Assembly: GCF_010894455.1 (NCBI RefSeq)
Contig: NZ_JAAIXY010000010.1
Coordinates: 150,024-214,023 of the forward strand
Origin: Myxococcus eversor
Lineage (GTDB): Bacteria > Myxococcota > Myxococcia > Myxococcales > Myxococcaceae
Length of the DNA stretch: 64,000 nt
Direction of reading: 5' to 3'
The notes under the pieces are model-generated. The model did not search any database. It was not told where the DNA came from and was given only the letters and a program-made list of their open reading frames with translations. Position numbers and translations under genes: made by a program. Below, piece by piece: positions 1 to 64,000 of the stretch (within the stretch, counting starts at the first letter, position 1; every line of letters starts with the position of its first letter).

Positions 1-42
1 CTTGCGCTTGCCCTCCTCGAGGATCAACAACATGTACGTCAT
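1..42 (-). CDS. YCII-related protein, N-terminal 14 residues only
   Basis: The reverse strand opens with ATG at 42-40 and reads MTYMLLILEEGKRK to the window edge. This matches the N-terminus of YCII-related (DGPF-type) small proteins, which typically begin M-K-Y-M-L-L-I. A GGAG stretch lies about 6 bases upstream of the start. Only the first 14 codons are in the window, so the assignment rests on this signature and could be wrong. YCII proteins are small ferredoxin-like-fold proteins of mostly unknown role, often encoded beside regulators. Confidence 0.5.
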   Translation of the reverse strand, partial: MTYMLLILEEGKRK

Positions 43-135
43 CACGCGCTCCGTTCGTGGGTGGCTCCAGAGCGTCCCCCATCCGCCCTTCGAGCAGAAG
101 CGTTTCCTGCCCGGAACAACTCTCGTCGTTGTCCG

Positions 136-519
136 TCACTGACCCTTGGGCGCTGACCGTTTGCGCCGTCCTGGTGTCGGCCGCTTTTCGGCCCACGACA
201 GGAGTTCGTCGAGCGCGGGGCAAAGCGACTGCCCCCACTCGGTCAGGTGGTACTCGACCTTGGGCGGCACCTGCGCGTGGACGGTGCGTGTGACGATGCC
301 GTCCTGTTCGAGCTGGCGAAGTTGCTGGGCGAGCATCTTCTGCGAGACGGCGGGAATGGCGCGCTCGAGGTCGGAGAAGCGCAGCGTCTTCCCTCCAAAC
401 AGGTGGAAGAGGATGACCAGCTTCCAGCGCCCCTCGAGCATCTGGATGGCGTCCTCGATGCCGCTGGCCGCTGTCGCGGGCGTATGCAGGTCATGCTTAC
501 CCAGAAGTGTGTACCCCAC
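136..519 (-). CDS. HxlR-family winged-helix transcriptional regulator
   Basis: The 127-residue protein has the HxlR layout: an entry helix ending in LEGRWKLVILFHL (from about residue 28), then a winged helix in which residues 45-75 (RFSDLERAIPAVSQKML) form the recognition region, and a wing at VEYHLTEWG. HxlR proteins bind as dimers to short palindromes and often control a divergent oxidoreductase. Here the divergent neighbour is a short-chain dehydrogenase, and a perfect 6-3-6 palindrome lies between them. The start is GTG at 519-517; an AAAAGG stretch upstream supports it, but the exact start is uncertain. Confidence 0.88.
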   Translation of the reverse strand: MGYTLLGKHDLHTPATAASGIEDAIQMLEGRWKLVILFHLFGGKTLRFSDLERAIPAVSQKMLAQQLRQLEQDGIVTRTVHAQVPPKVEYHLTEWGQSLCPALDELLSWAEKRPTPGRRKRSAPKGQ

Positions 520-550
520 CTTTTCGTGCGTTCTTGTGCATCCGAAATGT

Positions 551-565
551 ACATCTTAGAGATGT
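551..565. promoter_or_regulatory. palindrome between HxlR and SDR genes, candidate operator
   Basis: ACATCT-TAG-AGATGT is a perfect inverted repeat with 6-base arms, 31 bases upstream of the HxlR start and 165 bases upstream of the SDR start. Its place in a divergent regulator/enzyme intergenic region makes it a plausible HxlR binding site. No binding data can be seen from sequence. Confidence 0.45.
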
Positions 566-730
566 GGCCATGCGAACGAGGCCATCGACATCGGCCCGGT
601 GGCTCGCCCATGTCGAGCTTCTTCGCCCGCGAAGCGACCGACCTGCTGGCGGCTGAGAGCGCCGTCGCGCTGGACGAACGCTTCGCTTCGCCGTGAGCGG
701 TGACCTCCTCACCTGCCTGGAGAGCATGCC

Positions 731-1510
731 ATGAGCTTTGACCTGGAAATGAAAGGACTCCGCGCGCTCGTCACGGGCGGCACCAAGGGCGTCGGCGCAG
801 CGGTGGTCACCGCGCTGCGCGAGGCAGGCGCTCGCGTCGTCGCCACCGCGCGCTCCGTGCCGAGCGACGCGGACGGAGTGCATTACGTGGCGGCCGATTC
901 CACGACCGCGGAGGGGTGTGCGCAGGTCGCGCGCGAGGCGCTCGCGCACCTCGGCGGCATCGACATCGTGGTGAGCGTGCTCGGCGGCTCGACGGCACCG
1001 CCCGGTGGCTTCGCCGCGCTCGGTGACGAGGAGTGGAAGAAAGAGCTCGACCTCAACTTGATGGCCGCCGTCCGGATCGACCGGGCCCTGCTGCCGTGGA
1101 TGCTGGCGCAGGGCTCGGGCGTCATCGTGCATGTCACCTCGATTCAGCATGAGCTGCCTTTGCCCGAGTCCACCACCGCGTACGCGGCCGCGAAGGCAGC
1201 GCTCTCGACCTACAGCAAGTCGCTCTCGAAGGAGGTCAGCCCGAAGGGCGTGCGCGTGGTCCGTGTCTCTCCGGGCTGGGTCGAGACCGAAGCGGCCGTG
1301 GCCCTCGCCGAGCGCCTGGCGGCTGAGGCGGGCACCGACTACGAGGGCGGCAAGCAGCTCATCATGAGGGCGCTGGGTGGCATCCCCATCGGGCGGCCCG
1401 CCAGGCCCCATGAGGTCGCCGACCTCATCGCCTTCGTCGCGTCGCCGCGCGCGGGAGCCATCACCGGCACCGAGTACGTCATCGACGGCGGGACGGTGCC
1501 CACGGCGTGA
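731..1510 (+). CDS. short-chain dehydrogenase/reductase
   Basis: A classical SDR of 259 residues, the usual length for the family. The cofactor-binding glycine motif TGGTKGVG is at residues 15-22, the catalytic Ser at 137 (HVTS), and the YxxxK pair at Y151/K155. The C-terminal part ends [11 protein letters not shown], the normal substrate-loop/C-terminal signature. The protein should be a cytoplasmic NAD(P)-dependent oxidoreductase; the substrate cannot be told. It is divergent from the HxlR regulator, which probably controls it. Confidence 0.93.
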
Positions 1511-1537
1511 GGGGCGCCTTGCAGGATCAGGCAGGAT

Positions 1538-2569
1538 TCATGAGCAATCCGGCAGGACTTCACGAGCACGGCTCCGGTAGCGCCCCGGGCTCATCCCTGT
1601 CCAGCGCTGGAAGGCGCGTCGCAGGGCCCGTGCATCCGAATAGCCCACGCGCCGCGCGATACCCGCGACGTTGAGCGAGTCGTCGGCAAGCAGGCGGCGG
1701 GCCTCCTCCAGGCGGGCGTCCCCGGTCACTTCGCGGAATGTCCGCCCCTCGGCCTTGAGTCGGCGCTGGAGTCCGCGTGGGCTCATGCCCAGGCGCGCAC
1801 ACACGCTGGCGAGCGACGGCTCTCCTCGCTCCAGGGACTCTTCGACCTGGGCCTGGAGCTGTTCACGCCAGCCCACGGGGCGTGTCGCCTCGCGCGCCAG
1901 CAGGTCCACGTGGCGAAGGAGCAGGGCGTGCAATCCGTCATCCGCATGGCGCAAGGGGAGGGCGAGCATGTCTCGGGGCAGCGTGAGCGTGCAGGACTCC
2001 TGACGGTAGGCCAGCCGCGTCGTACCGAAGGCCTCGGCGAGGACGTCCTGCCCACGCGGGGCCGCGTGGGTGAAGCCCACATGGATGGGAATCAACGGCT
2101 GTCCGGTGGCCTCGCGCGCGAAGGTCAGGAGCCGCGCGAGCGTGAATTCCGCCTCCTGTCGTCCAGGCCCGGCGGGGCGGTGCGGGCAGCGGTAGCGGAG
2201 CGTCGCGCGGCGCTCCGACATCGCGAGCTGGAGCTCGGCGCCTTCATGCAACAGCCGCAAGTGACGGCTCGCGAGGTGGAGCCCCGCGCCCAGGGTCGCT
2301 GCGGTCCGGCACAGATAATCGAAGAGGTCGAACTGGCCGGGCTGGAAGGTCGTGGCCAGATGGAGCCCGAAGTGCGGGTCGCCGACAGCCGCGGCCGCCT
2401 TCTCCCAGAGCAGGTGGCCACGAGGCAGGGCGATTCGCGTGTGCGCGTCCGTCAGTCGTGTCCGGTCGACTCCGGCACCGCGAGCCAGGGCGTCGGCGTT
2501 CGCGCCCTTCGCGGCGACTGTGTCCAGGATGAGCCGGGGCAATCTCGTGGAGACAATGGGGGTGGCCAT
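1538..2569 (-). CDS. AraC-family regulator with arabinose-binding-like N-terminal domain
   Basis: The 343-residue protein has the OruR/ArgR-like layout: an N-terminal effector domain of about 200 residues and a C-terminal AraC HTH pair (about residues 235-335). The C-terminus ends with the family signature GYSDARALRRAFQRWTGMSP. It is divergent from the alpha/beta hydrolase at 2703 (133 bases apart), so it may regulate that gene. The ligand is unknown. ATG at 2569-2567 is taken as start. Confidence 0.92.
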   Translation of the reverse strand: MATPIVSTRLPRLILDTVAAKGANADALARGAGVDRTRLTDAHTRIALPRGHLLWEKAAAAVGDPHFGLHLATTFQPGQFDLFDYLCRTAATLGAGLHLASRHLRLLHEGAELQLAMSERRATLRYRCPHRPAGPGRQEAEFTLARLLTFAREATGQPLIPIHVGFTHAAPRGQDVLAEAFGTTRLAYRQESCTLTLPRDMLALPLRHADDGLHALLLRHVDLLAREATRPVGWREQLQAQVEESLERGEPSLASVCARLGMSPRGLQRRLKAEGRTFREVTGDARLEEARRLLADDSLNVAGIARRVGYSDARALRRAFQRWTGMSPGRYRSRAREVLPDCS

Positions 2570-2702
2570 GGCGATGCCCTCGTCGTCCGGACGCTACGCA
2601 CAACAAGGGTCCGGCTCAAGCGCGTGAAGGTGGCGCGAGAGGTCCCCTCTTCGTCGCCAGCGGTCCCTTCCGCGCCATGGGGCCCGGCGCTACTCACTGG
2701 CC

Positions 2703-3572
2703 ATGCGAACCCCTTCGTCAATTCCCCTCGACGCGCGGCTCCGGGCGGAGGCCCCTGGGCGATTCATCGCCCTGAGCCATGGGCAGACACACTACCTGCT
2801 GGATGGCCCCGAGGGAGGCTCCGCCGTGGTGTTGATTCCCGGTGCCACACTGCCGCTGTTCGTCTGGGAGCCCCTGGTCGAGCCGCTCGTGCGCGCGGGC
2901 CACAGGGTGCTGCGCTATGACCTGTTTGGCCGAGGGGACTCGGACCGACCGAAGGTGAGATACGGCCCGGAGCTGTTTGAACGGCAGCTCACGGAGCTGC
3001 TGGCCGCGCTGGGGCTCCACGCGCCCGTGCACCTGGTGGGACTCGCCTTCGGCGGGCTGCTGGCGGTGCAGTACGTGGACCGGAATCCGGAGCGCGTCCG
3101 GAGCCTGTGCCTCATCGAACCGGATGGCTTCGGGACGAAGCTGTCGCCAGGGGTTCGGCTCATGCACGTGCCCGTGCTGGGGGACGTCCTCTTCGCGGTG
3201 ATGGGCGAGCGGCAACTGCGAGCACGGCTGCCGAACTATTCACGCCGCCCCGAGCTCATCGCGGAGCTCGAGGCCCGCTTCCTACCCTCCACGCGCATCG
3301 AGGGATTCGGCCACGCGCTGCTCTCGACGCTGCGACACATGGCCATCCACACCGCGGCACCTGTCTTCCACCGTGTGGCCGAGCGCCGCGTACCCACGTT
3401 GCTGCTGTGGGGCCGCGACGACCGAATCACGCCCCTGCACATCGCCGAAGAGGTCCGCGCGGCCCTGCCTCACGCGGAGTTCCACGTCATCGACGAAGCC
3501 GGGCACCTGCCCCACTACGAGCGTCCCGACGCGGTGGCTCCATTGCTCACGGAGTTCCTCGGGGGACACTGA
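2703..3572 (+). CDS. alpha/beta-hydrolase-fold protein with the nucleophile Ser replaced by Ala
   Basis: The 289-residue protein has the full alpha/beta-hydrolase fold: an oxyanion-region strand LIPGATLP near residue 45, RYDLFGRGDSDRP at 71-83, an acid in LLLWGRDDR, and the catalytic His in DEAGHLPHYERP near the C-terminus. The nucleophile elbow, normally GxSxG, reads G-L-A-F-G at 113-117, with GCC (Ala) at bases 3045-3047. No serine, cysteine or aspartate nucleophile remains, so classical hydrolysis is unlikely. It may be a pseudo-enzyme or binding protein. It is divergent from an AraC regulator. Confidence 0.85.
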   Translation: MRTPSSIPLDARLRAEAPGRFIALSHGQTHYLLDGPEGGSAVVLIPGATLPLFVWEPLVEPLVRAGHRVLRYDLFGRGDSDRPKVRYGPELFERQLTELLAALGLHAPVHLVGLAFGGLLAVQYVDRNPERVRSLCLIEPDGFGTKLSPGVRLMHVPVLGDVLFAVMGERQLRARLPNYSRRPELIAELEARFLPSTRIEGFGHALLSTLRHMAIHTAAPVFHRVAERRVPTLLLWGRDDRITPLHIAEEVRAALPHAEFHVIDEAGHLPHYERPDAVAPLLTEFLGGH

Positions 3573-3649
3573 TTTCGAGAGGCAGGTGCTCCTCTCCGAC
3601 GAACGCTCCCCTGGAAGTTCCGCGTCACCAAGACGCGCGGGGCGAGCGC

Positions 3650-5116
3650 CTACTCCAGAGCGGGGCCCGGAGGACATGCGAGGTCGGCGGGCAGGGACCA
3701 CAACTGGGGCTCGGCCGTGTCGTCCTTCGCGCTGAAGTAGACCCGTTCCCCGACGCGGGCGAAGCCCTGGGGAGACGACCCTCCCGAGATGTTCGCGGCC
3801 TGCCCCGTGGAAATGGCCGTGCCCCGCGTCACCCAGGGCTCGTTGTACGAGGCGGCCGACGTGGCCCCGCCGAAGAGCACCGCGCCCATGCCCGTGGCGT
3901 AGAGCGGGGACCAGTAATACTCCGAGATGCTCAGCTCCACGGGGAGCTGCACCGTCCCCGCGGCGGTACCATTCGTCACCCAGAGGCCCACGCGCAGCGC
4001 GGCGGGGCCGGGGAAGGGGCTGCCGATGGCCATGGAGAAGTAGAGCCGTCCGCCGGAGCTGGCCGTGTTCTGCAGATAGGGTGTCGTCCCCTCCATGCCC
4101 GCGTAGGGATTGGGCAGCACCTTGACGGTGGTCTTTCCTCCGCCAGCGAGGGACAGGCCATACAGCCCCATGCGCCGCGTGGTCTCATCCGCGGACGTCA
4201 GATACACCGAAGACCCCAGCGCCCCGAGCAACCGCATCCTCCGGCTGAACGCGTCCAGGCGCACGGTGCCAGCCGGGCTGCCATCCGTCTTCCACACCTC
4301 CGTGTTGGGGCCGTCGAGCAGCGTGAACAGTCCCGGGGCTCCGCTGTCCTCGCTCCTCACGTCACCCAGGAGCACTCCCTCGGCGTCCAGCCGCTTGACG
4401 AAGGAGGTCCCGGAGGCCGTGCCATCGGTCCGCCACAGCGCGGTGCCGCTGCCCGGCCCGACGAGGAAGAAGAGCAGGGCGCCGCCCACCCTCAGGCTCG
4501 GCCCCTGGAGCGCGGCGAGCACCCCGAGGTTCACGACCCGCACCGTGCCCGAGGCCGTCCCGTCCGAGCGCCACAACTCCACCTGTGTCCCGCCCCCCAC
4601 TGGGACGCCCCGGAAGAACGACAGCGCGCCGTCCATCGCGGTGGGGAGGAACAGGGAGGAGCCCGCCGCCCCCGGCATCAGGTCCGCCACCAGGTGGGTG
4701 CCGGCCTCCGTGCCGTCGCTCACCCAGAGCTCGTTGCCGGTGTCGGGCGTCCACACCCGGAAGAAGACCTGGCCGCCCACCGGGACCAGGCCGCCGAGGC
4801 CCCTGTTCCGAAGGGGTGTCACCGCCGGGAAGGACTTCACAGGGAAGGTGCCCGCGTCCGAGCCGTCGCTGCGCCACAGCGCGCCGCGGCCATCGCGTAG
4901 GTTCACGGCGAAGTAGAGGGTGCCCTGGGCGTCCACCAGATTCTCGGGCGCGGGCTCGTCCCAGGGCGGGTCGTCGCCCGGAGGCATGACGACCTTCACC
5001 CGCTGGGCGACGCCCGGCGCGCAGGCCTGGGCCTTGACGGTATCGGGCGCCGAGTCCGGTTCCGCGCACCCCATCAATCCCAGACACACCAGGGCGAAGC
5101 CATGTTTCGAATGCAT
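3650..5116 (-). CDS. ELWxxDGTxxGT-repeat lipoprotein
   Basis: A surface or periplasmic lipoprotein of about 488 residues. The start is ATG at 5116-5114, preceded by AAGGGAG; an upstream ATG in frame would add an unlikely 31-residue leader. The leader ends LVCLGLMGC, a lipobox. The body is built from repeats of the form (E/A)LWxSDGTxxGT (for example GALWRSDGSDAGT, NELWVSDGTEAGT, VELWRSDGTASGT), a motif family very common in myxobacteria and predicted to fold as a beta-propeller. Function unknown. It lies downstream of another small lipoprotein on the same strand (106-base gap). Confidence 0.88.
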   Translation of the reverse strand: MHSKHGFALVCLGLMGCAEPDSAPDTVKAQACAPGVAQRVKVVMPPGDDPPWDEPAPENLVDAQGTLYFAVNLRDGRGALWRSDGSDAGTFPVKSFPAVTPLRNRGLGGLVPVGGQVFFRVWTPDTGNELWVSDGTEAGTHLVADLMPGAAGSSLFLPTAMDGALSFFRGVPVGGGTQVELWRSDGTASGTVRVVNLGVLAALQGPSLRVGGALLFFLVGPGSGTALWRTDGTASGTSFVKRLDAEGVLLGDVRSEDSGAPGLFTLLDGPNTEVWKTDGSPAGTVRLDAFSRRMRLLGALGSSVYLTSADETTRRMGLYGLSLAGGGKTTVKVLPNPYAGMEGTTPYLQNTASSGGRLYFSMAIGSPFPGPAALRVGLWVTNGTAAGTVQLPVELSISEYYWSPLYATGMGAVLFGGATSAASYNEPWVTRGTAISTGQAANISGGSSPQGFARVGERVYFSAKDDTAEPQLWSLPADLACPPGPALE

Positions 5117-5222
5117 GTCACTCCCTTCAACGCCAGGAGGACACGGTGGGAGCCACCAGGATACGGAGCAACTGCCTTGGAGCGCATGTCGGTGCGCGAA
5201 GGCAGACACTTCGACCCGGGTG

Positions 5223-5519
5223 TCAGTGCGCGACCACCGGAGCCGCTGGCGCGTCGGGGACCCACGCGATGAAGGGCGCCGCCTCCGGCACGTTGCTCTT
5301 GAGCTTGTCGCAGGGCACGTGCGTCATTCCAAAGGATTCACTGCCTCCCGCGAGCAGGAAGCAGGTCTCCGTGCGCGGGTCGATGAGGTAGACGAACGTC
5401 GAGTCGATTTGAACGATGTGGAACGGGGTCTGCTTCGCGAGCTGGACCCGCGTGACTTCGGCATGGGGGTAACACGCGGAGAAGAGCAGGGCCGTGAGTG
5501 TGAGGAGGAGTGGGCGCAT
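5223..5519 (-). CDS. small hypothetical lipoprotein
   Basis: A 98-residue protein starting MRPLLLTLTALLFSAC: a signal peptide with a lipobox ending in Cys16. The mature part of about 80 residues has three Cys and no domain I recognise. It lies between the FAD oxidoreductase gene and the ELWxxDGT lipoprotein gene, on the same strand as both. Confidence 0.72.
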   Translation of the reverse strand: MRPLLLTLTALLFSACYPHAEVTRVQLAKQTPFHIVQIDSTFVYLIDPRTETCFLLAGGSESFGMTHVPCDKLKSNVPEAAPFIAWVPDAPAAPVVAH

Positions 5520-5637
5520 GACTCGCCTGACGCGGGGCGCGCCGGTTTATTCACGCGAGCCGGAATTTCGGAAGGGCTGCCCCTCTGTCTGGGTGCAGCC
5601 GAGCCGACCTCTGGTGCGCCTCCTGACGTCACGTGAG

Positions 5638-7086
5638 TCAGAAGATGCCTTGTCCCGGAGTGAGGATGCGGTCCGGGTCGTAGCGCCGCTTCGCGTGCTC
5701 GAACCGCTCCCAGGCGGGGTGGAAGTGGCGGCGCCAGTCGGCGGTGCTCAATGGCACGGCATCCACGGGATAGAGCTTCCCGCCGATGGCCGTGAGCCGG
5801 TCGAAGATGACGCGGTTCTTCTGTACGAGGGCCGCGACGTTCTCCGGCGTCGGTGGAATGGCGGTGCGCAGCAGCGAGAAGAGGAAGACGTGTCTGTCGT
5901 TGGGGATGCGCAGGAAGGGCGTGGTCAGCTCCGAGGCGCGGAAGGGGTAGAGGAGGATGGGCCCCTGCCCCATGTCGGCCTCGGTGGTCTGCGAAAGGAC
6001 CTCCTGGACGAAGGACTCGGCGGACCGGGCGGGGACGAACATGTCCAGCCACGGATGGGGGAAGCCCCAGACGCCGAGTTGCTTGAGCAGCTCCACCAGG
6101 GGAGCAAGCCGGTTGGCGAAGTCGAAGTAGCTGCCGTCGCTCACCTGGAGCGTTCCCGGCTCGTAGCCCAGGCCCGCGAGCAGTCTCGAATCGTGCGGCT
6201 CCGCGCCCGGGGTGAAGTACTTCACCACCTCGAGCTGATACGCCCGGCCCCCGTTGGAGGCGACGGCGGAGCCCTCGACGTAGTCGAAGCGACCGTCCTC
6301 GATGAGCCGCCGCTGGTCCTCCATGAAGCGGTGGAGGTCGTTGTACAGCGCGATGTACGTCCGAGCGCGGGGCGGTACTTCGACGAGCCGCACCCTCGCT
6401 CGCACGATGATGCCGAACTGGCCCAGGCCCGAGCGCACGGCGTCGAACAGGGGCCGCTCACGCCAGCGCGAGCACCGCACGAGCTCACCCCGACCCGTGA
6501 CGACGTCCATCTCCAGGACGTTGTCCACCTGGAGGCCCCAGCGAAATGCCTGCCCGCCGATGCCCCCCGCCGACAGCGTCCCGCCGATGCTCAGCTCGAT
6601 GTAGTCGGTCAGCACCGGCGGGCTCTTGCCGCTGGGAAGCGAGGCCTGGAGCAGCTCGTGCCACCGGACGCCCGCATCCACCCAGGCGCTGTCCTCGCCC
6701 ACTTCGTGGATGGTCGACAGCGTGGACATGTCGATGACGATGCCCGCCGTCACCTGGGACTGTCCGAAGGTGCTGTGGCTCTCACCGAGGCCCCGTGCGG
6801 CGGCGATCTTCAGGCCCTGGCGTCGCGCGAAGCGGACCATGGCCACGATGTCCTTCACCGAACCGGGAACGAGCACTGCCCACGGCGTGCGGTGGAGGAT
6901 GTGACCGAAGTCCTCCGAGGCCGCGGTCCGCGACGTCGTGTCCATCAGCAACTCGCCATCGAGCGGCGGCAGGGAGACCGCGCCAGCCTCCAGCGTGGAG
7001 GCCCAGCTCCGGCTCATGGGATTGAATGCGACTGCCACCAACGCACCTTGGAGCAACGTCCTCCGGGAGACGGTTCGACTCGACAT
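5638..7086 (-). CDS. Tat-exported FAD-dependent oxidoreductase, cytokinin-dehydrogenase-like
   Basis: A 482-residue BBE/VAO-type flavoprotein. The N-terminus has a twin-arginine signal (SRRTLLQG, residues 7-14), so it is probably folded with FAD before export. The FAD-binding PCMH domain shows RGLGESHS (residues 98-105); His104 stands where this family attaches FAD covalently. The region GGIGGQAFRWGLQVDNV resembles cytokinin dehydrogenases closely. The C-terminus ends YDPDRILTPGQGIF, typical for the family. Substrate unknown; a sugar, amine or cytokinin-like compound are all possible. Confidence 0.88.
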   Translation of the reverse strand: MSSRTVSRRTLLQGALVAVAFNPMSRSWASTLEAGAVSLPPLDGELLMDTTSRTAASEDFGHILHRTPWAVLVPGSVKDIVAMVRFARRQGLKIAAARGLGESHSTFGQSQVTAGIVIDMSTLSTIHEVGEDSAWVDAGVRWHELLQASLPSGKSPPVLTDYIELSIGGTLSAGGIGGQAFRWGLQVDNVLEMDVVTGRGELVRCSRWRERPLFDAVRSGLGQFGIIVRARVRLVEVPPRARTYIALYNDLHRFMEDQRRLIEDGRFDYVEGSAVASNGGRAYQLEVVKYFTPGAEPHDSRLLAGLGYEPGTLQVSDGSYFDFANRLAPLVELLKQLGVWGFPHPWLDMFVPARSAESFVQEVLSQTTEADMGQGPILLYPFRASELTTPFLRIPNDRHVFLFSLLRTAIPPTPENVAALVQKNRVIFDRLTAIGGKLYPVDAVPLSTADWRRHFHPAWERFEHAKRRYDPDRILTPGQGIF

Positions 7087-7877
7087 TCACTCCTCCTTCT
7101 GCGTCGGAGACTTCTATCCCGCCGCCGCTGCCCCCAACAATTGCCCCCTCCCCTCGGGCTTCATCTCATAAGGAACTGGAGTGGAGCGAGCTCCCCTTCG
7201 AGGACGCGAGCGCGAAGTACACGATCAACGACATCAGCGAGGACGGCCTCGGAGAGGTCTTCCCCGAGGAGCCCGCGCACTACCTCGTCCATGAGGGCGA
7301 CGTGGTCATCGACGGCCCCGTGAGTTTTGGTGCGGCCGACGACGAGGACGTCACGCTGCACGTCATCGACGGTGACCTCACCGTCAACGGCCCGCTCTTC
7401 TTCATCCAGGGCGACTTCTACGGGGCGCTGTTCGTGACAGGGTCGATCTTCTGTCAACAGGCATTCGTTGGCGTGGACGCGATGCTCTACGTCGGCAAAT
7501 CGATGCACGTCGAGGGGTTGCTCGTCACCACCCTCAGCAAGCCCGCGCACTTCGCCGTCAAGGAGGTGCTGCGCGCCGGGAGCTGGCTCGAGGCTTCGGG
7601 GGATGGCCTCTTCGAGATTGGCCAGAAGCCCCAGGCGCGGCTGCTCCGCGTCGGGAAGAGCAGCTACCACGCGTTCTCTCAGTACGCGGAGGAGGCCGAA
7701 AAGCGGGCCAAGGACGAGGGTACGGAGGTGCAGAAGCCGCGCTATTTCGGTTTCTCACCGAAGGAAGCGAGCTCGGTCAAGGGCATCCTCCATCCTTCCC
7801 TCATCGAGGGTGAAGAAGGCATCGGCGCGAGTGACATCCGCGAAGCGATGGAAGAAGGCAAACCGCTCTTCGCCTGA
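7026..7877 (+). CDS. hypothetical protein, beta-rich polymer-forming-like; start uncertain
   Basis: The convincing part begins near base 7165 (KELEWSELPFED). It contains short hydrophobic beta repeats (VVIDGPVSF, DLTVNGPLFF, ALFVTGSIFC, AMLYVGKSMHVEG), which suggest a right-handed beta-helix like that of polymer-forming proteins, and then a charged C-terminus. No signal peptide is visible. The only in-frame ATG upstream is 7026, which overlaps the divergent FAD gene by 61 bases and adds a low-complexity Ser/Pro leader. The true start may be a rare codon nearer 7140-7176. Function unknown. Confidence 0.65.
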   Translation: MRLPPTHLGATSSGRRFDSTFTPPSASETSIPPPLPPTIAPSPRASSHKELEWSELPFEDASAKYTINDISEDGLGEVFPEEPAHYLVHEGDVVIDGPVSFGAADDEDVTLHVIDGDLTVNGPLFFIQGDFYGALFVTGSIFCQQAFVGVDAMLYVGKSMHVEGLLVTTLSKPAHFAVKEVLRAGSWLEASGDGLFEIGQKPQARLLRVGKSSYHAFSQYAEEAEKRAKDEGTEVQKPRYFGFSPKEASSVKGILHPSLIEGEEGIGASDIREAMEEGKPLFA

Positions 7878-8089
7878 CCGGTCGTTTCGCGGCCGCGGAT
7901 GGCCGCGGCGTCGCGCGAGCCATCTCCACCTGGATGCGGCTCCAGGAGTGCGTGGGCGGAGGAGACGAGGTGCCCGAACCTCGACGCCAGGCAGTTTCCT
8001 CGGCGGCTCCGCCCACGTCTCCATGACATGCACCGCGCGACCGTGCGCGCCTCACCCGCGGGCGCGCAGGCGCGTTGTCATGGCTGGGT

Positions 8090-8764
8090 TCAGCGGACGT
8101 AGCACTGCGTGCGTTCCGGAATACCGTCGAAGGTGGTGTCCATCAGGACGCAACCGCCGCGCCTGACGGCCAGATTCGACCGGCCGTCACCGTCCCAGTC
8201 GCCGACGAGGTACTGGTCTTCGCTCGCGCCATTGCCGAAGCACTGCGTGATATCCGCGGCACCGTCGAAGTTGGTGTCCATCAGGACGCAACTGCCGCGC
8301 CTGACGGCCAGATTCGACCGGCCATCACCGTCCCAATCGCCTACGAGGTACTGGTCTTCGCTCGCTCCATCGCCGTAGCACTGCGTGGCCTCCGGAACTC
8401 CGTCGAAGTTGGTGTCCATCAAGACGCAACGGCCGCGCCTGACGGCGAGATTCGACCGGCCGTCACCGTCCCAATCGCCGACGAGGTACTGGTCTTCGCT
8501 CCCGCCATTGCCGAAGCACTGCGTGGCCTCCGGAACACCGTCGAAGGTGGTGTCCATCAAGACACAACTGCCGCGCCTGACGGCCAGGTTCGACCGGCCG
8601 TCACCGTCCCAATCGCCGACGAGGTACTGGTCTTCGCTCCCGCCATTGCCGAAGCACTGCGTGCGATCCGCGACACCGTCGAAGTTGGTGTCCATGAAGA
8701 CGCAAGGGCCGAATCGCGTCGCCAGGTTCGACCGCCCGTCGTTCTCCCAGTCGCCGACGAGGTA
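8090..8764 (-). repeat. five tandem 138-bp coding repeats
   Basis: The 3' end of the HEIGH protease gene is made of five direct repeats of about 138 bp. On the reverse strand each encodes GDWDGDGRSNLA and then CVLMDTxFDG. The inner copies are nearly identical at DNA level, while the outermost copies have diverged, as expected from recent duplication by slippage or unequal crossing over. Confidence 0.85.
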
Positions 8765-9541
8765 CCCATCGGGACGGGGCGGGGAATACAACTCCTTCAG
8801 CGCGGTGATGTCGCCGGACGTGAACTCACCCGTTTCCACCGAGCGGAAGCAGGAGTTCATGATGGAGGCGCCGACAGCCGCCGTGGTCGGCGTGCCCGGG
8901 ATGTGAATCGCGCCGACGCCGGCGTCGCCCTCGTTGCCGCCACTGCCGCAACTGATGCCGCGGTTGTAGTAGTCCGAGTGGCGGAACCCGAGGGTGTGGC
9001 CAATCTCGTGCGTGATGACGTGCTCGATGACATCCACGCCGTACTGGCTGAGCTGGCCACCGATGGTGATCTGCCCATACGGATTACCGTTCGACGGGAA
9101 CCCGGCGACGCCGCCATTCATGTTCGGGTCAATCACGGCATTGATGGTGAAACCGCAGTCAGCGCTCGGCGCCCGCCCCACGGCGAACGTGAGGGGGAGT
9201 TCGTCGTAGTTCTGGATGGCGAGATCGAGCGCCGTGCTGAACGCACCGGTGAACGTCGAACCGTTGATGCAAATCTTCGCCAGCGACGAGCTGACGAGGT
9301 TGGTGGTCCGGTATTGCTCCTCGGGAGTGTCACCGGCCTGGAGCATCTCGCGCGACGCCGCCAGGGACACCTCGGCGTCCCGCCCGACGTAGACCTTCCC
9401 TTCGACGACCATGATGTCGGCGGCGGGGAAGCCCGCCTTGACCAGGTTGCCGACGATCTCCTGTGTCTCTTGAGGTGGCTCGGCACACCCGAACACGAGG
9501 GCCGCACATCCCGCTGCCAGGACGATACTTCTCGCAATCAT
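8090..9541 (-). CDS. HEIGH metalloprotease (M57-like) lipoprotein with C-terminal repeats
   Basis: The start is ATG at 9541-9539, preceded by AAGGAG. The leader ends LVFGC (lipobox Cys19). The protease domain contains HEIGH at residues 178-182 followed by TLGFRH (His188), the zinc ligands of the dual-action HEIGH peptidase family seen mainly in myxobacteria. From about residue 260 there are five tandem repeats of about 46 residues, each starting YLVGDWDGDGRSNLA, an FG-GAP/VCBS-like Ca-binding pattern. The product is probably an exported, lipid-anchored or released protease. A divergent AraC gene lies 286 bases away. Confidence 0.9.
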   Translation of the reverse strand: MIARSIVLAAGCAALVFGCAEPPQETQEIVGNLVKAGFPAADIMVVEGKVYVGRDAEVSLAASREMLQAGDTPEEQYRTTNLVSSSLAKICINGSTFTGAFSTALDLAIQNYDELPLTFAVGRAPSADCGFTINAVIDPNMNGGVAGFPSNGNPYGQITIGGQLSQYGVDVIEHVITHEIGHTLGFRHSDYYNRGISCGSGGNEGDAGVGAIHIPGTPTTAAVGASIMNSCFRSVETGEFTSGDITALKELYSPPRPDGYLVGDWENDGRSNLATRFGPCVFMDTNFDGVADRTQCFGNGGSEDQYLVGDWDGDGRSNLAVRRGSCVLMDTTFDGVPEATQCFGNGGSEDQYLVGDWDGDGRSNLAVRRGRCVLMDTNFDGVPEATQCYGDGASEDQYLVGDWDGDGRSNLAVRRGSCVLMDTNFDGAADITQCFGNGASEDQYLVGDWDGDGRSNLAVRRGGCVLMDTTFDGIPERTQCYVR

Positions 9542-9827
9542 GGAGACTCCTTGCATGTTCTTCTCTTGCGCACGTGGGGTGGAGGAGTCCTCGGCGGAAC
9601 GACGTCCTCCCCGCCCGTGCGTGCGGAGGCTTGCCCGTCGAGGAGCGCGAGACTCTACGGGGACTCCTGTCTCTCTTTCCTCTGAGTACCCCCTGCCTCG
9701 GGGAGGTGCTCCTGGACCTCCCAATCATTGGCGGCTGGACTTGGCGAAGGGCCTGCGCGCCGTGCGCGAGGCGTGGGCCCGCCGGCGGGCTTCCCACGCG
9801 CCCCGCGAGGGAGGATGGTGGAGACCC

Positions 9828-10652
9828 ATGGCCCAACTGCTGACCCTCCTCGAGTCCGAGCAGTTCCGCGTGCTCGACTCGCGCTGCCGGCATCCGCGCG
9901 CGGGGCCCGCGGAGGAGCGGGGCGGGGACCCGGGACACCTGGTGCTGCTGCGCCGCGGCTGCTTCAGCTACCACCGGGGGCTTCGGCGCTTCGTCGCCGA
10001 CCCCTGCACCGCGCTGCTGCACCACCCGCGCGTGGACTACCGGGTCGGCCATCCAGGCGCGGAGGGAGACGATGCGACGGTCATCAAGCTCGCACCCTCG
10101 CTCTTCGACGAGCTGTGGGGACGGCGTGGCCCGGACCATCCGGAGCTGGGGCTGAGCGCCGCGGTGCACCTGCGCCACGCGCGTGTGTGTGCCGCGCTGC
10201 GCGACCCGGCTGGAGACCGGCTCTCGCGTGAGGAGTCGGTGTTCGCGTTGCTCGAGGTGGCCGCCTCGGCCAGGCAGCGCGCGGAGGCCCCCGCGCGCGG
10301 AGACCGGGGCGCACGACGCCGCACGGTCGGACGCGTGCGCGCGCTGCTCGCGGCCCAGCTCTCGGCGAACCTCTCGCTCGACACCGTGGCGCGGGAGGCC
10401 CGTTGCTCGCCCTTCCACCTCATGCGCCTCTTCCACGCGGAGACGGGGCTGTCCCTGCGCGCCTACCGCCGCCAGTTGCGGGTGCTCACGGCACTGCAGC
10501 GGTTCGCGGAGGGCGAGCGGGACCTCGCGCGGCTCGCGCTGGAGCTGGGCTTCTCGCACCACAGCCACCTCTCGCAGAGCGTGCGCCAGGTGCTGGGCAG
10601 CAGCCCCGCGCGCCTGCGTGCGGAGCTGCAGCGGGTCCGCGCAGGTTCCTGA
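9828..10652 (+). CDS. AraC-family transcriptional regulator
   Basis: The start is ATG at 9828 with GGTGGAG upstream; the frame is open further 5' but that stretch overlaps the divergent protease control region. The protein is about 274 residues. The N-terminal half is a cupin-like effector domain (HLVLLRRGCFSYHRG), and the C-terminal half holds two AraC HTH motifs (LSLDTVAREARCSPFHLMRLF and LARLALELGFSHHSHLSQ). The small secreted protein gene 36 bases downstream may be co-transcribed. Confidence 0.9.
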   Translation: MAQLLTLLESEQFRVLDSRCRHPRAGPAEERGGDPGHLVLLRRGCFSYHRGLRRFVADPCTALLHHPRVDYRVGHPGAEGDDATVIKLAPSLFDELWGRRGPDHPELGLSAAVHLRHARVCAALRDPAGDRLSREESVFALLEVAASARQRAEAPARGDRGARRRTVGRVRALLAAQLSANLSLDTVAREARCSPFHLMRLFHAETGLSLRAYRRQLRVLTALQRFAEGERDLARLALELGFSHHSHLSQSVRQVLGSSPARLRAELQRVRAGS

Positions 10653-10688
10653 CAGCGGGGCGGCGCGCACGCCTCTAGCTTCGCGTGC

Positions 10689-11288
10689 ATGAACCCCCTC
10701 CACCTGCTCCGGCCGCTGCTCTTCGCCTGCTTGCCCGTACTCGCGTTGTCCCCGCTCCCAGGGCTTGCCCAGGAGCGCGCGGCCTCCGCGCCAGCCCGGC
10801 GCGATGGCCAGCGCGACTTCGACTTCGAGATTGGCACCTGGCGCACGCAGTTGAAGCGGCGCCTGCGTCCGCTGACGGGCTCGAACACCTGGGTGGAGAT
10901 GAAGGGCACCACCGTCGTGCGCAAGGTGTGGAACGGCCGCGGCAACCTCGTGGAACTCGTGGCGGAAGGGGAGGGTGGGCGCTTCGAGGGCCTGAACCTG
11001 CGCCTGTACAACCCTCAGACGCGCCAGTGGAGCCTGCACTTCGCGAGCAGCCGCGATGGCACCCTCGCCGTGCCGACCGTGGGCGAGTTCAAGGACGGAC
11101 GCGGTGAGTTCTACGCCCAGGAGCGGCTCGACGGGCGCGCCATCCTGGTGCGCTTCGTCATCTCGGACGTGACGCCTGATTCAGTCCGCTTCGAGCAGGC
11201 CTTCTCGGAAGACGGCGGGAAGACCTGGGAGGTGAACTGGATTGCCGAGGACACGCGGGTCGACGCGGCGGCCAGCGGGGCGAAGTAG
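10689..11288 (+). CDS. secreted hypothetical protein, DUF1579-like
   Basis: The 199-residue protein has a Sec signal peptide (about residues 1-27, ending GLAQ). It is followed by a beta-rich domain opening RDFDFEIGTWRTQ, the signature of a widespread lipocalin-like family (DUF1579 or a relative). A predicted beta-barrel could bind a small hydrophobic ligand; this is inference. The gene follows the AraC gene by 36 bases on the same strand, so it may be its target or operon partner. Confidence 0.78.
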   Translation: MNPLHLLRPLLFACLPVLALSPLPGLAQERAASAPARRDGQRDFDFEIGTWRTQLKRRLRPLTGSNTWVEMKGTTVVRKVWNGRGNLVELVAEGEGGRFEGLNLRLYNPQTRQWSLHFASSRDGTLAVPTVGEFKDGRGEFYAQERLDGRAILVRFVISDVTPDSVRFEQAFSEDGGKTWEVNWIAEDTRVDAAASGAK

Positions 11289-11339
11289 GCGCAGGCACCT
11301 CTCGAGGCGGCACGGCCCGCTTCCGCGGGGGCAGGCCGC

Positions 11340-12245
11340 CTAGCTCGCCCGCGCATAGCGTCCCGGAGACTGGCCCACGCGCCGACTGAACGCCGTGGTG
11401 AAGGTGCTCGCCGAGCTGTACCCGACGCGCTCGGCGACTTCATTGATGGCGAACTCCCGGCGGCGGAGCAGCCCCCGCGCAACGGCCATCCGCCAGTCCA
11501 GCAGGTACTCCATCGGGGGCAGGCCCACGGTGCGCGTGAAGCGATCGAAGAAGGCCGAGCGCGAGAGCGCCGCGCTCTTCGCGAGCTGTGCCACCGTCCA
11601 TGACCGCGTGAGGTGGGCGTGCATCTGCCGTATCGCGGGGGCGATCCGCGCATCCGCCAGGCCGCGCAGGAGCCCCGGAGGCGCGTCGTCGCTCGCGGTC
11701 GACCGCAGCGCCTCGATGAGCAGCAACTCCACGAGACGTGTGAGCACGAGCTCACGGCCCGAGCGCTGGTCGCTCGCCTCGTCGCGGACGAGTTGGACCA
11801 GCGTCGAGAGCCGCTCCACGCCGCGCACGTGCACCAGGGCCGGCAGCAACGACACCATCAGGGCCGCGTCGGGTGAGTCGAAGACAAAGTAGCCGCCGAG
11901 CGTGCGCACGTCGGGACGGCCGCCGCGCGTGCCGTAGCGCACCTCACCCCTCGAACCCTTTGAAGAGGACGCCGCCTTGGCGTCGATGCGCTCGGGCACC
12001 ACCGGCTCGAAGCCGGACATGGTGAAGCCCGGCGTGGCCGGCATGAGCACGAAGTCGCCTGCCTGGAGCGTGAGGACGGGCTGGCCGTCGACAGCGAGTC
12101 GGCAGCTCCCTTCAAGCACGGCGCTGAAGCTCGGCTGACCAAATTCCGAGTAGCGAACCCCCCAGCGGCCCGCTCCGCTGATGCCCTTCGAGAAGACGGC
12201 GCGTGGTTGGAGGAGGGTGATGACTTCCGTGAGTGGGTCGGTCAT
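11340..12245 (-). CDS. AraC-family regulator with cupin N-terminal domain
   Basis: A 301-residue regulator. Residues 1-190 look like the AraC-type cupin domain (ARAVFSKGISGAGRWGVRY, then LQAGDFVLMPATPGF). The C-terminal HTH pair ends with GYSSASTFTTAFSRRVGQSPGRYA. Family members often repress a divergent oxidoreductase gene. Here the divergent unit is the ABM-like gene plus metallophosphoesterase, starting 112 bases away. Confidence 0.92.
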   Translation of the reverse strand: MTDPLTEVITLLQPRAVFSKGISGAGRWGVRYSEFGQPSFSAVLEGSCRLAVDGQPVLTLQAGDFVLMPATPGFTMSGFEPVVPERIDAKAASSSKGSRGEVRYGTRGGRPDVRTLGGYFVFDSPDAALMVSLLPALVHVRGVERLSTLVQLVRDEASDQRSGRELVLTRLVELLLIEALRSTASDDAPPGLLRGLADARIAPAIRQMHAHLTRSWTVAQLAKSAALSRSAFFDRFTRTVGLPPMEYLLDWRMAVARGLLRRREFAINEVAERVGYSSASTFTTAFSRRVGQSPGRYARAS

Positions 12246-12357
12246 GGCCGGACTCTAACAAAAGAAATATGGACCCCGCATGGTGGAGCGTCCGGTCGGC
12301 CGCGCGTACCTTGGGACCATCAACGCCGCGCGAATCGCGGCAATCCAAGAGGTCGAC

Positions 12358-12702
12358 ATGAAGGCAACGTTCGGGTTCCGGGCGACAATGACTGCTGCCC
12401 CGGGACGAGGCGATGAGCTGGTGGCCTTGTTGCTCACTGCGGTGAGTGACACAGGCCTTGTCACGAACAAGGACTGCGTCCTCTATCGGGTGGGGCGCTC
12501 CGCGAGCAACCCGGACGTCGTCCACGTCACGGAGGGGTGGACCACGAAGGAGGCGCACGCCGCGAACTTCTCGAGCCCGCGGTCCCAGGCGCTCATCGCC
12601 AGGCTCGCCCCGCTCGTCACAGGCGAGGCGCAGTATCAGGACGAAGTGCCCGTCGGCGGCACGCTCGAGGCGGGAGCGGTCGCACTGGCCCGGTCGGCAT
12701 GA
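12358..12702 (+). CDS. antibiotic-biosynthesis monooxygenase (ABM)-like protein
   Basis: The start is ATG at 12358 with AAGAGG just upstream; the longer in-frame ATG at 12280 lies in the promoter region. The 114-residue product fits a single ferredoxin-like ABM domain: MKATFGFRATMTAAPGRGDEL, a central C-V-L-Y-R strand, VVHVTEGWTTKEAHAANF, and a final amphipathic helix. ABM proteins are cofactor-free monooxygenases or dimeric binding proteins. The stop codon overlaps the next gene's ATG (ATGA at 12699-12702), so translation is coupled. Confidence 0.85.
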   Translation: MKATFGFRATMTAAPGRGDELVALLLTAVSDTGLVTNKDCVLYRVGRSASNPDVVHVTEGWTTKEAHAANFSSPRSQALIARLAPLVTGEAQYQDEVPVGGTLEAGAVALARSA

Positions 12703-13877
12703 GCAAGCTCGGTGAGGCATGGACGTCGCTGAGCGGGTTTCTCCTGCTCGGCGTTGGATGGCTCGCATTCGAGCACTATTACTTGTGGGTGCGGCTGGTC
12801 CGGGATGTCGGTCTCCCCAAGCCGGCCGCATGGACGCTGACCTGGAGCCTGGTCATCCTCGCCGTCGGTATTCCCGTGGGTGTGTTCGCGAGCCGCCTCG
12901 TCTCTCCCGAATGGTCGGTGTGGTGGCTCACGCCGGTCTACGTGTGGATTGGCGTGTCCACGCTGTTGCTCATGTCGCTCGTGGTGGTGGACGTGCTGCG
13001 GGTCGGCGCTTCTCTCCCGCTCATGGGCTCCGAACCGATGGATGTGGGCCGCCGGCAGGCGTTGGCGCGCATGAGCGCGTTGGTCGCGGTGACGGCCGCT
13101 CTGGTCGCCAGCGGCTGGGGACTTCGAGAAGGCCGGAGGGTTCGCGTCAAGCGGGTGGAGGTGCCGCTGAAGAAGCTGCCACCCGAACTCGATGGACTGC
13201 GCATCGTTCAACTGTCGGACATGCACATCGGGCCGATGATCGGGCGGGACTTCGTCGAGCACGTCGTGAGGACGGTGAATGCGCTGGCTCCAGACGTCGT
13301 GGCCATCACGGGGGATTTGGTGGACGGAAGCGTCGAAGACCTCGCACGGCACGTCGCGCCGCTCGCGAACCTCTCCTCCACCCACGGCACCTACTTCGTC
13401 ACGGGCAATCACGAGTACCACGCGGATGCGAGTCGGTGGTGTGAGCACCTCGGCCAGCTCGGTGTGCGAGTCCTGCGCAACGAGTACGTGGAGCTGGAGC
13501 GCGATGGGCAGGTTCTTCACCTGGCGGGTATCGACGACTACGAGTCCGCCCACTTCGACATCGGCCACCGGGTAGACCTCCCAGGGGCCGTGGCGGGTCG
13601 GGACACGCGCCGAGCGTTGATTCTTCTGGCGCACCAGCCCAAGGCCATCCACGAAGCTGTCCGGCACGGAGTCGACCTGCAGTTGTCGGGGCATACCCAC
13701 GGAGGGCAGATGTGGCCGATGGGTTGGCTCCTGCGCTTGGGGCAACCGGTGGTCGCCGGGCTCGCCAGGTTCAGCGAGACCTGGGTCTACGTCAGCAGCG
13801 GCACGGGCTTCTCGGGGCCTCCCATGCGACTCGGTGCTCCCGCGGAGATTACACAGCTCGTCCTGCGAGCAGTCTGA
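12699..13877 (+). CDS. membrane-anchored metallophosphoesterase
   Basis: The gene starts within the stop of the ABM gene (ATGA). It encodes about 392 residues. The N-terminal third has three to four hydrophobic segments (GFLLLGVGWLAF, TLTWSLVILAVGIPVGVFA, VSTLLLMSLVVVDVL, LVAVTAALVASG). The catalytic domain follows with all calcineurin-type motifs: QLSDMHIGP, GDLVDG, GNHEYH, LLAHQP and SGHTHGGQ. The layout matches YaeI-like phosphoesterases that act at the inner membrane, for example on lipid phosphates. Which side of the membrane the active site faces is not certain. Confidence 0.92.
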   Translation: MSKLGEAWTSLSGFLLLGVGWLAFEHYYLWVRLVRDVGLPKPAAWTLTWSLVILAVGIPVGVFASRLVSPEWSVWWLTPVYVWIGVSTLLLMSLVVVDVLRVGASLPLMGSEPMDVGRRQALARMSALVAVTAALVASGWGLREGRRVRVKRVEVPLKKLPPELDGLRIVQLSDMHIGPMIGRDFVEHVVRTVNALAPDVVAITGDLVDGSVEDLARHVAPLANLSSTHGTYFVTGNHEYHADASRWCEHLGQLGVRVLRNEYVELERDGQVLHLAGIDDYESAHFDIGHRVDLPGAVAGRDTRRALILLAHQPKAIHEAVRHGVDLQLSGHTHGGQMWPMGWLLRLGQPVVAGLARFSETWVYVSSGTGFSGPPMRLGAPAEITQLVLRAV

Positions 13878-14052
13878 CGAGATGCCCATGCGGCGGCTTG
13901 AGTCTCGTCTTGGAAACGCAACGGTACCGACAGCCTCCGAGGCCCGATGTGTCGCCGACCTTCGGAGTGCGCTCGCGCGCCTCCTTCGATGATTCGGGAG
14001 GGGCCTCCACTGCCTCCCGCGTCTTTGCTCCTCCAGTGAGAGCTTTGGCTGA

Positions 14053-14089
14053 AGCGATGCCAGCCACCCATTCCGGTGGTGGCATCGCT
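14053..14089. terminator. strong stem-loop between convergent genes
   Basis: A 10-bp arm AGCGATGCCA pairs with TGGCATCGCT, then a one-base bulge, then CCACC pairs with GGTGG around a 6-base loop. It lies between the ends of the metallophosphoesterase gene (+) and the Pro/Asn-rich gene (-). It has no clear U-tract, so it may be a weak bidirectional terminator or an RNA-stabilising hairpin. Confidence 0.5.
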
Positions 14090-14121
14090 CCAGGCTGGCC
14101 GGGCCGGTGTGGCGTCCGGAC

Positions 14122-15051
14122 CTACCGCACCTTGCCTTCTGGATCCGAGATGCCCGCGTGGCGGAGGGCGCTCGCCTGGGAGGAGTTGGGCGCGGTCTGT
14201 ACGACGGGGACTCGCTCGTTGCCGACGTTGACGTACCCCAGGCCCTGGATGCCATTGGGGCCACCGGGCAGTCGCAGCCCGCTGCGCAATGCCCCGGGTT
14301 GCCGCATCACGGTATCGAAGGAGTCCTGGGACGTCGTGACCATCCCCCGGAGGTTGCCCTGCAGGGGGATGTGCTGCCAGTGCAGTTGCTCGTTGTTGTG
14401 GGAGGGATTGGGGCCATTCACCGTCCTGTTGAAGTTGTCGTTGCGGGAGGCCTCGGACTGCCGCGACCAAAGTGGCGAGCGCTGGAGGGGATTGCCCGCG
14501 GGCAGGCCGGCCTGGTCCGCCACTCTGGAGCCAGGCACCCGGCCGCCGTTGTCGGTGGTCGAGGCGCGCCACCTGTTGCTGTTCTGGAGCAGGTTGGGGC
14601 TGAGCACCATCTGCACATTGTTCGGATTGCTACCGACACCGTAGCCTTGCGCCTGCCAGCCGTCCTGCTGTGTACCCTGCGCGCGGGTGTAGACCCCCAG
14701 GGCGCCCCCTCCTCGCGTGTCGGCGGGGCGGTGGTAGCGCCCGTTGGGCCCCTCACGGTGATAGGCGGAACCAAGGCGGCCGTTATCGAGGGCACTCCCC
14801 ACGAACCCCGGGGGGACGCCGTGCGTGAGGGCGGCGGTGTTGTCCAACCGGAGCGGTGGGGCCGCGTTCCCCGGAGCCATGGCTGGCGCGGGGCCCTGGG
14901 GGAAGGGGGCGGCGGGACGGTTGGGTGGGCCCTGGGTCCGCTGGGGCGCTGGGTTCGCCGGCTGCCCGGTGTGGGGGGCGGCGTTGTTGTTGGGCGGGCG
15001 GTAGCTGGGCGACGTGGGAGGGTTGCTCAATTTGGGAATTCGGCTGGGCAT
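14122..15051 (-). CDS. hypothetical Pro/Asn/Gln-rich protein, no signal peptide
   Basis: A 309-residue protein. Residues 1-75 are low-complexity Pro/Ala/Asn-rich. The rest is polar and Gly/Asn/Gln-rich (for example GVYTRAQGTQQDGWQAQGYG, then NNVQMVLSPNLLQNSNRWR) with no hydrophobic core I can place. There is no signal peptide or membrane segment. Composition and the disordered N-terminal linker resemble cytoplasmic effector or toxin-like proteins, but I recognise no catalytic motif. The gene stands alone between two convergent or divergent units. Confidence 0.6.
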   Translation of the reverse strand: MPSRIPKLSNPPTSPSYRPPNNNAAPHTGQPANPAPQRTQGPPNRPAAPFPQGPAPAMAPGNAAPPLRLDNTAALTHGVPPGFVGSALDNGRLGSAYHREGPNGRYHRPADTRGGGALGVYTRAQGTQQDGWQAQGYGVGSNPNNVQMVLSPNLLQNSNRWRASTTDNGGRVPGSRVADQAGLPAGNPLQRSPLWSRQSEASRNDNFNRTVNGPNPSHNNEQLHWQHIPLQGNLRGMVTTSQDSFDTVMRQPGALRSGLRLPGGPNGIQGLGYVNVGNERVPVVQTAPNSSQASALRHAGISDPEGKVR

Positions 15052-15285
15052 GGGACTCTCTCGGACGGAAATGGGGGGACGCAGACTCCGGACGCCTGCA
15101 CGAAAGGAATTGTCGTCCGGCCGCGCTCCGCGTCCTCATGCCCCGAGGTCCAGGGGGGCCGATGTTCGTGCGACAGTGTCTTGCTCCAGGGGATGGGGCC
15201 TTCACGCTTCGTTGGTCGCCTCGTGGGCCTGGCCCCTCAGCGCGTAGGGCGTTCCCCCCATGCAATCCAGGTCCCTGGCCACCCC

Positions 15286-15408
15286 ATGACGACTTCAATC
15301 CTTCGAACCTGCCTCACCGGTGCCTCCGTGTGCCTGGTTCTTTCCGCCTGTGCCACGAGCCCGCAGCGCCCGGTGCCCTATCAAGTCGCCTTGGCGAACG
15401 ACGGGTAG
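15286..15408 (+). pseudogene. truncated lipoprotein gene (signal peptide only)
   Basis: ATG at 15286 opens a 40-codon frame reading MTTSILRTCLTGASVCLVLSACATS, a complete lipoprotein signal peptide with lipobox LSAC. After about ten more residues it runs into the 3' end of the oppositely oriented SDR gene and stops at 15406-15408. The mature protein is missing, so this looks like the 5' stub of a lipoprotein gene cut by a rearrangement near 15380. Confidence 0.55.
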
Positions 15409-16289
15409 TACACGCCCGTCAGCCGCTCCGAGGCCTCCCAGAGCGCACGTGCCGTCACCTCATCGCGAGCGCGCTTGGGGAACTTCGAGGGTGCCGGAGG
15501 CCCGACCAGGCCGAAGCGAGCACCGGGGTGGAAGTAGTCGCCCCCCTTCACGTCCGGCATGGTCGCCGCGTAGAGCGAGGGCAAGGCGCCCCCTGCCGCC
15601 GACTGCCCGAAGAGCCGCGTGAGGCGCGCGACGAAGTCCTGCTTCTGGAGCCCCGTGGCGCTCGCGCCCGGCTCGGCCGCCGTGCTGATGAGCCCCGTCG
15701 CGCCCGCGCGCCGGTCCAGCTCCAGCATGAACAACAGGTTGGCGAGCTTGGAGTTCCCATACGTCCCCATGGGCGAGTAGTGCTTCTCGCTCTGGAGGTT
15801 CGTCAGGTCGAGCTTCCCCCAGTACGCCGCGGTGCTGCTCACCGTGACGACGCGGGGCGAGCGGCTGGCGGCCAGCGCTGGCATCAACAGCCCCGTCAGC
15901 GCGAAGTGGCCCAGGTGGTTGGTTCCGAACTGGAGCTCGAAGCCATCCGCCGTCGCCTGCCGCTTCGGCACGGCCATCAACCCCGCGTTGTTCACCAGCA
16001 GATCGAGCGTCGGCATGGCCGTCCGCGCCCGCTCGGCGAACGCGCGGACGGAGGAGAGGCTCGCCAGGTCCAACTTCTCCAGCGAAAAGCTCGCCTCGGG
16101 CGCCTCGGCGCGCAGCCGCTCCAGCGCGGCCTGCCCCTTCTGGACGTCCCGGCAGGCGACCATGACCTCGACCCCCGCCCGCCCCAGCTCCAGGGCGGTG
16201 AAGTACCCGATGCCGCTGTTCGCCCCCGTGACGATGGCCGTCTTGCCCTCCATCCGGGGGATGTCCCGAGTGCTCCAGTTCTTCTTCAT
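15381..16289 (-). CDS. short-chain dehydrogenase, retinol-dehydrogenase/WWOX-like subfamily
   Basis: A 302-residue SDR. The cofactor motif TGANSGIG is at residues 21-28, NNAG at 100-103, Ser at 151-152, and YxxxK at Y177/K181. The sequence N-H-L-G-H-F-A-L after the NNAG block is typical of the retinol dehydrogenase/WW-domain oxidoreductase-like group. Substrate unknown. It is divergent from a TetR gene, with a perfect operator-like palindrome 17 bases upstream of its start. Its 3' end abuts a truncated lipoprotein gene. Confidence 0.93.
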   Translation of the reverse strand: MKKNWSTRDIPRMEGKTAIVTGANSGIGYFTALELGRAGVEVMVACRDVQKGQAALERLRAEAPEASFSLEKLDLASLSSVRAFAERARTAMPTLDLLVNNAGLMAVPKRQATADGFELQFGTNHLGHFALTGLLMPALAASRSPRVVTVSSTAAYWGKLDLTNLQSEKHYSPMGTYGNSKLANLLFMLELDRRAGATGLISTAAEPGASATGLQKQDFVARLTRLFGQSAAGGALPSLYAATMPDVKGGDYFHPGARFGLVGPPAPSKFPKRARDEVTARALWEASERLTGVYYPSFAKAT

Positions 16290-16305
16290 GGCTCCACCTC
16301 GTAGA

Positions 16306-16325
16306 AAGTAAACGATGGTTTACTT
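16306..16325. promoter_or_regulatory. perfect palindrome, candidate TetR operator 1
   Basis: AAGTAAAC-GATG-GTTTACTT is a perfect inverted repeat with 8-bp arms, just upstream of the SDR start codon. It is the kind of site bound by a TetR dimer, and the TetR gene is divergent on the other side of the gap. Binding there would block SDR transcription or initiation. Confidence 0.7.
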
Positions 16326-16351
16326 GCCAAGGTTGTGGGCCGGGGTATTTT

Positions 16352-16371
16352 TTGTCAACACTCGTTTACTT
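16352..16371. promoter_or_regulatory. second, imperfect TetR operator
   Basis: The right half GTTTACTT is identical to that of the first palindrome, with the same 4-base spacer; the left arm TTGTCAAC matches 5 of 8 positions. It ends 7 bases before the TetR start, centred 46 bp from the first site, consistent with autoregulation. Confidence 0.55.
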
Positions 16372-16378
16372 CGTGCCC

Positions 16379-16984
16379 ATGACCGACAGACGCCGATCCA
16401 CCACCAGGTCCCCGGCCCGCCGCCCCAAGGCCGCGGGGAGGCAGCGCGACGCGGAGCAGACGCGGGCGGACCTGTTGCGAGCGGGGCGGATGGCCTTCGC
16501 GACGCGGGGCTATGCGCAGGCGGGCATGAGGGAGATCGCCACGGCGGCGGGTGTCACGCCCGCGCTGGTGGTCCGGTACTTCGGCTCCAAGAAGGAGCTG
16601 TTCCGGGAAGCCATCGGGCACGACGTGGGGCTGTCGGGCTTCTTCGCGGCGGATCGGAAGGACTTCGGCCGCCACGTGGTGCAGTACCTGATGAGCAAGC
16701 CCGTGCCCGAGGCGGACACGCTGGCGATGCTGCTGCTGTCGGCGGGGGACGCCGAGGTGCGTGACCTCGTGACGACGCTGCTGGAGGAGCGGCTGACGCG
16801 CCCGCTCGCCCAGTGGCTGGGACCCCCGAAGGCGGAGTCACGAGCGGCGCTGCTGCTCGCTCTCTTCTGTGGCGTGTGGACCTTCCGGAGCATGGTGCCG
16901 ATGAAGCCGTTCGCCGGGACGTTGGACGCGGCCACGGCCGCGATGCTCGCGGCCATGCTCCAGGACCTCGTCGACGGCGGCTGA
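16379..16984 (+). CDS. TetR-family transcriptional regulator
   Basis: The start is taken at ATG 16379; the in-frame ATG at 16352 lies inside the operator. The protein is about 201 residues. The N-terminal HTH is typical (RADLLRAGRMAFATRGYAQAGMREIATAAGVTPALVVRYFGSKKELF). The C-terminal effector domain resembles the TetR_C group whose last helices read LLLALFCGVWTFRSM. It probably represses the divergent SDR gene and itself through the two palindromes. Confidence 0.93.
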   Translation: MTDRRRSTTRSPARRPKAAGRQRDAEQTRADLLRAGRMAFATRGYAQAGMREIATAAGVTPALVVRYFGSKKELFREAIGHDVGLSGFFAADRKDFGRHVVQYLMSKPVPEADTLAMLLLSAGDAEVRDLVTTLLEERLTRPLAQWLGPPKAESRAALLLALFCGVWTFRSMVPMKPFAGTLDAATAAMLAAMLQDLVDGG

Positions 16985-16987
16985 CCG

Positions 16988-17006
16988 CTCGGCGCTCAGT
17001 GCCGAG
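16988..17006. terminator. short hairpin between convergent genes
   Basis: CTCGGC pairs with GCCGAG around a 7-base loop, just after the TetR stop codon and 12 bases before the end of the oppositely oriented secreted protein gene. It is a short stem without a U-tract, so only a candidate. Confidence 0.35.
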
Positions 17007-17018
17007 GGGACCAGGTGC

Positions 17019-17486
17019 TCATTTGCCAACGAGCTGTCCAATGATCGCATGGACGCTCTGCTGATCCTCGGCGCTCAAGGAGTAGATAGCGGCATCCAAC
17101 TCATCGATTGCCACGCGATAGGATTGAAAGTCTCCGGTGTCGTTCGCCTTCTGGGCCTTGTCGATGGCGAGATGGATTTGCCCCACCTGAGGCTTGTCGG
17201 CAAGTGTCACGTCAATGGCGAGCATGAATGCTTCGCTTTGTGCCGTCACGAGGTCCAACGTTTGTGACTGGGACAGTTGCTGACCCGAGCCGCCCGACGA
17301 CTTGCAGATCGGGGTCCCAAAAAGGAGATTGCACCTGCAGCTGCAGTTTGGACCGTTCGCGGAGCAGCTGCCCGCAATGCAAGTGATGGAACAGGAGGTT
17401 TGACTCAGCGCTTGGGTGGGAGCCAATGCTCCCAGGAGCATTGCAAGCGTCGGAAGGACTGCGATCATCAAGCGGCGGTCGTGCAT
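17019..17486 (-). CDS. secreted Cys-rich hypothetical protein
   Basis: The start is ATG at 17486-17484, preceded by GAGAGG. A Sec signal peptide (LMIAVLPTLAMLLGALAPTQ) ends around residue 28. The mature protein starts with a Cys cluster (8 Cys within about 25 residues, SCSITCIAGSCSAN and CSCRC) and continues as a helical region of about 100 residues. Disulfides in the periplasm or outside the cell are likely. No family recognised. Confidence 0.7.
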   Translation of the reverse strand: MHDRRLMIAVLPTLAMLLGALAPTQALSQTSCSITCIAGSCSANGPNCSCRCNLLFGTPICKSSGGSGQQLSQSQTLDLVTAQSEAFMLAIDVTLADKPQVGQIHLAIDKAQKANDTGDFQSYRVAIDELDAAIYSLSAEDQQSVHAIIGQLVGK

Positions 17487-17877
17487 GAGGAACCTCTCGG
17501 GTCGTAGGGGTTGACTGCTCGATAGAAGGGCCGCACGCTCAATCACCTACAGTCCTTCGCTTCAGAGCTGGCAGTGGGGTGCGCCCTCTGACCAGACCTA
17601 TCACGCGTTCATCGAATCCGTGTCAGGTGCCCTTCAAACGAGAAGTTTCTCGCCGCGGGCGGTCGCGATGGAAGCTGCCTTCGTGCGGCAGATACCCTCC
17701 TCAACCCGTCCGACGAAGGCAGTGTCGGATGTGCCCCACCTGATTGTGGAGACACCAGATGGGGAGTCATCAGGCTGCTTGCGGTTGCACGAGTTCCCGC
17801 CGGGCCTGACTGGGTGTCGGGTGGGCCGGGTGGCCCACGGTAGCGCGGCGGGTGTCGTCCTCGGGATGGAGCGTGGC
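17487..17877. other. intergenic, nothing recognised
   Basis: About 390 bases between the Cys-rich secreted protein gene (its start) and the end of the next lipoprotein gene. Open frames here lack a convincing start or a domain. I see no repeat, hairpin or transposase remnant that stands out. Confidence 0.4.
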
Positions 17878-18621
17878 TCAGTACATCTTCAGGTCATACC
17901 CCGCGGTGGGACGCCAGTCGGAGCCCGCGGGGATGTTGCGCACGTCCGTGACCTTCACCGCATAGACGCCAGGCGTCACGTTGACGGCCGTCCGGTACGT
18001 CCTACAGGTGGGCGTGAGGTCCGAGCAGACCAGCGTGCTGGTGCTGGTGAGGAGCGCGCCCAGGGTGCGGGTGGGGTAATCGTACGCATAGACATCCAGG
18101 CGCAGACTGACGTCGTAGCGCAGGTTGTAGGCCTCCACGGTCATCAACTGGTTGATGTTCGTGGCTCCAAGCACCCAGTCCACATCCCCCGCACGGTGGG
18201 ACGTGTGCCCGAGCTGAGGGTTTCCCAAGTACGAAGAGGCCGTGGTGTGGGAGTTGTCGTTCTCGTACGAGTCCGGAGGCGCGAGCAGGCAGTTGGGAGG
18301 CGGGCTGAACCCGCCACTGACGCAGACGTTGCCCGTGCAGTTGCAGCCGGTGGTGCAGTCGGCCCCGGTGGTGCAGGCCCGCACGGGTGCGGCATCGCAG
18401 TGGCTCTGGGGCGGAAGCGGGTTGAACCCTCCCGGGACGCAGACGCCATCGGTGCACCTGCAGTTGGTCCGGCAATCGAGTGTGCCGACACAGGCCCGCA
18501 GCTCCGCTTCCTGCTCCGACAGGATCTCCGACTCGCTCGTGGACTGGGGTGCCTCCTCCACGTTTCCACAGGCCACGACGAACAACGCCATGACAGCAAT
18601 GCCGCAACGAAAGACGTTCAC
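17878..18621 (-). CDS. lipoprotein with two Cys-rich motifs and a PPC-like C-terminal domain
   Basis: A 247-residue lipoprotein: leader MNVFRCGIAVMALFVVAC ends in a lipobox. Two Cys-rich motifs follow (ACVGTLDCRTNCRCTDGVCV and ACTTGADCTTGCNCTGNVCV). The C-terminal domain from about residue 115 has the layout of a bacterial pre-peptidase (PPC) beta-sandwich: YENDNSHTTASSY, then GDVDWVLG, and the terminal motif AVKVTDVRNIPAGSDW. A full paralogue lies at 60606-61355 and a fragment at 61538-61639. Function unknown; PPC domains usually help export or carbohydrate or protein binding. Confidence 0.82.
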   Translation of the reverse strand: MNVFRCGIAVMALFVVACGNVEEAPQSTSESEILSEQEAELRACVGTLDCRTNCRCTDGVCVPGGFNPLPPQSHCDAAPVRACTTGADCTTGCNCTGNVCVSGGFSPPPNCLLAPPDSYENDNSHTTASSYLGNPQLGHTSHRAGDVDWVLGATNINQLMTVEAYNLRYDVSLRLDVYAYDYPTRTLGALLTSTSTLVCSDLTPTCRTYRTAVNVTPGVYAVKVTDVRNIPAGSDWRPTAGYDLKMY

Positions 18622-18782
18622 GGTACTCTCCTTGGAAGAGACTCCTCAATGGCACGACACACGCCAAGGGTGGGAGTCTTTTTTTGACTCGCAGCGAGCA
18701 CGGCCTCAACCAGTCGAAGGCGACCACGAGTCCCGGGCCCTCGCATTGACTCTGGTGGCATTGATGTGGTGAAGGGTGGGCC

Positions 18783-19349
18783 ATGTCTTTGAACGCCTAC
18801 GACCTATCTGCTGGCCTGTTCATCCGCGGACTGGCCAACTTGAAAACGCAGTTGGCGAAGGCCGAAGCCCATGTCGCCGCCAGTGGCAGCGGTGAAGCGG
18901 CGTTGCTGGACGCGCGACTCGCCGCGGAAGGGCTCATGCACGGCGTTGCGAGTCACGCGCCAGCTGACCTGCACATGTACACGCTCGCCGCTCAAGTCCA
19001 CTGGGCCGCGGAGGGAGCCAGGTTGGCCATCGCGCAGTTGCTGGGTGCGCCTCGGGTGCCGGCCGCGAACGATGCAAAGAGCTTCGCGGATCTGCACCAG
19101 CGGCTCGATGCGACGATTGCCTCTCTTCGAGAGCTCTCGCCAGGCGACCTCGAAGCCGGCCTCGAACGAGAAATCGTGATCGAGCACCGCCGTGGCTCGA
19201 TGCGCTCCAGTGGCCGCCAGTTCCTGATCGCATTCGCGATCCCCCACTTCTTCTATCATGTGACCACCGCCTACGGCATCTTGCGAAACCAAGGCGTGAG
19301 ACTCACCATGGGCGACTTTCTGGGCAACTGGGGGGACGCGTTGAGTTGA
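18783..19349 (+). CDS. DUF1993 family protein
   Basis: A 188-residue cytoplasmic protein whose whole length fits DUF1993: an N-terminal helix LSAGLFIRGLANLKTQLAKAE, a middle stretch LAAEGLMHGVASHAPADLHMYTLAAQVHWAAEGA, and the C-terminal PHFFYHVTTAYGILRNQGV. The family is related to the DinB four-helix-bundle fold and its role is unknown. The start ATG at 18783 is supported by GAAGGGTG upstream. Confidence 0.88.
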   Translation: MSLNAYDLSAGLFIRGLANLKTQLAKAEAHVAASGSGEAALLDARLAAEGLMHGVASHAPADLHMYTLAAQVHWAAEGARLAIAQLLGAPRVPAANDAKSFADLHQRLDATIASLRELSPGDLEAGLEREIVIEHRRGSMRSSGRQFLIAFAIPHFFYHVTTAYGILRNQGVRLTMGDFLGNWGDALS

Positions 19350-19524
19350 ACTCCGCCACCCGCTCAGCGCTGAGTACACGGGCGGCGGCCTTCGTGGCGG
19401 ACGAGAAGTTCCACCCAGTCGTCCGCGCTCCCGCCGCAGGCGCCGCTCGCCGGCAGCGCCTCGGTCCGGGGGTTGAAGACGTTCTCGACGGCCAGGACCT
19501 GGCCGGGAGCATTGATGCGGTGAA

Positions 19525-19629
19525 TCGAGTCAGCGAGGCCCGGGAGATGCCCAACCGGCTGGCGGCGGCCTTGAGGTCCCAGCCGCTCTCGCGCAGCACG
19601 GACCGCGGCTCCCGCACTTCGATTTCCGA
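19525..19629 (-). pseudogene. fragment of a sigma-54 activator (Fis-type HTH)
   Basis: The reverse strand encodes VREPRSVLRESGWDLKAAAS followed by RLGISRASLTRF, which matches the C-terminal Fis-type HTH of sigma-54-dependent response regulators. No ATPase domain is found upstream and the frame degrades downstream, so this is a remnant. The flanking 175 bases towards 19350 hold another open but unplaced stretch. Confidence 0.6.
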
Positions 19630-19667
19630 GGCCTTGTCTTTGCTGACTGCTGATAAAGACGTGGAGC

Positions 19668-19961
19668 TCACTTCAGCGGAACATCGCAGGAGTTCCGGTA
19701 GGTGTAGATGGAATAGGTCGTGGCGTGCCCATACGTCCACCGGTTGTTCTCGCCGCAGAAGCACAACCACTCGCCCACGACATTGCGCATCTCCGGCTCA
19801 CTGTAGAAGAGTCGCTGGTACTCTTCATTGCCGCAGGGAACCAACGCGTCCTCGCGAGAGTCGGTCTGGGAGGGCTCGTCCACTCCCACGACCTCTCCAC
19901 CGCAACCCGTCATCAGTCCTGCCACGACAACCACGCTTCGAGCGAAACGCTTCAGTTGCAT
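19668..19961 (-). CDS. small hypothetical lipoprotein
   Basis: The start is ATG at 19961-19959, preceded by CGGAGA. The 97-residue product has a signal peptide ending VVVAGLMTGC (lipobox). The mature part is about 75 residues and carries Cys residues in ALVPCGN, WLCFCGE and NSCDVP, so it may be disulfide-bonded. No family recognised. Its 3' end adjoins the degenerate HTH remnant. Confidence 0.68.
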   Translation of the reverse strand: MQLKRFARSVVVVAGLMTGCGGEVVGVDEPSQTDSREDALVPCGNEEYQRLFYSEPEMRNVVGEWLCFCGENNRWTYGHATTYSIYTYRNSCDVPLK

Positions 19962-20081
19962 GAGGTCTCCGAGTCGAGCTTCAGGGTTGTGCTCGCCGCT
20001 CAAGCTAGCACATTCCGCTCGGAGGCCAGAGGGCCTCGCCCGCCTGCATCCCCAGCCTGAGCGCGACTCACGAACTCCAGT

Positions 20082-20651
20082 TCAGACTTCCTCGAAGTCT
20101 GCTCCCGTGACCTTGGCTCTCTCCAGGAGCCCCTTGATGTCCTCCGAGACGATGAGCGCGTCGGACCAACCCCAGATGCGAAACACCTGGAAGTGGCCGA
20201 CCTTCCTGGGGTCAATCCGCATCCCGATGACGCTGCGGTAGTGGCCAGGCTTGTCCGGTTGCCCATCCTCTGGTTTCCAGGCCTGTATCTCTTGCGATGC
20301 CTTGTCATCGATGCACCGGATGAGTTTCTTGGCCACGAGAACACTGTACTCACCTGAGCCGCCTTTGACTTTCACGGGCAGGAGTTGAACTTCCAGGGAG
20401 GCATACTCCGCGAGGTGAGTTGCCATCCTCTGGTGGATCACGGGAATCCTGCCGGCGCCCGCCAGGTTGAAGTCGCGCCGACGCCCCTGCTCTCGAACCT
20501 GAAGCTTCAGGAGGTCAGGGGCCTGGACAGGCCGTCCCGAGGTGAACTCCGCCATGTCTTCCAGTTCCTTGCCCTGTCCGTCCATCAGGGGGCTCAGGGA
20601 CCAGTCACCGGGCCGCACCGCTTCGTTGAGCCTGAAGTATCGAGTCCGCAT
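20082..20651 (-). CDS. Imm11-like immunity protein
   Basis: About 190 residues; start taken at ATG 20651-20649, just after the stop of the upstream small gene. The sequence fits the Imm11/DUF1629-type family abundant in myxobacteria: opening RYFRLNEAVRPGDW, central MATHLAEYASLEVQLLPV, then KLIRCIDDKAS, YRSVIGMRIDPRKVG, and the C-terminal FRIWGWSDALIVSEDIK. Family members protect against polymorphic toxins and often occur as orphans. No toxin gene is visible here; the small membrane protein upstream is its probable operon partner. Confidence 0.8.
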   Translation of the reverse strand: MRTRYFRLNEAVRPGDWSLSPLMDGQGKELEDMAEFTSGRPVQAPDLLKLQVREQGRRRDFNLAGAGRIPVIHQRMATHLAEYASLEVQLLPVKVKGGSGEYSVLVAKKLIRCIDDKASQEIQAWKPEDGQPDKPGHYRSVIGMRIDPRKVGHFQVFRIWGWSDALIVSEDIKGLLERAKVTGADFEEV

Positions 20652-20670
20652 GGTGGATTTCCCAACGACC

Positions 20671-20883
20671 TCATTCGCCGAATTTTGGGGAGGCATGGAT
20701 GGACACGCCCCACGTTGATTCCGTCTCCCGGGTCCCGGTGTTGTACGCGACGATGGCGGGCAGCGTGCAGGACACGACGAAGAGGACCCCCGATGCGACC
20801 ACGGCTTTGCCTCGCGTCAACCGAGGAGCCGCGGTGGGGGCAGGGGGCGTGCTGGAGGGAGCGGACGTCATGTTCCCGCCCAT
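20671..20883 (-). CDS. small single-pass membrane protein upstream of the Imm11-like gene
   Basis: A 66-70-residue protein with two candidate starts (ATG at 20883 or 20871). It has a Pro/Ala-rich N-terminus, one hydrophobic segment (KAVVASGVLFVVSCTLPAIVAY) and a short polar tail. It ends 19 bases before the Imm11-like start on the same strand, so the two are likely co-transcribed. Function unknown. Confidence 0.6.
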   Translation of the reverse strand: MGGNMTSAPSSTPPAPTAAPRLTRGKAVVASGVLFVVSCTLPAIVAYNTGTRETESTWGVSIHASPKFGE

Positions 20884-20889
20884 CCTACC

Positions 20890-20980
20890 AAATGGAAGAG
20901 AGGACCCAGCGGCTCATCATGCGCATCCCTCACGTCATGACGCACTCATGACGCAGCGACCGAATCTTGGGTAGGCACAC
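20890..20980 (+). repeat. dispersed TGACGC element, copy A
   Basis: This copy has two TGACGC hexamers 11 bp apart (starting 20938 and 20949) followed by the conserved tail AGCGACCGAATCTTGGGTAG and GCAC. It shares about 90 bp with copy B at 57921, but lacks two internal hexamer units (23 bp). It lies upstream of the DUF1801 gene. Confidence 0.75.
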
Positions 20981-21058
20981 GGGTGCGCCGCGCCCCTGAC
21001 GCTTTCGCTCCCGCGCGCGATTGCGTAGCGTGAGGTGTCCGAGTCGGGAGGAACGCTC

Positions 21059-21511
21059 ATGGCCAAGAAGGTCGCAACCAAGAAGGTCGCAGCCAAGAAG
21101 GCGCCGGTCAAAACGCAGAAGAACAAGGCCTCCGTCGCCGAATTCATCGCCACGGTCGATGACGATGCCAGGCGCGCGGACGCCAAAGCGATTGACAAGC
21201 TGCTGCGCGAGGTCACCGGCGAGAAGCCCGCGATGTGGGGGGCGTCGATCATCGGCTATGGCTCATACAAATTGACGAACACGATGGGTGAGGCGGATTG
21301 GCCGAAGATTGCCTTCAGCCCACGCAAGGGCGCGACCGTGCTCTACATCGTGCCGGACCTCCTCGCGTCCGATCCGCTGATGGATAAGCTGGGGAAGTAC
21401 AAGAACGGAAAGAGCTGCCTCTACATCAACAAGCTCGCCGACGTGGACCAGAAGGTGCTGCGCGAACTGGCCGCGCGTTCGTGGACGCACATGAACGAGA
21501 AGTACGAGTAG
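21059..21511 (+). CDS. DUF1801 domain protein with Lys/Ala-rich N-terminus
   Basis: The start is ATG at 21059 with GGGAGGA upstream. The 150-residue product has a basic Lys/Ala-rich leader (AKKVATKKVAAKKAPVK), which may bind nucleic acid, then a DUF1801 domain: FIATVDDDARRADAKAIDKL, then PAMWGASIIGYGSY, KIAFSPRKGATVLYIV, and the C-terminal CLYINKLADVD. Members of the family (YdhG-like) have unknown function. Copy A of the dispersed element lies about 80 bases upstream. Confidence 0.88.
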   Translation: MAKKVATKKVAAKKAPVKTQKNKASVAEFIATVDDDARRADAKAIDKLLREVTGEKPAMWGASIIGYGSYKLTNTMGEADWPKIAFSPRKGATVLYIVPDLLASDPLMDKLGKYKNGKSCLYINKLADVDQKVLRELAARSWTHMNEKYE

Positions 21512-21538
21512 GAACAAGCTGCCCGACGTCTCAATGGC

Positions 21539-22760
21539 TCAGTCGGCTGAGGTCGAGACGAACTCGACGCACGAGGCGGGCAGTCCGGAGTCGGGCCGAG
21601 GGGTGGCCAGCCTTGTCGGAAGCTGTTCGGCCGCGCAGCAGCGTTCGAGATACGCGACCACCCGCCTGCCTTCGTCGCTGTCCGCGGACACGTGTATCGG
21701 CTCGTTGGCCGGATTGATGACCGCGGGCAGGAAGCCGGCGGAGATGCGCCCGGACGGCGCGATGTGAATCACCGCCGCGCCGGTCAGCCTCGAATCCGGG
21801 TGGAACGGCAGCAGGGGGTAGCCCTCCCGGGGGCGAATCATGTACTCGCCGAACTTGCGGGCCCAGGCCGCCATCTCTTCCGGCCGTCCCACGCCCAGGT
21901 AACCGTCTTTCGCGAGGCGCTCAGTCAGGTTCGGCAGGTCGAACACATAGTGTCCCAGGCCGTAGAAGATGGGCTTTCCGGAATGGAATTCGACACCGCG
22001 GAGCATGTGATGATGGTGGCCCACGACGACGTCGGCCCCGTGGTCGATGGCGAGCCGGGCCGTCCGTCGTTCATGGTCGGTCAGCGAATACGGCACGGTG
22101 GAGTCGCCCCAGTGAAAGCTGGCGACGACGATGTCTGCCTTCGCGCGTGGCTTCGGTGAGGCTGTGGATGAACGCCTTCTGGTCCTCGACCAGCGGCTCG
22201 GTGCTCACCACGGGGGCCATGCCCGGATTCCATACGTTCAGATCCACGGGCGTGTACCGGGTGTGTGCACGGAAGGGAGCCAGACCGGGGACACCCGGGC
22301 GCGCCTCATAGCCGTAGGGAAAGACGGAGCTGAAGGCCAGAAAGGCCAGCCGTGTTCCATTGCGCTCCAGATACACGGGCGCGGTGGCCTCCGCGAGATT
22401 CGCGCCCGCGCGCACCGTGGCGATGTCCAGGTCAGCCAATGTCCGGCGCATGGACAAGAGCGCGGCATGTCCCCCGTCGAGACTTTGGTTGTTGGCCAAT
22501 GACATGATGTCGAAGCCCGCCTTGGCCAATGGGGCGGCGTTCGCCGCGGGCGCCGTGAGCGTCGAGCCGGCGCTGGGGGCACGATGGATGCCGTCGCTGA
22601 AGACGCCCTCTCAGTTGCCGAAGACGACGTCACCGGAGCGCAGGACGTCGCGGGCGGAGTGGAAGGCCGTCGCCGGGTCGTCGCGGTCCACGAAGACATC
22701 GCCCACGGCGAAGAGCGACAGCCCGAGTCCAGGGGGATGCGCGATGTTGTTCGAGGCCAC
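21539..22760 (-). pseudogene. CapA-family (poly-gamma-glutamate synthesis type) gene, broken
   Basis: The reverse strand encodes a CapA-like metallophosphatase-fold protein in pieces. From a possible GTG at 22760 it reads LFAVGDVFVDRDDPATAF and DVVFGN, then an in-frame TGA near 22613 where relatives have a Leu codon (N-L-E-G). It continues EGVFSDG, FDIMSLANNQSLDGG to about 22145, where one base appears lost. The other frame then carries ADIVVASFHWGDS, VVVGHHHHMLRGVE and IFYGLGHYVF. The two lesions mean no full-length protein is made, unless they are sequencing errors. Confidence 0.8.
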
Positions 22761-22933
22761 GGTGCACTCCTACATCCTGCGCGTATGCGTTCCTCGCGCC
22801 TTCTACCAGAGGAGGGTTCCACGGATGCTCATTCGCTGTAGGACAATGCCCGGGCGTCCATGAGGCCAGGGCCCGTTCCATTCAAGTCTGTCGCAGTGGA
22901 ATTTCGCGTGTTAGGGCTCCGGGGGAGCGAGCT

Positions 22934-25900
22934 GTGCCGGAGGGCCCCTCCGCGCGGCAGCCGCGAGGTATGTCATTGCTTCCAGGAGCTCCCTTGCCCC
23001 CCACGCCCCCGTCCGCCCTGGTGACAGGAACCGAGTACGAACGCCTGCTCTCCAGCCTCCGTCTGAAGAGTCCCTGGGCGCTCGAGGGCCACACCCCGGA
23101 GGAGGCGCGGAGGGTGCTGGATGGCGGAGCGCAGGCTGCCCGCGTGCGGGGCGCAAGGGTCGACCATGGACCGTGGCGCTCGGTGGTGGACGTCATCGCC
23201 GAGCAGTGCCGGCGGCATGCCGACCGCGTCGCGCTCTCGGAGGGTGGCTCTGAAACCACCTATGCGCGGTTGGAGGAGCGGACGTGTGCCCTGGCCGCCA
23301 GCCTGCGGGCCCGGGGCATCGGGCGCGGAGACGTGGTCGCGGTGGTGCTGGAGCGGGGCCCTGCCTTCGTCGAGCTCGCCATCGCCGTCTGGCGCGTGGG
23401 TGCGGCCTATCTGCCCCTGGCGCCGTCACATCCCCAGGTGTGGCGCGAGGACATCGTTCGCAGGGTCGGCGCGGCGCTCGTGGTGGGTTCGCCCGCCAGC
23501 GAGGTGCCGGGAGTGCCTTTCCTGGATGCTTGTGCCGACGTGGGCTCCGGCGTGACGGCCGTGGAGGACACGGCGCTGGTCCCGGAGGACCTCGCCTACA
23601 TCATCTGCACGTCGGGCTCGACGGGCGAGCCCAAGCTGGTGATGACCGAGCATCGCGGCGTCGCCAACCTCCTCCATGCGCAGCGGGACTTCCTGGGCGC
23701 GTTGGGGCCGGACACGCGGGTGCTGCAGTTCTTCCACCCGTCGTTCGATGCCTCCCTGTTCGACCTGTTGATGGCGCTGTCCAACGGAGGCCGGCTGGAG
23801 ACGCTGGATGCGTCGCCGCTCTCCGGTGCGCCGCTGGCCCACGTGCTGGTGGACCGGCGCATCACCCACGCGGTGTTGCCCGCGACAGTCCTTCGCACGC
23901 TGCAACCGGGCGGCTTCCCCGACCTCCAGGTGGTGATGAGCACCGGGGATGTGTGCCTTCCGGAGACGGCCCGGCAGTGGGGCGCGCACCACCGCTTCGT
24001 CAACGGCTATGGCCCGACGGAGGTGACGGTGGCCAGCACGCTCCATGTGGTGCACGCCGTGGAGGGGGAGCGCGTGCCCATTGGCCGCCCCCTCTCCAAT
24101 TACCACGGGGTCATCCTCGATGAGCAACTGCGCCTCGTCCCCGACGGGGTGCCGGGTGAGCTGTGCATTGGCGGGGAGGGTGTCGGGCGCGGGTATCTGG
24201 GGCGGCCCGCCCTGACCGCCGAGCGGTTCATTCCGGATGCGTTCGGTCCGGTGCCGGGAGGGCGGCTGTACCGCAGTGGCGATTTGGGCCGGTGGTTGCC
24301 GGACGGCACACTGGAGTTCCTGGGCCGGCGCGACGACCAGGTGAAGATTCGCGGCGCACGCATCGAGCTGGGCCAGGTGGAAGCGGCCCTGGCCGCGCTG
24401 CCGGACGTGCGGGACGCGGTCGCCCTCATCGACGACACGCGGGAGCGCCTGCTGGGCTACGTGATGCCCGCCACCGGAGCAGCACTGTCCGGCGACGTGG
24501 TGCGCGCGGAGCTTGGACGCAGGCTTCCCGGCTACCTGGTGCCGGATGTCGTGGTCGTGGTGGAGGCCTGGCCCCTGAACACCAGCGGCAAGGTGGACCG
24601 GGCGCGACTGCCTCGCCCCCCACGCGCGGAGCGGACGGACTACCAGCCACCCGAGTCGCCCGGCGAAGTGGCGCTGGCGGCCATCGCCGCGGCGCTGCTC
24701 GGGATGGAGCGGGTGGGGCGTGATGACAACCTGTTCGAGCTGGGAGGACACTCGCTGTTCGCCACCCAGCTCGTGGCCCGCGTGCAGCGTGTGATGGGCG
24801 CGCGGTTGGAGTTGAGCGAGGTGCTCCAGGCCCCCACGGTGGCCCGGCTCGCGGCGCGCTTGCAGGAGGCGCGAGGTGGGGTGGACCTGGGCCCTCGGAG
24901 CGGCGGCGCGGGAATGGCGCTCACGCCTTCGTTTGGCCAGGAGCGGGTGTGGTTGATGCACAAGCTCAACCCGGACGCGCGGGCCTACCACACGCAGGCG
25001 GTGTTCCGTCTGGCGGGTGCGTTGGACTTCGCCGCGCTGCAGGCGAGCCTCTCCGACATCGTGCGTCGCCACGACGTGATGCGCTCCCGCTTCCCCGAAG
25101 TGGATGGAGAGCTGCGGTGTGAGCTGGAAGCCCCGTGGGAGGTGGAGCTCTCCCTCCAGGACTTCAGCGGCGTGGACGAGGCGCTGCTGGCCACCCGGGT
25201 GGCGGAGGCCGTCCGGGACGCGGTGCAGGCCCCGTTCGCGCTCGCCGAAGGCCGGCCCTTCCGCTGGCGGCTGTTGCGATTGGGTGCGCAGGAGCACCTC
25301 TTCGTGCACGTCGAACACCACATCGTGCATGACGGCTGGTCCTTCAACGTCTTCGTGCGCGAGCTGCTCAACGGCTACGCCGAACATGTCCGCCACGGCC
25401 AGGTGCGGCGCCCCGCGCTGGCGGTGCAGTACTACGATTACGCGCGCTGGCAGCGGGAGTGGGTGGGGACCGAGGCCGCAGCGGCGCAGCGCCGCTTCTG
25501 GCGTCAGGAATTGGAGGGCGCGGAGACCCGGCTCCAGCTCCCCCGCCGTGCTGCTCCCAACGGAAGACGGTTTCGTGGGGTGGCGCCCCGGGTGGAGCTG
25601 GACGGAGAGCTCGCGCGCCGCCTCCAGTCCCTGGCGGACCGCAACCACGCGTCCCTCTTCACCACGCTCCTCTCCGCGTACTTCGTCCTCCTGCACCGGT
25701 ACACCGGCTCGCGGGATTTGCTCGTCGGCTCCTCGGTCGCCAACCGGCGCTGGCAGGACACCGAGGGCATGCTGGGCATGTTCATCAACAACGTCGTGCT
25801 GCGGGGCCGGCTGGACGGCGACCCTTCGTTCGAGGAGTTCCTGGCGAGGATGCGGCGCACCACGCTGGAGGCCTATGACCACCAGGAGCTGCCCTATGAG

Positions 25901-28141
25901 CAGATCTTCGCGCAGTCGCCCGCGCGGCATCAGGGTGGCTTCAACCCGTTGATACAGACGATGTTCAACTTCCACGACTCGTCGGTGGGCACGCTCGACG
26001 CGTCACCCCTCGACGTCTCCTTCGTGGAGGGACTGGGCAACGGCTCGGCCAAGTTCGAGCTGTCCGTCGTCGCGGTGCCGCTCTACTCCGAACCGGGGCA
26101 CATCCAACGGCTGGGCGGGGACGTGGTGAGCATTCCCCGGTCCGAGGCCCCCGTGCGCTCCAGTCCACGCTCCTCCCTGAGCGGCATCCTGCTCTCGTGG
26201 GAGTTCGACTCCGACCTCTTCGAGGACTTCTTCATCACCGGCATGCTGTCCGCGTATCAGCAGCTCTTGCGCTCCATCACAGACGCGCCGGACACCCGCG
26301 TGTCCAGGTTGTCGCTGATGAACGACGCGGACCGGCGCGCGCTCGTCAGCGTGGGCCCACGCCAGGAGGCTCCTTGCTACCGGGTGACCGAGCTGTTCGC
26401 CTGGTGGACCCGCCGCGCGCCCGACGCCCCCGCGGTGAGGTCCGCCGACGGCGTGCTGACCTATGCCGAGCTGACGCGTCGGGCGGAGCACCTGGCGCAC
26501 CACCTGCGCGACCTGGGCGTCGGTCGTGGGGCGCTCGTGGCGGTGTGCATCCCCCGCTCGGCGGAGTTGGTCGTGGCCCAACTGGGAATCCTCATGGCGG
26601 GGGCGGCCTTCTTGTCACTGGACCCAGTCGCTCCTCCGGCCTGGCTGGAGCCGCTGATGCAGGAGGCCGGGGCCCATGCCCTCGTCACCACGGCGGCGCT
26701 GGCGGGTCGGCTCAACGGCCTGCCCACTGTCGTGCTGGATGAGATGCCCCCGGCGTCGTCCGGGCCGCCGCTGCCGGAGGGGAGTCAGTCGGACCTCGCG
26801 TACGTCCTCTACACGTCCGGGTCGACGGGCAAGCCCAAGGGCGTTCAAATCGAGCATCAGTCGGTCGTGTCCTTGCTGTACCGGACGGCCCTGGCCGAGG
26901 ACCTGGGTCCTGGCAAGACGATGCTGGCGATGGCGTCGGTGACCTTCGATATCTCGGTGCTGGAGGTCTGGGGCGCGCTGCTCAACGGCGCCGCGGTCCA
27001 CTTCCTGCCGCCGGGCTGGGACGTGCCGGGGCTGGCCCGCTGTCTCATCGACCAGCGAATCACGCATGCGGTGATTCCCCCCGTGGTGCTGCCCCGGTTG
27101 GCGGCCGACGCGCCGGAGGCCTTCGCCGCCCTGGACCGCGTGGTGGTGGGCGGGGATGTCTTCCCCCTGGAGGCGTTCCGCACGCTCGAGCGCGGAGGCT
27201 TCAAGAAGCTGACGAACGGCTACGGCCCCACGGAAATCACCGTCATGGCCAGCGGACACCGGCTCGACGACGGGCTCGACCCCGATGCGACCCACGTGCC
27301 CATCGGGCGACCGCTGTTCAATGCGCACCTCGTGGTGCTCGACGCGCACGGGCAGGTGGCTCCGCCGGGCGCAGTGGGGGAGCTCTGCATCGGTGGGGCC
27401 GGTCTCGCGAGGGGCTACCGCGACCAGCCGAGCCTCACCGCCGAGCGGTTCGTGCCGGACCCCTTCGGCTCACATCCGGGTGCGCGGCTCTATCGCAGTG
27501 GGGACCTGGCCCGGTGGCTGCCCGGAGGCGTCATCGAGTTCCTGGGCCGCCGTGATGAACAGGTGAAGGTCCGTGGCGTCCGGGTGGAGCTGGCCGAGGT
27601 TCGTGCCGTCCTGGCCGCGCATCCCGGCGTGGTGGATGCCCTCGCGCGTGTCGACTCGCGCGGGGGGGAGCCTTGCCTCGTGGGCTATGTCGTGGCCGGG
27701 TCGGCGACCCCGGTGTCGGCGCAGGCCGTGCGCGAGGACCTGGCGCGCAGGGTGCCGGCGCATCTGGTGCCTTCGGAGGTCGTCGTCCTGGAGTCCTGGC
27801 CGCTGACTCCGAACGGGAAGGTGGACCACTCGCGGCTGCCCGCGACCGACCGGCGCCCGGACGCGCCCTACACGGCGCCGAGGACCGAGGCCGAGGTCCG
27901 CGTCGCGGCGGTGGTCTCCGAGCTCCTGGGCGCAAGCCGGGTGGATGTCCATGAGAGTCTGCTCGCGCTCGGCATGCATTCGTTGCAGGCGATGCGGCTG
28001 GCCTCCCGGCTGAGCCGGATGGTGGGACGGGAGGTCGGGCTCGCTACGATTCTCACCGGGCCGACCATCGCGCAGCTGGCCCACGCGCTCGCCGAGGCCC
28101 CCGTCGCGAAGCCCCTCATCAAGAGGCTGCCACGCGGATGA
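22934..28141 (+). CDS. non-ribosomal peptide synthetase, A-PCP-C-A-PCP
   Basis: A 1735-residue NRPS. GTG start at 22934 with GGGGGAG 6 bases upstream. Domains: A1 (about 80-560; A3 core TSGSTGEPK at about 226, FDAS with D272, NGYGPTE at 357, A10 Lys553); PCP1 (GGHSL, phosphopantetheine Ser607); C (about 660-1095; intact HHIVHDG with His795/His796/Asp800); A2 (about 1149-1635; TSGSTGKPKG, NGYGPTE at 1428, A10 Lys1629); PCP2 (LGMHSL, Ser1683). It should activate two amino acids and join them. By hand alignment to GrsA, the pocket codes read roughly DAFVMTGVA-K (A1) and DILVVGGVM-K (A2); I cannot assign substrates. There is no epimerase, thioesterase or reductase. The stop overlaps the next ATG (ATGA). 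Confidence 0.95.
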   Translation: MPEGPSARQPRGMSLLPGAPLPPTPPSALVTGTEYERLLSSLRLKSPWALEGHTPEEARRVLDGGAQAARVRGARVDHGPWRSVVDVIAEQCRRHADRVALSEGGSETTYARLEERTCALAASLRARGIGRGDVVAVVLERGPAFVELAIAVWRVGAAYLPLAPSHPQVWREDIVRRVGAALVVGSPASEVPGVPFLDACADVGSGVTAVEDTALVPEDLAYIICTSGSTGEPKLVMTEHRGVANLLHAQRDFLGALGPDTRVLQFFHPSFDASLFDLLMALSNGGRLETLDASPLSGAPLAHVLVDRRITHAVLPATVLRTLQPGGFPDLQVVMSTGDVCLPETARQWGAHHRFVNGYGPTEVTVASTLHVVHAVEGERVPIGRPLSNYHGVILDEQLRLVPDGVPGELCIGGEGVGRGYLGRPALTAERFIPDAFGPVPGGRLYRSGDLGRWLPDGTLEFLGRRDDQVKIRGARIELGQVEAALAALPDVRDAVALIDDTRERLLGYVMPATGAALSGDVVRAELGRRLPGYLVPDVVVVVEAWPLNTSGKVDRARLPRPPRAERTDYQPPESPGEVALAAIAAALLGMERVGRDDNLFELGGHSLFATQLVARVQRVMGARLELSEVLQAPTVARLAARLQEARGGVDLGPRSGGAGMALTPSFGQERVWLMHKLNPDARAYHTQAVFRLAGALDFAALQASLSDIVRRHDVMRSRFPEVDGELRCELEAPWEVELSLQDFSGVDEALLATRVAEAVRDAVQAPFALAEGRPFRWRLLRLGAQEHLFVHVEHHIVHDGWSFNVFVRELLNGYAEHVRHGQVRRPALAVQYYDYARWQREWVGTEAAAAQRRFWRQELEGAETRLQLPRRAAPNGRRFRGVAPRVELDGELARRLQSLADRNHASLFTTLLSAYFVLLHRYTGSRDLLVGSSVANRRWQDTEGMLGMFINNVVLRGRLDGDPSFEEFLARMRRTTLEAYDHQELPYEQIFAQSPARHQGGFNPLIQTMFNFHDSSVGTLDASPLDVSFVEGLGNGSAKFELSVVAVPLYSEPGHIQRLGGDVVSIPRSEAPVRSSPRSSLSGILLSWEFDSDLFEDFFITGMLSAYQQLLRSITDAPDTRVSRLSLMNDADRRALVSVGPRQEAPCYRVTELFAWWTRRAPDAPAVRSADGVLTYAELTRRAEHLAHHLRDLGVGRGALVAVCIPRSAELVVAQLGILMAGAAFLSLDPVAPPAWLEPLMQEAGAHALVTTAALAGRLNGLPTVVLDEMPPASSGPPLPEGSQSDLAYVLYTSGSTGKPKGVQIEHQSVVSLLYRTALAEDLGPGKTMLAMASVTFDISVLEVWGALLNGAAVHFLPPGWDVPGLARCLIDQRITHAVIPPVVLPRLAADAPEAFAALDRVVVGGDVFPLEAFRTLERGGFKKLTNGYGPTEITVMASGHRLDDGLDPDATHVPIGRPLFNAHLVVLDAHGQVAPPGAVGELCIGGAGLARGYRDQPSLTAERFVPDPFGSHPGARLYRSGDLARWLPGGVIEFLGRRDEQVKVRGVRVELAEVRAVLAAHPGVVDALARVDSRGGEPCLVGYVVAGSATPVSAQAVREDLARRVPAHLVPSEVVVLESWPLTPNGKVDHSRLPATDRRPDAPYTAPRTEAEVRVAAVVSELLGASRVDVHESLLALGMHSLQAMRLASRLSRMVGREVGLATILTGPTIAQLAHALAEAPVAKPLIKRLPRG

Positions 28142-29652
28142 CGACCGCGTTCCCGATGTCGTTCGCCCAGCAGCGACTGTGCTTCCTGCACCGGATGGAC
28201 CCCACCGGGGCGGCCCACGCCACCGTTCGCTGCCACCGCGTGACGGGGCCCCTGGACCCACGAGCCCTGCGGGAGGCCCTGGACGTGCTGGTGGCCCGAC
28301 ATGAACCGCTGCGCACCGTCTTCCCGCTGGGGACGCAGCAGCAGGTGTCCGCGGAAGGGCAGGGGCATGTCCGCTTCCTGGAGGTCGCGACGGAGGCCGA
28401 GGCCCTGCGACACGCGCACGAGGAGGCGGCCCGGCCGTTCGACCTGGAGCACGGTCCCTTGCTGCGGCTCACCGTGATTCGGCTGGAGCCCCGGACGCAC
28501 GTGCTCGTCTTCGCCGTGCACCTGCTGGTGGCGGACGGCGCATCGCTCCAGGTCTTCACCGAGGAGCTGGCCCTCGTGTACCGGGCGGCGCTCCTGGGAG
28601 ACTCCGCCGTTCTGCCCGAGCTGCCCGTGCAGTACGTGGACTGGGCCGCATGGCAGCGCGAGCAGCTCACCGCCGAGCGGCGTGAAGCGCTGTCGCAATG
28701 GTGGAGGGAGCAGCTGTCGGGTGTCCCCCTGTTCCTGGACCTTGTCTCCCCGCGTCCCGTGCTGGGGCGGGGACGGCGCATGCACCGGGTGCTGCCCGCC
28801 GCCGTCGCCAACAGTGTGCGCGCCCTCGCGAGCACCGAGCGTCAGACGGTGTTCACGGTGCTGGCCGCCGCCTGCGGCATGGTGCTCGGGCACCGTGCGG
28901 GACGGGAGCGGGTGCTGCTGGGACTGGCCGTGGCCAACAGGGACCTGCCCGAGGTCGAGCGGGTGCTCGGGTTCTTCGTCAACACCGTCGTGCTCCAAGT
29001 GGACCTGCGCGGCGACCCCGACCTTCGCGAGCTGCTCACCCGGGTGGCGGCGGCCACGGCGGCGGCCTACGCGCACAAGGACCTGCCCTTCGAGCAGCTC
29101 GTCGCGGACCTGGCCCCGCCGAGAGACCCGACGCGGTCTCCCGTCGTCCAGGTCAACTTCGTCTACCATCCGGCGGGCACGGCGGGAGCACTGTCATTGC
29201 ACGGCTGCGAGGTGACGGAGCCCCTGCTGGACCTCCCCTCCGCGAAATTCGAACTCACCCTTCGGGTGGAGGAGCGCTCCGACGGCGCGTACACCGTGTG
29301 GGCCGAGTTCGATGAGAGTCTCTTCGAGCCCGCCTTCATCGAGGGGCTGCTCGCGGCCTACGAGGAAATCTTGCGGACCGCGACGCATCATGCGCGGACA
29401 TCGCTTCCGCGCTCCCCGATGGGGACGGGGGAAGAACACCTCCGCCGCATCTTCGCTGACGTGCTGAAGGTCGACTCGGTCTCTCCGGACGACGACTTCT
29501 TCCAGCGCGGCGGCCATTCCTTGCAGCTTGTCGAAGTCGCGGTCCGCATCCGGAGCGAGATGGGCCAGGACCTCAGCCTGCGCGAGCTGTACCAGCACCC
29601 CACCGTGGCGGGCGTTGCTGCCCGGCTCGAGCGAACAGGAGCATCCCGATGA
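28138..29652 (+). CDS. stand-alone NRPS C*-PCP protein with degenerate C domain
   Basis: A 504-residue protein: a condensation-fold domain (about 1-415), then a carrier domain with GGHSL and phosphopantetheine Ser461. There is no adenylation domain. The C-domain active-site motif, normally HHxxxDG, reads H128-L-L-V-A-D-G134 (codon CTG at 28522-28524), so the catalytic second His is missing; downstream C motifs such as GFFVNTVV are kept. Condensation is therefore unlikely. The domain may act as a docking or recruitment platform, as X domains do for P450s in glycopeptide synthetases, with the carrier loaded by transfer or by another A domain. Overlaps both neighbours by ATGA. Confidence 0.92.
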   Translation: MTTAFPMSFAQQRLCFLHRMDPTGAAHATVRCHRVTGPLDPRALREALDVLVARHEPLRTVFPLGTQQQVSAEGQGHVRFLEVATEAEALRHAHEEAARPFDLEHGPLLRLTVIRLEPRTHVLVFAVHLLVADGASLQVFTEELALVYRAALLGDSAVLPELPVQYVDWAAWQREQLTAERREALSQWWREQLSGVPLFLDLVSPRPVLGRGRRMHRVLPAAVANSVRALASTERQTVFTVLAAACGMVLGHRAGRERVLLGLAVANRDLPEVERVLGFFVNTVVLQVDLRGDPDLRELLTRVAAATAAAYAHKDLPFEQLVADLAPPRDPTRSPVVQVNFVYHPAGTAGALSLHGCEVTEPLLDLPSAKFELTLRVEERSDGAYTVWAEFDESLFEPAFIEGLLAAYEEILRTATHHARTSLPRSPMGTGEEHLRRIFADVLKVDSVSPDDDFFQRGGHSLQLVEVAVRIRSEMGQDLSLRELYQHPTVAGVAARLERTGASR

Positions 29653-30848
29653 GCCCTTCCTATCCCTTCCCCAAGGACTGGAGCCTTCCCCTGGAGCCTC
29701 CCGCTGAATACGAGCGGCTGCGGCAGGATGCTCCGGTCTGCCCCGTGCGGTTGTGGGACGGAGACACGCCGTGGCTGGTGAGTCGTTACAACGACGTGTT
29801 GGCGGTCCTGGGAGATCCCCGGCTGGTCGCGGACTCCACGCTGCCAGGGTTCCCGCACCTGTCGCCCGCGGCGGCGGCACGGCAGGGGAGGCCGCTGGCC
29901 TTCTTCCTTCGCCCCGATGCGGAGTACCGGGCCCAGCGGGCCATGCTGGTGCAGGAGTTCATGCCCCGGAGGATGGAAGCTTTGAGGCCGCGCATCCAGG
30001 CCACCGTGGACGCGGCGCTCGACGCGATGCTGGCCGGCCCGAAACCCGTGGACCTGATGGCGGCGTTCGCGCTCCCCGTGGCCCTGCAAGTCATTGGCGA
30101 TTTGCTCGGCGTGCCCCAGGACGGTGCCGAGGACTTGCATGTCCTCAGTAGGACGGTCGGCTCCCGCGCGTCCTCCCGCGAGGAGGCGAGGGCGGCGCTG
30201 ATGGCCCTGGATGACTTCTTCCTGCGGTTGGTGGAGGCGAACCTGCGTGAGCCTGGCGACACGCTCATCGGTCGCGTCGTCACGGAGCAGGTGGCGACGG
30301 GAAGGCTGAGCCCTCCGGACGCGGCCTCCCTGTTCCACGCGCTGTACTACGCCGGGCATGGGCCGTCCGCGTACATGTTCGGCCTGGGGACGCTGGCGCT
30401 GCTGCTCCACCCCGAGCAGCTCGGGAAGTTCCGTGAGCTGGAGGACCCCGCCGCCATCACCGCGGCGGTCCAGGAGCTCCTGCGTTTCGTCAATGTCTCT
30501 CATCTCGCCCGGCAGCGCGTCGCCACGGTGGATGTCACCGTGGGCGGCCAGCTCATTCGCGCCGGGGAGGGGGTCCTCGCGCAGCCGGACTCCGCCAACC
30601 GTGACGGGACGGTCTTCGAGGAGCCGGACCGCTTGGACCTCCACCGGGAGGCGCACCGCAACTTCGCCTTCGGCCATGGCATCCACCTGTGCACGGGGCG
30701 CGCGCTGGCTCTGATTGAGTTCGAGGTGGTGTTCAAGACGCTGTTCCAGCGCATCCCCACGTCGCGGCTGGCCGTGCCGCTGGAGGAGGTTCGCTTCAAG
30801 AAGGATGAGAACCTGCTCGGCGTGCACGAACTGCCGCTGACCTGGTGA
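29649..30848 (+). CDS. cytochrome P450, probable PCP-directed tailoring enzyme
   Basis: A 399-residue soluble bacterial P450. The haem-binding loop is FGHGIHLCTGRALA (Cys348), the K-helix ExxR is E276-L-L-R279, and the C-helix region reads YRAQRAMLVQEFMPRRM. The I helix reads A235-G-H-G-P-S, so the usual acid/alcohol pair (as in AGHETT) is absent. It is the last gene of the NRPS operon and overlaps the C*-PCP gene by ATGA, so equimolar expression with that protein is likely. It may hydroxylate or cross-link a carrier-bound aminoacyl group; this is inference. Confidence 0.94.
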   Translation: MSPSYPFPKDWSLPLEPPAEYERLRQDAPVCPVRLWDGDTPWLVSRYNDVLAVLGDPRLVADSTLPGFPHLSPAAAARQGRPLAFFLRPDAEYRAQRAMLVQEFMPRRMEALRPRIQATVDAALDAMLAGPKPVDLMAAFALPVALQVIGDLLGVPQDGAEDLHVLSRTVGSRASSREEARAALMALDDFFLRLVEANLREPGDTLIGRVVTEQVATGRLSPPDAASLFHALYYAGHGPSAYMFGLGTLALLLHPEQLGKFRELEDPAAITAAVQELLRFVNVSHLARQRVATVDVTVGGQLIRAGEGVLAQPDSANRDGTVFEEPDRLDLHREAHRNFAFGHGIHLCTGRALALIEFEVVFKTLFQRIPTSRLAVPLEEVRFKKDENLLGVHELPLTW

Positions 30849-30849
30849 C

Positions 30850-30994
30850 CTGTTTTCCTATTCGCCGCACGCAACCACTGCGACAGCGTCTGCTGGGATA
30901 CTCCCGCCTGCTGGGCCAGTGTCGCAGCACTCGCCGCGCTTGGACCCATCATCCGCTTCAACAGCTGCGCCTTGAATGCGTCTGTGTACGGCAC
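30850..30994 (-). pseudogene. IS3-type OrfA remnant 1
   Basis: The reverse strand reads VPYTDAFKAQLLKRMMGPSA followed by ATLAQQAGVSQQTLSQWL, an N-terminal HTH of an IS3-family OrfA transposase. It ends after about 48 codons at the P450 stop. No OrfB follows. The same N-terminus occurs at 52861-52943. The full gap of about 300 bases (30849-31152) holds this remnant and a hairpin, nothing else. Confidence 0.7.
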
Positions 30995-31108
30995 TGCAAC
31001 CGCCTGCACTCGCCCCTTCGGGTGGTCAGCTCGGCACGTCAGCCGAGGCGACAACATCCCTGACACAGGGGGCTTCTTTGCCTCCCCTCCTGGCGCCGAT
31101 GAAGTGCG

Positions 31109-31144
31109 CCGGAGCGTGGCGAGCGAATCCCCGCCACGCTCCGG
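31109..31144. terminator. 13-bp hairpin at the 3' end of the Rox-like gene
   Basis: CCGGAGCGTGGCG pairs perfectly with CGCCACGCTCCGG around a 10-base loop, 8 bases beyond the stop codon of the reverse-strand dihaem oxygenase gene. It has no clear U-tract but is positioned as a terminator, perhaps for both converging units. Confidence 0.6.
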
Positions 31145-31152
31145 GAGAGGGC

Positions 31153-33084
31153 TCACAACGTCTTCATGTACTCGATGAGCGCGGTGCGCTCCGCATCGGT
31201 CAGCACGTCGGTGAACGTGTGGCCCGAGTTCGACTGGCTGAACATCCGGGTGTTGTAGATCTTGCGATCCTCGATATCCGAGTTCGAGAAAGTCGGAGCC
31301 ACGATGCTGCCGAGGAGGTTCCAGGCCAGCGCGCCGTTGCCGTACAGCAGCGACAGCCCGCTCTCGATGAGCGGCGTCTCGTTTGGATCCCACGGATTGC
31401 AGTGGTTGAACGGCGAGAAGGTCAGGTTGCTGCACGGAACCGTGTCGTACTTCCACCCGACCTTGGACTGGTCATACGCCTTCGCGAGGTCGGTCTCGAA
31501 TCCCATCACGACGCCGAACCTCTGCGGCTTCGACTTGCGACGCCAGATGCGCGGGCGGTCCGACGATTTGAGCAAGCTCCAGAGGTCAGGCACCGAGCCG
31601 TTGTGGAAGTAGGGACCGGACGCCCAGATGCCGTAGAGAGGCTGCGCGAGATAGCCGATCATGTTGTACTTTTCGGCGCACCCATCCTGACCTTCGTACC
31701 CGAAGAAGCTGTACCTGGCCTGGGTCTCGACGGCTCCGTCGTTGGCGAGCAGCCGGGCCTCATCGGTGTCGATGACGTCGATGGGCGTGACGTTGGCCGC
31801 CATGCCCTCGAACAAGGGATTGGCGAGGAAGCTCGGATCGTTCACGTAGCGCGGCGCGTAGGCTCCATGGCAGCTCGCGCACGAGCCGTTGCCGGCCTGC
31901 TGCGGCTTCGCGACCGGGTTGTTGCGGTTCGCTGCCCACAGATTGAGCGTGTGGAACAGGAGCGCCCCCTGCTCCGCGAGCGTCGTGTTGACCGGCAGAG
32001 GGTAGGCCGGCGACTTCAGACCGAGCATCCAGGTGTTCGCCTGGTACTCGTTGGCGAGAATCCAGTCGTAGCCGTCCTGGTAGTTCGGCAGTGCGGCGCC
32101 CGGCATGTACCACGAGAGCTCGATGCGCGTGGCGTCGCTGCTCATCCCGGCGTCGAAGAACTTCACCGGACGGTGCCCGAGGTTCCACCAGTTCGGCGGG
32201 TCTTCCGTGCCAGTCGAGCCGGCCGCCCAGATCTCCGGATTGAGGAAGACGCCGGGAATCGTCCCGTCGGGATCGAAGATGGTGAGCAGGGCGAAGAGCT
32301 GGAAGTTGGTGATGTTCCCCGTGCCGCGGATGCGGTTCAGGGAGGCGAGGGTGAAGGCGGGGTTGAGGCCTCCGAACTCGCTCAACAACAGCGTCACATC
32401 GGTGAGGCCGTTGGTGCCGTGTAACCCCCCCAGGCCCGCGCCGTCGCTTGCCTTGCCAATCTGGCCGCTGTGACAGACGGAACACGTGACGCCAATCTGT
32501 CCGCTCCACGAGCCGTCGGAGTTGCGTGTCTGGGTCAGTGCCATCGGTAGCTGGCCGGAGCCACCGTTCGTGCGGTTCGGATCCTCGAACGGGAGAGGAT
32601 ACGGATTGCGCTGCGGGCTGAGCGGGCTGCCGTAGCGCTCGGCGGCGAGGTTGTCGAAGTCGGAAGGGCGAAACGGCAGCCCCCACCTCAGCCACAGCGC
32701 GTTGTACTGGGACGCCGACATCGACCAGAGACTCCAGGCGGAATGGCCGCTGAACTCCCAGCCGGCGTCGGGGTTTCCGTTTCCGCCGAGCAGCCGCCCT
32801 CCCGCCGCGTGGGTCGACCGCAGCTCGCCACACGTCAGCGGAGTCCGGTCCATGCACGAGTTCCACCCCACGTTGAAGACGACGTTCTTGTTCGACGTCG
32901 GCGTCACGAGTGAGCGTGGGTCGGGCGGTAAAAGCGTCGTATCGGACTTGCCCGTACAGAACTCGAACCAGTAGTGCCCTCCACGCTTGCTGCCGAGCAG
33001 GTCCGATTGAGCTGCCGCCGGTGTGCTGCCGGCACAGACAAAAAACATCGCGACGAGAACGCTTCGAGTCAGACGTGCCGCCAT
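31153..33084 (-). CDS. dihaem c-type cytochrome, RoxA/RoxB-like rubber oxygenase
   Basis: A 643-residue secreted protein with a signal peptide (residues 1-25, ending TPAAAQ). Two c-type haem motifs are CSVCH at 201-205 and CASCH at 402-406. In RoxA of rubber-degrading bacteria these lie at nearly the same positions (about 191 and 390), and total length is similar. The region PPNWWNLGHRPVKFFDAG between them matches the MauG-like core of the family. Members cleave the C=C bonds of poly(cis-1,4-isoprene) in the extracellular space; related proteins occur in myxobacteria. RoxA versus RoxB cannot be decided here. It is divergent from a TetR gene. Confidence 0.85.
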   Translation of the reverse strand: MAARLTRSVLVAMFFVCAGSTPAAAQSDLLGSKRGGHYWFEFCTGKSDTTLLPPDPRSLVTPTSNKNVVFNVGWNSCMDRTPLTCGELRSTHAAGGRLLGGNGNPDAGWEFSGHSAWSLWSMSASQYNALWLRWGLPFRPSDFDNLAAERYGSPLSPQRNPYPLPFEDPNRTNGGSGQLPMALTQTRNSDGSWSGQIGVTCSVCHSGQIGKASDGAGLGGLHGTNGLTDVTLLLSEFGGLNPAFTLASLNRIRGTGNITNFQLFALLTIFDPDGTIPGVFLNPEIWAAGSTGTEDPPNWWNLGHRPVKFFDAGMSSDATRIELSWYMPGAALPNYQDGYDWILANEYQANTWMLGLKSPAYPLPVNTTLAEQGALLFHTLNLWAANRNNPVAKPQQAGNGSCASCHGAYAPRYVNDPSFLANPLFEGMAANVTPIDVIDTDEARLLANDGAVETQARYSFFGYEGQDGCAEKYNMIGYLAQPLYGIWASGPYFHNGSVPDLWSLLKSSDRPRIWRRKSKPQRFGVVMGFETDLAKAYDQSKVGWKYDTVPCSNLTFSPFNHCNPWDPNETPLIESGLSLLYGNGALAWNLLGSIVAPTFSNSDIEDRKIYNTRMFSQSNSGHTFTDVLTDAERTALIEYMKTL

Positions 33085-33219
33085 GACGTCCCTCCTGCTG
33101 ACATTCCTGTGGGTCGGTCGGATGGGGCCTCGGTCCGACCGGGTGGGCGCGTGCTCGGAGACGTCAGTTTCCGAGTCGCACGCGGGGTATGAGCGTCTTT
33201 TCCGCGCGCCCCGGAAAGG

Positions 33220-33261
33220 GACATTTGTCGCGAAAGTGTCGTAGGCGACATTTGTCGCCTA
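33220..33261. promoter_or_regulatory. two palindromic sites between Rox-like and TetR genes
   Basis: TAGGCGACA-TT-TGTCGCCTA (33242-33261) is a perfect palindrome with 9-bp arms. A second site shares its core, GACATTTGTC (33220-33229), centred 27 bp away. They lie in the 337-base divergent intergenic region, about 135 bases from the Rox start and 160 from the TetR start, and are good candidates for TetR operators. Confidence 0.65.
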
Positions 33262-33421
33262 ATCGCCTCTTGCGAAAGCCAGGGCTGGGCGGGTGCCTGT
33301 CCGGGCGTCGAGTCAGAGGAACGACACGGCCTCTATCGCTGGGTTGTCGAGCGAGCCCTGGCCTGCAAGAACCAGCTCCGCCGACTTCGAGTCCGCGACG
33401 AACGCAATGGAGTCCAGTGCA

Positions 33422-34072
33422 ATGACTGACGGTGCGCGTCAATCCGCCCCCAACCCAGATTTCGTGGCGCGCAAGCCGCAGCAGCAGCGCGCCAAGGTCC
33501 GGGTCGATGCCGTGCTCCAGGCGGCGGAGGAACTGCTGCTCGAATCAGGGCTTTCGGCCTTCTCCATCCCGACGCTGGCGGAACGTCTCGAGTACCCTCG
33601 CTCGACGATCTACAAGTTCTTTCCGACCCCCCAAGCCCTGCTCAACGAACTCGCGGAGCGCCAACTCGGGGCGCTGGAAGCGCACCTGTCGAGCTATGCC
33701 CAAGGCCTCGCGGGGGCCAGGAACTGGCAGGAACAGATCACGCGCATGGTTCAAGCCGCGGCGGATTTCTACCGCACGCATCCGGCGGCGCAGGTCGTCC
33801 TGCTGACCGGGCCAGTCTCCGATGTGAGCTTTCACGCGCTCGAATCCACGATAGCGCGCCTCGGCATGCGCGCGCGCAGCCTGCTCGCGACGCGCGGCAT
33901 CGACATCCCGCGGGGGTCGCCGGACATCGCGGCGCTGGCGGTGGAGTTCGGCACCGCGAGCCTGCGGATGTCCTTCTACCTTCATGGCCGCATGACGAAC
34001 GAATACACCCAGGCCGCGGCCGACGTGATGATTTCATTCCTGGCCATGCGGCTGGGATTGCCGCTGCGCTGA
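33422..34072 (+). CDS. TetR-family transcriptional regulator
   Basis: About 216 residues from ATG 33422 (GGAG about 9 bases upstream; an in-frame ATG at 33407 is also possible). The HTH reads VDAVLQAAEELLLESGLSAF followed by SIPTLAERLEYPRSTIYKFF. The C-terminal part is all-helical with no specific ligand signature. It is divergent from the Rox-like oxygenase gene, and the paired palindromes between them suggest it represses the oxygenase, perhaps released by a polymer breakdown product. Confidence 0.92.
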   Translation: MTDGARQSAPNPDFVARKPQQQRAKVRVDAVLQAAEELLLESGLSAFSIPTLAERLEYPRSTIYKFFPTPQALLNELAERQLGALEAHLSSYAQGLAGARNWQEQITRMVQAAADFYRTHPAAQVVLLTGPVSDVSFHALESTIARLGMRARSLLATRGIDIPRGSPDIAALAVEFGTASLRMSFYLHGRMTNEYTQAAADVMISFLAMRLGLPLR

Positions 34073-34180
34073 TTCAGGCCCAGGCGCCCAAGGAGCGCGC
34101 GGAGGCGTTCCGCGTCCTCCATGGCGGCCGTCAACACGCCCACTCGCCCTTGGGGGGCGCCTGAGACTTCAGGACCGTGC

Positions 34181-35494
34181 CTACTCGCGCGTGGCCTCCG
34201 CCATCCGCGGCGGCGGGGACACCGTGAGGATTCCGCTCGTCCCCGGTGCGCTCCGCGCCAGCACGCGGCCGTCGGAAGACACCACCACCGCGATGCCTCC
34301 CAGCGAGGCTCGCACCGCGGGCAGCCGCAGCTCCACCGCCCGCATCACCACGCCGCCGATGGCCTGGTCCACGGCGAAGCGACTTCCAGCCAGGGGCAGA
34401 TCACTGGCCAGGACCGCGAGCAGCTCTCCTCCCGCCTCCCGTCCACGCAAGGCGGTGGCGCGGCTGAAGGCCTCGTAGCAGATGAGCGGAATCACCTTCC
34501 GCCCCGCGAGGGACAGCAGCGGCCTGGCCTGGCTGGCCACGAGCGGCTCCCCTTTTCCCTGAAGCCCGAAGATGGAGCGCTCGCCGATGGGGACGAGGAT
34601 GGACTTCCCTCGGGTCTCCCGCAGACGCCCGTCCGCATCAAAGGCGGCGGCGGCGTTGAAAAAACCCTCGGGCGTTCGGAGCGTCAGCCCCGCGATGGCG
34701 GGGACCGGCAGGCGCGCATCGAAGGCCTCGAGGACCTCCGGCCGTGACACACGCCCCTCGGTCCCCCGCTGGAGCCCCCGTACCGTGGACTCTGGCCAGA
34801 TGAGCCGCTCCGTGGCCTCGGGCACCGACTTCGGCACCCGCACGGAAGAGGCCATGTGGACCACGCCCGTCCCCTGGAGCGCATCGTCCGCCACGGGCAG
34901 CCGGGGCAGCGCGGTCAGGGCCACCATGACGACCACGGCCGGCAGCAACAGGCGGCGCGAGCGCAGGGCCACGGCCTCTCCCACGCACACGGCGGCGAGC
35001 AGGCAGAGCACCAGCGTGGGCACCCACCCCACGAAGCCCACGGCCCTCAGGATGGGCGGCAGCATCCACTGGGAATGCAGCACGTGCGTCATGGAGAAGC
35101 CGCTCCACGCCTCCACTCCCGCCTCGCCCAGCACCCATCCCACCGGCAACCAATACCTGGGAGGCACCCGCTTCACGGGCAGCGCCGCCAGCGCCAGCAG
35201 CGGCACCTGGGACAGCGCCCCGGTGGCCGTCCAGCCCAGAAACGCCACGATGAACGGCGGAGGAAGCCAGGGGGCCGTGTAGAACCCCGCCGTCCCCACC
35301 CACCAGTGCAAGGCCACGCCCTGGCGCACGAGCGCGGCCAGCAGCAGCGCCGCGGCGGACTGGCGCCAGCCGTTGGCGCGGTGGAGCGACCACCCCAGCA
35401 GCGCGATGCCCACCCAGGCCAAGGGCTGCGCCCACGTCCACAGGAAGGCGACGCCCAGCGCGACACCCGAGCCCAGGGCCAGCAGCAGGCTCAT
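34181..35494 (-). CDS. apolipoprotein N-acyltransferase (Lnt)-like membrane protein
   Basis: About 437 residues from ATG 35494, whose start overlaps the stop of the upstream gene (ATGA). The N-terminal half has six to eight hydrophobic segments. The C-terminal half is a nitrilase-fold domain with the complete Lnt triad by position: Glu235 (WPEST), Lys297 (GKSILVPIGE) and Cys339 (LICYEAF). Length is somewhat below E. coli Lnt (512). Lnt N-acylates the Cys of diacylated lipoproteins in the inner membrane. Encoded right after two lipoproteins, this may be a dedicated paralogue, not the housekeeping enzyme. Confidence 0.85.
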   Translation of the reverse strand: MSLLLALGSGVALGVAFLWTWAQPLAWVGIALLGWSLHRANGWRQSAAALLLAALVRQGVALHWWVGTAGFYTAPWLPPPFIVAFLGWTATGALSQVPLLALAALPVKRVPPRYWLPVGWVLGEAGVEAWSGFSMTHVLHSQWMLPPILRAVGFVGWVPTLVLCLLAAVCVGEAVALRSRRLLLPAVVVMVALTALPRLPVADDALQGTGVVHMASSVRVPKSVPEATERLIWPESTVRGLQRGTEGRVSRPEVLEAFDARLPVPAIAGLTLRTPEGFFNAAAAFDADGRLRETRGKSILVPIGERSIFGLQGKGEPLVASQARPLLSLAGRKVIPLICYEAFSRATALRGREAGGELLAVLASDLPLAGSRFAVDQAIGGVVMRAVELRLPAVRASLGGIAVVVSSDGRVLARSAPGTSGILTVSPPPRMAEATRE

Positions 35495-36165
35495 CGCTTC
35501 CGGAACCTCTCCGGCGGAACCGGGACCAGCGCCGTGGCCTCCCCCGGGAGCTCCACCTTCACGAGGTTGGGGTGCTTGCGCGCCAACCGGGCCTCCAGCA
35601 CCGCGGGCTCCCAGCGCGACACCTCTTCGAGGGCCGTGTCCATGGCCTTCGCGTCCAACCGCCACAACTCGAGCGCCTTGCCAGAGCGCGTACGGACGAA
35701 GCGAGCGCGCTGCTCGGGGCTCCCGGCCTGGAAGAAGCCCTCGTCATAGAGCAATCCATCCAGGGGCAGCTTGTACGTGGAGCCCAGCACCCAGGCCCCC
35801 GGCGCCTCTTCCGCGAGCGCCGTGAGCAGCGGCGTCGAGAAGCCGTAGCAGGTATCCAGGACGATGAGGTCCGGGCGATAGCACCGAGCCACCCGCGCGA
35901 GGTCCTCCGGGGACGCGTTGAGATAGCTCGGCGGCAGGCTGTGTCCGCTGAGCACGAGCACCTCCGCCCTCACTCCCGAGGGACAGGAGAAGTCCTCGAG
36001 GGCCACATGCGGGCAGCGGTCATCGGAGCACGGCGACTGCTGCAACTCGGCGACATCCGCTCGTGAGTAGACCGCCACGACGCGCTCCTGCACTCCGGGG
36101 GCCTGCTGACACGCGCAGGCCCCCAGAAGCAGGGCCAGAAGCCAGTGCCTTACCAACACAGTCAT
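35491..36165 (-). CDS. lipoprotein with caspase-like (clan CD) His/Cys arrangement
   Basis: A 224-residue lipoprotein: leader MTVLVRHWLLALLLGAC with lipobox Cys17. The mature part shows a hydrophobic strand followed by His (AEVLVLSGHS, His75) and, 30 residues on, a strand followed by Cys (DLIVLDTCYG, Cys106). This order and context are those of clan CD cysteine peptidases (caspases, gingipains, CHAT). The Gly usually after the His is Ser here. Peptidase activity is inference. It sits between a Cys-rich lipoprotein (42-base gap) and the Lnt-like gene (ATGA overlap). Confidence 0.68.
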   Translation of the reverse strand: MTVLVRHWLLALLLGACACQQAPGVQERVVAVYSRADVAELQQSPCSDDRCPHVALEDFSCPSGVRAEVLVLSGHSLPPSYLNASPEDLARVARCYRPDLIVLDTCYGFSTPLLTALAEEAPGAWVLGSTYKLPLDGLLYDEGFFQAGSPEQRARFVRTRSGKALELWRLDAKAMDTALEEVSRWEPAVLEARLARKHPNLVKVELPGEATALVPVPPERFRKR

Positions 36166-36207
36166 GGACGGTTCCAGTTCCTGGCTCGAAACACGGGGAG
36201 GCCTGTG

Positions 36208-36942
36208 TTAGCAGCGGCACCAATACGAGGCGCACCACGAGCGGCAGTAGTTGCTCAGCCCGGTGAGCTTGCAGCCGTTCCGCCTGTACTGCTGGGAGCA
36301 GCCGACGGTGGAGCCCACGTACCAGACGCCCACCGCGATGAGGGTGACAACCGCCGCGGCGCCGCCCTTCCCATTATGGTCCTCGGGCAGGTACTTGCTG
36401 ATGACTTCAATCATCGTGAACAGGGAGTACTCGGAGACGGCTTCCAGCTCCCCGGTATCGAGGAGAATCGCGGCCGCTTCCTGCTCGTTGGCGGCCAGCT
36501 TGTCTCCCACCTGGATGGTCTTGTCCGCGTTGAAGACCATGTGCAGCTTGCCGCCTTCATGGTGGACCCAGGCGTCGCCCGTCTCGTTGTTCACCGTGTA
36601 GAGGGTGCGCTCCCCGGTCTTCTCGTCAATCACCTCGAGGACGGCGTCCTCCGTGCCGCGGACGAGCGTCTGCCGCAGGACGAAGTTCATGAAGCGGGGC
36701 ACCTCGTCATGCATCGCGATGCCCAGCCGGCCAAACCGCTCCAGGCTCCCGTCGATGACTTGCGCGGGCTCCACGGCGCTGAAGACGATGTTCGCGGCCA
36801 GGGCCTCGCGCGCCTTGGCCATCGGGTTGGCCTCGGGAGCACGGCTGCAGCCGATCTGAACGGTGAAGACCGCGAGCATCGCGAGCGTTACCGCGCGCAG
36901 TCCGTTGGAAGAACCCTGGTGTGACTCAGCCGGATGAAACAT
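36208..36942 (-). CDS. lipoprotein with C-terminal membrane segment and Cys-rich tail
   Basis: A 244-residue protein; ATG at 36942 with AGGAG 9 bases upstream. The N-terminus looks like a lipoprotein leader (AVTLAMLAVFTVQIGC). The middle part is soluble (TLYTVNNETGDAWVHHEGG; NADKTIQVGDKLAANEQE). Near the C-terminus there is a hydrophobic stretch (GGAAAVVTLIAVGVWYVGST) and then a tail of about 30 residues with seven Cys (CSQQYRRNGCKL, then YCRSWCASYWCRC). Function unknown. It is the first gene of a three-gene unit with the caspase-like lipoprotein and the Lnt-like acyltransferase. Confidence 0.7.
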   Translation of the reverse strand: MFHPAESHQGSSNGLRAVTLAMLAVFTVQIGCSRAPEANPMAKAREALAANIVFSAVEPAQVIDGSLERFGRLGIAMHDEVPRFMNFVLRQTLVRGTEDAVLEVIDEKTGERTLYTVNNETGDAWVHHEGGKLHMVFNADKTIQVGDKLAANEQEAAAILLDTGELEAVSEYSLFTMIEVISKYLPEDHNGKGGAAAVVTLIAVGVWYVGSTVGCSQQYRRNGCKLTGLSNYCRSWCASYWCRC

Positions 36943-37240
36943 GTGGGGACACTCCTCTTGCTGTGGGGAACTCGCACCCGGCTCGAGGCGGGGTGCGATG
37001 GTGACTGCACTCCCCGTGAAGGCAGGAACCAGGCCATCTCTGGCTTCCCTCTAAATCCGTGTCGCTACGCTGGTGCCGGTGTTGCGTCCGCCGCAACAAA
37101 GCTTCACTATCCGTGACATCCGGCGCTACAACCCCCACTGCTCATCCAGTGCCGCGCAGCGGCGGCAGCCCCCCATTCGAGGCCGACCCAACCAGGCGGG
37201 GTGACGCGCAAGGAACGGCGACTCAAGGAGGTGGCTGCAT
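36943..37240. other. intergenic, nothing recognised
   Basis: About 300 bases between the start of the Cys-rich lipoprotein gene and the end of the WYL regulator gene. It must hold the promoter of the three-gene lipoprotein unit. No repeat or clear hairpin seen. Confidence 0.4.
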
Positions 37241-37933
37241 TCAGTCGGGATACAGGCGTTCCCATTCCTCCCGCCATTCCCGCGCCAGCACGGACCGCTG
37301 GCGGCCGTAGCGGGCCTCGGTCGCCGAGGCCGCGGTGATGCGGTCGACGCGGAAATGGCGGAAGGCCTGGCGCAAGCAGCACCAGGCGGCAACGAGCTGT
37401 TTGCCCTCGTGAAACGCGAGCTGCACCGGCCAGATGTCGCGCTGGCTCGGCTGGCCCTTCTCGTCGGCATACACGATGAGGAGCGCCTTCTCTTCGCGAA
37501 TGGCCCGGCGCACGAGGCCGAGCACCGGGACGGACGCAGACCCGCCGCGCATCAGGATGGGCCAGAGCCCGGTGTCGTTCATCCGGTCGCGCAGATCGTC
37601 CGGCGAGGCGGTGGCGATCTTCCCCAGCGCATTGCGCGCCGCCCCGGCAAGGCCGGCATCCGGCTGGGCCTCGACCCAGCGGGAGCCGAGCACCAGCGCC
37701 TCGAGTTCCTCGGCCGTGAACATCAGCGGCGGCAGGAAGAAGCCCGGCTTCAGCATATAGCCCACGCCCGCCTCGCCAACGATGGGCGCGCCAAGACCGA
37801 TGAGCGTCCGCACGTCGCGATAGAGCGTGCGCACGGAAACCCCCTGTTCCTCGGCCAGCGCCGCCGCGGTGACGGGGCGGCGGTGCCGGCGAAGCGCGTC
37901 CATGACTGCGAAGAGGCGTTCGGTCTTGTCCAT
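37241..37933 (-). CDS. YafY/WYL-domain transcriptional regulator
   Basis: A 230-residue regulator. N-terminal HTH_11 domain: LFAVMDALRRHRRPVTAAAL followed by AEEQGVSVRTLYRDVRTL. The C-terminal WYL domain contains AIREEKALLIVYADEKG, RDIWPVQLAFHEGKQLVAAW and CCLRQAFRHFRVDRI. WYL regulators bind small ligands or nucleic acids. The gene follows the epoxide hydrolase gene by 13 bases on the same strand and is probably co-transcribed with it. Confidence 0.93.
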   Translation of the reverse strand: MDKTERLFAVMDALRRHRRPVTAAALAEEQGVSVRTLYRDVRTLIGLGAPIVGEAGVGYMLKPGFFLPPLMFTAEELEALVLGSRWVEAQPDAGLAGAARNALGKIATASPDDLRDRMNDTGLWPILMRGGSASVPVLGLVRRAIREEKALLIVYADEKGQPSQRDIWPVQLAFHEGKQLVAAWCCLRQAFRHFRVDRITAASATEARYGRQRSVLAREWREEWERLYPD

Positions 37934-37946
37934 GCGTGCGCGCGGC

Positions 37947-39083
37947 TCACCTCAGGGTGTCATGGAACGCCCGGATATCGGCCGCGTAGTGCGCCGGAGC
38001 CTCGAGTGCTGGGAAGTGCCCGGCCTGCCGCGCCTCGGTCCAGTGGACAAGGTTCTGCAAGTGCCGTTCACCCCAGGCGCGCGGCGCGGGATTGTCGACG
38101 TCGGCGGGCACCAGCACGCCATGCTTCACGTCGTGGCGGGGCATCGGCATCAGCAGTTCCTGATCGGCGAAGGCCTCTTTGTACAGCCGAACCGATGAAC
38201 CAATCGTCTGGGTGAACCAGTAGACCGAGAGCAGGGTGCAGAGGTCGTCGAGCGAATAGACCGACTCGAGGCGGCCGTCCCGCAGCAGGCTCCCGCCGTG
38301 AAACTTCTCGATGATCCACGACGCCAGGCCCGCGGGTGAGTCGTTGAGGCCGACGGCGAGCGTCTGCGGCTTGGTTCCGTGAAGCATGATGTAGGCGCCC
38401 TGCGTGAGGGTCCACAGGTCGACGCGCCGGAAGTAGTCCACTTCCTCGGGCGTCGGCGCCTCCGGCCGCGGGTACCCCGAAAAGACGTTGAGGTAGTGTG
38501 CACCCATGAGACGGCCGGGATGGTTGCGGACCAGGCTGAAGCAGACCCCGGAGCCCAGGTCCGAGCACGCAACGAGGAACTTCTCGTAGCCCAGCCGGGT
38601 CATCAGCTCGGCCCAGAGATGACCCATGCGACTCATGTTCATGCCCTTTTTCGTCGGCCGGCCCGAGAAGCCGAAGCCCTGCATCGAGGGAATGATGACG
38701 TCGAACGACACCCCGTTTCGCTCGGCGGTGAGCAGCGGAATGAGAGGCAGGAACTCGACGAAGTTCGATGGCCAGCCATTGGCGAGGACGATGGGAACGC
38801 GGGTTTCGCCCTGACCCGGCGCATGAACGAAATGAACCCGCTCGCCATCGATCTCCTCGATGAATTGCGGAATCGCGTTGAGGCGCTGCTCGGCGGTGCG
38901 CCAGTCGAACCGCTCCGCCCAGTGGGTGACCAACCGCCTGAGCAGCTCAGCGTCGGTGCCATCGTCCCAGCCGACGCCTTCGACCGCCGCGGGGAAGCGA
39001 GTGGCCTTCAGCCGCGCCCGAAGGTCGGCGAGCTCGGAATCGGAAATGGCAAGGGTGAATGGGCTCATCGTGCGTTTGTGCAT
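37947..39083 (-). CDS. epoxide hydrolase (EHN-type, alpha/beta hydrolase)
   Basis: A 373-378-residue protein; start at ATG 39083 or 39068. The N-terminal EHN region (ISDSELADLRARLKATRFP, then GWDDGTDAELLRRLVTHWAE) precedes an alpha/beta-hydrolase domain. The oxyanion motif reads NGWPSN, and the nucleophile Asp175 is in C-S-D-L-G-S in place of the usual G-G-D-W-G. The catalytic His lies near the C-terminus (ARQAGHFPALEAP). The product is a microsomal-epoxide-hydrolase-like enzyme that opens epoxides with water; natural substrate unknown. Confidence 0.9.
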   Translation of the reverse strand: MHKRTMSPFTLAISDSELADLRARLKATRFPAAVEGVGWDDGTDAELLRRLVTHWAERFDWRTAEQRLNAIPQFIEEIDGERVHFVHAPGQGETRVPIVLANGWPSNFVEFLPLIPLLTAERNGVSFDVIIPSMQGFGFSGRPTKKGMNMSRMGHLWAELMTRLGYEKFLVACSDLGSGVCFSLVRNHPGRLMGAHYLNVFSGYPRPEAPTPEEVDYFRRVDLWTLTQGAYIMLHGTKPQTLAVGLNDSPAGLASWIIEKFHGGSLLRDGRLESVYSLDDLCTLLSVYWFTQTIGSSVRLYKEAFADQELLMPMPRHDVKHGVLVPADVDNPAPRAWGERHLQNLVHWTEARQAGHFPALEAPAHYAADIRAFHDTLR

Positions 39084-39201
39084 CCCAAGGTTGTGCCCGA
39101 GGTGTGCTGACAGGGCGTGTCAGCAGTGTTCAGTCACACGCTCGCCCAGCCGACGCCGCCGCACAGTCAGCCGCTGGTGAAGCGCTCGGGTCCTTCCACG
39201 C

Positions 39202-39756
39202 TCATCCCGCTTTGCGACGGAAGTGGAGCGCCTGCGCGCCGGACTTGAACCGCTGCGTCGAAAGGAGCTCGAGCTGCCGCGCACTCGACAGGCCATGGAA
39301 CAACGTCGGCCCGCGGCCACTGATGACGGGATGAACGACGATGCGGTACTCGTCGATGAGTCCCCACTCCTCGAGCGCGGTCGCGAGCTTGGGCGCTCCG
39401 ACGAGGACACCTCGCTCGGTCTTCGCTTTCAGCGCGGAGATCGCCTCGCGAAGGTCACCCTCCACCTTGATTGTGTTCCGCCACGGAAAGTCGCTCCGCG
39501 AGCCTGACACGACGTACTTTGCCTTCGCCTCGAGCTTCTGTGCCCACTCGCGCATCGCGCGCGGCGCCTTTTCGTCGTGTGCCACCGCGGGCCAGGCTTC
39601 CTCCATCAGCTCGTAGGTGGTGCGCCCGAAGAGCATCGCACCGCTCTGATCCATGAGCTGCGTCCAATAGTCGTGCAGTTCGTCGTCCGCGATGCCCTGG
39701 GTGTGGTCGATGCACCCGTCCAAAGTGACGTTGAGACCGAAAGTGAGGAGGTTCAT
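39202..39756 (-). CDS. RibD C-terminal/dihydrofolate-reductase-like protein
   Basis: A 184-residue reductase-fold protein: MNLLTFGLNVTLDGCIDHTQ, then GAMLFGRTTYELMEEAWPAV, KYVVSGSRSDFPW, ISALKAKTERGVLVGAPKL and YRIVVHPVISGRGPTLFHG. This is the common YyaP/YwjB-type DHFR-like family that uses NADPH; the substrate is usually unknown and these proteins are not the folate enzyme. It is a stand-alone gene with promoter space on both sides. Confidence 0.93.
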   Translation of the reverse strand: MNLLTFGLNVTLDGCIDHTQGIADDELHDYWTQLMDQSGAMLFGRTTYELMEEAWPAVAHDEKAPRAMREWAQKLEAKAKYVVSGSRSDFPWRNTIKVEGDLREAISALKAKTERGVLVGAPKLATALEEWGLIDEYRIVVHPVISGRGPTLFHGLSSARQLELLSTQRFKSGAQALHFRRKAG

Positions 39757-39931
39757 GGCGTGGGATTCTACGCAAAGCGCGCCCAGCGCGCAGCAGTCCG
39801 AGCCAGCGACGCAATGCCCGTCAGGCGGCTGCGCGACTTTCGGTGCGCCGCGCGCGAAGGACGCGGCGCACCGATTCTCCTACCGAGACCGCGCTGAAAT
39901 CAGGGCACACCGTCCCATCGCGGACAGCGAC

Positions 39932-42370
39932 CTAGAGTCCGTTGGGGACCACGGTCACTGTGCCGGAGCCCCTGTTGGTCAGGATGAGGTCGGCGTACCC
40001 ATCCGCGTCCATGTCCGCGGTGGCGATGGCGTTGAGGCCAGGTGAGGCGCCGGTCGTGACGACGGTGCCCGCGGTGAAGCCTCCGCTGCCGTTGCCGGTC
40101 ATCGGGCGGACGCCGCCCGAGGCCGCTGTCACGAGGATGTAGGCGTCGAGCTTGCCATCGCCGTTGAAGTCACCGGCCACGACGCCCAGCGCCGAGTTGG
40201 CGGCCGTATTGGTCGCGGCGGTTGACTGAGCGCCGCTCGCGAAGGTGCCGTTGCCGTTCCCTCTGAAGTAGAAGAGGAACCGGCCGGCCGCGCCGTTCGA
40301 GAGGATGTCGAGCGTGCCGTCGCCGTTGGCGTCGCCGAAGGCGATGCCCGCCGTCTGGCCGCTGGCGGAATTGCTGTAGGCGACGGGTGCGGCGAACGTG
40401 CCGTCTCCCTGGTTGATGAGGACCGACAGGCGTGCGCTGGCGGGACTCGTCACCACGATATCGGAGAAGCCATCGCTGTTCAGGTCACGGCAGGCGATGC
40501 TCGACTGAGCGCCGCCGGTGCTCTGGATGCCGATGAACGTGGGCGCGCCGAAGTTGCCCGCGCCGGTGCCGAAGAGCACGCTCACCTGGTTCTGGGTCAC
40601 GCTGGTCGTGGCGATGTCAGCCACCCCGTCGTTGTCGAAGTCACCGGTGCAGAGGTGGACGGAGCCCGGGGTGCCCGTGGTGAAGCTCGTCGGCGCGCCG
40701 AAGGTCCCGGGCGCGCTCGAGCCCAGGTTCTTGTAGACGCTGATGTTTCCGTTGATGAGGGGCAGGTTGGTCTGTCCGTCGACGGTGACGGCGTCGAGCC
40801 ACCCGTCGCCGTCCACGTCCACGGCCACGACCGCGTTGCTGGAGAGCGAGGCGCTCCCGTAGTTGACCTCCGACTGGACGCTGGCGTCGCCGTTGCCCAG
40901 GAAGACGGAGAGCGAGCCAGAGGGAGTCTGGGTCGACCCGGATTCGGCGTTGGCCACCAGGATGTCGAGCTTGCCGTCGCCATTCACATCGGCGACCGCC
41001 GGGGCCAGCGGGCTGTGGTTCGCGGGGGAGCTGACCGGCGTGCCGGGGACCTGGCCGGGTGGGATGGCCTGGCAGGTGGCGTTCGAGCAGATCTGCCCCG
41101 TCGAGCACACGATGCCGCAGGCGCCGCAACTGGCGGCGTCGCTCTGGACGTTCACCTCGCAGCCGTCGGACGAGTTCGCGTTACAGTCCGCGAGGGTGCC
41201 GGAGCAAGACTGGCAGATGTTCCCCTCGTAGGTGGGCGCGCACTTGCAGGTGTAGCTACCCACGCCGTCGATGCAGGCGCCACCGTTCAGGCAGGGGCTC
41301 GCGGCGCACTCGTCGATGTTGGTGCAAGTCACCCCGTCGCCCTCGTACCCCGCATTGCAGGCGCAGGTGAAGGAGCCCCCGCTGTTGGTGCAGGAGGCGT
41401 TTTCGCTGCAGTTGTCGGTACCGGCGGCGCACTCGTCGATGTCGGTGCAAGTCACCCCGTCGCCCGCGTACCCCGCATTGCAGGCGCAGGTGAAGGAGCC
41501 CTCGCTGTTGGTGCAGGAGGCGTTTTCGCTGCAGTTGTCGGTACCGGCGGCGCACTCGTCGATGTCGGTGCAGGTCACGCCGTCGCCCTCGTACCCCGCA
41601 TTGCAGGCGCAGGTGAAGGAGCCCCCGCTGTTGGTGCAGGAGGCGTTTTCGTCGCAGTTGTCGGTACCGGCGGCGCACTCGTCGATGTCGGTACACACCG
41701 TCGGCTGTCCCGTGCAGGTGTAGCCCGGCTCCACCTGGCAGACGCTGTTACAGCCGTCGCCAGAGAGTTGATTGCCGTCGTCACAGACTTCGAATCCGCC
41801 CAGCACCCCATCACCACAGATGGCCCGCAGCGACGTCTCCACCGCGTCCACCAGGTAGATCGCGACCGCGCCCCTCAGGCGCACGTAGCGATAGGGCTTG
41901 TTTCCCGGGTAGAGCGCCACCGCCACATGCGTCCCCAGGCCCAGCTCCACCAGGTGCAGCGAGCTGGAGCCAATGAGCGTCCCATCCGCCTTCAGGAAGT
42001 CCACCTGGGCCACCAGCGCCAATGACAAGCCCTTGTAATAGACACGCAGGTCGCCGGTGCCTTCCTCGCCCGCACCCAGGTCCAGCACCAGCGCCGCGTT
42101 GAGCAAGCCCACCAGGGTCGCGGCATGCCCGTCCGGCGCGCCCAGCGCCGCGCTCGCGTTGAGCACCGCCGCATTGGTGCCCGGCGCCACAGCATCCGCA
42201 TACGGGTCCCACGTCAAGGAGGCTTCCAGCGGCTCACTCGTCACCGCCCCGTTGTCCTCTTGCGGCACCTCATCCGCGGGAGGAAGGGACTCCACACCAC
42301 ATGCTCCGAGCGACAAGACCAGCGTCACGCCGAGTCCCCACGACCACAGCGCACCAGGACGGCTTTGCAT
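39932..42370 (-). CDS. large lipoprotein with Cys-rich, EGF-like and FG-GAP repeats
   Basis: About 812 residues from ATG 42370 (GGAGAGAG upstream). The leader ends GVTLVLSLGAC (lipobox). Order of parts: a beta-sandwich-like region; a DUF4215-type repeat (CGDGVLGGFEVCDDGN, then GDGCNSVC); three Ca-binding EGF-like repeats DIDECAAGTDNC and a fourth NIDECAASPC; a Cys module (DGCEVNVQSDAASCGACG); then about six FG-GAP/VCBS repeats (ADVNGDGKLDILVA and similar) forming a probable beta-propeller. It is a large surface-exposed, Ca-binding adhesion-type protein. No enzyme domain is seen. Confidence 0.88.
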   Translation of the reverse strand: MQSRPGALWSWGLGVTLVLSLGACGVESLPPADEVPQEDNGAVTSEPLEASLTWDPYADAVAPGTNAAVLNASAALGAPDGHAATLVGLLNAALVLDLGAGEEGTGDLRVYYKGLSLALVAQVDFLKADGTLIGSSSLHLVELGLGTHVAVALYPGNKPYRYVRLRGAVAIYLVDAVETSLRAICGDGVLGGFEVCDDGNQLSGDGCNSVCQVEPGYTCTGQPTVCTDIDECAAGTDNCDENASCTNSGGSFTCACNAGYEGDGVTCTDIDECAAGTDNCSENASCTNSEGSFTCACNAGYAGDGVTCTDIDECAAGTDNCSENASCTNSGGSFTCACNAGYEGDGVTCTNIDECAASPCLNGGACIDGVGSYTCKCAPTYEGNICQSCSGTLADCNANSSDGCEVNVQSDAASCGACGIVCSTGQICSNATCQAIPPGQVPGTPVSSPANHSPLAPAVADVNGDGKLDILVANAESGSTQTPSGSLSVFLGNGDASVQSEVNYGSASLSSNAVVAVDVDGDGWLDAVTVDGQTNLPLINGNISVYKNLGSSAPGTFGAPTSFTTGTPGSVHLCTGDFDNDGVADIATTSVTQNQVSVLFGTGAGNFGAPTFIGIQSTGGAQSSIACRDLNSDGFSDIVVTSPASARLSVLINQGDGTFAAPVAYSNSASGQTAGIAFGDANGDGTLDILSNGAAGRFLFYFRGNGNGTFASGAQSTAATNTAANSALGVVAGDFNGDGKLDAYILVTAASGGVRPMTGNGSGGFTAGTVVTTGASPGLNAIATADMDADGYADLILTNRGSGTVTVVPNGL
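41310..41695 (-). repeat. three tandem 123-bp EGF-coding repeats
   Basis: Three consecutive direct repeats of about 123 bp, each encoding DIDECAAGTDNC, NASCTNS and FTCACNAGY, are almost identical at the DNA level with only a few substitutions. This points to recent duplication within the gene, or homogenisation. Confidence 0.85.
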
Positions 42371-42793
42371 TGAGTGTCTCTCTCCGAGGAGCAGGCTGAA
42401 GCCCGGAATGGACGTCCCCCCCATGGAATGAACGACGCCATTCCTTACTCCCAATTGCTCGGCGCGCAACAGACGGATTCGCGAGATTCTCCGGCGACCA
42501 GCCGACAAGCATTCGAGGGCCATGGACAAAATGCCCATGAGATGCATTTGCCCTCACGGCAATCGACGGGCCATGATGGAGAGGGGCCCCGCACCGCCGA
42601 CAGCGCTTGTAGGTCCCAGGAGCGCAGATGCTTGGAGCCCCAAAAAGCGCTGAAATGCCTCCCACGCCTTCTGCTGGCTCCCTTGCGCCGGGGCAAGTCA
42701 CGAATTGATGAGGGTTCTCTATTTCAAACGACAAATGTCAGACTGATGTGGTTGTCTCCTGTTTCCCGGAATGCCTTCCGGAAAGGAGGCACC
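42371..42793. other. divergent intergenic region, no gene
   Basis: About 420 bases between the starts of the EGF/FG-GAP lipoprotein gene (-) and the astacin gene (+). It is locally less GC-rich near 42715-42765, as expected for the astacin promoter. I see no repeat, palindrome of note or conserved frame. Confidence 0.4.
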
Positions 42794-44122
42794 ATGCTTC
42801 GACGCACATTGAAGTCCGCGCTGGTTGCACTGTTCATCCCCAGCCTGCTGCTCACCGCCTGTGGTGAGGGACTGGAGTCGCGTCCCGCCCTGGACCCGGA
42901 GATGGCCCGGGTGCCGGCTGGCGCCCCGGTTCGCGAGGGCTACACCTGGAATGCCGCGAGAGGGAAGCTGGTGCCAGTGAAGTACGCCGAGGTGGATGGA
43001 CTGGCCATCCTCGAGGGAGACATGATTCTCGGCACGGTGGAGGAGATGGAGGCGCGCGTGCGCGAGGTGAAGGCCCGGGGAGGTCTCGACGCCCCGGGAG
43101 TCCACGCCCAGGGCGTGGCCATCACCGGAGCCAACTATCGCTGGGCCAACTCAGAGGTGCCCTACACCATCGACGCGGCTGTGCCAAACCAGGTGCGAAT
43201 CACGGACGCCATCACTCACTGGCAACAGCGTACGCACCTGCGCTTCGTGCAACGCACCGTGCTCAACGCGGCGCTGTATCCGAACTACGTCAACTTCCAG
43301 ACGGGCACCGGGTGCAGCTCCAACGTGGGACGGATTGGTGGCAGGCAAGGGGTGTGGCTGGAGGCCGGGTGCAGCACGGGCAACGTCATCCATGAAATCG
43401 GACACGCCCTGGGGCTGTGGCACGAGCAGTCGCGCGAGGACCGCAATACCTACGTGCTCGTCCGGCCCGAGAACATCACCGCGGGCTATGAGCAGAACTT
43501 CAACCAGCAGATCGCCGACGGTGACGACATCCTCGCCTATGACTACGGCTCCATCATGCACTACCCGAGGACGGCGTTCTCGAAGAATGGGCTCCCCACC
43601 ATCGAGCCACTGGGGGGGCAGGCCATCGGGCAGCGCGATGCGCTGAGCATCACGGACGCGGCAACCGTGGCGCGTCTCTACTCGAGAACCATCTCCCTGC
43701 GCGCCTTGCGCGGCCACTACGTGGTGGCCGAGGGCGGCGGCGGCGGCGCGGTGAACGCCAATCGTGGCGCCGTGGGTCCCTGGGAGAAGTTCCAACTGGT
43801 GGACCGCAACGGCTTCGAACTGCAGACCGGCGACCTCATCCACCTGCAGACGGTCAACGGCAACTACGTCATGGCCGTGAACGGTGGCGGCGCGGAGGTG
43901 ACAGCCACCCCCACGGCGCCTGGCAGCTATGAAACCTTCCGCATCTCGAAGATCGCCGGCACGGGCCTGCTCACCATCGGCACCGGAGACACCGTGGCCC
44001 TGTCGACGAACAATCTCCTCAACCCCCGCTACCTGTATGCCGATAACGGTGGCGACGGCGGGGTGTATGCCGCCGGCGCATCCGTGGGGCAATGGGAGCA
44101 GTTCACCATCACCTTCTACTGA
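42794..44122 (+). CDS. astacin-type (M12A) metalloprotease lipoprotein with beta-trefoil tail
   Basis: A 442-residue protein; ATG at 42794 with AAAGGAGG upstream. Leader with lipobox (SLLLTAC). The protease domain contains the astacin zinc motif HEIGHALGLWHE (His200, His204, His210) and the Met-turn SIMHYP (Met255, Tyr258). The C-terminal part (from about residue 300) has repeated units ALRGHYVVAEGGGGG, TVNGNYVMAVNGGG and YLYADNGGDGG, typical of a fascin-like beta-trefoil that may bind polysaccharide. Probably exported to degrade proteins outside the cell. Confidence 0.92.
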   Translation: MLRRTLKSALVALFIPSLLLTACGEGLESRPALDPEMARVPAGAPVREGYTWNAARGKLVPVKYAEVDGLAILEGDMILGTVEEMEARVREVKARGGLDAPGVHAQGVAITGANYRWANSEVPYTIDAAVPNQVRITDAITHWQQRTHLRFVQRTVLNAALYPNYVNFQTGTGCSSNVGRIGGRQGVWLEAGCSTGNVIHEIGHALGLWHEQSREDRNTYVLVRPENITAGYEQNFNQQIADGDDILAYDYGSIMHYPRTAFSKNGLPTIEPLGGQAIGQRDALSITDAATVARLYSRTISLRALRGHYVVAEGGGGGAVNANRGAVGPWEKFQLVDRNGFELQTGDLIHLQTVNGNYVMAVNGGGAEVTATPTAPGSYETFRISKIAGTGLLTIGTGDTVALSTNNLLNPRYLYADNGGDGGVYAAGASVGQWEQFTITFY

Positions 44123-44136
44123 GGGACGGGGGAGGG

Positions 44137-44165
44137 CCTGCTCCAGCGCCGGACGCTGGAGCAGG
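44137..44165. terminator. strong hairpin between convergent genes
   Basis: CCTGCTCCAGCG pairs perfectly with CGCTGGAGCAGG (12 bp) around a 5-base loop, between the ends of the astacin gene (+) and the DUF1552 gene (-). Probable bidirectional terminator. Confidence 0.7.
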
Positions 44166-44179
44166 GCGCAATCGTCCCC

Positions 44180-45604
44180 TCAGGCGATGAGCTCGGAGAG
44201 CACGCCCTTGGTCAGCGCCGGGTCGCCGAAGTCGTCCAGGTTTCCACCGGCCGCGTTCTTCAGCCCCACGGCGGTGCCAATCGTGTTCAGCATCCGGTTG
44301 TGGTTGGGATTGCCGCCGCCCGACGCCGCGACGTAGACGCCCTGCTTGAGGAAGCCATTGCAGCTCCCCGCCAGGACGAAGGGCACATCGCGCGCCGAGT
44401 GAGCCGGCCCGTTGCCCAGGTCGTTGTACCAGACCGCCACGCCGTGCTCGATGAGTCGCTTTCCGTCCGGCATCTGGTAGGCCACCAGCCGGTCCAGCAG
44501 GTGCTTGAAGGCGCTCGCGAACTGCACGTCCACGTGGTGATGCAGCAGGTCCGAGCCGGTGATGATGCCGCCGCTGGCGTCGTGCGACGAGCGACGGTGG
44601 GACACGTAATGGAAGTTCTCCATCAACTGCCCCGTGCCCGGGTCGCGGTAGCGCGTGTCGCCGTCGTTGCCGTTGCCCACCTGGATGACGGCCGCGCGGT
44701 TGGTGCCGCACGCAATCGCCATCACCGCGATGTCCATGTGCAGCCTGGCGGTGGCGAGCACCTCGGTGCCGTCCGTGCTGTCATAGCCGGGCGCCTGCTG
44801 CTGGAGGAGGAGCTCCTGGTCCGCGCGCATGCGGCAGCTCAGGGCGACCTCCAGGTCCCGGACATTGGACAGGTGCAGGTCCAGGCGCTCATGGTCTGAC
44901 GCGCTCAGCTCGGGACGCTGCTGGAGCGCCTGGAGCTGGGCCTTCACCAAATCATTCACGCTGCGCTGCCGGACGAGGAGCTGCTCGCGAGCCTCGGGAG
45001 TCAGTCCTCCCGGGCCGCCAATCATCGTCTGGTACGCATTCCACGGGTCATGCAGCGCGGCCCGGCGCACGTTGCTGCTCCGGTAGGAGAGGCAGGGCCC
45101 CCCGAGCCAGCCGCCACGCCGGCCCGCGTAGAAGACGAGCGAGTCACGCTGCTGCGGATTGAGCTCGCGGCCGATGCGGTGGTCGATGGACTCGCCTCCG
45201 GACTCGGAGCCGCCGCCCGCGCCCTCCACCACGGGGCCCCGCGCGGTCAGCCCCTGCATGGCGCCGCGGGCGTGGCCGTCCCCGTAGTTGTAGTCCTTCA
45301 TGTTGACGTTGCGCACCAGCAGCAGGTGCGCGCGGTGGTCATCGAGCACGCCCACGGCCCGCCCGGCGATGCTCTCCGCGGTGAGCGCCCCCAGGGTGCG
45401 CGGCCAGAAGCGCTCCGGCTCCGCGCCGAGCTCCGACGTCGTCTGGGCCGAGGCGACGCCGTTGGCCTGCCGGAAGAAGATGGCGTACGGCCGTGCCCCC
45501 GAGTCCGCCGCGCGGGCGGTCCTCGGCATCAGCCCCTCGAGAAACGGCAGGCTCAGCATCGTCCCGCCCAGGCCCTTCAACACCATCCGGCGACTCAGCT
45601 TCAT
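44180..45604 (-). CDS. DUF1552 family protein
   Basis: A 474-residue protein; ATG at 45604-45602 overlaps the stop of the upstream DUF1592 gene (ATGA). The N-terminus has a twin-arginine-like signal (SRRMVLKGLGGTMLSLPFLEG). The body fits DUF1552 throughout (AIFFRQANGVASAQTTSE; RAHLLLVRNVNMKDYNYGDG; NFHYVSHRRSSHD; GVAVWYNDLGNGPAHSARD). DUF1552 proteins are known from Planctomycetes and myxobacteria and are nearly always paired with a DUF1592 cytochrome-like partner. Function unknown. Confidence 0.92.
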   Translation of the reverse strand: MKLSRRMVLKGLGGTMLSLPFLEGLMPRTARAADSGARPYAIFFRQANGVASAQTTSELGAEPERFWPRTLGALTAESIAGRAVGVLDDHRAHLLLVRNVNMKDYNYGDGHARGAMQGLTARGPVVEGAGGGSESGGESIDHRIGRELNPQQRDSLVFYAGRRGGWLGGPCLSYRSSNVRRAALHDPWNAYQTMIGGPGGLTPEAREQLLVRQRSVNDLVKAQLQALQQRPELSASDHERLDLHLSNVRDLEVALSCRMRADQELLLQQQAPGYDSTDGTEVLATARLHMDIAVMAIACGTNRAAVIQVGNGNDGDTRYRDPGTGQLMENFHYVSHRRSSHDASGGIITGSDLLHHHVDVQFASAFKHLLDRLVAYQMPDGKRLIEHGVAVWYNDLGNGPAHSARDVPFVLAGSCNGFLKQGVYVAASGGGNPNHNRMLNTIGTAVGLKNAAGGNLDDFGDPALTKGVLSELIA

Positions 45605-47331
45605 GGCAGCTCCTCCGGGTGGCGATTCACGAAGCCCTCGCTGGTGACGACCTCCACGACGAGGTCGACGATGGACAGGTTGCCCGCCTTCGACCGCTTT
45701 CCGAGCCGCTCCACCAGCGGCCCATCCTCGTGGGAGAGCGGGCGCCCGTGGAGGTACTCCACCCAGTGCTGCGCGTAGCACGCATGCACCGACTCATTGG
45801 CCGCGAGTGCGTCCGCCAGGTCGAGCGCGTCGCGCACCGGCACCCTCTCTCCGTTGATGTTGGGAGTCGAGCTGGCGTCCACCGGATGTCCGTTGTCCGT
45901 GGTGCGGTAGCCGCCGATGGCGTCGAAGTTCTCGAAGGGGAAGCCGAGCGGGTTGATGAGGTTCGAGTGGCAGCTGGCGCACGCGGACCCGGGCGCTTCG
46001 GTGTGCGAGGCGACGACCTCGCGATTGGTGCGGCCCTGGGGGGCGGGCAGCGGCGGGATGTTGGCCGGCGGCGCGCCAATCTTCCGGCAGATGATGCGCT
46101 CGGACACGAAGACGCCGCGGTGGATGGGGTCCGGGTCCACCGACGTCGCGTGCGCGGCCAGGAAGCCCACCTGGGTGAGCACGCCCTTGCGCTCGCGCGA
46201 GTCCAGCGTCACGGGGACGAAGTCGGCGGTGAACGTGCCACTCAGCCCATAGACGCGCGCCAGCTCGTCGTTGACGAAGGTGGCCGGCGAGGTGAGCAGG
46301 TCGCTGTAGCCGCCCTTGCGGGAGAAGACGACGTCCTGGACGAACAGGGTCGTCTCCCGGGCCGCGTGCTCCCCGAGCCGCTCGGACACCTGGGGGTAGC
46401 GAGTGAGGGAGGGGCGGATGGCGGCGTAGCGGGGCACGTCGAAGAGGGTGCGGTGGAAGGCCTCCACCACCTTGTTCGAGCGCGCGTCCTGGAGCATGCG
46501 CCGTGCCTGTGTGGCCACGCCCTCGCGGGAGTGCAGGGTGCCCTCGCTCGCGGCGGCGAACAGGGCGTCGTCCGGCATGGCGCTCCAGAGGCCGTAGCTC
46601 AGCCGCGAAGCCACTTCGTAGTCGTCGAGCGGCACCCTGTCCTGCACGGCCTGGGTGCTCTGTTCCACGCGGTAGAGGAAGTGGGGCGACTGGAGGAAGG
46701 CTTCGAGCACCAGCCGGATGCCACCCTCGAAGGCCGCCATGTCCGCGTAGGCCTGGGGTCCCTTGCGGTACAGCCCGAGGTAGCTCTCCACCTCTTCGGA
46801 CGTCAGCGGGCGCCGGTGCGCGCGCCGGCCGAAGGACTCCACGAAGGCGCGGGCGCGCTCCTCGCTGGTGGCGGCCGACGGAGGCAAGAGGCGCGCGAGC
46901 TTCGTCGCGTCCGTCGTCACCTGGCCGGCGAGCTCCGCGGCGGCGCGCTGGTAGGCGCCCCAGAGGGCCTCGTCGACGGAGAGGGCGCGCGCATCGTTGT
47001 CAAAGAGGAAGCCGCTCTGGGCGGGGTCCGCGCGGAAGGTGCCCGCCAGCGGGGTGGGCGGTGCGTCCAGCCTGAGCAGCTCCTGCACGCTGTTCGTCCA
47101 CTGCACGTGCGTCAGGCGCGCCATCCGCACCGACGGGGCTGGCTTCTCGATGACGGTGGGCGTGCCGGGGCCGGGCCCTCCACCGGGGCCCTCCGGGTTG
47201 GAGATGGTTCCTTCGCAGCCAGCAGCCCCGCTCAAGACCAGCCCGAGCACCACCGGGCGCCACCACCGTCCCCGCTCCACTGGCTCTCGTGACAACCGTT
47301 GTGACCGCATCCTCGGCACGAGGGCCTCCAT
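45601..47331 (-). CDS. DUF1587/1595/1592/1588/1585 lipoprotein with CxxCH motif
   Basis: About 576 residues; start at ATG 47331 (47310 is an alternative). The leader ends VLSGAAGC, a lipobox. Domain order is the standard for the family: DUF1587 (RLTHVQWTNSVQELLRL), DUF1595 (FGRRAHRRPLTSEEVESYL), DUF1592 (GIRLVLEAFLQSPHFLYRVE), DUF1588 with CASCH followed by SNLINPLGFPFENFDAIG, and DUF1585 at the C-terminus. The CxxCH may bind one c-type haem. Translation of the DUF1552 partner is coupled to it. Confidence 0.92.
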   Translation of the reverse strand: MEALVPRMRSQRLSREPVERGRWWRPVVLGLVLSGAAGCEGTISNPEGPGGGPGPGTPTVIEKPAPSVRMARLTHVQWTNSVQELLRLDAPPTPLAGTFRADPAQSGFLFDNDARALSVDEALWGAYQRAAAELAGQVTTDATKLARLLPPSAATSEERARAFVESFGRRAHRRPLTSEEVESYLGLYRKGPQAYADMAAFEGGIRLVLEAFLQSPHFLYRVEQSTQAVQDRVPLDDYEVASRLSYGLWSAMPDDALFAAASEGTLHSREGVATQARRMLQDARSNKVVEAFHRTLFDVPRYAAIRPSLTRYPQVSERLGEHAARETTLFVQDVVFSRKGGYSDLLTSPATFVNDELARVYGLSGTFTADFVPVTLDSRERKGVLTQVGFLAAHATSVDPDPIHRGVFVSERIICRKIGAPPANIPPLPAPQGRTNREVVASHTEAPGSACASCHSNLINPLGFPFENFDAIGGYRTTDNGHPVDASSTPNINGERVPVRDALDLADALAANESVHACYAQHWVEYLHGRPLSHEDGPLVERLGKRSKAGNLSIVDLVVEVVTSEGFVNRHPEELP

Positions 47332-47550
47332 GATTGGGAGACATAGCAATCGGATGGATTGCGCGTTCCTGTCAATGTAGCCGTGACTCGCACGCGCGTC
47401 GGTCACATGGCCCGATGACACGGATACTGAAAAACTCGTGTCACGCGTGCATCCGCGTTTCATCAGGCCCGACTTTTCGTGCGGGCCTCGCGCGAAAGTG
47501 TGGAGGAGGCGCCACATGCGTGGGGGACAGACCCCCTCAATGCGCCGGTG

Positions 47551-48921
47551 CTACAGCCGCAGGTAAACGCCGAGCTGACCGCTGAAGTACAGGTCCTTGG
47601 CGCCGCTGGCGAAGACCGGGGCTCCCTCCGCGGCGTCGGCGGTGAAGGAGTAGCTCCGCAGCTCTCCGCCCATCCGCAGACCCAGCATGCGCGTCAGGGC
47701 GAACTCCACGGCGAGCTCGCCATCGAGTCCGGAGCCGCTCAGCTCCGGGAGGTAGTCGTCCGAGGACAGCTCGCCGCCGCTCAGCACGTGCTGGTAGCCC
47801 ACGCGCGCGGCGATGGCCCATCGCTCGGTGAGCGCCTTGCGCAGGCCCAGCTCCACGTGCGCGAAGCGGTAGTCCACGTCGGGCAGGGCGAAGGTGCTCT
47901 CCGGCGGGAGTTCCATCGCGAAGGAGTGGGTGCCGTACAGCGCGCCCACGGAGACCTCCAGCCACCGCAGCGGCAGGCGGAAGCGCAGGCCTCCCTCCAG
48001 GAGCTGCGCGGTGGTGCCGTAGCTGGAGCCATCCGGGAGCCGCGTGGACAGCCCGAGCGAGCGTGAGCCCCGCGCCACGATACCCAGGTTGTGCACCACC
48101 CCATCCGTGAAGTGGGAGAGCGGGAAGTAGCTCACCGCGAGGCTCACCGCCGCGGCGCTGTTGAGGCTGTAGTCGGGCAGCTCGCTGGCGTTGTTGCCCG
48201 AGAAGTTGAAGCGGCGGAACAGCCCCTGTCCGGACAGCAGCGCCTCCAGGATGGGGCCGTCCAGGTTGAGAGGGCCGGCTGCCTTCGGCTCGGGCTTCAC
48301 CGGCGGCTCGTCGTTCTTCACGGTGGGCGGGGGAGGCTTCACCACCGCCGGGCGCGGTGCCTCCGCGATGGGGGCAGGGGGCGCGACCTCCGGTTCGGAG
48401 ACAGGCGTCGGAGGCGTGACGGCGGCGGGCGGGAGGCGCTGCTCCGGGCCCGCCTTCAGGGCCGCGCCCAGCTTGGGCTCGAGCTCGCGCCGTACGTCGG
48501 GGAAGGCGGGCTGGGTGCGGACGTCCCAACGCTCCTCCGCGAGGAGGGTGCCGTCCTTGCCGGAGTAGGCGCGGACCTCCACGTCCCAGCGCTTCGTCCC
48601 CTTCACCGAGGCGAGGACCAGCACGTCCGCGCCGAGCTTCTTCGCCAGCGCCTGCCGCTGCTCATCCGTCTTCGGACCGCCGCGGATGAGCTTCACCTGG
48701 GCATCCACCTTCTTCGCGGGCAGCACCTCTCGCCCGCGTCCCTTCTTGCCCAGCTCCTGCGTCAGCACCCTGCGCAGCGCATCCGCCTGGCGGCCCTCCG
48801 GGCGCAGCACCGCGACCTTGCTCTTCTGCGCCTGCGTCTTCTTCGCCTGCGCGGCCTCGGCCGGGCGGTACGACACGAACAGCGCCAGCACCAGCAACAC
48901 CCATCCCGCGATGCGGCTCAC
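47551..48921 (-). CDS. outer-membrane beta-barrel protein with N-terminal TolB/FlgO-like domain
   Basis: About 456 residues from GTG 48921 with AAGGAGG upstream. Signal peptide GWVLLVLALFVSYRPAEA. An N-terminal domain (VAVLRPEGRQADALRRVLTQ; LAKKLGADVLVLASVKG) resembles the Rossmann-like domain of TolB-N/FlgO/GNA1162-type outer-membrane proteins. A Pro-rich linker follows (about 150-220). The C-terminal half has alternating amphipathic strands ending DLYFSGQLGVYLRL, a typical barrel end with an aromatic/Leu terminus. Ligand unknown. Confidence 0.75.
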   Translation of the reverse strand: MSRIAGWVLLVLALFVSYRPAEAAQAKKTQAQKSKVAVLRPEGRQADALRRVLTQELGKKGRGREVLPAKKVDAQVKLIRGGPKTDEQRQALAKKLGADVLVLASVKGTKRWDVEVRAYSGKDGTLLAEERWDVRTQPAFPDVRRELEPKLGAALKAGPEQRLPPAAVTPPTPVSEPEVAPPAPIAEAPRPAVVKPPPPTVKNDEPPVKPEPKAAGPLNLDGPILEALLSGQGLFRRFNFSGNNASELPDYSLNSAAAVSLAVSYFPLSHFTDGVVHNLGIVARGSRSLGLSTRLPDGSSYGTTAQLLEGGLRFRLPLRWLEVSVGALYGTHSFAMELPPESTFALPDVDYRFAHVELGLRKALTERWAIAARVGYQHVLSGGELSSDDYLPELSGSGLDGELAVEFALTRMLGLRMGGELRSYSFTADAAEGAPVFASGAKDLYFSGQLGVYLRL

Positions 48922-49494
48922 AGGGCCACCTCCTTGGGGCGGACAGACGAGGTGGAAGCGGCCGGGAGGACAGGGACGAAGGGACGGGAACGCATGGGTG
49001 CTCGGCTTCCAGTGACGAGACGGGGGGCTGCCTCGGCCCAAAGCAATTGAGGGGCCAACATCCTGGAGCTTAGAGCCTATCTCGGGAGGAGCGTGCGGAA
49101 TCAGGTGATGATGCCCACCGCGAGGCGCGGCATTCCCAGAGAGGTGTCCTCGCGGCTTCTCCCAGCGCACCAGCAGTTGCGCTTGCTCGGGTTGGGTGGG
49201 CAGGAGGGTCAAGCAGCCAGCGGCACCTGTGAGGCGGTCTTCTCGAACCCGACAGGGCTGACGGAGCCAGGCGCGGAGTGCCGCCGCTGGCGGTTGTGGA
49301 ACACCTCGATGAACTCGAACAAGGCAGCCTTCGCGGACTCACGCGGGAGAGGTGGGTCACGACCCGCTCTCGTGCGAAGTGATGCGGCACCCTGTCGGGC
49401 CGCGTCACGCCGTGGACGGGGTTGCCAGAACGGAAACATTCAGGCAATCCCATACATGGGGACACTTGTCCCCAGCAACAGAGGGGGAAGTGCC
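48922..49494. other. intergenic region holding an IS3 remnant
   Basis: About 570 bases between the barrel protein start (-) and the M4 protease start (+). The middle part (49209-49340) holds an IS3-type transposase fragment on the reverse strand; the frames on either side (49070-49209, 49340-49465) appear to be further decayed transposon DNA. The last 55 bases should hold the protease promoter. Confidence 0.5.
49209..49340 (-). pseudogene. IS3-family OrfB C-terminal remnant
   Basis: The reverse strand encodes ESAKAALFEFIEVFHNRQRR then HSAPGSVSPVGFEKTASQ and a stop. This is the C-terminal signature of IS3-family integrase-type transposases (FIEVFYNRQRRHSALGYLSP). The catalytic DDE part is missing. 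Confidence 0.8.
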
Positions 49495-52400
49495 ATGCGG
49501 TTGCGCCAAGGGCTGCTCAGCGGCCTGTTTCTGATTGTTTCAAGTTGTGGTCCGACGTCGCCGGAAGAACCGGCGCCTGACAAGGCTCCGGCGCAAGCCC
49601 GGGTCGAGCGGCTCGCGGTGGAGCGCGGCTTCGACCTGCGGGAGGTGTCTGTAGTCCCAGAAGGAGAGGGGGTGCGGCACGCGCTCCACTTCCGGGGCGT
49701 CCCCATCTGGGGTCTGGAGGCGAAGACGTCGCAGGGGCAGGCCCTGCTCTCCAACGTCCGCTTCGAGGCCACGAGCGCGGTGGAGACGGAGGCCCGGCTC
49801 ACCGAGGCCCAGGCCCGGGACGCGGCCCTCGCGGCCATGCGGGACGCCACCGCGAGCGTGGAGTCCTCGCGGCTCGTGCTCTTGCCCCGCGAAGAGCGCC
49901 GGTTGCGCAAGGATGCCGCCCCGAGCTTCACCGGCGCGCGCAACGCCGAGGACTTCGAGCGGGTGGTGACGGGGCTGCGGCTCGTCTACCGGGTGAATCT
50001 CTTCACCGATGGAGAGGAAGGAGGCTTCCGGCGTCGCTGGATGGCGCAGGTGGATGCCCGCTCCGGCGAGGTGCTGCACCTGGCACCGCTCGAGCGCACC
50101 GCCGCGACCCAGACACGCCGGAAGGGCATCGGCAACGGCTACTACGCGGGCAGGGTCACCCTCTCCGTGCTGTATGACTCCGTGGAAGCGGCCTCCTGGC
50201 TGACCGACATATACAACAACGAGTACGTCGGCCTCATCCGGGTGCCGCCCCGGAGCTTTGGCTACGAGCAGTACCTCAGCGCGGACTCGACCTTCGGCGA
50301 CGGGCTGCGCTATGGCGGCGCTGGCACCCTCAGCGCCAATGGGGAGACGGCGGCGGTGGACGCCTACCACGCCGTGGGACTGGCGTGGTCCGTCTACGAG
50401 ACCTTCCTGGGGCGCAATGGCCCGGCTGGGAAAGCGGGCTTCGAAGTCCGGCTGCACGTGCAAGCGGAGAACGCCTTCTACTACCCGAGTGCACGTTCGC
50501 CCGCCGTGGGGTTCGGCTATCGCAGCCTCACGGCCAATCCCAAGAGCCCGATGACGACCACGGACATCGTGGCCCATGAGCTGGCTCATGACTTCTTCGC
50601 CCGGGAGCTGGCGGGGGACCCCGCGGACGTTCCGTCTGATCGCTCGGAGCAGAGCGGGTTGAACGAGGGCACGGGGGACATCTTCGGCTTCGTCACCGAG
50701 CTGCTGCGGGACGCCAGGCGCATCTCGCCGTCGTCGACCAACATCGACGGGGTGGTGGTGAAGGCGTCGAACCTCACCGTGGGGGAAGATACGGGCACCG
50801 CGTCCCGCGACCTCCTGTCGCCCCCGTTCAAGGAGTGGTTCGACGGCATCGGCTTCGAGGATGAGCACCACTCCGCGGGCCCGCTGAGTCGGATGTTCCT
50901 GTTGCTCTCATATGGCTGTGGCACCCAGTCCACGAGCGCGTGGTACTGCCCCCGGGTTCCCGAGGGGTTCACCGGCGTGGGCCCCACGGAGGCGCTGCGC
51001 ATCTGGGCGCTCGCGGTGCAGCTGATGCCCGTGGGCACGGACTATGTGCAGGCCCGCCAGGCGGCGCTCGCGGCGGCGACCTCGCGCGACGGCGTCCAGG
51101 GAGGACCCCGGATGCTGGCCGTGGCCCGGGCGTTCGCGGCCGTCAACGTCGGCTTCAAGCCGGACTCCGTGCCGCCGCAGACCACGCTGAGCTGTCGGCA
51201 GGTGCTCCAGGACATCGAATGCACGGGGACCATCACCGACGCGGAAGTCCCAGGGCAGTACACCACCGCGCCGCGCCTGGTGGTGGACGGCGGCACGCAA
51301 ATCAAGACGCTGTCCGGCTGGCAGTTCACGCAGACGCTGCCAGGCGCCGCCCTGGCGAGTGGCAACCACACCGTCCAGTTGCAGGCGTGGGACTACTGGC
51401 AGAACCTGGCCACCCGGATGGTGACGGTCTCCCTGGACAAGGCTCCACCCGTTGCATCCTTCATCGTCTCCGGCGCACCAAAGCAACCTCGCATCTCGGT
51501 CACCGCGACGGACCCCGCTGGAATCCGCATCGTGGACTTCACCGATGGCAGCCAATACCTGGTCGGGTTGTTCGTCCCGCCCTACGTGGCCACGCTGGAC
51601 ACCTCCACCTGGACTGATGGCACCCACGACCTGAACATCCGCGCCTACGACGAGTACATGAACGTCACGGTCCTCCACCACGCGTTGAAGGTGGACAACA
51701 CGCCGCCCACCGTGGCGATGACGGTGGGCTCCGGCGACGAGGCGCCCTTCCTGGTGAACGTCACCGTGACGGACGCCTCGGCGGTGGCGCGGGTGGACTT
51801 CAAGGTGGACGGCCTGGTGTTCGCCACGCGGACGAACGCGGCGACGACGTACCAGGCCAGCTACACGCCCACCGACCCGTTGGCCCACAACCTCATCGTG
51901 GAGGTGACGGACGTCTTCGGCAACAAGGGCACGACGTCCTGGGGGGCGCCGCTCGACCGTCGTCCGCCCCAGGTGACCTTCACGAAGACGCAGGTGGGCT
52001 CGTTGGTGCGGCTGACCGTGGGAGTCTCCGACGGCTGCGGCCTGACGTATCCGTATGCGCTGTACGTGGATGGGAACCGGGTGGCGGAGCCCACGACACC
52101 GAGCTTCGTCCTGGAGTTCGGCGATGCCATGGCCGCGGGCGCGCATACCTTCCAGGCCCTGGTGAGTGATGCGTGCGGCAACCCGGCGAACTTCCAGACG
52201 GCGTTCATCAAGGACCTCACCCCGCCGGTCATCACGGCCATCACCCGGGACGACAGCCAGCCGAAGAAGCCGAAGTTCACCGTGCAGTGCACCGACACGG
52301 AGGGCGTGCACCACGTGGAGCTGCGTGAGAATGGTCTCGTCACCCAGTTGGACACCACCGCGCCCTACGAGTTCGTGGTCGACACCACGGCTCGGGTGGA

Positions 52401-52797
52401 CGGCGATTCCACGGTGCTGTTCCAGTGCACCGACGTCAATGGCGTCTCCAGTGCGCCGGAGACGCGCACGGTGACGGCGGACAACACGCCGCCCTCGTAC
52501 AACCTCACGGTGTTCGGCGCGGGCCGCTCGTACCTCGTTTCGGCGGGGACGGTGGCGGACCCCCGCGGCGTCCAGTCCGTCGTGCTCTCAGGAGGGGTGA
52601 TTCCCGGCTTCAACGTCACGTTGACCCAGGCGCCCTATTCCTATCAGTGGAGCATCTCGGGCACCGGGGCCATCCAGACGGACCTGCCGTTCTCAGTCAC
52701 TGTCAAGGACTCCTGGGGGAACACCGCCAGCAAGGTGTTGTTCTGCGCCGTGAACACGGCTTCGACCACGGCGCAGTATCTGAGTTGTCACCTGTAG
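49495..52797 (+). CDS. M4 (thermolysin-type) metalloprotease with C-terminal Ig-like domains
   Basis: A 1100-residue lipoprotein-type exoprotease; ATG at 49495 with GGGGGAAG upstream; leader ends LFLIVSSC. Order: FTP/PepSY-like propeptide (about 20-200), M4 catalytic domain (about 215-560) with HELAH at 361-365, the third zinc ligand Glu391 in LNEGTGD, and the catalytic His region DEHHSAGPLSRMF. From about residue 560 there are five Ig-like modules, each opening with PP (APPVASFIV, TPPTVAMTV, RPPQVTFTK, TPPVITAIT, TPPSYNLTV). Probably surface-bound or secreted. Confidence 0.92.
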   Translation: MRLRQGLLSGLFLIVSSCGPTSPEEPAPDKAPAQARVERLAVERGFDLREVSVVPEGEGVRHALHFRGVPIWGLEAKTSQGQALLSNVRFEATSAVETEARLTEAQARDAALAAMRDATASVESSRLVLLPREERRLRKDAAPSFTGARNAEDFERVVTGLRLVYRVNLFTDGEEGGFRRRWMAQVDARSGEVLHLAPLERTAATQTRRKGIGNGYYAGRVTLSVLYDSVEAASWLTDIYNNEYVGLIRVPPRSFGYEQYLSADSTFGDGLRYGGAGTLSANGETAAVDAYHAVGLAWSVYETFLGRNGPAGKAGFEVRLHVQAENAFYYPSARSPAVGFGYRSLTANPKSPMTTTDIVAHELAHDFFARELAGDPADVPSDRSEQSGLNEGTGDIFGFVTELLRDARRISPSSTNIDGVVVKASNLTVGEDTGTASRDLLSPPFKEWFDGIGFEDEHHSAGPLSRMFLLLSYGCGTQSTSAWYCPRVPEGFTGVGPTEALRIWALAVQLMPVGTDYVQARQAALAAATSRDGVQGGPRMLAVARAFAAVNVGFKPDSVPPQTTLSCRQVLQDIECTGTITDAEVPGQYTTAPRLVVDGGTQIKTLSGWQFTQTLPGAALASGNHTVQLQAWDYWQNLATRMVTVSLDKAPPVASFIVSGAPKQPRISVTATDPAGIRIVDFTDGSQYLVGLFVPPYVATLDTSTWTDGTHDLNIRAYDEYMNVTVLHHALKVDNTPPTVAMTVGSGDEAPFLVNVTVTDASAVARVDFKVDGLVFATRTNAATTYQASYTPTDPLAHNLIVEVTDVFGNKGTTSWGAPLDRRPPQVTFTKTQVGSLVRLTVGVSDGCGLTYPYALYVDGNRVAEPTTPSFVLEFGDAMAAGAHTFQALVSDACGNPANFQTAFIKDLTPPVITAITRDDSQPKKPKFTVQCTDTEGVHHVELRENGLVTQLDTTAPYEFVVDTTARVDGDSTVLFQCTDVNGVSSAPETRTVTADNTPPSYNLTVFGAGRSYLVSAGTVADPRGVQSVVLSGGVIPGFNVTLTQAPYSYQWSISGTGAIQTDLPFSVTVKDSWGNTASKVLFCAVNTASTTAQYLSCHL

Positions 52798-52816
52798 CGA
52801 CTGATTCGGGCGTCCG

Positions 52817-52849
52817 CCTCGGCCGGCAACGCATGGTTGCCGGCCGAGG
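52817..52849 (+). terminator. hairpin after the M4 protease gene
   Basis: CCTCGGCCGGCAAC pairs perfectly with GTTGCCGGCCGAGG (14 bp) around loop GCATG, 20 bases after the stop codon. Strong candidate terminator, though without a long U-tract. Confidence 0.75.
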
Positions 52850-52860
52850 GGCTTGGGGGG

Positions 52861-52943
52861 CGCGCGGCCCTCGCCGCCTTCACCACGTTCGGGCCCATTG
52901 TCCGCTTCACCCTCCGCGCCTTGAATGCGTCTGGGTACGGCAC
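52861..52943 (-). pseudogene. IS3-type OrfA remnant 2
   Basis: The reverse strand reads VPYPDAFKARRVKRTMGP and degrades after about 28 codons. It closely matches the OrfA N-terminus at 30850-30994, including the surrounding DNA (CGCCTTGAATGCGTCTG on the forward strand). No terminal repeats or OrfB were found beside it. Confidence 0.65.
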
Positions 52944-53063
52944 AGTGGCAATTTCAATCGATTCTCGGCTACATCGTCAGCCCGCGAGACTGGCACGTGC
53001 GCGCCGGGCGGCGAGCCTTCGCGATGGGTGACGCCGGAAGGCTTGGAGTCGAGGACGGACACG

Positions 53064-54800
53064 ATGGGACTCTTCGATCGCTTCTTCAAACCCAGGCAGA
53101 CCGCGCCCGCGGTGGAGCTGCCTCCGGCCCCGAGGGTTCCCGCGAAGGCGCGGATCCTCTCGTTCGAGCTCGCGGACGAAGTGGGTCTGCTGGAACTGGA
53201 GAGTGGTGAGAAGTTGCCGTTCGGAAGGACCGCATGCGAGGACTTCGTACCCGTCGTCGGCGCGTCCGTCCTGTTGGAGGAGGTGTCCGAGCGCCTCGGT
53301 GCCTGGCGGGCGAGTCGTGTCACGCTGGACTCCGCTGACCCGAGCTATGACGGCCTGCTCTCCGCGAGGGATGAGCGCCTGGGTCTGCCGGCTCGCGTGG
53401 AGGGAGTCGCGGCGGCCGCCGCGGCGGCTCGGAGCCTCGCCAGCGTCACGGTGCTCTTGCGGACGCCGCTACCCGAGGGAAACCTCGCGCTCAAGGCGTG
53501 GGCGCGGGAGCGGGGCCTGCCCGAGGGCTTCGCGTTGAGGACCGAGCGCGACCTGTCCTTCCTCGTCGAGGGGACGGAGTTCCTCACCTATGCGGGGCGT
53601 GGCGCGTTTCCGACGGAGGGGCTCGATACGACCGACGTGCCGGAGGACTTCGACTTCGGGTGCGCCTTCATCGGGCTGGGAATCGGCCTTCCAGGAGTGC
53701 ATCGCCAGGAGCGGCTCATCGTGGGGAACGCGTGGGACGTGTGGGCTCCGAAGGGCGAAGCGCGCAAGCTCAGCATGCTGACGCAATGGCTCCTGGAACA
53801 TGGCTCGGGCGTGGTGCTGCACCGCGCGGGGAACCTCGTCGTTCCGGCGGAGCAGTTCGTGAGGATGCTCGGGGAGCTGGACGACGACGAGTGCCGTCCC
53901 TTCAGTGCCTGGCTGGCCGTGGGGCCCTTCACCCACGAGGGTACGACCTTCTATGGCACGTTCGGCATGGACGTGTTTGGCCTCCCCGATGTCGCCGTCT
54001 CCGTGAAGGCCGATGACCCATGGAGCAGGCAGCGGCGACATGAAGCGGTCCTCTTCGCCGCGTACCGCATGATTCGAGAGAACCGGGAGCTGCGGGCGGG
54101 GGAGCACCTCCATGTGCCCTTGCGGCTCCGCGTGGGCGCATGGCCGCTGGACATCTCGTGGGAATCGGATGTCATCTCCTACGAGGTGTCCGACGACGGA
54201 GAGCAGCTGGTGCTCGTGCCGGAGGAGGAGCAACACCCGGAGCTGGCCTGGCGCGAGCCGGACGCCAGGCTCGCGCTCAATGCCTATCAGGCGCTGTTCG
54301 ACCGGGGGCTCGACACGCTGCTTCCGAGCGAGCTCCGGGTCGACGTCCGTTCGAACAATCCCGATGTGACTCCTCACTCCGTCGAGGTGCGCGAGCGGCA
54401 CGATGGCCAGGGCTTTCTCCTCGTCACGAATGGTTTCGGGCGGCTCGCCCAGGGGGATGCCGGGTGCGTGGACTGTCCGCGCGTGGAGATTGGGGCGTGG
54501 CTGCCGGACCACTCCTTCGAACTGCTGCGGTTCGTCGGTGGTGTCGCGAGCGGCGTGCATGAGTCGACCGTCGGGTGGAAGCCGTGCGACACGGTGGCCA
54601 CGCCGAATCATGAGCGGGGGATGGGGGGCTTCGTGCTCGCGGACGGGGGCCAGGTGGAGATGGGCGGAGGCCCCGGCGTTCGCTTGTTGCTCCTGGTTCC
54701 GTTGAGCCCACCCGACTACGAGCGAGTACGAGGAGGGGGGGCCGCCGAGTGGCTCTCTCGAAACACCGTGGGGCCCTCGCTCTGGGCGCCGTTTCTCTGA
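53064..54800 (+). CDS. DUF4261-like domain protein
   Basis: A 578-residue cytoplasmic protein; ATG 53064 is chosen over an overlong upstream frame. It begins MGLFDRFFKP, a start shared with the TPR protein at 62043 (MGLFNRLFGR). A central domain (about 140-330) has SVTVLLRTPLPEGNLALKAW, then TFYGTFGMDVFGLPDVAV, which resembles DUF4261. The C-terminal third (GCVDCPRVEIGAWLP; VRLLLLVPLSPPDYERVR) recalls suppressor-of-fused-type domains. Both identities are moderate. Such proteins are often found near polymorphic toxin or immunity loci. Confidence 0.65.
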   Translation: MGLFDRFFKPRQTAPAVELPPAPRVPAKARILSFELADEVGLLELESGEKLPFGRTACEDFVPVVGASVLLEEVSERLGAWRASRVTLDSADPSYDGLLSARDERLGLPARVEGVAAAAAAARSLASVTVLLRTPLPEGNLALKAWARERGLPEGFALRTERDLSFLVEGTEFLTYAGRGAFPTEGLDTTDVPEDFDFGCAFIGLGIGLPGVHRQERLIVGNAWDVWAPKGEARKLSMLTQWLLEHGSGVVLHRAGNLVVPAEQFVRMLGELDDDECRPFSAWLAVGPFTHEGTTFYGTFGMDVFGLPDVAVSVKADDPWSRQRRHEAVLFAAYRMIRENRELRAGEHLHVPLRLRVGAWPLDISWESDVISYEVSDDGEQLVLVPEEEQHPELAWREPDARLALNAYQALFDRGLDTLLPSELRVDVRSNNPDVTPHSVEVRERHDGQGFLLVTNGFGRLAQGDAGCVDCPRVEIGAWLPDHSFELLRFVGGVASGVHESTVGWKPCDTVATPNHERGMGGFVLADGGQVEMGGGPGVRLLLLVPLSPPDYERVRGGGAAEWLSRNTVGPSLWAPFL

Positions 54801-54954
54801 CTCTGAAGTGGCCCCCACGACAGGCGGGGCACGGCACGCTCAGACAGGTCCCTTCTCCTGCTTGAGCACAAATGACGTGATGAGCGCGGTGAGAGTCCCC
54901 CGCCTCCGTGGCTTGAGCCGTCCCTGGCGTGGTAGTTTCTGAACAGGTCCGCGG

Positions 54955-55560
54955 ATGAAAAACGAAGAGAGCACGCAGAGTCGCCGCCAGCCGCGGCAGG
55001 AGCGCTCGCGGCAGACGGTGGAGGCCGTCCTCGATGCCGTCCCCAGGGTGCTCAAGCGGCACGGAGCAGGAGCGGTCACCACCAACCGCATCGCGGAGGT
55101 GGCGGGGGTCAGCATCGGCTCTCTGTACCAGTACTTTCCGGACAAGCAGGCCATCTTCAATGCGCTTCATGAGCGCCATGTGGAGGATGTGAAGCACAGA
55201 ATGGAGCGTGCCGTCGCACAATGCGCCTCGAGCACCCTCGACGAGTTCGCGGCCTGCCTGGTGGAAGGACTGGTGGATGCCCACATCGTAGAACCGGAGC
55301 TCCACGAGATGGTCTCCGCCGCGGTCCCGGCTTCCTCGCTCGGGTTCAAGGAAGCCCTTCAGATGGCATTCGAGCGGGTGATTCCATCGCCCGAGGTCGG
55401 CACGTCCCGCCCGCATGCGGGCGACCGGATGTTGTTCGTCATGCCTCACCTGGTCGAGTCGCTGGTACACGCCGTGCCCCAGGCGCGCCCTCCCTTCACG
55501 GTTGCTCGCGCCAAGGGCGAAGTCATCCGGACGGTCCTCCATTTCCTGGACCGGCCATGA
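54955..55560 (+). CDS. TetR-family transcriptional regulator
   Basis: A 201-residue regulator. HTH: ERSRQTVEAVLDAVPRVLKR, then AVTTNRIAEVAGVSIGSLYQYFPDKQAIF. The C-terminal domain contains LDEFAACLVEGLVDAHIVEPELHEMV, the TetR_C group seen in regulators of detoxification genes. It converges with the NmrA-like gene, 4 bases apart at the 3' ends, so it does not obviously control a divergent partner. Confidence 0.94.
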   Translation: MKNEESTQSRRQPRQERSRQTVEAVLDAVPRVLKRHGAGAVTTNRIAEVAGVSIGSLYQYFPDKQAIFNALHERHVEDVKHRMERAVAQCASSTLDEFAACLVEGLVDAHIVEPELHEMVSAAVPASSLGFKEALQMAFERVIPSPEVGTSRPHAGDRMLFVMPHLVESLVHAVPQARPPFTVARAKGEVIRTVLHFLDRP

Positions 55561-55564
55561 CTCC

Positions 55565-56416
55565 TCACTGAAAGGCTTCGGCGTTCTGATTGAGCCAGCG
55601 GTCGAAGGCGAGGGGCTTGCGGCCGAGGAGCCGCTCAACGCCGTCAGAGACAGTCGTCAGTCTGCCTTCTCGGATGGCACGCCAGATGTCCACAAGAGCG
55701 TCCGCATACCGCCGGCCACCCCCGTATCTGAGTGCGGCCTCGTGGGCTTCTTCGTCTGAGAGCTCCTCGTAGCGGACCTTCTTCCCAATGACAGCGCCAA
55801 TCCTGGCCGCCATGGCTGCGTAGCTCAGCGCCTCGGGTCCGGTGACCACCAGTGACTCTCCCATGTGCTCGCCCGTCGTGAGTGCGTGGGTGATGACGTC
55901 GGCGAGGTCGTCGGGATGAATGAAGGCGCTCCTCCCTTGCCCGGTAGAGGAACGGAGGACCCCCTCCGTGGCAATCGACTGCGCCCAACCGAGCACGTTC
56001 GACATGAAAGCGGCTGACTGGATGAACGTGTACGGCATACCGCTCTGCCGGACCGCGTCCTCGCCGCGCGCGTGCCATGGGCCGGTCCCCACCCCGGTCC
56101 GGACGTCCAGCGTCGAGAGCTTCACCATGTGTTTGACACCCGCATCCACGGCGACCTGAACGACGGCTCGGTCCCGACTGGCGAGGCGTGGCCCGCTGTT
56201 GAGGAGAAACACGCCGTCGCTGCCGGCGAGTGCCTTCCGTAGCGCGGGGCCTAGCCTGGCCAGGTCGCCGACGTGCATGTCCACCTCGTCGCCGAACAGC
56301 GCCCGTGCTCGGGCTGCATCCCGGACAAAGACGCGGGGACGATGCCCACCTCTGATGAGGCGATGGGTGACGAGAGAGCCGATATGACCTGTCGCGCCAG
56401 TCACCAGGAATGTCAT
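55565..56416 (-). CDS. NmrA-like/atypical SDR, NAD(P)H-binding protein
   Basis: A 283-residue atypical SDR: TFLVTGATGHIGSLVTHRLI at the N-terminus (Rossmann GATGxxG), then VFVRDAARARALFGDEV and AGSDGVFLLNSGP. It lacks the YxxxK of classical SDRs but has the substrate-side features of the NmrA/NAD(P)H:quinone-oxidoreductase-2-like group. Its ATG overlaps the SGNH hydrolase stop (ATGA at 56413-56416), so the two are translationally coupled. Confidence 0.92.
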   Translation of the reverse strand: MTFLVTGATGHIGSLVTHRLIRGGHRPRVFVRDAARARALFGDEVDMHVGDLARLGPALRKALAGSDGVFLLNSGPRLASRDRAVVQVAVDAGVKHMVKLSTLDVRTGVGTGPWHARGEDAVRQSGMPYTFIQSAAFMSNVLGWAQSIATEGVLRSSTGQGRSAFIHPDDLADVITHALTTGEHMGESLVVTGPEALSYAAMAARIGAVIGKKVRYEELSDEEAHEAALRYGGGRRYADALVDIWRAIREGRLTTVSDGVERLLGRKPLAFDRWLNQNAEAFQ

Positions 56417-57252
56417 TGAGCGCGGCTCCAGGTTCGCATGAGCTCAAGGACGACCATTCGCTGACCGGCGAGCGAAAGGTGCAGGCCATCCTCCGTGAAG
56501 AGCTCAGGCGGTGGAGATGCGCCGAAGGCCGCGAAGAGGTCGACCGTGGGCTCCTCGAGGGCACGGATGGCCTCCGCGACACGGCGGACGTCCTCGTTGC
56601 GGAAGTGGACTCCGAAGCGGGACAGCCCCCAGTGCTTCGCCACGCGCTCCTCAAGGACCGGGGGAGGCGTCATCCACAGGCGACGTGCCTGCGTCCCCTG
56701 TGCGGCACGGGAGCGAAGCTCCTCGAGGTTGCGCGCGGTCTCACGGGCGTCAACGAGAGTCTTGCCCGCGTTCGGGCCTTGAGTCCGCGCGTCATTCACG
56801 CCGATGAAGAAGATGAGCCAATCCGGCGCCTGGATGAGGGCGTTCCCTATCCGCACCAACCCATGCGTGGTCGTCTCACCGCCTACAGCGTTGATGGCGA
56901 CCGAGACCTCATCATGGGGACGCTGAGCAGCCACCAGCTCCTGGAGGATGACCGCCCAGGATTGAGGATCCGCCGTGTGACTGTCGCCGAACGTGACAAT
57001 GCGTGCGCGCTTGCGCAACGGTAGTTCTTCCAGCATCCGGCTGAACTCGGGTTCCGCGAGCAGCCCCTGTGCGGCTTCTCTTGCGCCCTTCTGGCTCTGA
57101 GCGAGTTCGGCGCGGTACGTCTCCGGCTCGAGGCCGAGCAAGGCGGCGCACGTCTCGGCGGATACCTTGCCGCCGCCCGGAAGCGACGAGACGGTCCTCT
57201 CCGGTTGAAGGACTTTCACGAGCCAGCGCCTCTGTCCAGTGGACCATTCCAT
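56413..57252 (-). CDS. SGNH/GDSL-family hydrolase
   Basis: About 279 residues from ATG 57252 (GGAG repeated just upstream; earlier in-frame ATGs exist to 57333). Block I is RIVTFGDSHT (Ser91), block III IGVNDART, block V DGLHLSLAG with the Asp-x-x-His pair. An N-terminal helical region of about 80 residues precedes the catalytic domain. It is an esterase or acyl-hydrolase without a signal peptide. The downstream NmrA-like gene is coupled by ATGA. Confidence 0.85.
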   Translation of the reverse strand: MEWSTGQRRWLVKVLQPERTVSSLPGGGKVSAETCAALLGLEPETYRAELAQSQKGAREAAQGLLAEPEFSRMLEELPLRKRARIVTFGDSHTADPQSWAVILQELVAAQRPHDEVSVAINAVGGETTTHGLVRIGNALIQAPDWLIFFIGVNDARTQGPNAGKTLVDARETARNLEELRSRAAQGTQARRLWMTPPPVLEERVAKHWGLSRFGVHFRNEDVRRVAEAIRALEEPTVDLFAAFGASPPPELFTEDGLHLSLAGQRMVVLELMRTWSRAQ

Positions 57253-57676
57253 GTGCTCCATCTCCGGTGATTGGGGATGCATAGAGGTACCGGACAGGGG
57301 CCGCACGGTCAGCTCGCGTTGCCCCGCGGCCAAACCCTTGAAATGACTCCTTCCTTACGCGGCGGCGGGTGACTTGCTCAGGTTCCACGCCCACACGCGC
57401 GGTGGTCGTGCTCGTGGAGGCCCGTGAGAGTCAGGCCATCCGCCGTCACTGGGGAATGAGACGTAGGTCCTTGGCCGTCGCGGCGATCAGGTGCGGGACA
57501 CCGCTCTGGTTCATGCCGTGCGCGTCCCCTCGGGGACAAGGCAGGCCTCGGGCTCGACATCGAGCTCGGGGCCTTGAGCGGCACCCTCATTGGTGGCTCT
57601 CCCGCACTTCGTGTGGTCCCCCTCGGAGGCATAGGGAGACGCAGCAGGCGGCCAACAGGGCGAATACACCCTGGGC
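57253..57676. other. intergenic, nothing recognised
   Basis: About 420 bases between the SGNH gene start and the ISL3 transposase remnant. Frames here have no recognisable domain. Given the transposon debris on the right, it may be decayed mobile DNA, but I cannot place it. Confidence 0.35.
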
Positions 57677-57930
57677 ATGGAAACGCTGTACTTCCTTCCT
57701 GGCTGTCGCGTGGAGCGGGGGGCGCGCGGCGGTGTTACGGACGTTGTCCTCATGGTTCACCTGGAGGGCACTGGTGCCCGGTGTCCCTCCTGCCAGACGC
57801 CCAGTACCTGGGTGCATGGCAGCGATGTCCGGCGTCCGGCGGACCTGCCCGCCGCAGGGAGCGCCGTGCAACTCGAGCTTCGCATGCGGCGCTTCTGCTG
57901 CCGAAACCCGGACCTCTGTCAAACGGAAGG
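57677..57930 (+). pseudogene. ISL3-family transposase N-terminal remnant
   Basis: The forward strand encodes METLYFLPGCRV, then the zinc-finger region CPSCQTPSTWVHGSDVRRPADLP followed by LELRMRRFCCRNPDLC, as in the zf-ISL3 domain at the start of ISL3 transposases. After about 83 codons it passes into copy B of the dispersed element and stops. The rest of the transposase is absent. Confidence 0.8.
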
Positions 57931-58033
57931 GAAGACCCATGGCTCGTCATGCGAATTGCTCACGTCATGACGCGCGTTTTGACGCAGCCTTGACGCGCTC
58001 ATGACGCAGCGACTGAATTTGGGGTAGGCACAG
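57921..58033 (+). repeat. dispersed TGACGC element, copy B
   Basis: Four TGACGC hexamers start at 57968, 57980, 57991 and 58002 (spacing 12, 11, 11 bp). The tail AGCGACTGAATTTGGGGTAG and GCACAGG follows. It is about 140 bases upstream of the lipoprotein start at 58173 and directly downstream of the ISL3 remnant. Confidence 0.8.
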
Positions 58034-58172
58034 GCTCCTCGCCATGAACCCAGGACTTGCAAAAGCATGGACTGTTGACGATGCAGCCGAACGGCTCGCG
58101 CGTCAGGGATTTTTCTTGGAAGTCATGAGGTATGTGTATGATCAGGTTTCCACCTTCCTTCAGGAAATCTCC

Positions 58173-58643
58173 ATGAGAATGAATGCCCTCGCAGCGATCC
58201 TTTCCCTCTCCACGGCTTGCCTTCTGGTGACAAGCGGTTGCGGACCGGAGGAGCAGGAAGCGGAGACCGCAGTCTCCAATGGGAGCGTCCAGCAGGCGGC
58301 GACCAACCTGTGTGGTGCTGGCTACCGCCTCATCGATACGTACCCGATGAAGAACAACAAGGGGGCCGTGAAGGGTCACTACAATCTCTATTACAACGGG
58401 ACGCGTAATTGCGGCGTAGCGGAGTGCTACACCAACTGCGGCGTGAAGATGAACCGCACTGTCTCCATCCGGGTCTCCAGCACGTCCGGCAGCTGGGATG
58501 ACTTCGATTTTGGCCAGTTCACGACCTACGCCGGTCCCGTCTACTCCAAGCCCTCGGCAGGGAAGTGCCTGGATCTGTCCGCGGGTTTTGGCGTCGAGAA
58601 TTCAGTGGCAAGTGTCGACGTCCTCCGTGTTCACTGCGACTGA
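58173..58643 (+). CDS. small hypothetical lipoprotein
   Basis: A 156-residue lipoprotein from ATG 58173 (CAGGAAA upstream). Leader ILSLSTACLLVTSGC with lipobox. The mature domain has paired Cys (NLCGAGY; NCGVAECYTNCG; GKCLDLSAG; VHCD) and beta-rich spacing, suggesting a small disulfide-bonded secreted domain. The family was not recognised. It converges with another small lipoprotein gene across a hairpin. Confidence 0.72.
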   Translation: MRMNALAAILSLSTACLLVTSGCGPEEQEAETAVSNGSVQQAATNLCGAGYRLIDTYPMKNNKGAVKGHYNLYYNGTRNCGVAECYTNCGVKMNRTVSIRVSSTSGSWDDFDFGQFTTYAGPVYSKPSAGKCLDLSAGFGVENSVASVDVLRVHCD

Positions 58644-58654
58644 CGCAGCCGCCA

Positions 58655-58683
58655 GGCTGGAGGATGCCACGCACCCTCCAGCC
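58655..58683. terminator. hairpin between convergent lipoprotein genes
   Basis: GGCTGGAGG pairs with CCTCCAGCC (9 bp) around an 11-base loop, between the ends of the lipoprotein genes at 58643 (+) and 58699 (-). Probable bidirectional terminator. Confidence 0.6.
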
Positions 58684-58698
58684 CGTGCTCATGCCCGG

Positions 58699-59184
58699 TC
58701 AGGTCGACGTGCCACTGTCCGAGGGGTCCCACTGCCAGCCGGCGCCAGAGGGGGCGTTACAAGGGTAGATGCTGCCATTGCAGCGACCGATGCGCATGTC
58801 CAGATGCTTTCCTTCGGGAAGATCCTTGTTGCATCGCCCGCTGTTCCCATTCCCGCCGGTGAAGTAACAGATGCCCTGGCGGGAGCCGTCCCCGAGCTTC
58901 CAGTGGACGCCGACGCGCATGCTGTCCTCCCTCTCATCCCAGATGCAGAAGTTGTCGGTGGCCTTGTTGTATGATCCCCTGCCGTATTCTCCCCTGTCCC
59001 AGCCGATGGTGACGTAGTTCCCCAAGTCGCAGCTTCCAGAAGCCTGGTTGAGCTCAACGGGCGCCAGCGACGACTCGGTGGTTCCCATGGACTCCGGGGT
59101 GGAGGGTTCATCTCCGCCAGCACCGCAGGCGCCTCCCAACGCGGCGGCAAGAACCCATCCCAGCAGAGCAGTGCGATTCCTCAT
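58699..59184 (-). CDS. small hypothetical lipoprotein
   Basis: A 161-residue lipoprotein: leader MRNRTALLGWVLAAALGGAC with lipobox. The mature domain begins after a Ser/Thr/Pro-rich linker and contains ASGSCDLGNYVTIGWDRG, NFCIWDERED, GICYFTGG, RCNKDLPEG and CNAPSGAGWQWDPSD, a Cys- and Trp-rich secreted domain. No family recognised. Confidence 0.72.
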   Translation of the reverse strand: MRNRTALLGWVLAAALGGACGAGGDEPSTPESMGTTESSLAPVELNQASGSCDLGNYVTIGWDRGEYGRGSYNKATDNFCIWDEREDSMRVGVHWKLGDGSRQGICYFTGGNGNSGRCNKDLPEGKHLDMRIGRCNGSIYPCNAPSGAGWQWDPSDSGTST

Positions 59185-59692
59185 GTCGAGACTCCTTCAA
59201 GTACTGGATGCGAGTGACCGCCAACCATGGCAGCGACATGATTTCTATGAAATTCTTGGATAGCCATCAATTCAGGTTGATGTGAAGATTGTCCGGTGGA
59301 CAGCGGGATGAGGTCCTCGAGTCCGTCTGCTTGCCAGGTCTTGGCTGGCTGTGGCGGCTTGATCTGAGGATGCCCCTTGCTAACGGCCAGATCAGCCCTG
59401 ACTTGCGTCAGGTGCTGTCATGCCTGCGAAGTGGGTGGTGTCAGGGACAGCACCACCCACTTCGCCCATGTCCAAAGAGCGCGCCAGTCAGCGCCGCAGG
59501 CGGCCTTCTCCGCGTGCTGACCTCTCACCTATCAGGCCACGAGCGCGAGCGCGGCGGCCTCGCTACCAGTCGTCGGCGCTGGCTCGCAGTGCTCGGCCGC
59601 TTTCCAGGACGGAAGAGGCGATTGGCTCAATGGCGCGAGGACCTATCAGCTTCATGTGCCGCCGAACGTCCCGGCGGAGGACTCTCCCTGTG
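59185..59692. other. intergenic DNA with a long inverted repeat
   Basis: About 510 bases between a lipoprotein start and the IS5-type remnant. The notable feature is the 15-bp perfect inverted repeat at 59426-59465. No coding frame looks real; the region is probably decayed mobile-element DNA. Confidence 0.45.
59426..59465. repeat. 15-bp perfect inverted repeat
   Basis: GCGAAGTGGGTGGTG and CACCACCCACTTCGC flank a 10-base spacer TCAGGGACAG. The spacer resembles the TCAGGGACA core found at ends of some IS/REP-type elements. It could be a transposon end, a REP-like hairpin or a terminator. Confidence 0.6.
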
Positions 59693-59839
59693 TCAGGGAG
59701 TGACGACGCGACGGAAGAAGTGGAGCCGCGCGAAGAAGCGTTCCACCTTCCAGCGTCGCGTGTAGCGCCGCAGCTTGCACCCATCCTGCGTGGCCTTGCG
59801 CTTGCGGCCCCGGCGGTGTGGAGCAATCAGCTTCACGCC
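59693..59839 (-). pseudogene. IS5-family transposase C-terminal remnant
   Basis: The reverse strand reads [20 protein letters not shown] followed by [20 protein letters not shown] and FFRRVV, the C-terminal DDE-domain signature of IS5-type transposases (RRWKVERxFAWL). Only about 48 codons remain. Its 5' edge abuts the truncated gene on the forward strand. Confidence 0.8.
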
Positions 59840-59855
59840 GCGCTTCCACCCCGAC

Positions 59856-60386
59856 GTGGCGCCGTTCCTCTCGCGACTGCTGGACGAGTTCGCCATCAGC
59901 GAGCGACAATGGAAGATTGCCGAACTCAACGCCTTCCGGCCTCCTGTGCAAGAAGAGTGGCTCCCTGTCGCCCATCTCTCGGACGTGTCGAATCCGGAGC
60001 GCGTCCTCGAATCCTACGGAGACTTGTCCGAAGGTCTCGTGGCCGTGCTTCAGATGGATGTGCCCTCCATCATGAAGGAGACGCCTGAGTTCCTGACGGA
60101 CCTCGACTGCCACTTCTGGAAGACCCACTTTCCCGAGCGCTACACGCGCGACGTCCTCGACGGACACACGATACCGGCGTCAGGCGCCTACCAAGGGGGC
60201 ATGCTGGTTCGGCGGTTGGGAGGGACGTGGGCGCTGAGGCAGAAGATGGAAGCGTCCCAGGTGCGAGTGGGCAAGCGAATCTGGCTGCCCTTCCTCCGTG
60301 CTCGCCGGTACCTGCCGTCCCGCCAGTCGCTGCTGGACTATTCGCTCACGCAGTTCTTCCATGAAGCGGAGCGGTACCGGACCTGA
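59856..60386 (+). CDS. hypothetical protein, probably 5'-truncated by an IS5-type insertion
   Basis: A forward frame encoding about 176 residues from an in-frame GTG at 59856 (no clear ribosome site). The sequence looks genuinely coding: [60 protein letters not shown]. Upstream of about 59843 the frame becomes antisense to the IS5 remnant, so the native start may be lost. No family recognised. Confidence 0.5.
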
Positions 60387-60406
60387 CTGGGCGTATTCGA
60401 GCCTGA

Positions 60407-60583
60407 CGGCAGCATCCGGGCGAGGAATGGGCGAGGCAGAAGCTGGCGGAGCCAGGAAGCGTCGGCAAGCTCGCGGACAACCGCCAGTGGGAGCTGGCAG
60501 CGCTTGCTCGCGCGGGCTTCTCCCTCACCATCGCGAAGCGCCTCATCGGCGGAACGGCTGAAGAGGTGCCGCTCCGCCTCTGA
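60407..60583 (+). pseudogene. short fragment, possibly a RecX-like C-terminus
   Basis: An open frame without a start encodes EEWARQKLAEPG, then NRQWELAALARAGFSLTIAK and RLIGG. The pattern (basic helix, aromatic, GF-S, then a helix) resembles one three-helix repeat of RecX. Only about 55 codons lie between stops. This is a weak match. Confidence 0.3.
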
Positions 60584-60605
60584 CGCGGTAGCGAAGGCGG
60601 GGCGG

Positions 60606-61355
60606 TCAGTACATTCGCAGGTCGTACCGCGGCTCGTTTCCCGGGGTGAGGGTATCGTAGTCCCCCTGCGGTAAAGTGCGCAGGTCGGTCACCTTCACCA
60701 CGTAGGCGCCCTGGGCCGCGACATTACCCGTGATGGTGACGTTGCGGCACTGGGGATAGAACGGATCACACGAAGGCCCCTGGCCGCTGGCCAGCCGCGC
60801 GCCCAGGGTGCGGTTATTGTAATCGTAGGCGTAGAGCTCCACACGGAGCCCTTGATAGAAGCCCACGTTGTAGGCCTGCACTGTCATCACCTGGGCGACC
60901 GGCGTGTAGACGAGGATCCAGTCCACGTCGCCCACCCGGTGGAAGGTGTGCTTGAGCTGCGGCGCCCCGTACGCGGAGGCAGTGAGGTGCGTGTCGTCGT
61001 TTTCGAAGGCGTCCGGGGGCACCAGCAGACAGTTGGCATTGGACGAGGGGACGTTCCTGGTGCAGACGCCGCTTTGGCATCCACAGCCGGTGATGCAATC
61101 CGCGCCCGTGGAGCAGGTTCGCAGGGGCGGCGCGTCGCAGTCGATGGTGGGAGGAGGCGGACCGGGGATCACGTCCGCCGGCACGCAGGCGCCGCTTCGA
61201 CATTGACAATAGCTGCTGCAGTTGAGGTCGCTCGAACAGCTCCGGAGCGTGGCTGCTTGCGTTCGGAGCGCGTCGGCGGGGGCCTCCTCCTCAATGCTTC
61301 CACAACCCACGAGGCCCAGCAGCAGTGCGGCGACACTCCATCGGATTCTCTTCAC
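60606..61355 (-). CDS. lipoprotein with two Cys-rich motifs and a PPC-like C-terminal domain (paralogue)
   Basis: A 249-residue paralogue of the lipoprotein at 17878-18621, with the same order of parts: lipobox (LLLGLVGC), two Cys motifs (SCSSDLNCSSYCQCRSGACV and TCSTGADCITGCGCQSGVC), then the PPC-like domain (FENDDTHLTASAY, GDVDWILVY, VVKVTDLRTLPQGDY) and the terminal RYDLRMY. A further fragment of the family lies directly upstream (61538-61639). Function unknown. Confidence 0.82.
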   Translation of the reverse strand: MKRIRWSVAALLLGLVGCGSIEEEAPADALRTQAATLRSCSSDLNCSSYCQCRSGACVPADVIPGPPPPTIDCDAPPLRTCSTGADCITGCGCQSGVCTRNVPSSNANCLLVPPDAFENDDTHLTASAYGAPQLKHTFHRVGDVDWILVYTPVAQVMTVQAYNVGFYQGLRVELYAYDYNNRTLGARLASGQGPSCDPFYPQCRNVTITGNVAAQGAYVVKVTDLRTLPQGDYDTLTPGNEPRYDLRMY

Positions 61356-61537
61356 GGGGTTCTCCTCTGGGTTTCCAGGTCGGATGCCTCAGGCGGGTCC
61401 TGCCGGAAACCCTCTCCTTCACGGATTGTGAATCCTGACACCTGGATAGGGAGTCGGCAACCTCTGTCAAAGAAGGCCCGGTGTCGGTGTGGGATGGAGG
61501 ACGCCGGGGCCCGGATGTTTGACTTTGCCCAGACTCC

Positions 61538-61639
61538 GTACCGCTTCAGGTCGTACGTCGGGGCGGGCCGCCAGTCGCTCCCATTCGGGACGGCGCGCCA
61601 GTCCGTCACCTTCACCGCGTAGTCTTTCGACAGGGTGAA
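61538..61639 (-). pseudogene. C-terminal fragment of a third PPC-like lipoprotein
   Basis: The reverse strand encodes DYAVKVTDWRAVPNGSDW then RPAPTYDLKRY, which matches the last 30 residues of the two full-length paralogues (KVTDVRNIPAGSDW and similar). The frame runs past the expected end and has no lipoprotein leader upstream, so it is a remnant of a tandem copy. Confidence 0.7.
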
Positions 61640-61898
61640 ATCTGTCGGAGAGTAGCGGAATTTCGCTCGGGCCTTCGGGACGGTGAAGGCCCATCGGATG
61701 CGGAGGAAGTCGGAGGACTCGAACACAGTGCCATTCAGCTCGCTCTTTCCTCCCACGAGGGGCGCGTGGCCCCTCCGTCCTGTGGCCTTTTGGCAACGAG
61801 CTGAGAGCGTGTACCGTATGCGTTCGACGGATCTCGCGCTGATGTGAGGGGCGGGCCAGCTACCCCCCCTGTGTCAGGAAGTTTGTCGCCTCTGCCGT
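61640..61898. other. intergenic, remnant DNA
   Basis: About 260 bases between the PPC fragment and copy C of the dispersed element. The stretch near 61640-61756 stays open in the fragment's frame but does not resemble the paralogues. No other feature seen. Confidence 0.35.
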
Positions 61899-61984
61899 GC
61901 GCGCCTCGCTCGCTCGCATTGACGCACGGTTCGACAAGGCCGTGACGCGCTCAGGACGCAGCGGCCGAGGTTGGGTCGGCACGG
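61899..61984 (+). repeat. dispersed TGACGC element, copy C
   Basis: Hexamer positions 61920, 61932 (degenerate), 61943 and 61954 keep the 12/11/11 spacing. The left flank GCGCCTCGCTCGC is shared with copy D, and the tail AGCGGCCGAGGTTGGGTCGG is diverged from the others. It lies about 60 bases upstream of the TPR gene. Confidence 0.7.
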
Positions 61985-62042
61985 GGAGGAAAGAAGTGCA
62001 TCGGAGTGTCGTGAAAGGGTCTCGCTCGCGTATCCTTGCTTC

Positions 62043-63527
62043 ATGGGCCTCTTCAATCGCCTCTTCGGTCGCGTGGTCAGGCCGGCACCCACCTCGCCCG
62101 AGGCTGTGCGCGAGCTCCTCTTCGATGCCGTGCAATCACAGGATGACGCCGCGCTCATCCGGCTCTGTGCCGAGCACGAAGCCCTGCTCCTCGAGCACTA
62201 CCCTGCCTGGTTGACGGTTCCCGAGAGCGTCCGCAAGGAGCCGACACACCTCCAGCGCTATGGCCAGGGGCTCATCGGCATCGCTCAGTGCCTCGCGCAG
62301 ACTCGGAACCGGCCCGAAATGTTCCAGCGGATGATGGGGACTCCCGCCGATAACGCCATCGTGCGCTGGCAGGAGACACGGGAGCGCGCCAACACGCTCA
62401 TGCGCGGGCTGGACTTCGAAGGTGCGCTATCGCTGCTCACTCCCGAGGCGGAGCGAATCCAGGGCCTGTCGGGAGGAAACGCCGAGTCCATGAAGGCCAT
62501 GACCTCCGGGCAGATGGCCGCGTGTCATTACCAGGAGGGCCGGGCGGAGACCGCGCTTCCGCTCTTCCGGCAGGCGATTGACCTGTGCCGGAGGGCCGGT
62601 GACAACGAGGGCGTCGTCGTCTACCTGGAAAACAGCTTCGAGGCGCACCGCTACCTGGGACAGGGAGGGGATGCGGCAGGCGTGGCCAGGGAACTCGCGG
62701 TGGCGCTGGAGCAGGTGGGCCAGGATTCGCGGGCCCGCCGCATCCGGAACGTCGCCGAAATCGTCCGGGCCGGTGAGCCGCTCAATCGGGTGGTGGCGCA
62801 ACTCGACAGCGTCACCCTCGAACTGGACGAGCTGCCCGCGCTCATTGAGGGGAGGCTGCAATTCATCTTCTGCCGCAATCGACTCGACCTGGCGCGCACC
62901 ACGGCCCTGGTCGAGCGAGGCCGTGAGCTGGGCGGGGAGGGCCGCTACGGGGAGGCGCTTGAGCTCTTCCAGGAGGCACGGCGTATCGACTCCTACTCGC
63001 CCGAGCCCCGCTACGAAGGGGCCGTCACGCTCCTCCACCTCCAGCGCGCGAGCGAGGCCGTGGCCTGGTACGACGAGGTGGAGGCGCTTGCGCCGGGCTG
63101 GTACCGGTGTCGCGCCGAGCGCTGGCTGGCCGCTGGAATCGCCGCCGGAAGGATTCCATACGGGGCCTTCACCGTGATGCGCACGCTCGAGCTTCCGAAC
63201 CTGGGCGCGGAGGACCGGTTGCGACTCACGCGCCAGGCCATCGGCGAGGCACCGGGAGTGCCCGAGCTTCAACTGCAACTGGGCCGGCAGCTCACGGCGC
63301 TCGACCGGAAGGACGAGGCACGGGAGGCGCTCGAGGTGGGGTTGGCACAGGCGGAGGAGCCAGACATCCGCTCGCGTCTGCTGATCGAGTCCGCGGCCGA
63401 TGCCGCGCCTTCGGCGGACCGGGACAGGATGATCCACGAGGCCATGGAGCCTGGGGGAAACCTGGTCGCCGCGGCAATGGCGCGGGTCCTGCTCCACTCG
63501 GGAACCGGCCAGCGCCTGGTTCACTGA
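62043..63527 (+). CDS. tetratricopeptide-repeat protein
   Basis: A 494-residue cytoplasmic protein from ATG 62043, opening MGLFNRLFGRVV like the DUF4261-like protein at 53064. It is almost all helical with TPR-like pairs: RANTLMRGLDFEGALSLL, ACHYQEGRAETALPLFRQAI, EGRYGEALELFQEARRIDS and LTALDRKDEAREALEVGL. It is probably a scaffold or protein-interaction module. It is flanked by copies C and D of the dispersed element. Confidence 0.85.
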   Translation: MGLFNRLFGRVVRPAPTSPEAVRELLFDAVQSQDDAALIRLCAEHEALLLEHYPAWLTVPESVRKEPTHLQRYGQGLIGIAQCLAQTRNRPEMFQRMMGTPADNAIVRWQETRERANTLMRGLDFEGALSLLTPEAERIQGLSGGNAESMKAMTSGQMAACHYQEGRAETALPLFRQAIDLCRRAGDNEGVVVYLENSFEAHRYLGQGGDAAGVARELAVALEQVGQDSRARRIRNVAEIVRAGEPLNRVVAQLDSVTLELDELPALIEGRLQFIFCRNRLDLARTTALVERGRELGGEGRYGEALELFQEARRIDSYSPEPRYEGAVTLLHLQRASEAVAWYDEVEALAPGWYRCRAERWLAAGIAAGRIPYGAFTVMRTLELPNLGAEDRLRLTRQAIGEAPGVPELQLQLGRQLTALDRKDEAREALEVGLAQAEEPDIRSRLLIESAADAAPSADRDRMIHEAMEPGGNLVAAAMARVLLHSGTGQRLVH

Positions 63528-63588
63528 GCCGCAGTCTGGTGCCACGAGCCCGCCTCGCGCATTGCCGACCCAGGAAGAACGATGACCG

Positions 63589-63672
63589 CGCGCGCCTCGC
63601 TCGCATTGACGCACTGCCGAAGGCGGCCTTGCCGCGTCCATGACGCAGCGACCGAGTTTTGGGTAGGCACAG
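63589..63672 (+). repeat. dispersed TGACGC element, copy D
   Basis: Hexamer positions 63607, 63619 (degenerate), 63630 (TGCCGC) and 63641 keep the 12/11/11 spacing, followed by AGCGACCGAGTTTTGGGTAG and GCACAGG. It lies between the TPR gene and the convergent GNAT gene. Confidence 0.75.
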
Positions 63673-63697
63673 GTCCACGAAGTATCGAGCAGGCGCG

Positions 63698-64000
63698 TCA
63701 GAGCTGCTGGTACATCACCCATGCATCGACGTCGCCCGCGGTGGGATGCCGGAACGCGAGCGGCAGCCGCCCGACGATGTCGAACCCGAGCGCCTGCCAG
63801 AGCTTCACGGCCCGCGTGTTCGTGCTGACGACGAAGTTGAACTGCATGGCGCGGTAGCCACGCACGCGCGCATGCTCCAGCGAGTGCGCGCACATACGAC
63901 GCGCGATGCCTCGGCCCAGCGCGGCCGCGCTGGTCATGTAGCCACAGTTGCAGACGTGCCGTCCGCCACCGGCCTGGTTCGGACGGATGAAATAGGTGCC
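63698..64000 (-). CDS. GNAT-family N-acetyltransferase, C-terminal part
   Basis: The reverse-strand frame is open to the window edge. It encodes the second half of a GNAT fold: GTYFIRPNQAGGG, then the acetyl-CoA loop ALGRGIARRMCAHSLEHAR, FNFVVSTNTRAVKLWQALGF and the terminal strand. The N-terminal part lies beyond base 64000. Substrate unknown. Confidence 0.9.
   Translation of the reverse strand, partial: GTYFIRPNQAGGGRHVCNCGYMTSAAALGRGIARRMCAHSLEHARVRGYRAMQFNFVVSTNTRAVKLWQALGFDIVGRLPLAFRHPTAGDVDAWVMYQQL

What the first reader, a model, noticed from the sequence alone, without database searches (positions are those of the whole stretch)
34181..36942. Three-gene unit: Cys-tailed lipoprotein, caspase-like lipoprotein and a private Lnt-like acyltransferase
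Two lipoproteins are followed by an Lnt-like protein with a complete Glu/Lys/Cys triad; the last two genes overlap by ATGA and the first two are 42 bases apart. Housekeeping Lnt is normally encoded elsewhere (near CorC/YbeX or leuS genes). A dedicated acyltransferase for a specific lipoprotein set would be unusual. The middle protein may be a peptidase that processes the Cys-rich tail of the first. The whole scheme is inference from order and motifs.
Basis: partly seen in the sequence, partly recalled or inferred. Interest (0 to 1): 0.6.

Follow-up and report, generated by a model that had tools for sequence, protein, structure and literature searches.

The report
Mobile protease–acyltransferase cassette in myxobacteria
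Three genes that hop together between myxobacteria encode an exported protein with a cysteine-rich tail, a cutting enzyme, and a spare copy of an enzyme that attaches fatty acids to proteins; they look like a private kit for cutting and fattening that one protein, a pairing I found described nowhere.

Summary
The genome has a second, ordinary Lnt elsewhere. The window's Lnt-like protein is a separate paralogue family, at least 490 bits against at most 77 for other Lnt proteins in 195 Myxococcota genomes. The three genes occur in exactly the same 14 of those genomes. They form a ~3.0-kb cassette (window 34171 to about 37138-37172). It is the block shared by seven genomes with mostly different flanks, has clean empty sites in 14 Corallococcus relatives, and moved horizontally (dS 0.08-0.12 against 0.53-0.58 for housekeeping lnt). 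Gene 2 is predicted to be a clostripain-like (C11) clan-CD protease with an intact His/Cys dyad. In five diverged loci it is fused to the C-terminus of the Lnt-like enzyme. Gene 1 is an exported, fast-evolving protein with variable C-terminal cargo; a disordered linker that always holds Lys/Arg separates domain and cargo. Most likely the protease cuts gene 1 there and the Lnt-like enzyme N-acylates the product. The dedicated unit is well supported. Cleavage, acylation site and role (probably competition) are inferred.

The parts
34171..37138 (-). whole mobile cassette; the upstream edge lies between 37138 and 37172 depending on the genome compared
   Evidence: block shared at 92-96% with six genomes; flanks beyond it differ, apart from longer collinearity with L077 and a separate PKS/P450 match in L079
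36208..36942 (-). gene 1: exported protein, 244 aa, conserved N-domain plus Cys-rich tail; candidate substrate
36847..36849 (-). Cys32 of gene 1, atypical lipobox VQIGC
36382..36831 (-). gene 1 N-domain (residues 38-187), beta-rich, no confident PDB match
36349..36381 (-). gene 1 disordered linker (residues 188-198) with Lys192-Gly; proposed cleavage region
   Evidence: pLDDT <50; Lys/Arg in all 9 diverse homologues
36304..36360 (-). gene 1 hydrophobic helix (residues 195-213)
   Evidence: hydropathy; helix 194-222 in the model
36211..36300 (-). gene 1 Cys-rich tail (residues 215-244, six Cys)
35491..36165 (-). gene 2: lipoprotein with clostripain-like (C11, clan CD) protease fold
   Evidence: pLDDT 86.9; VIA Z 12.1 to C11 proteases
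35941..35943 (-). gene 2 catalytic His75 (invariant)
35848..35850 (-). gene 2 catalytic Cys106 (invariant, D-T/A-C-Y-G)
34181..35494 (-). gene 3: Lnt-like membrane acyltransferase, 437 aa, lacks the C-terminal transmembrane helix of Lnt
   Evidence: PF00795 33 bits, TIGR00546 67.5 bits
34790..34792 (-). gene 3 Glu235, equivalent of E. coli Lnt E267
34604..34606 (-). gene 3 Lys297, equivalent of K335
34580..34582 (-). gene 3 Glu305, equivalent of E343
34478..34480 (-). gene 3 Cys339, equivalent of C387
36973..36997 (-). hairpin just upstream of the gene 1 ribosome-binding site; a hairpin of different sequence sits there in other clades

Best explanation
The locus is a self-contained, horizontally moving maturation cassette for one exported protein. 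Shown by sequence: gene 1 is an exported-type protein with a conserved N-domain and variable C-terminal cargo; gene 2 is predicted to be a membrane-tethered clostripain-like protease; gene 3 is an Lnt paralogue with a complete active site; the two enzymes are sometimes one polypeptide; the three genes travel as one unit. Inferred: gene 2 cuts gene 1 at a Lys/Arg in the disordered linker between N-domain and cargo. The adjacent Lnt-like enzyme, charged with an acyl chain from a phospholipid as Lnt is, then N-acylates the freed alpha-amine (Gly in the window clade), giving a lipidated Cys-rich product. Alternatively it acylates gene 1 at another amine. The product most likely acts outside the cell in competition or predation, in the style of a lipidated bacteriocin or toxin. 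This last step is the weakest. The confidence below is for the dedicated cut-and-acylate cassette as such; the new-N-terminus acceptor alone is about one in three and the competition role about one in two.
For: Strict co-occurrence: gene 1, gene 2 and gene 3 profiles hit the same 14 of 195 phylum genomes (gene 3 also in G053). Fusion of the Lnt-like and protease domains in five loci of four MAGs, each with a gene 1 nearby. A rhomboid overlapping the Lnt-like gene by ATGA in G053, beside a lipoprotein ending CSCPMRD. The cassette is exactly the inserted unit: empty sites at the G029 locus in 14 congeners and a shared 3.0-kb block among seven genomes. Horizontal transfer: cassette dS 0.08-0.12 against 0.53-0.58 for housekeeping lnt. 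C11 fold; C11 enzymes prefer Arg at P1 (PMC4357240). Lys/Arg in the linker of all nine diverse gene-1 proteins. Omega 0.40-0.76 for gene 1 against 0.10-0.15 and 0.24-0.32 for the enzymes. Swapped cargo: Cys tails of two types, ricin-B repeats in G028, tandem copies with diverging tails in L094.
Against: No biochemistry; no cleavage site or acyl acceptor is demonstrated. The linker Lys/Arg pattern rests on nine lineages and one alignment, and two other block positions (37, 87-88) also hold Lys/Arg throughout. Lnt normally needs an S-diacylglyceryl-Cys acceptor, and a bare alpha-amine acceptor is not known for it. Housekeeping Lnt is present anyway. No immunity gene is visible if the product is a toxin. 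The gene 1 N-domain has no confident structural relative.
Confidence: 0.6

Rival explanations
1. Private lipoprotein triacylation: the Lnt-like enzyme N-acylates the lipobox Cys of gene 1 (and gene 2), perhaps with an unusual acyl chain, and gene 2 separately trims the Cys tail.
For: Lnt chemistry; most gene-1 proteins and the stand-alone gene-2 proteins have a lipobox-like Cys; the G053 substrate is a clear lipoprotein; the atypical lipobox of the window clade might be handled poorly by the housekeeping enzyme.
Against: The gene 1 of L099, beside a fused Lnt-protease, has no N-terminal Cys at all; L066 and the window clade fail the lipobox pattern; a housekeeping Lnt is present; the fusion with a protease is not explained.
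Confidence: 0.2
2. Exported gasdermin-like switch: gene 1 is a lipidated, membrane-active protein kept silent by its C-terminal tail; protease cleavage on contact or stress frees the N-domain to damage membranes (own or neighbour's).
For: Caspase-type protease beside a small substrate with a C-terminal appendage, as in bacterial gasdermins, where a caspase-like protease cuts off an inhibitory C-terminus and a Cys acylation matters (PMC9079055); beta-rich N-domain.
Against: Gene 1 carries a signal peptide whereas bacterial gasdermins are cytoplasmic (own knowledge); no gasdermin appeared in the fold lists (inconclusive); cargo can be a ~500-aa ricin-repeat lectin, odd for a small inhibitory tail; no known gasdermin cassette has an Lnt (own knowledge).
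Confidence: 0.12
3. Gene 1 is not a substrate but a partner (chaperone, receptor or inhibitor) of the protease-acyltransferase, which acts on other envelope proteins or on prey proteins.
For: Each genome has a single gene 1 per cassette and no other homologue, so no wider substrate family is visible; ricin repeats could target the complex to glycans.
Against: Fast evolution and swappable C-terminal cargo of gene 1 are typical of a product rather than of an enzyme subunit; tandem duplicates with diverging tails in L094.
Confidence: 0.13

Closest known systems
Apolipoprotein N-acyltransferase Lnt (E. coli, PDB 5XHQ/5N6H; TIGR00546)
   Same: Membrane N-terminal part plus nitrilase-type domain with Glu/Lys/Cys and second Glu all kept
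   Different: Half the equivalog cut-off (67.5 of 132.9 bits), no LNT_N hit, no C-terminal transmembrane helix, accessory and mobile, paired or fused with a protease
Clostripain family C11, clan CD peptidases
   Same: Fold (Z 12.1 over 198 residues) and His/Cys dyad with Asp two before Cys
   Different: Short (about 200 aa), lipoprotein or fused to an acyltransferase, no Pfam family match
Bacterial gasdermin-caspase operons
   Same: Clan CD protease beside a small lipid-associated substrate
   Different: Substrate and protease here are exported; a dedicated acyltransferase is present; no gasdermin in the fold lists
SitA lipoprotein toxins of Myxococcus (outer membrane exchange)
   Same: Myxobacterial, mobile, exported protein with variable C-terminal cargo (PMC5562445, PMC8546572)
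   Different: No ~375-aa escort domain, no nuclease cargo, no SitI partner; neither paper mentions an acyltransferase
MYXO-CTERM/myxosortase and GlyGly-CTERM/rhombosortase sorting
   Same: Protease plus presumed lipidation of an exported protein; the G053 variant has a rhombosortase-like rhomboid
   Different: Gene 1 lacks the Cys-TM-Arg C-terminus; protease type differs; acyltransferase encoded alongside

Membership tests
Apolipoprotein N-acyltransferase (Lnt, equivalog) | TIGR00546 curated cut-off 132.9 bits | tested here: not met
   67.5 bits; housekeeping Lnt of the same genome 213.8
Apolipoprotein N-acyltransferase (Lnt, equivalog) | Catalytic Glu-Lys-Cys triad and second-shell Glu | tested here: met
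Apolipoprotein N-acyltransferase (Lnt, equivalog) | LNT_N membrane domain (PF20154) and eighth, C-terminal TM helix | tested here: not met
   no PF20154 hit at E<=1 (0.11 in L067); no C-terminal hydrophobic segment, present in the housekeeping copy; weak N-terminal alignment to E. coli Lnt remains
Apolipoprotein N-acyltransferase (Lnt, equivalog) | Acyl transfer to S-diacylglyceryl-Cys alpha-amine | not testable with these tools
   needs mass spectrometry
Clan CD / C11 clostripain peptidase | Clan CD fold | tested here: met
   pLDDT 86.9; Z 12.1, rmsd 3.5, 198 residues to 6nag; next clan CD families Z 7-9
Clan CD / C11 clostripain peptidase | His/Cys dyad | tested here: met
   H75 and C106 invariant in 15 sequences
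Clan CD / C11 clostripain peptidase | Sequence-family membership (Pfam/NCBIfam model) | tested here: not met
   no family at E<=1
Clan CD / C11 clostripain peptidase | Cleavage after Arg/Lys | not testable with these tools
   assay needed; only the linker pattern
Bacterial gasdermin | Gasdermin fold | tested here: inconclusive
   not listed, best Z 7.3 to unrelated proteins, model pLDDT 73
Bacterial gasdermin | Cytoplasmic, no signal peptide | tested here: not met
   signal-type N-terminus by hydropathy in most members; export itself not measured
SitA toxin | Lipoprotein with ~375-aa escort domain and C-terminal nuclease, SitI beside it | tested here: not met
   244 aa with ~150-aa domain; no fourth gene in the cassette
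MYXO-CTERM protein | C-terminal Cys motif, TM helix, Arg-rich end | tested here: not met
   gene 1 ends CRSWCASYWCRC after the hydrophobic helix
Cys-rich bacteriocin precursor (fulvocin C / halocin C8 type) | Homology to a known precursor family | tested here: inconclusive
   no such family among Pfam or NCBIfam hits at E<=1; resemblance is from memory only

The most novel reading that the evidence does not exclude
A new kind of extracytoplasmic lipid tagging: a clostripain-type protease exposes a new N-terminus inside an exported protein and an attached Lnt-type enzyme acylates that N-terminus using membrane phospholipid. This would be a bacterial counterpart of post-cleavage N-myristoylation in eukaryotes, carried on a mobile three-gene cassette that makes a lipidated Cys-rich effector.
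Probability: 0.33. Interest if true: 0.85.

Novelty: new variant of a known kind. Interest (0 to 1): 0.68.

Why it matters
Lnt is normally a single housekeeping enzyme acting on all lipoproteins. A mobile paralogue that is dedicated to one partner and fused to a protease would show that this chemistry has been recruited for another purpose, and would give a small, testable system for protease-coupled protein acylation outside the cytoplasm. It also defines an uncharacterised gene-1 family with swappable cargo in predatory bacteria, a place to look for new antibacterial lipoproteins or lipopeptides.

Tried and rejected
Housekeeping Lnt: rejected (second copy, score gap). Anti-phage system: no PADLOC hit. 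Phage or plasmid origin: no relative in IMG/VR or PLSDB. MYXO-CTERM or SitA membership: features not met. Weak gene-1 hit in G081 is an unrelated dehydrogenase. Fold of the gene 1 N-domain: no usable match; the OspA, p32 and PRELI-like rows are all Z<8; PDB sequence hits to designed trefoils are taken as noise. Terminal inverted repeats, consensus promoter or terminator: none convincing. One alignment failed on a wrong frame and was redone. Literature: no open-access paper holds Lnt, caspase-like and lipoprotein together; subscription papers were not searchable.

Full report
WHAT IS THERE. Three minus-strand genes occupy window 36942-34181. Gene 1 (244 aa) has an N-terminal hydrophobic signal, a beta-rich domain, a hydrophobic segment and a tail with six Cys. 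Gene 2 (224 aa) starts 42 nt later and has a lipobox (LLGAC) and the motifs SGHS and LDTCYG. Gene 3 (437 aa) overlaps gene 2 by ATGA and has the Lnt residues WPE, K..LVP.GE and CYE. Pfam finds only CN_hydrolase in gene 3; genes 1 and 2 match nothing in Pfam or NCBIfam at a meaningful level and nothing in PADLOC.

IT IS NOT THE HOUSEKEEPING LNT. The genome (11.4 Mb, Myxococcaceae) holds a second Lnt on another contig. It is 543 aa, has LNT_N, a C-terminal hydrophobic helix and 213.8 bits to TIGR00546 (cut-off 132.9); the window protein scores 67.5. In 195 Myxococcota genomes, members of the window family score at least 490 bits with the family profile and every other Lnt at most 77 (one further 96-bit row is a fragment of the G074 copy split at a contig end). 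The triad and the second Glu align with E. coli Lnt E267, K335, E343 and C387 (roles as in PMC8048626).

THE THREE GENES ALWAYS COME TOGETHER. Profiles of gene 2, gene 1 and gene 3 hit the same 14 of 195 genomes, 15 loci each, all in Myxococcaceae and patchy there. G053 has only a distant gene 3. The profiles were built from members, so their scores are circular, but the absence from the other genomes is not. A scan of GTDB contigs found named hosts (Corallococcus llansteffanensis, C. carmarthensis with two loci, Myxococcus dinghuensis, M. vastator and others) and four further diverged loci in MAGs (L094, L095, L096, L099), each again with all three functions.

IT IS A MOBILE UNIT OF EXACTLY THESE GENES. 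The window and six other genomes share a block of about 2,970-3,000 bp, window 34171 to 37138-37172, at 92-96% identity. Most flanks differ; L077 is collinear upstream to 39146, and L079 shares the PKS/P450 region in another position. For the diverged copy of G029 (L070; gene 3 58% identical), 14 of 16 Corallococcus genomes carry the flanks without the cassette: the alignment stops at the end of the upstream gene and resumes about 3.0 kb later. No transposase lies inside. Between genera the cassette's gene 3 differs by dS 0.08-0.12 while housekeeping lnt differs by 0.53-0.58, so it moved horizontally.

PROTEASE AND ACYLTRANSFERASE ARE COUPLED. In five loci of four MAGs (L067/G090, L068/G011, L095, L096, L099) the Lnt-like part and the protease are one ORF of 636-707 aa, Lnt first. 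The window-type Lnt-like enzyme lacks the last TM helix, so its C-terminus would be periplasmic, which fits both the fusion and a stand-alone lipoprotein protease (inference). In G053 the partner is instead a rhomboid that overlaps the Lnt-like gene by ATGA and matches rhombosortase weakly (32 bits, below cut-off), next to a lipoprotein ending CSCPMRD. Protease type thus seems exchangeable while the pairing is kept; this rests on one locus.

THE PROTEASE. An AlphaFold2 model of gene 2 (pLDDT 86.9) matches C11 clostripain-type proteases (VIA Z 12.1, rmsd 3.5 A, 198 residues; other clan CD families Z 7-9). H75 and C106 are invariant in 15 sequences, and the D-x-C-Y stretch aligns with a C11 zymogen, though only at E 0.26. 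C11 prefers Arg at P1 (PMC4357240).

THE LIKELY SUBSTRATE. Gene 1 evolves fast (omega 0.40-0.76 against 0.10-0.15 for gene 2 and 0.24-0.32 for gene 3; few substitutions, so rough). Its N-domain is kept while the C-terminal part changes: a hydrophobic helix plus Cys tail (window clade), a different Cys-rich tail (fused clade), ricin-B lectin repeats (G028), and tandem copies with diverging tails (L094). Between domain and cargo lies a linker with pLDDT below 50 (residues 188-198). Scanning blocks of ten residues, this is the only region of the C-terminal half where all nine diverse homologues hold Lys or Arg: GK|GG, SK|GH, GR|GG, SK|I, AR|Q, TR|V, SR|G, AR|T, AK|N.

HOW IT MOST LIKELY WORKS (INFERRED). 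Gene 1 is exported. Gene 2, tethered by its lipid or by fusion, cuts after the linker Lys/Arg. Gene 3, acylated from phospholipid by Lnt chemistry, acylates the new alpha-amine. A free N-terminus as acceptor is the one site that would exist in every variant: L099 has no N-terminal Cys, and L066 has no Cys tail of this type. Eukaryotic proteins are N-myristoylated after internal cleavage in a formally similar way (PMC4200515). The accessory, mobile, fast-evolving pattern suggests a competition role, but no immunity gene is seen and no activity was measured.

MEMBERSHIP AND NOVELTY. It works like Lnt and like a clostripain, but gene 3 fails the Lnt equivalog test and gene 2 fits no sequence family. 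It is not SitA, not MYXO-CTERM, and probably not a gasdermin system. No open-access paper in the library couples an Lnt with a caspase-type protease; this library is incomplete. I rate it a new variant of the precursor-plus-processing-enzyme cassettes, with one chance in three that the chemistry is a new kind.

Noticed in passing
L069 (G053:C89) 1482-4250: Variant unit: lipoprotein with calcium-type repeats ending CSCPMRD, a distant Lnt-like enzyme, and a rhomboid overlapping it by ATGA, with a weak rhombosortase match.
   Followed up: partly
L067:5902-6756, L068:6051-6905, L095:3614-4576, L096:2577-3419, L099:6618-7421: A fourth, secreted Cys-rich protein, with a HE(I/L)VET motif in four of the five, lies near every fused Lnt-protease gene; no Pfam or NCBIfam match for the two tested. 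Possibly a metalloprotease-like partner.
   Followed up: no
L066:6255-8420: Gene 1 of G028 carries ricin-B lectin repeats in place of the Cys tail.
   Followed up: partly
L094:4553-5941: Two tandem gene 1 copies, 96% identical over the first 172 residues with diverged tails; a PlsC-like acyltransferase gene overlaps the end of gene 2.
   Followed up: partly
window 36973-36997: Hairpin just upstream of the gene 1 start; other clades have a hairpin of different sequence at the same place, perhaps a regulatory 5' leader.
   Followed up: partly
L070, right junction near 6773: In G029 the last ~27 codons of the Lnt-like gene come from the chromosomal flank, so the reading frame runs out of the inserted cassette.
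   Followed up: yes
L092 / G066:C2: Record titled 'Comamonas sp. KCTC 72670' falls in the window's own genus by the genome collection, so the label looks wrong.
   Followed up: no
window 22994-30848: A large polyketide-synthase-like gene, a condensation/carrier-type gene and a P450 lie near the cassette and recur near it in L079 (C. llansteffanensis) in another arrangement; the region looks like a mosaic island.
   Followed up: no
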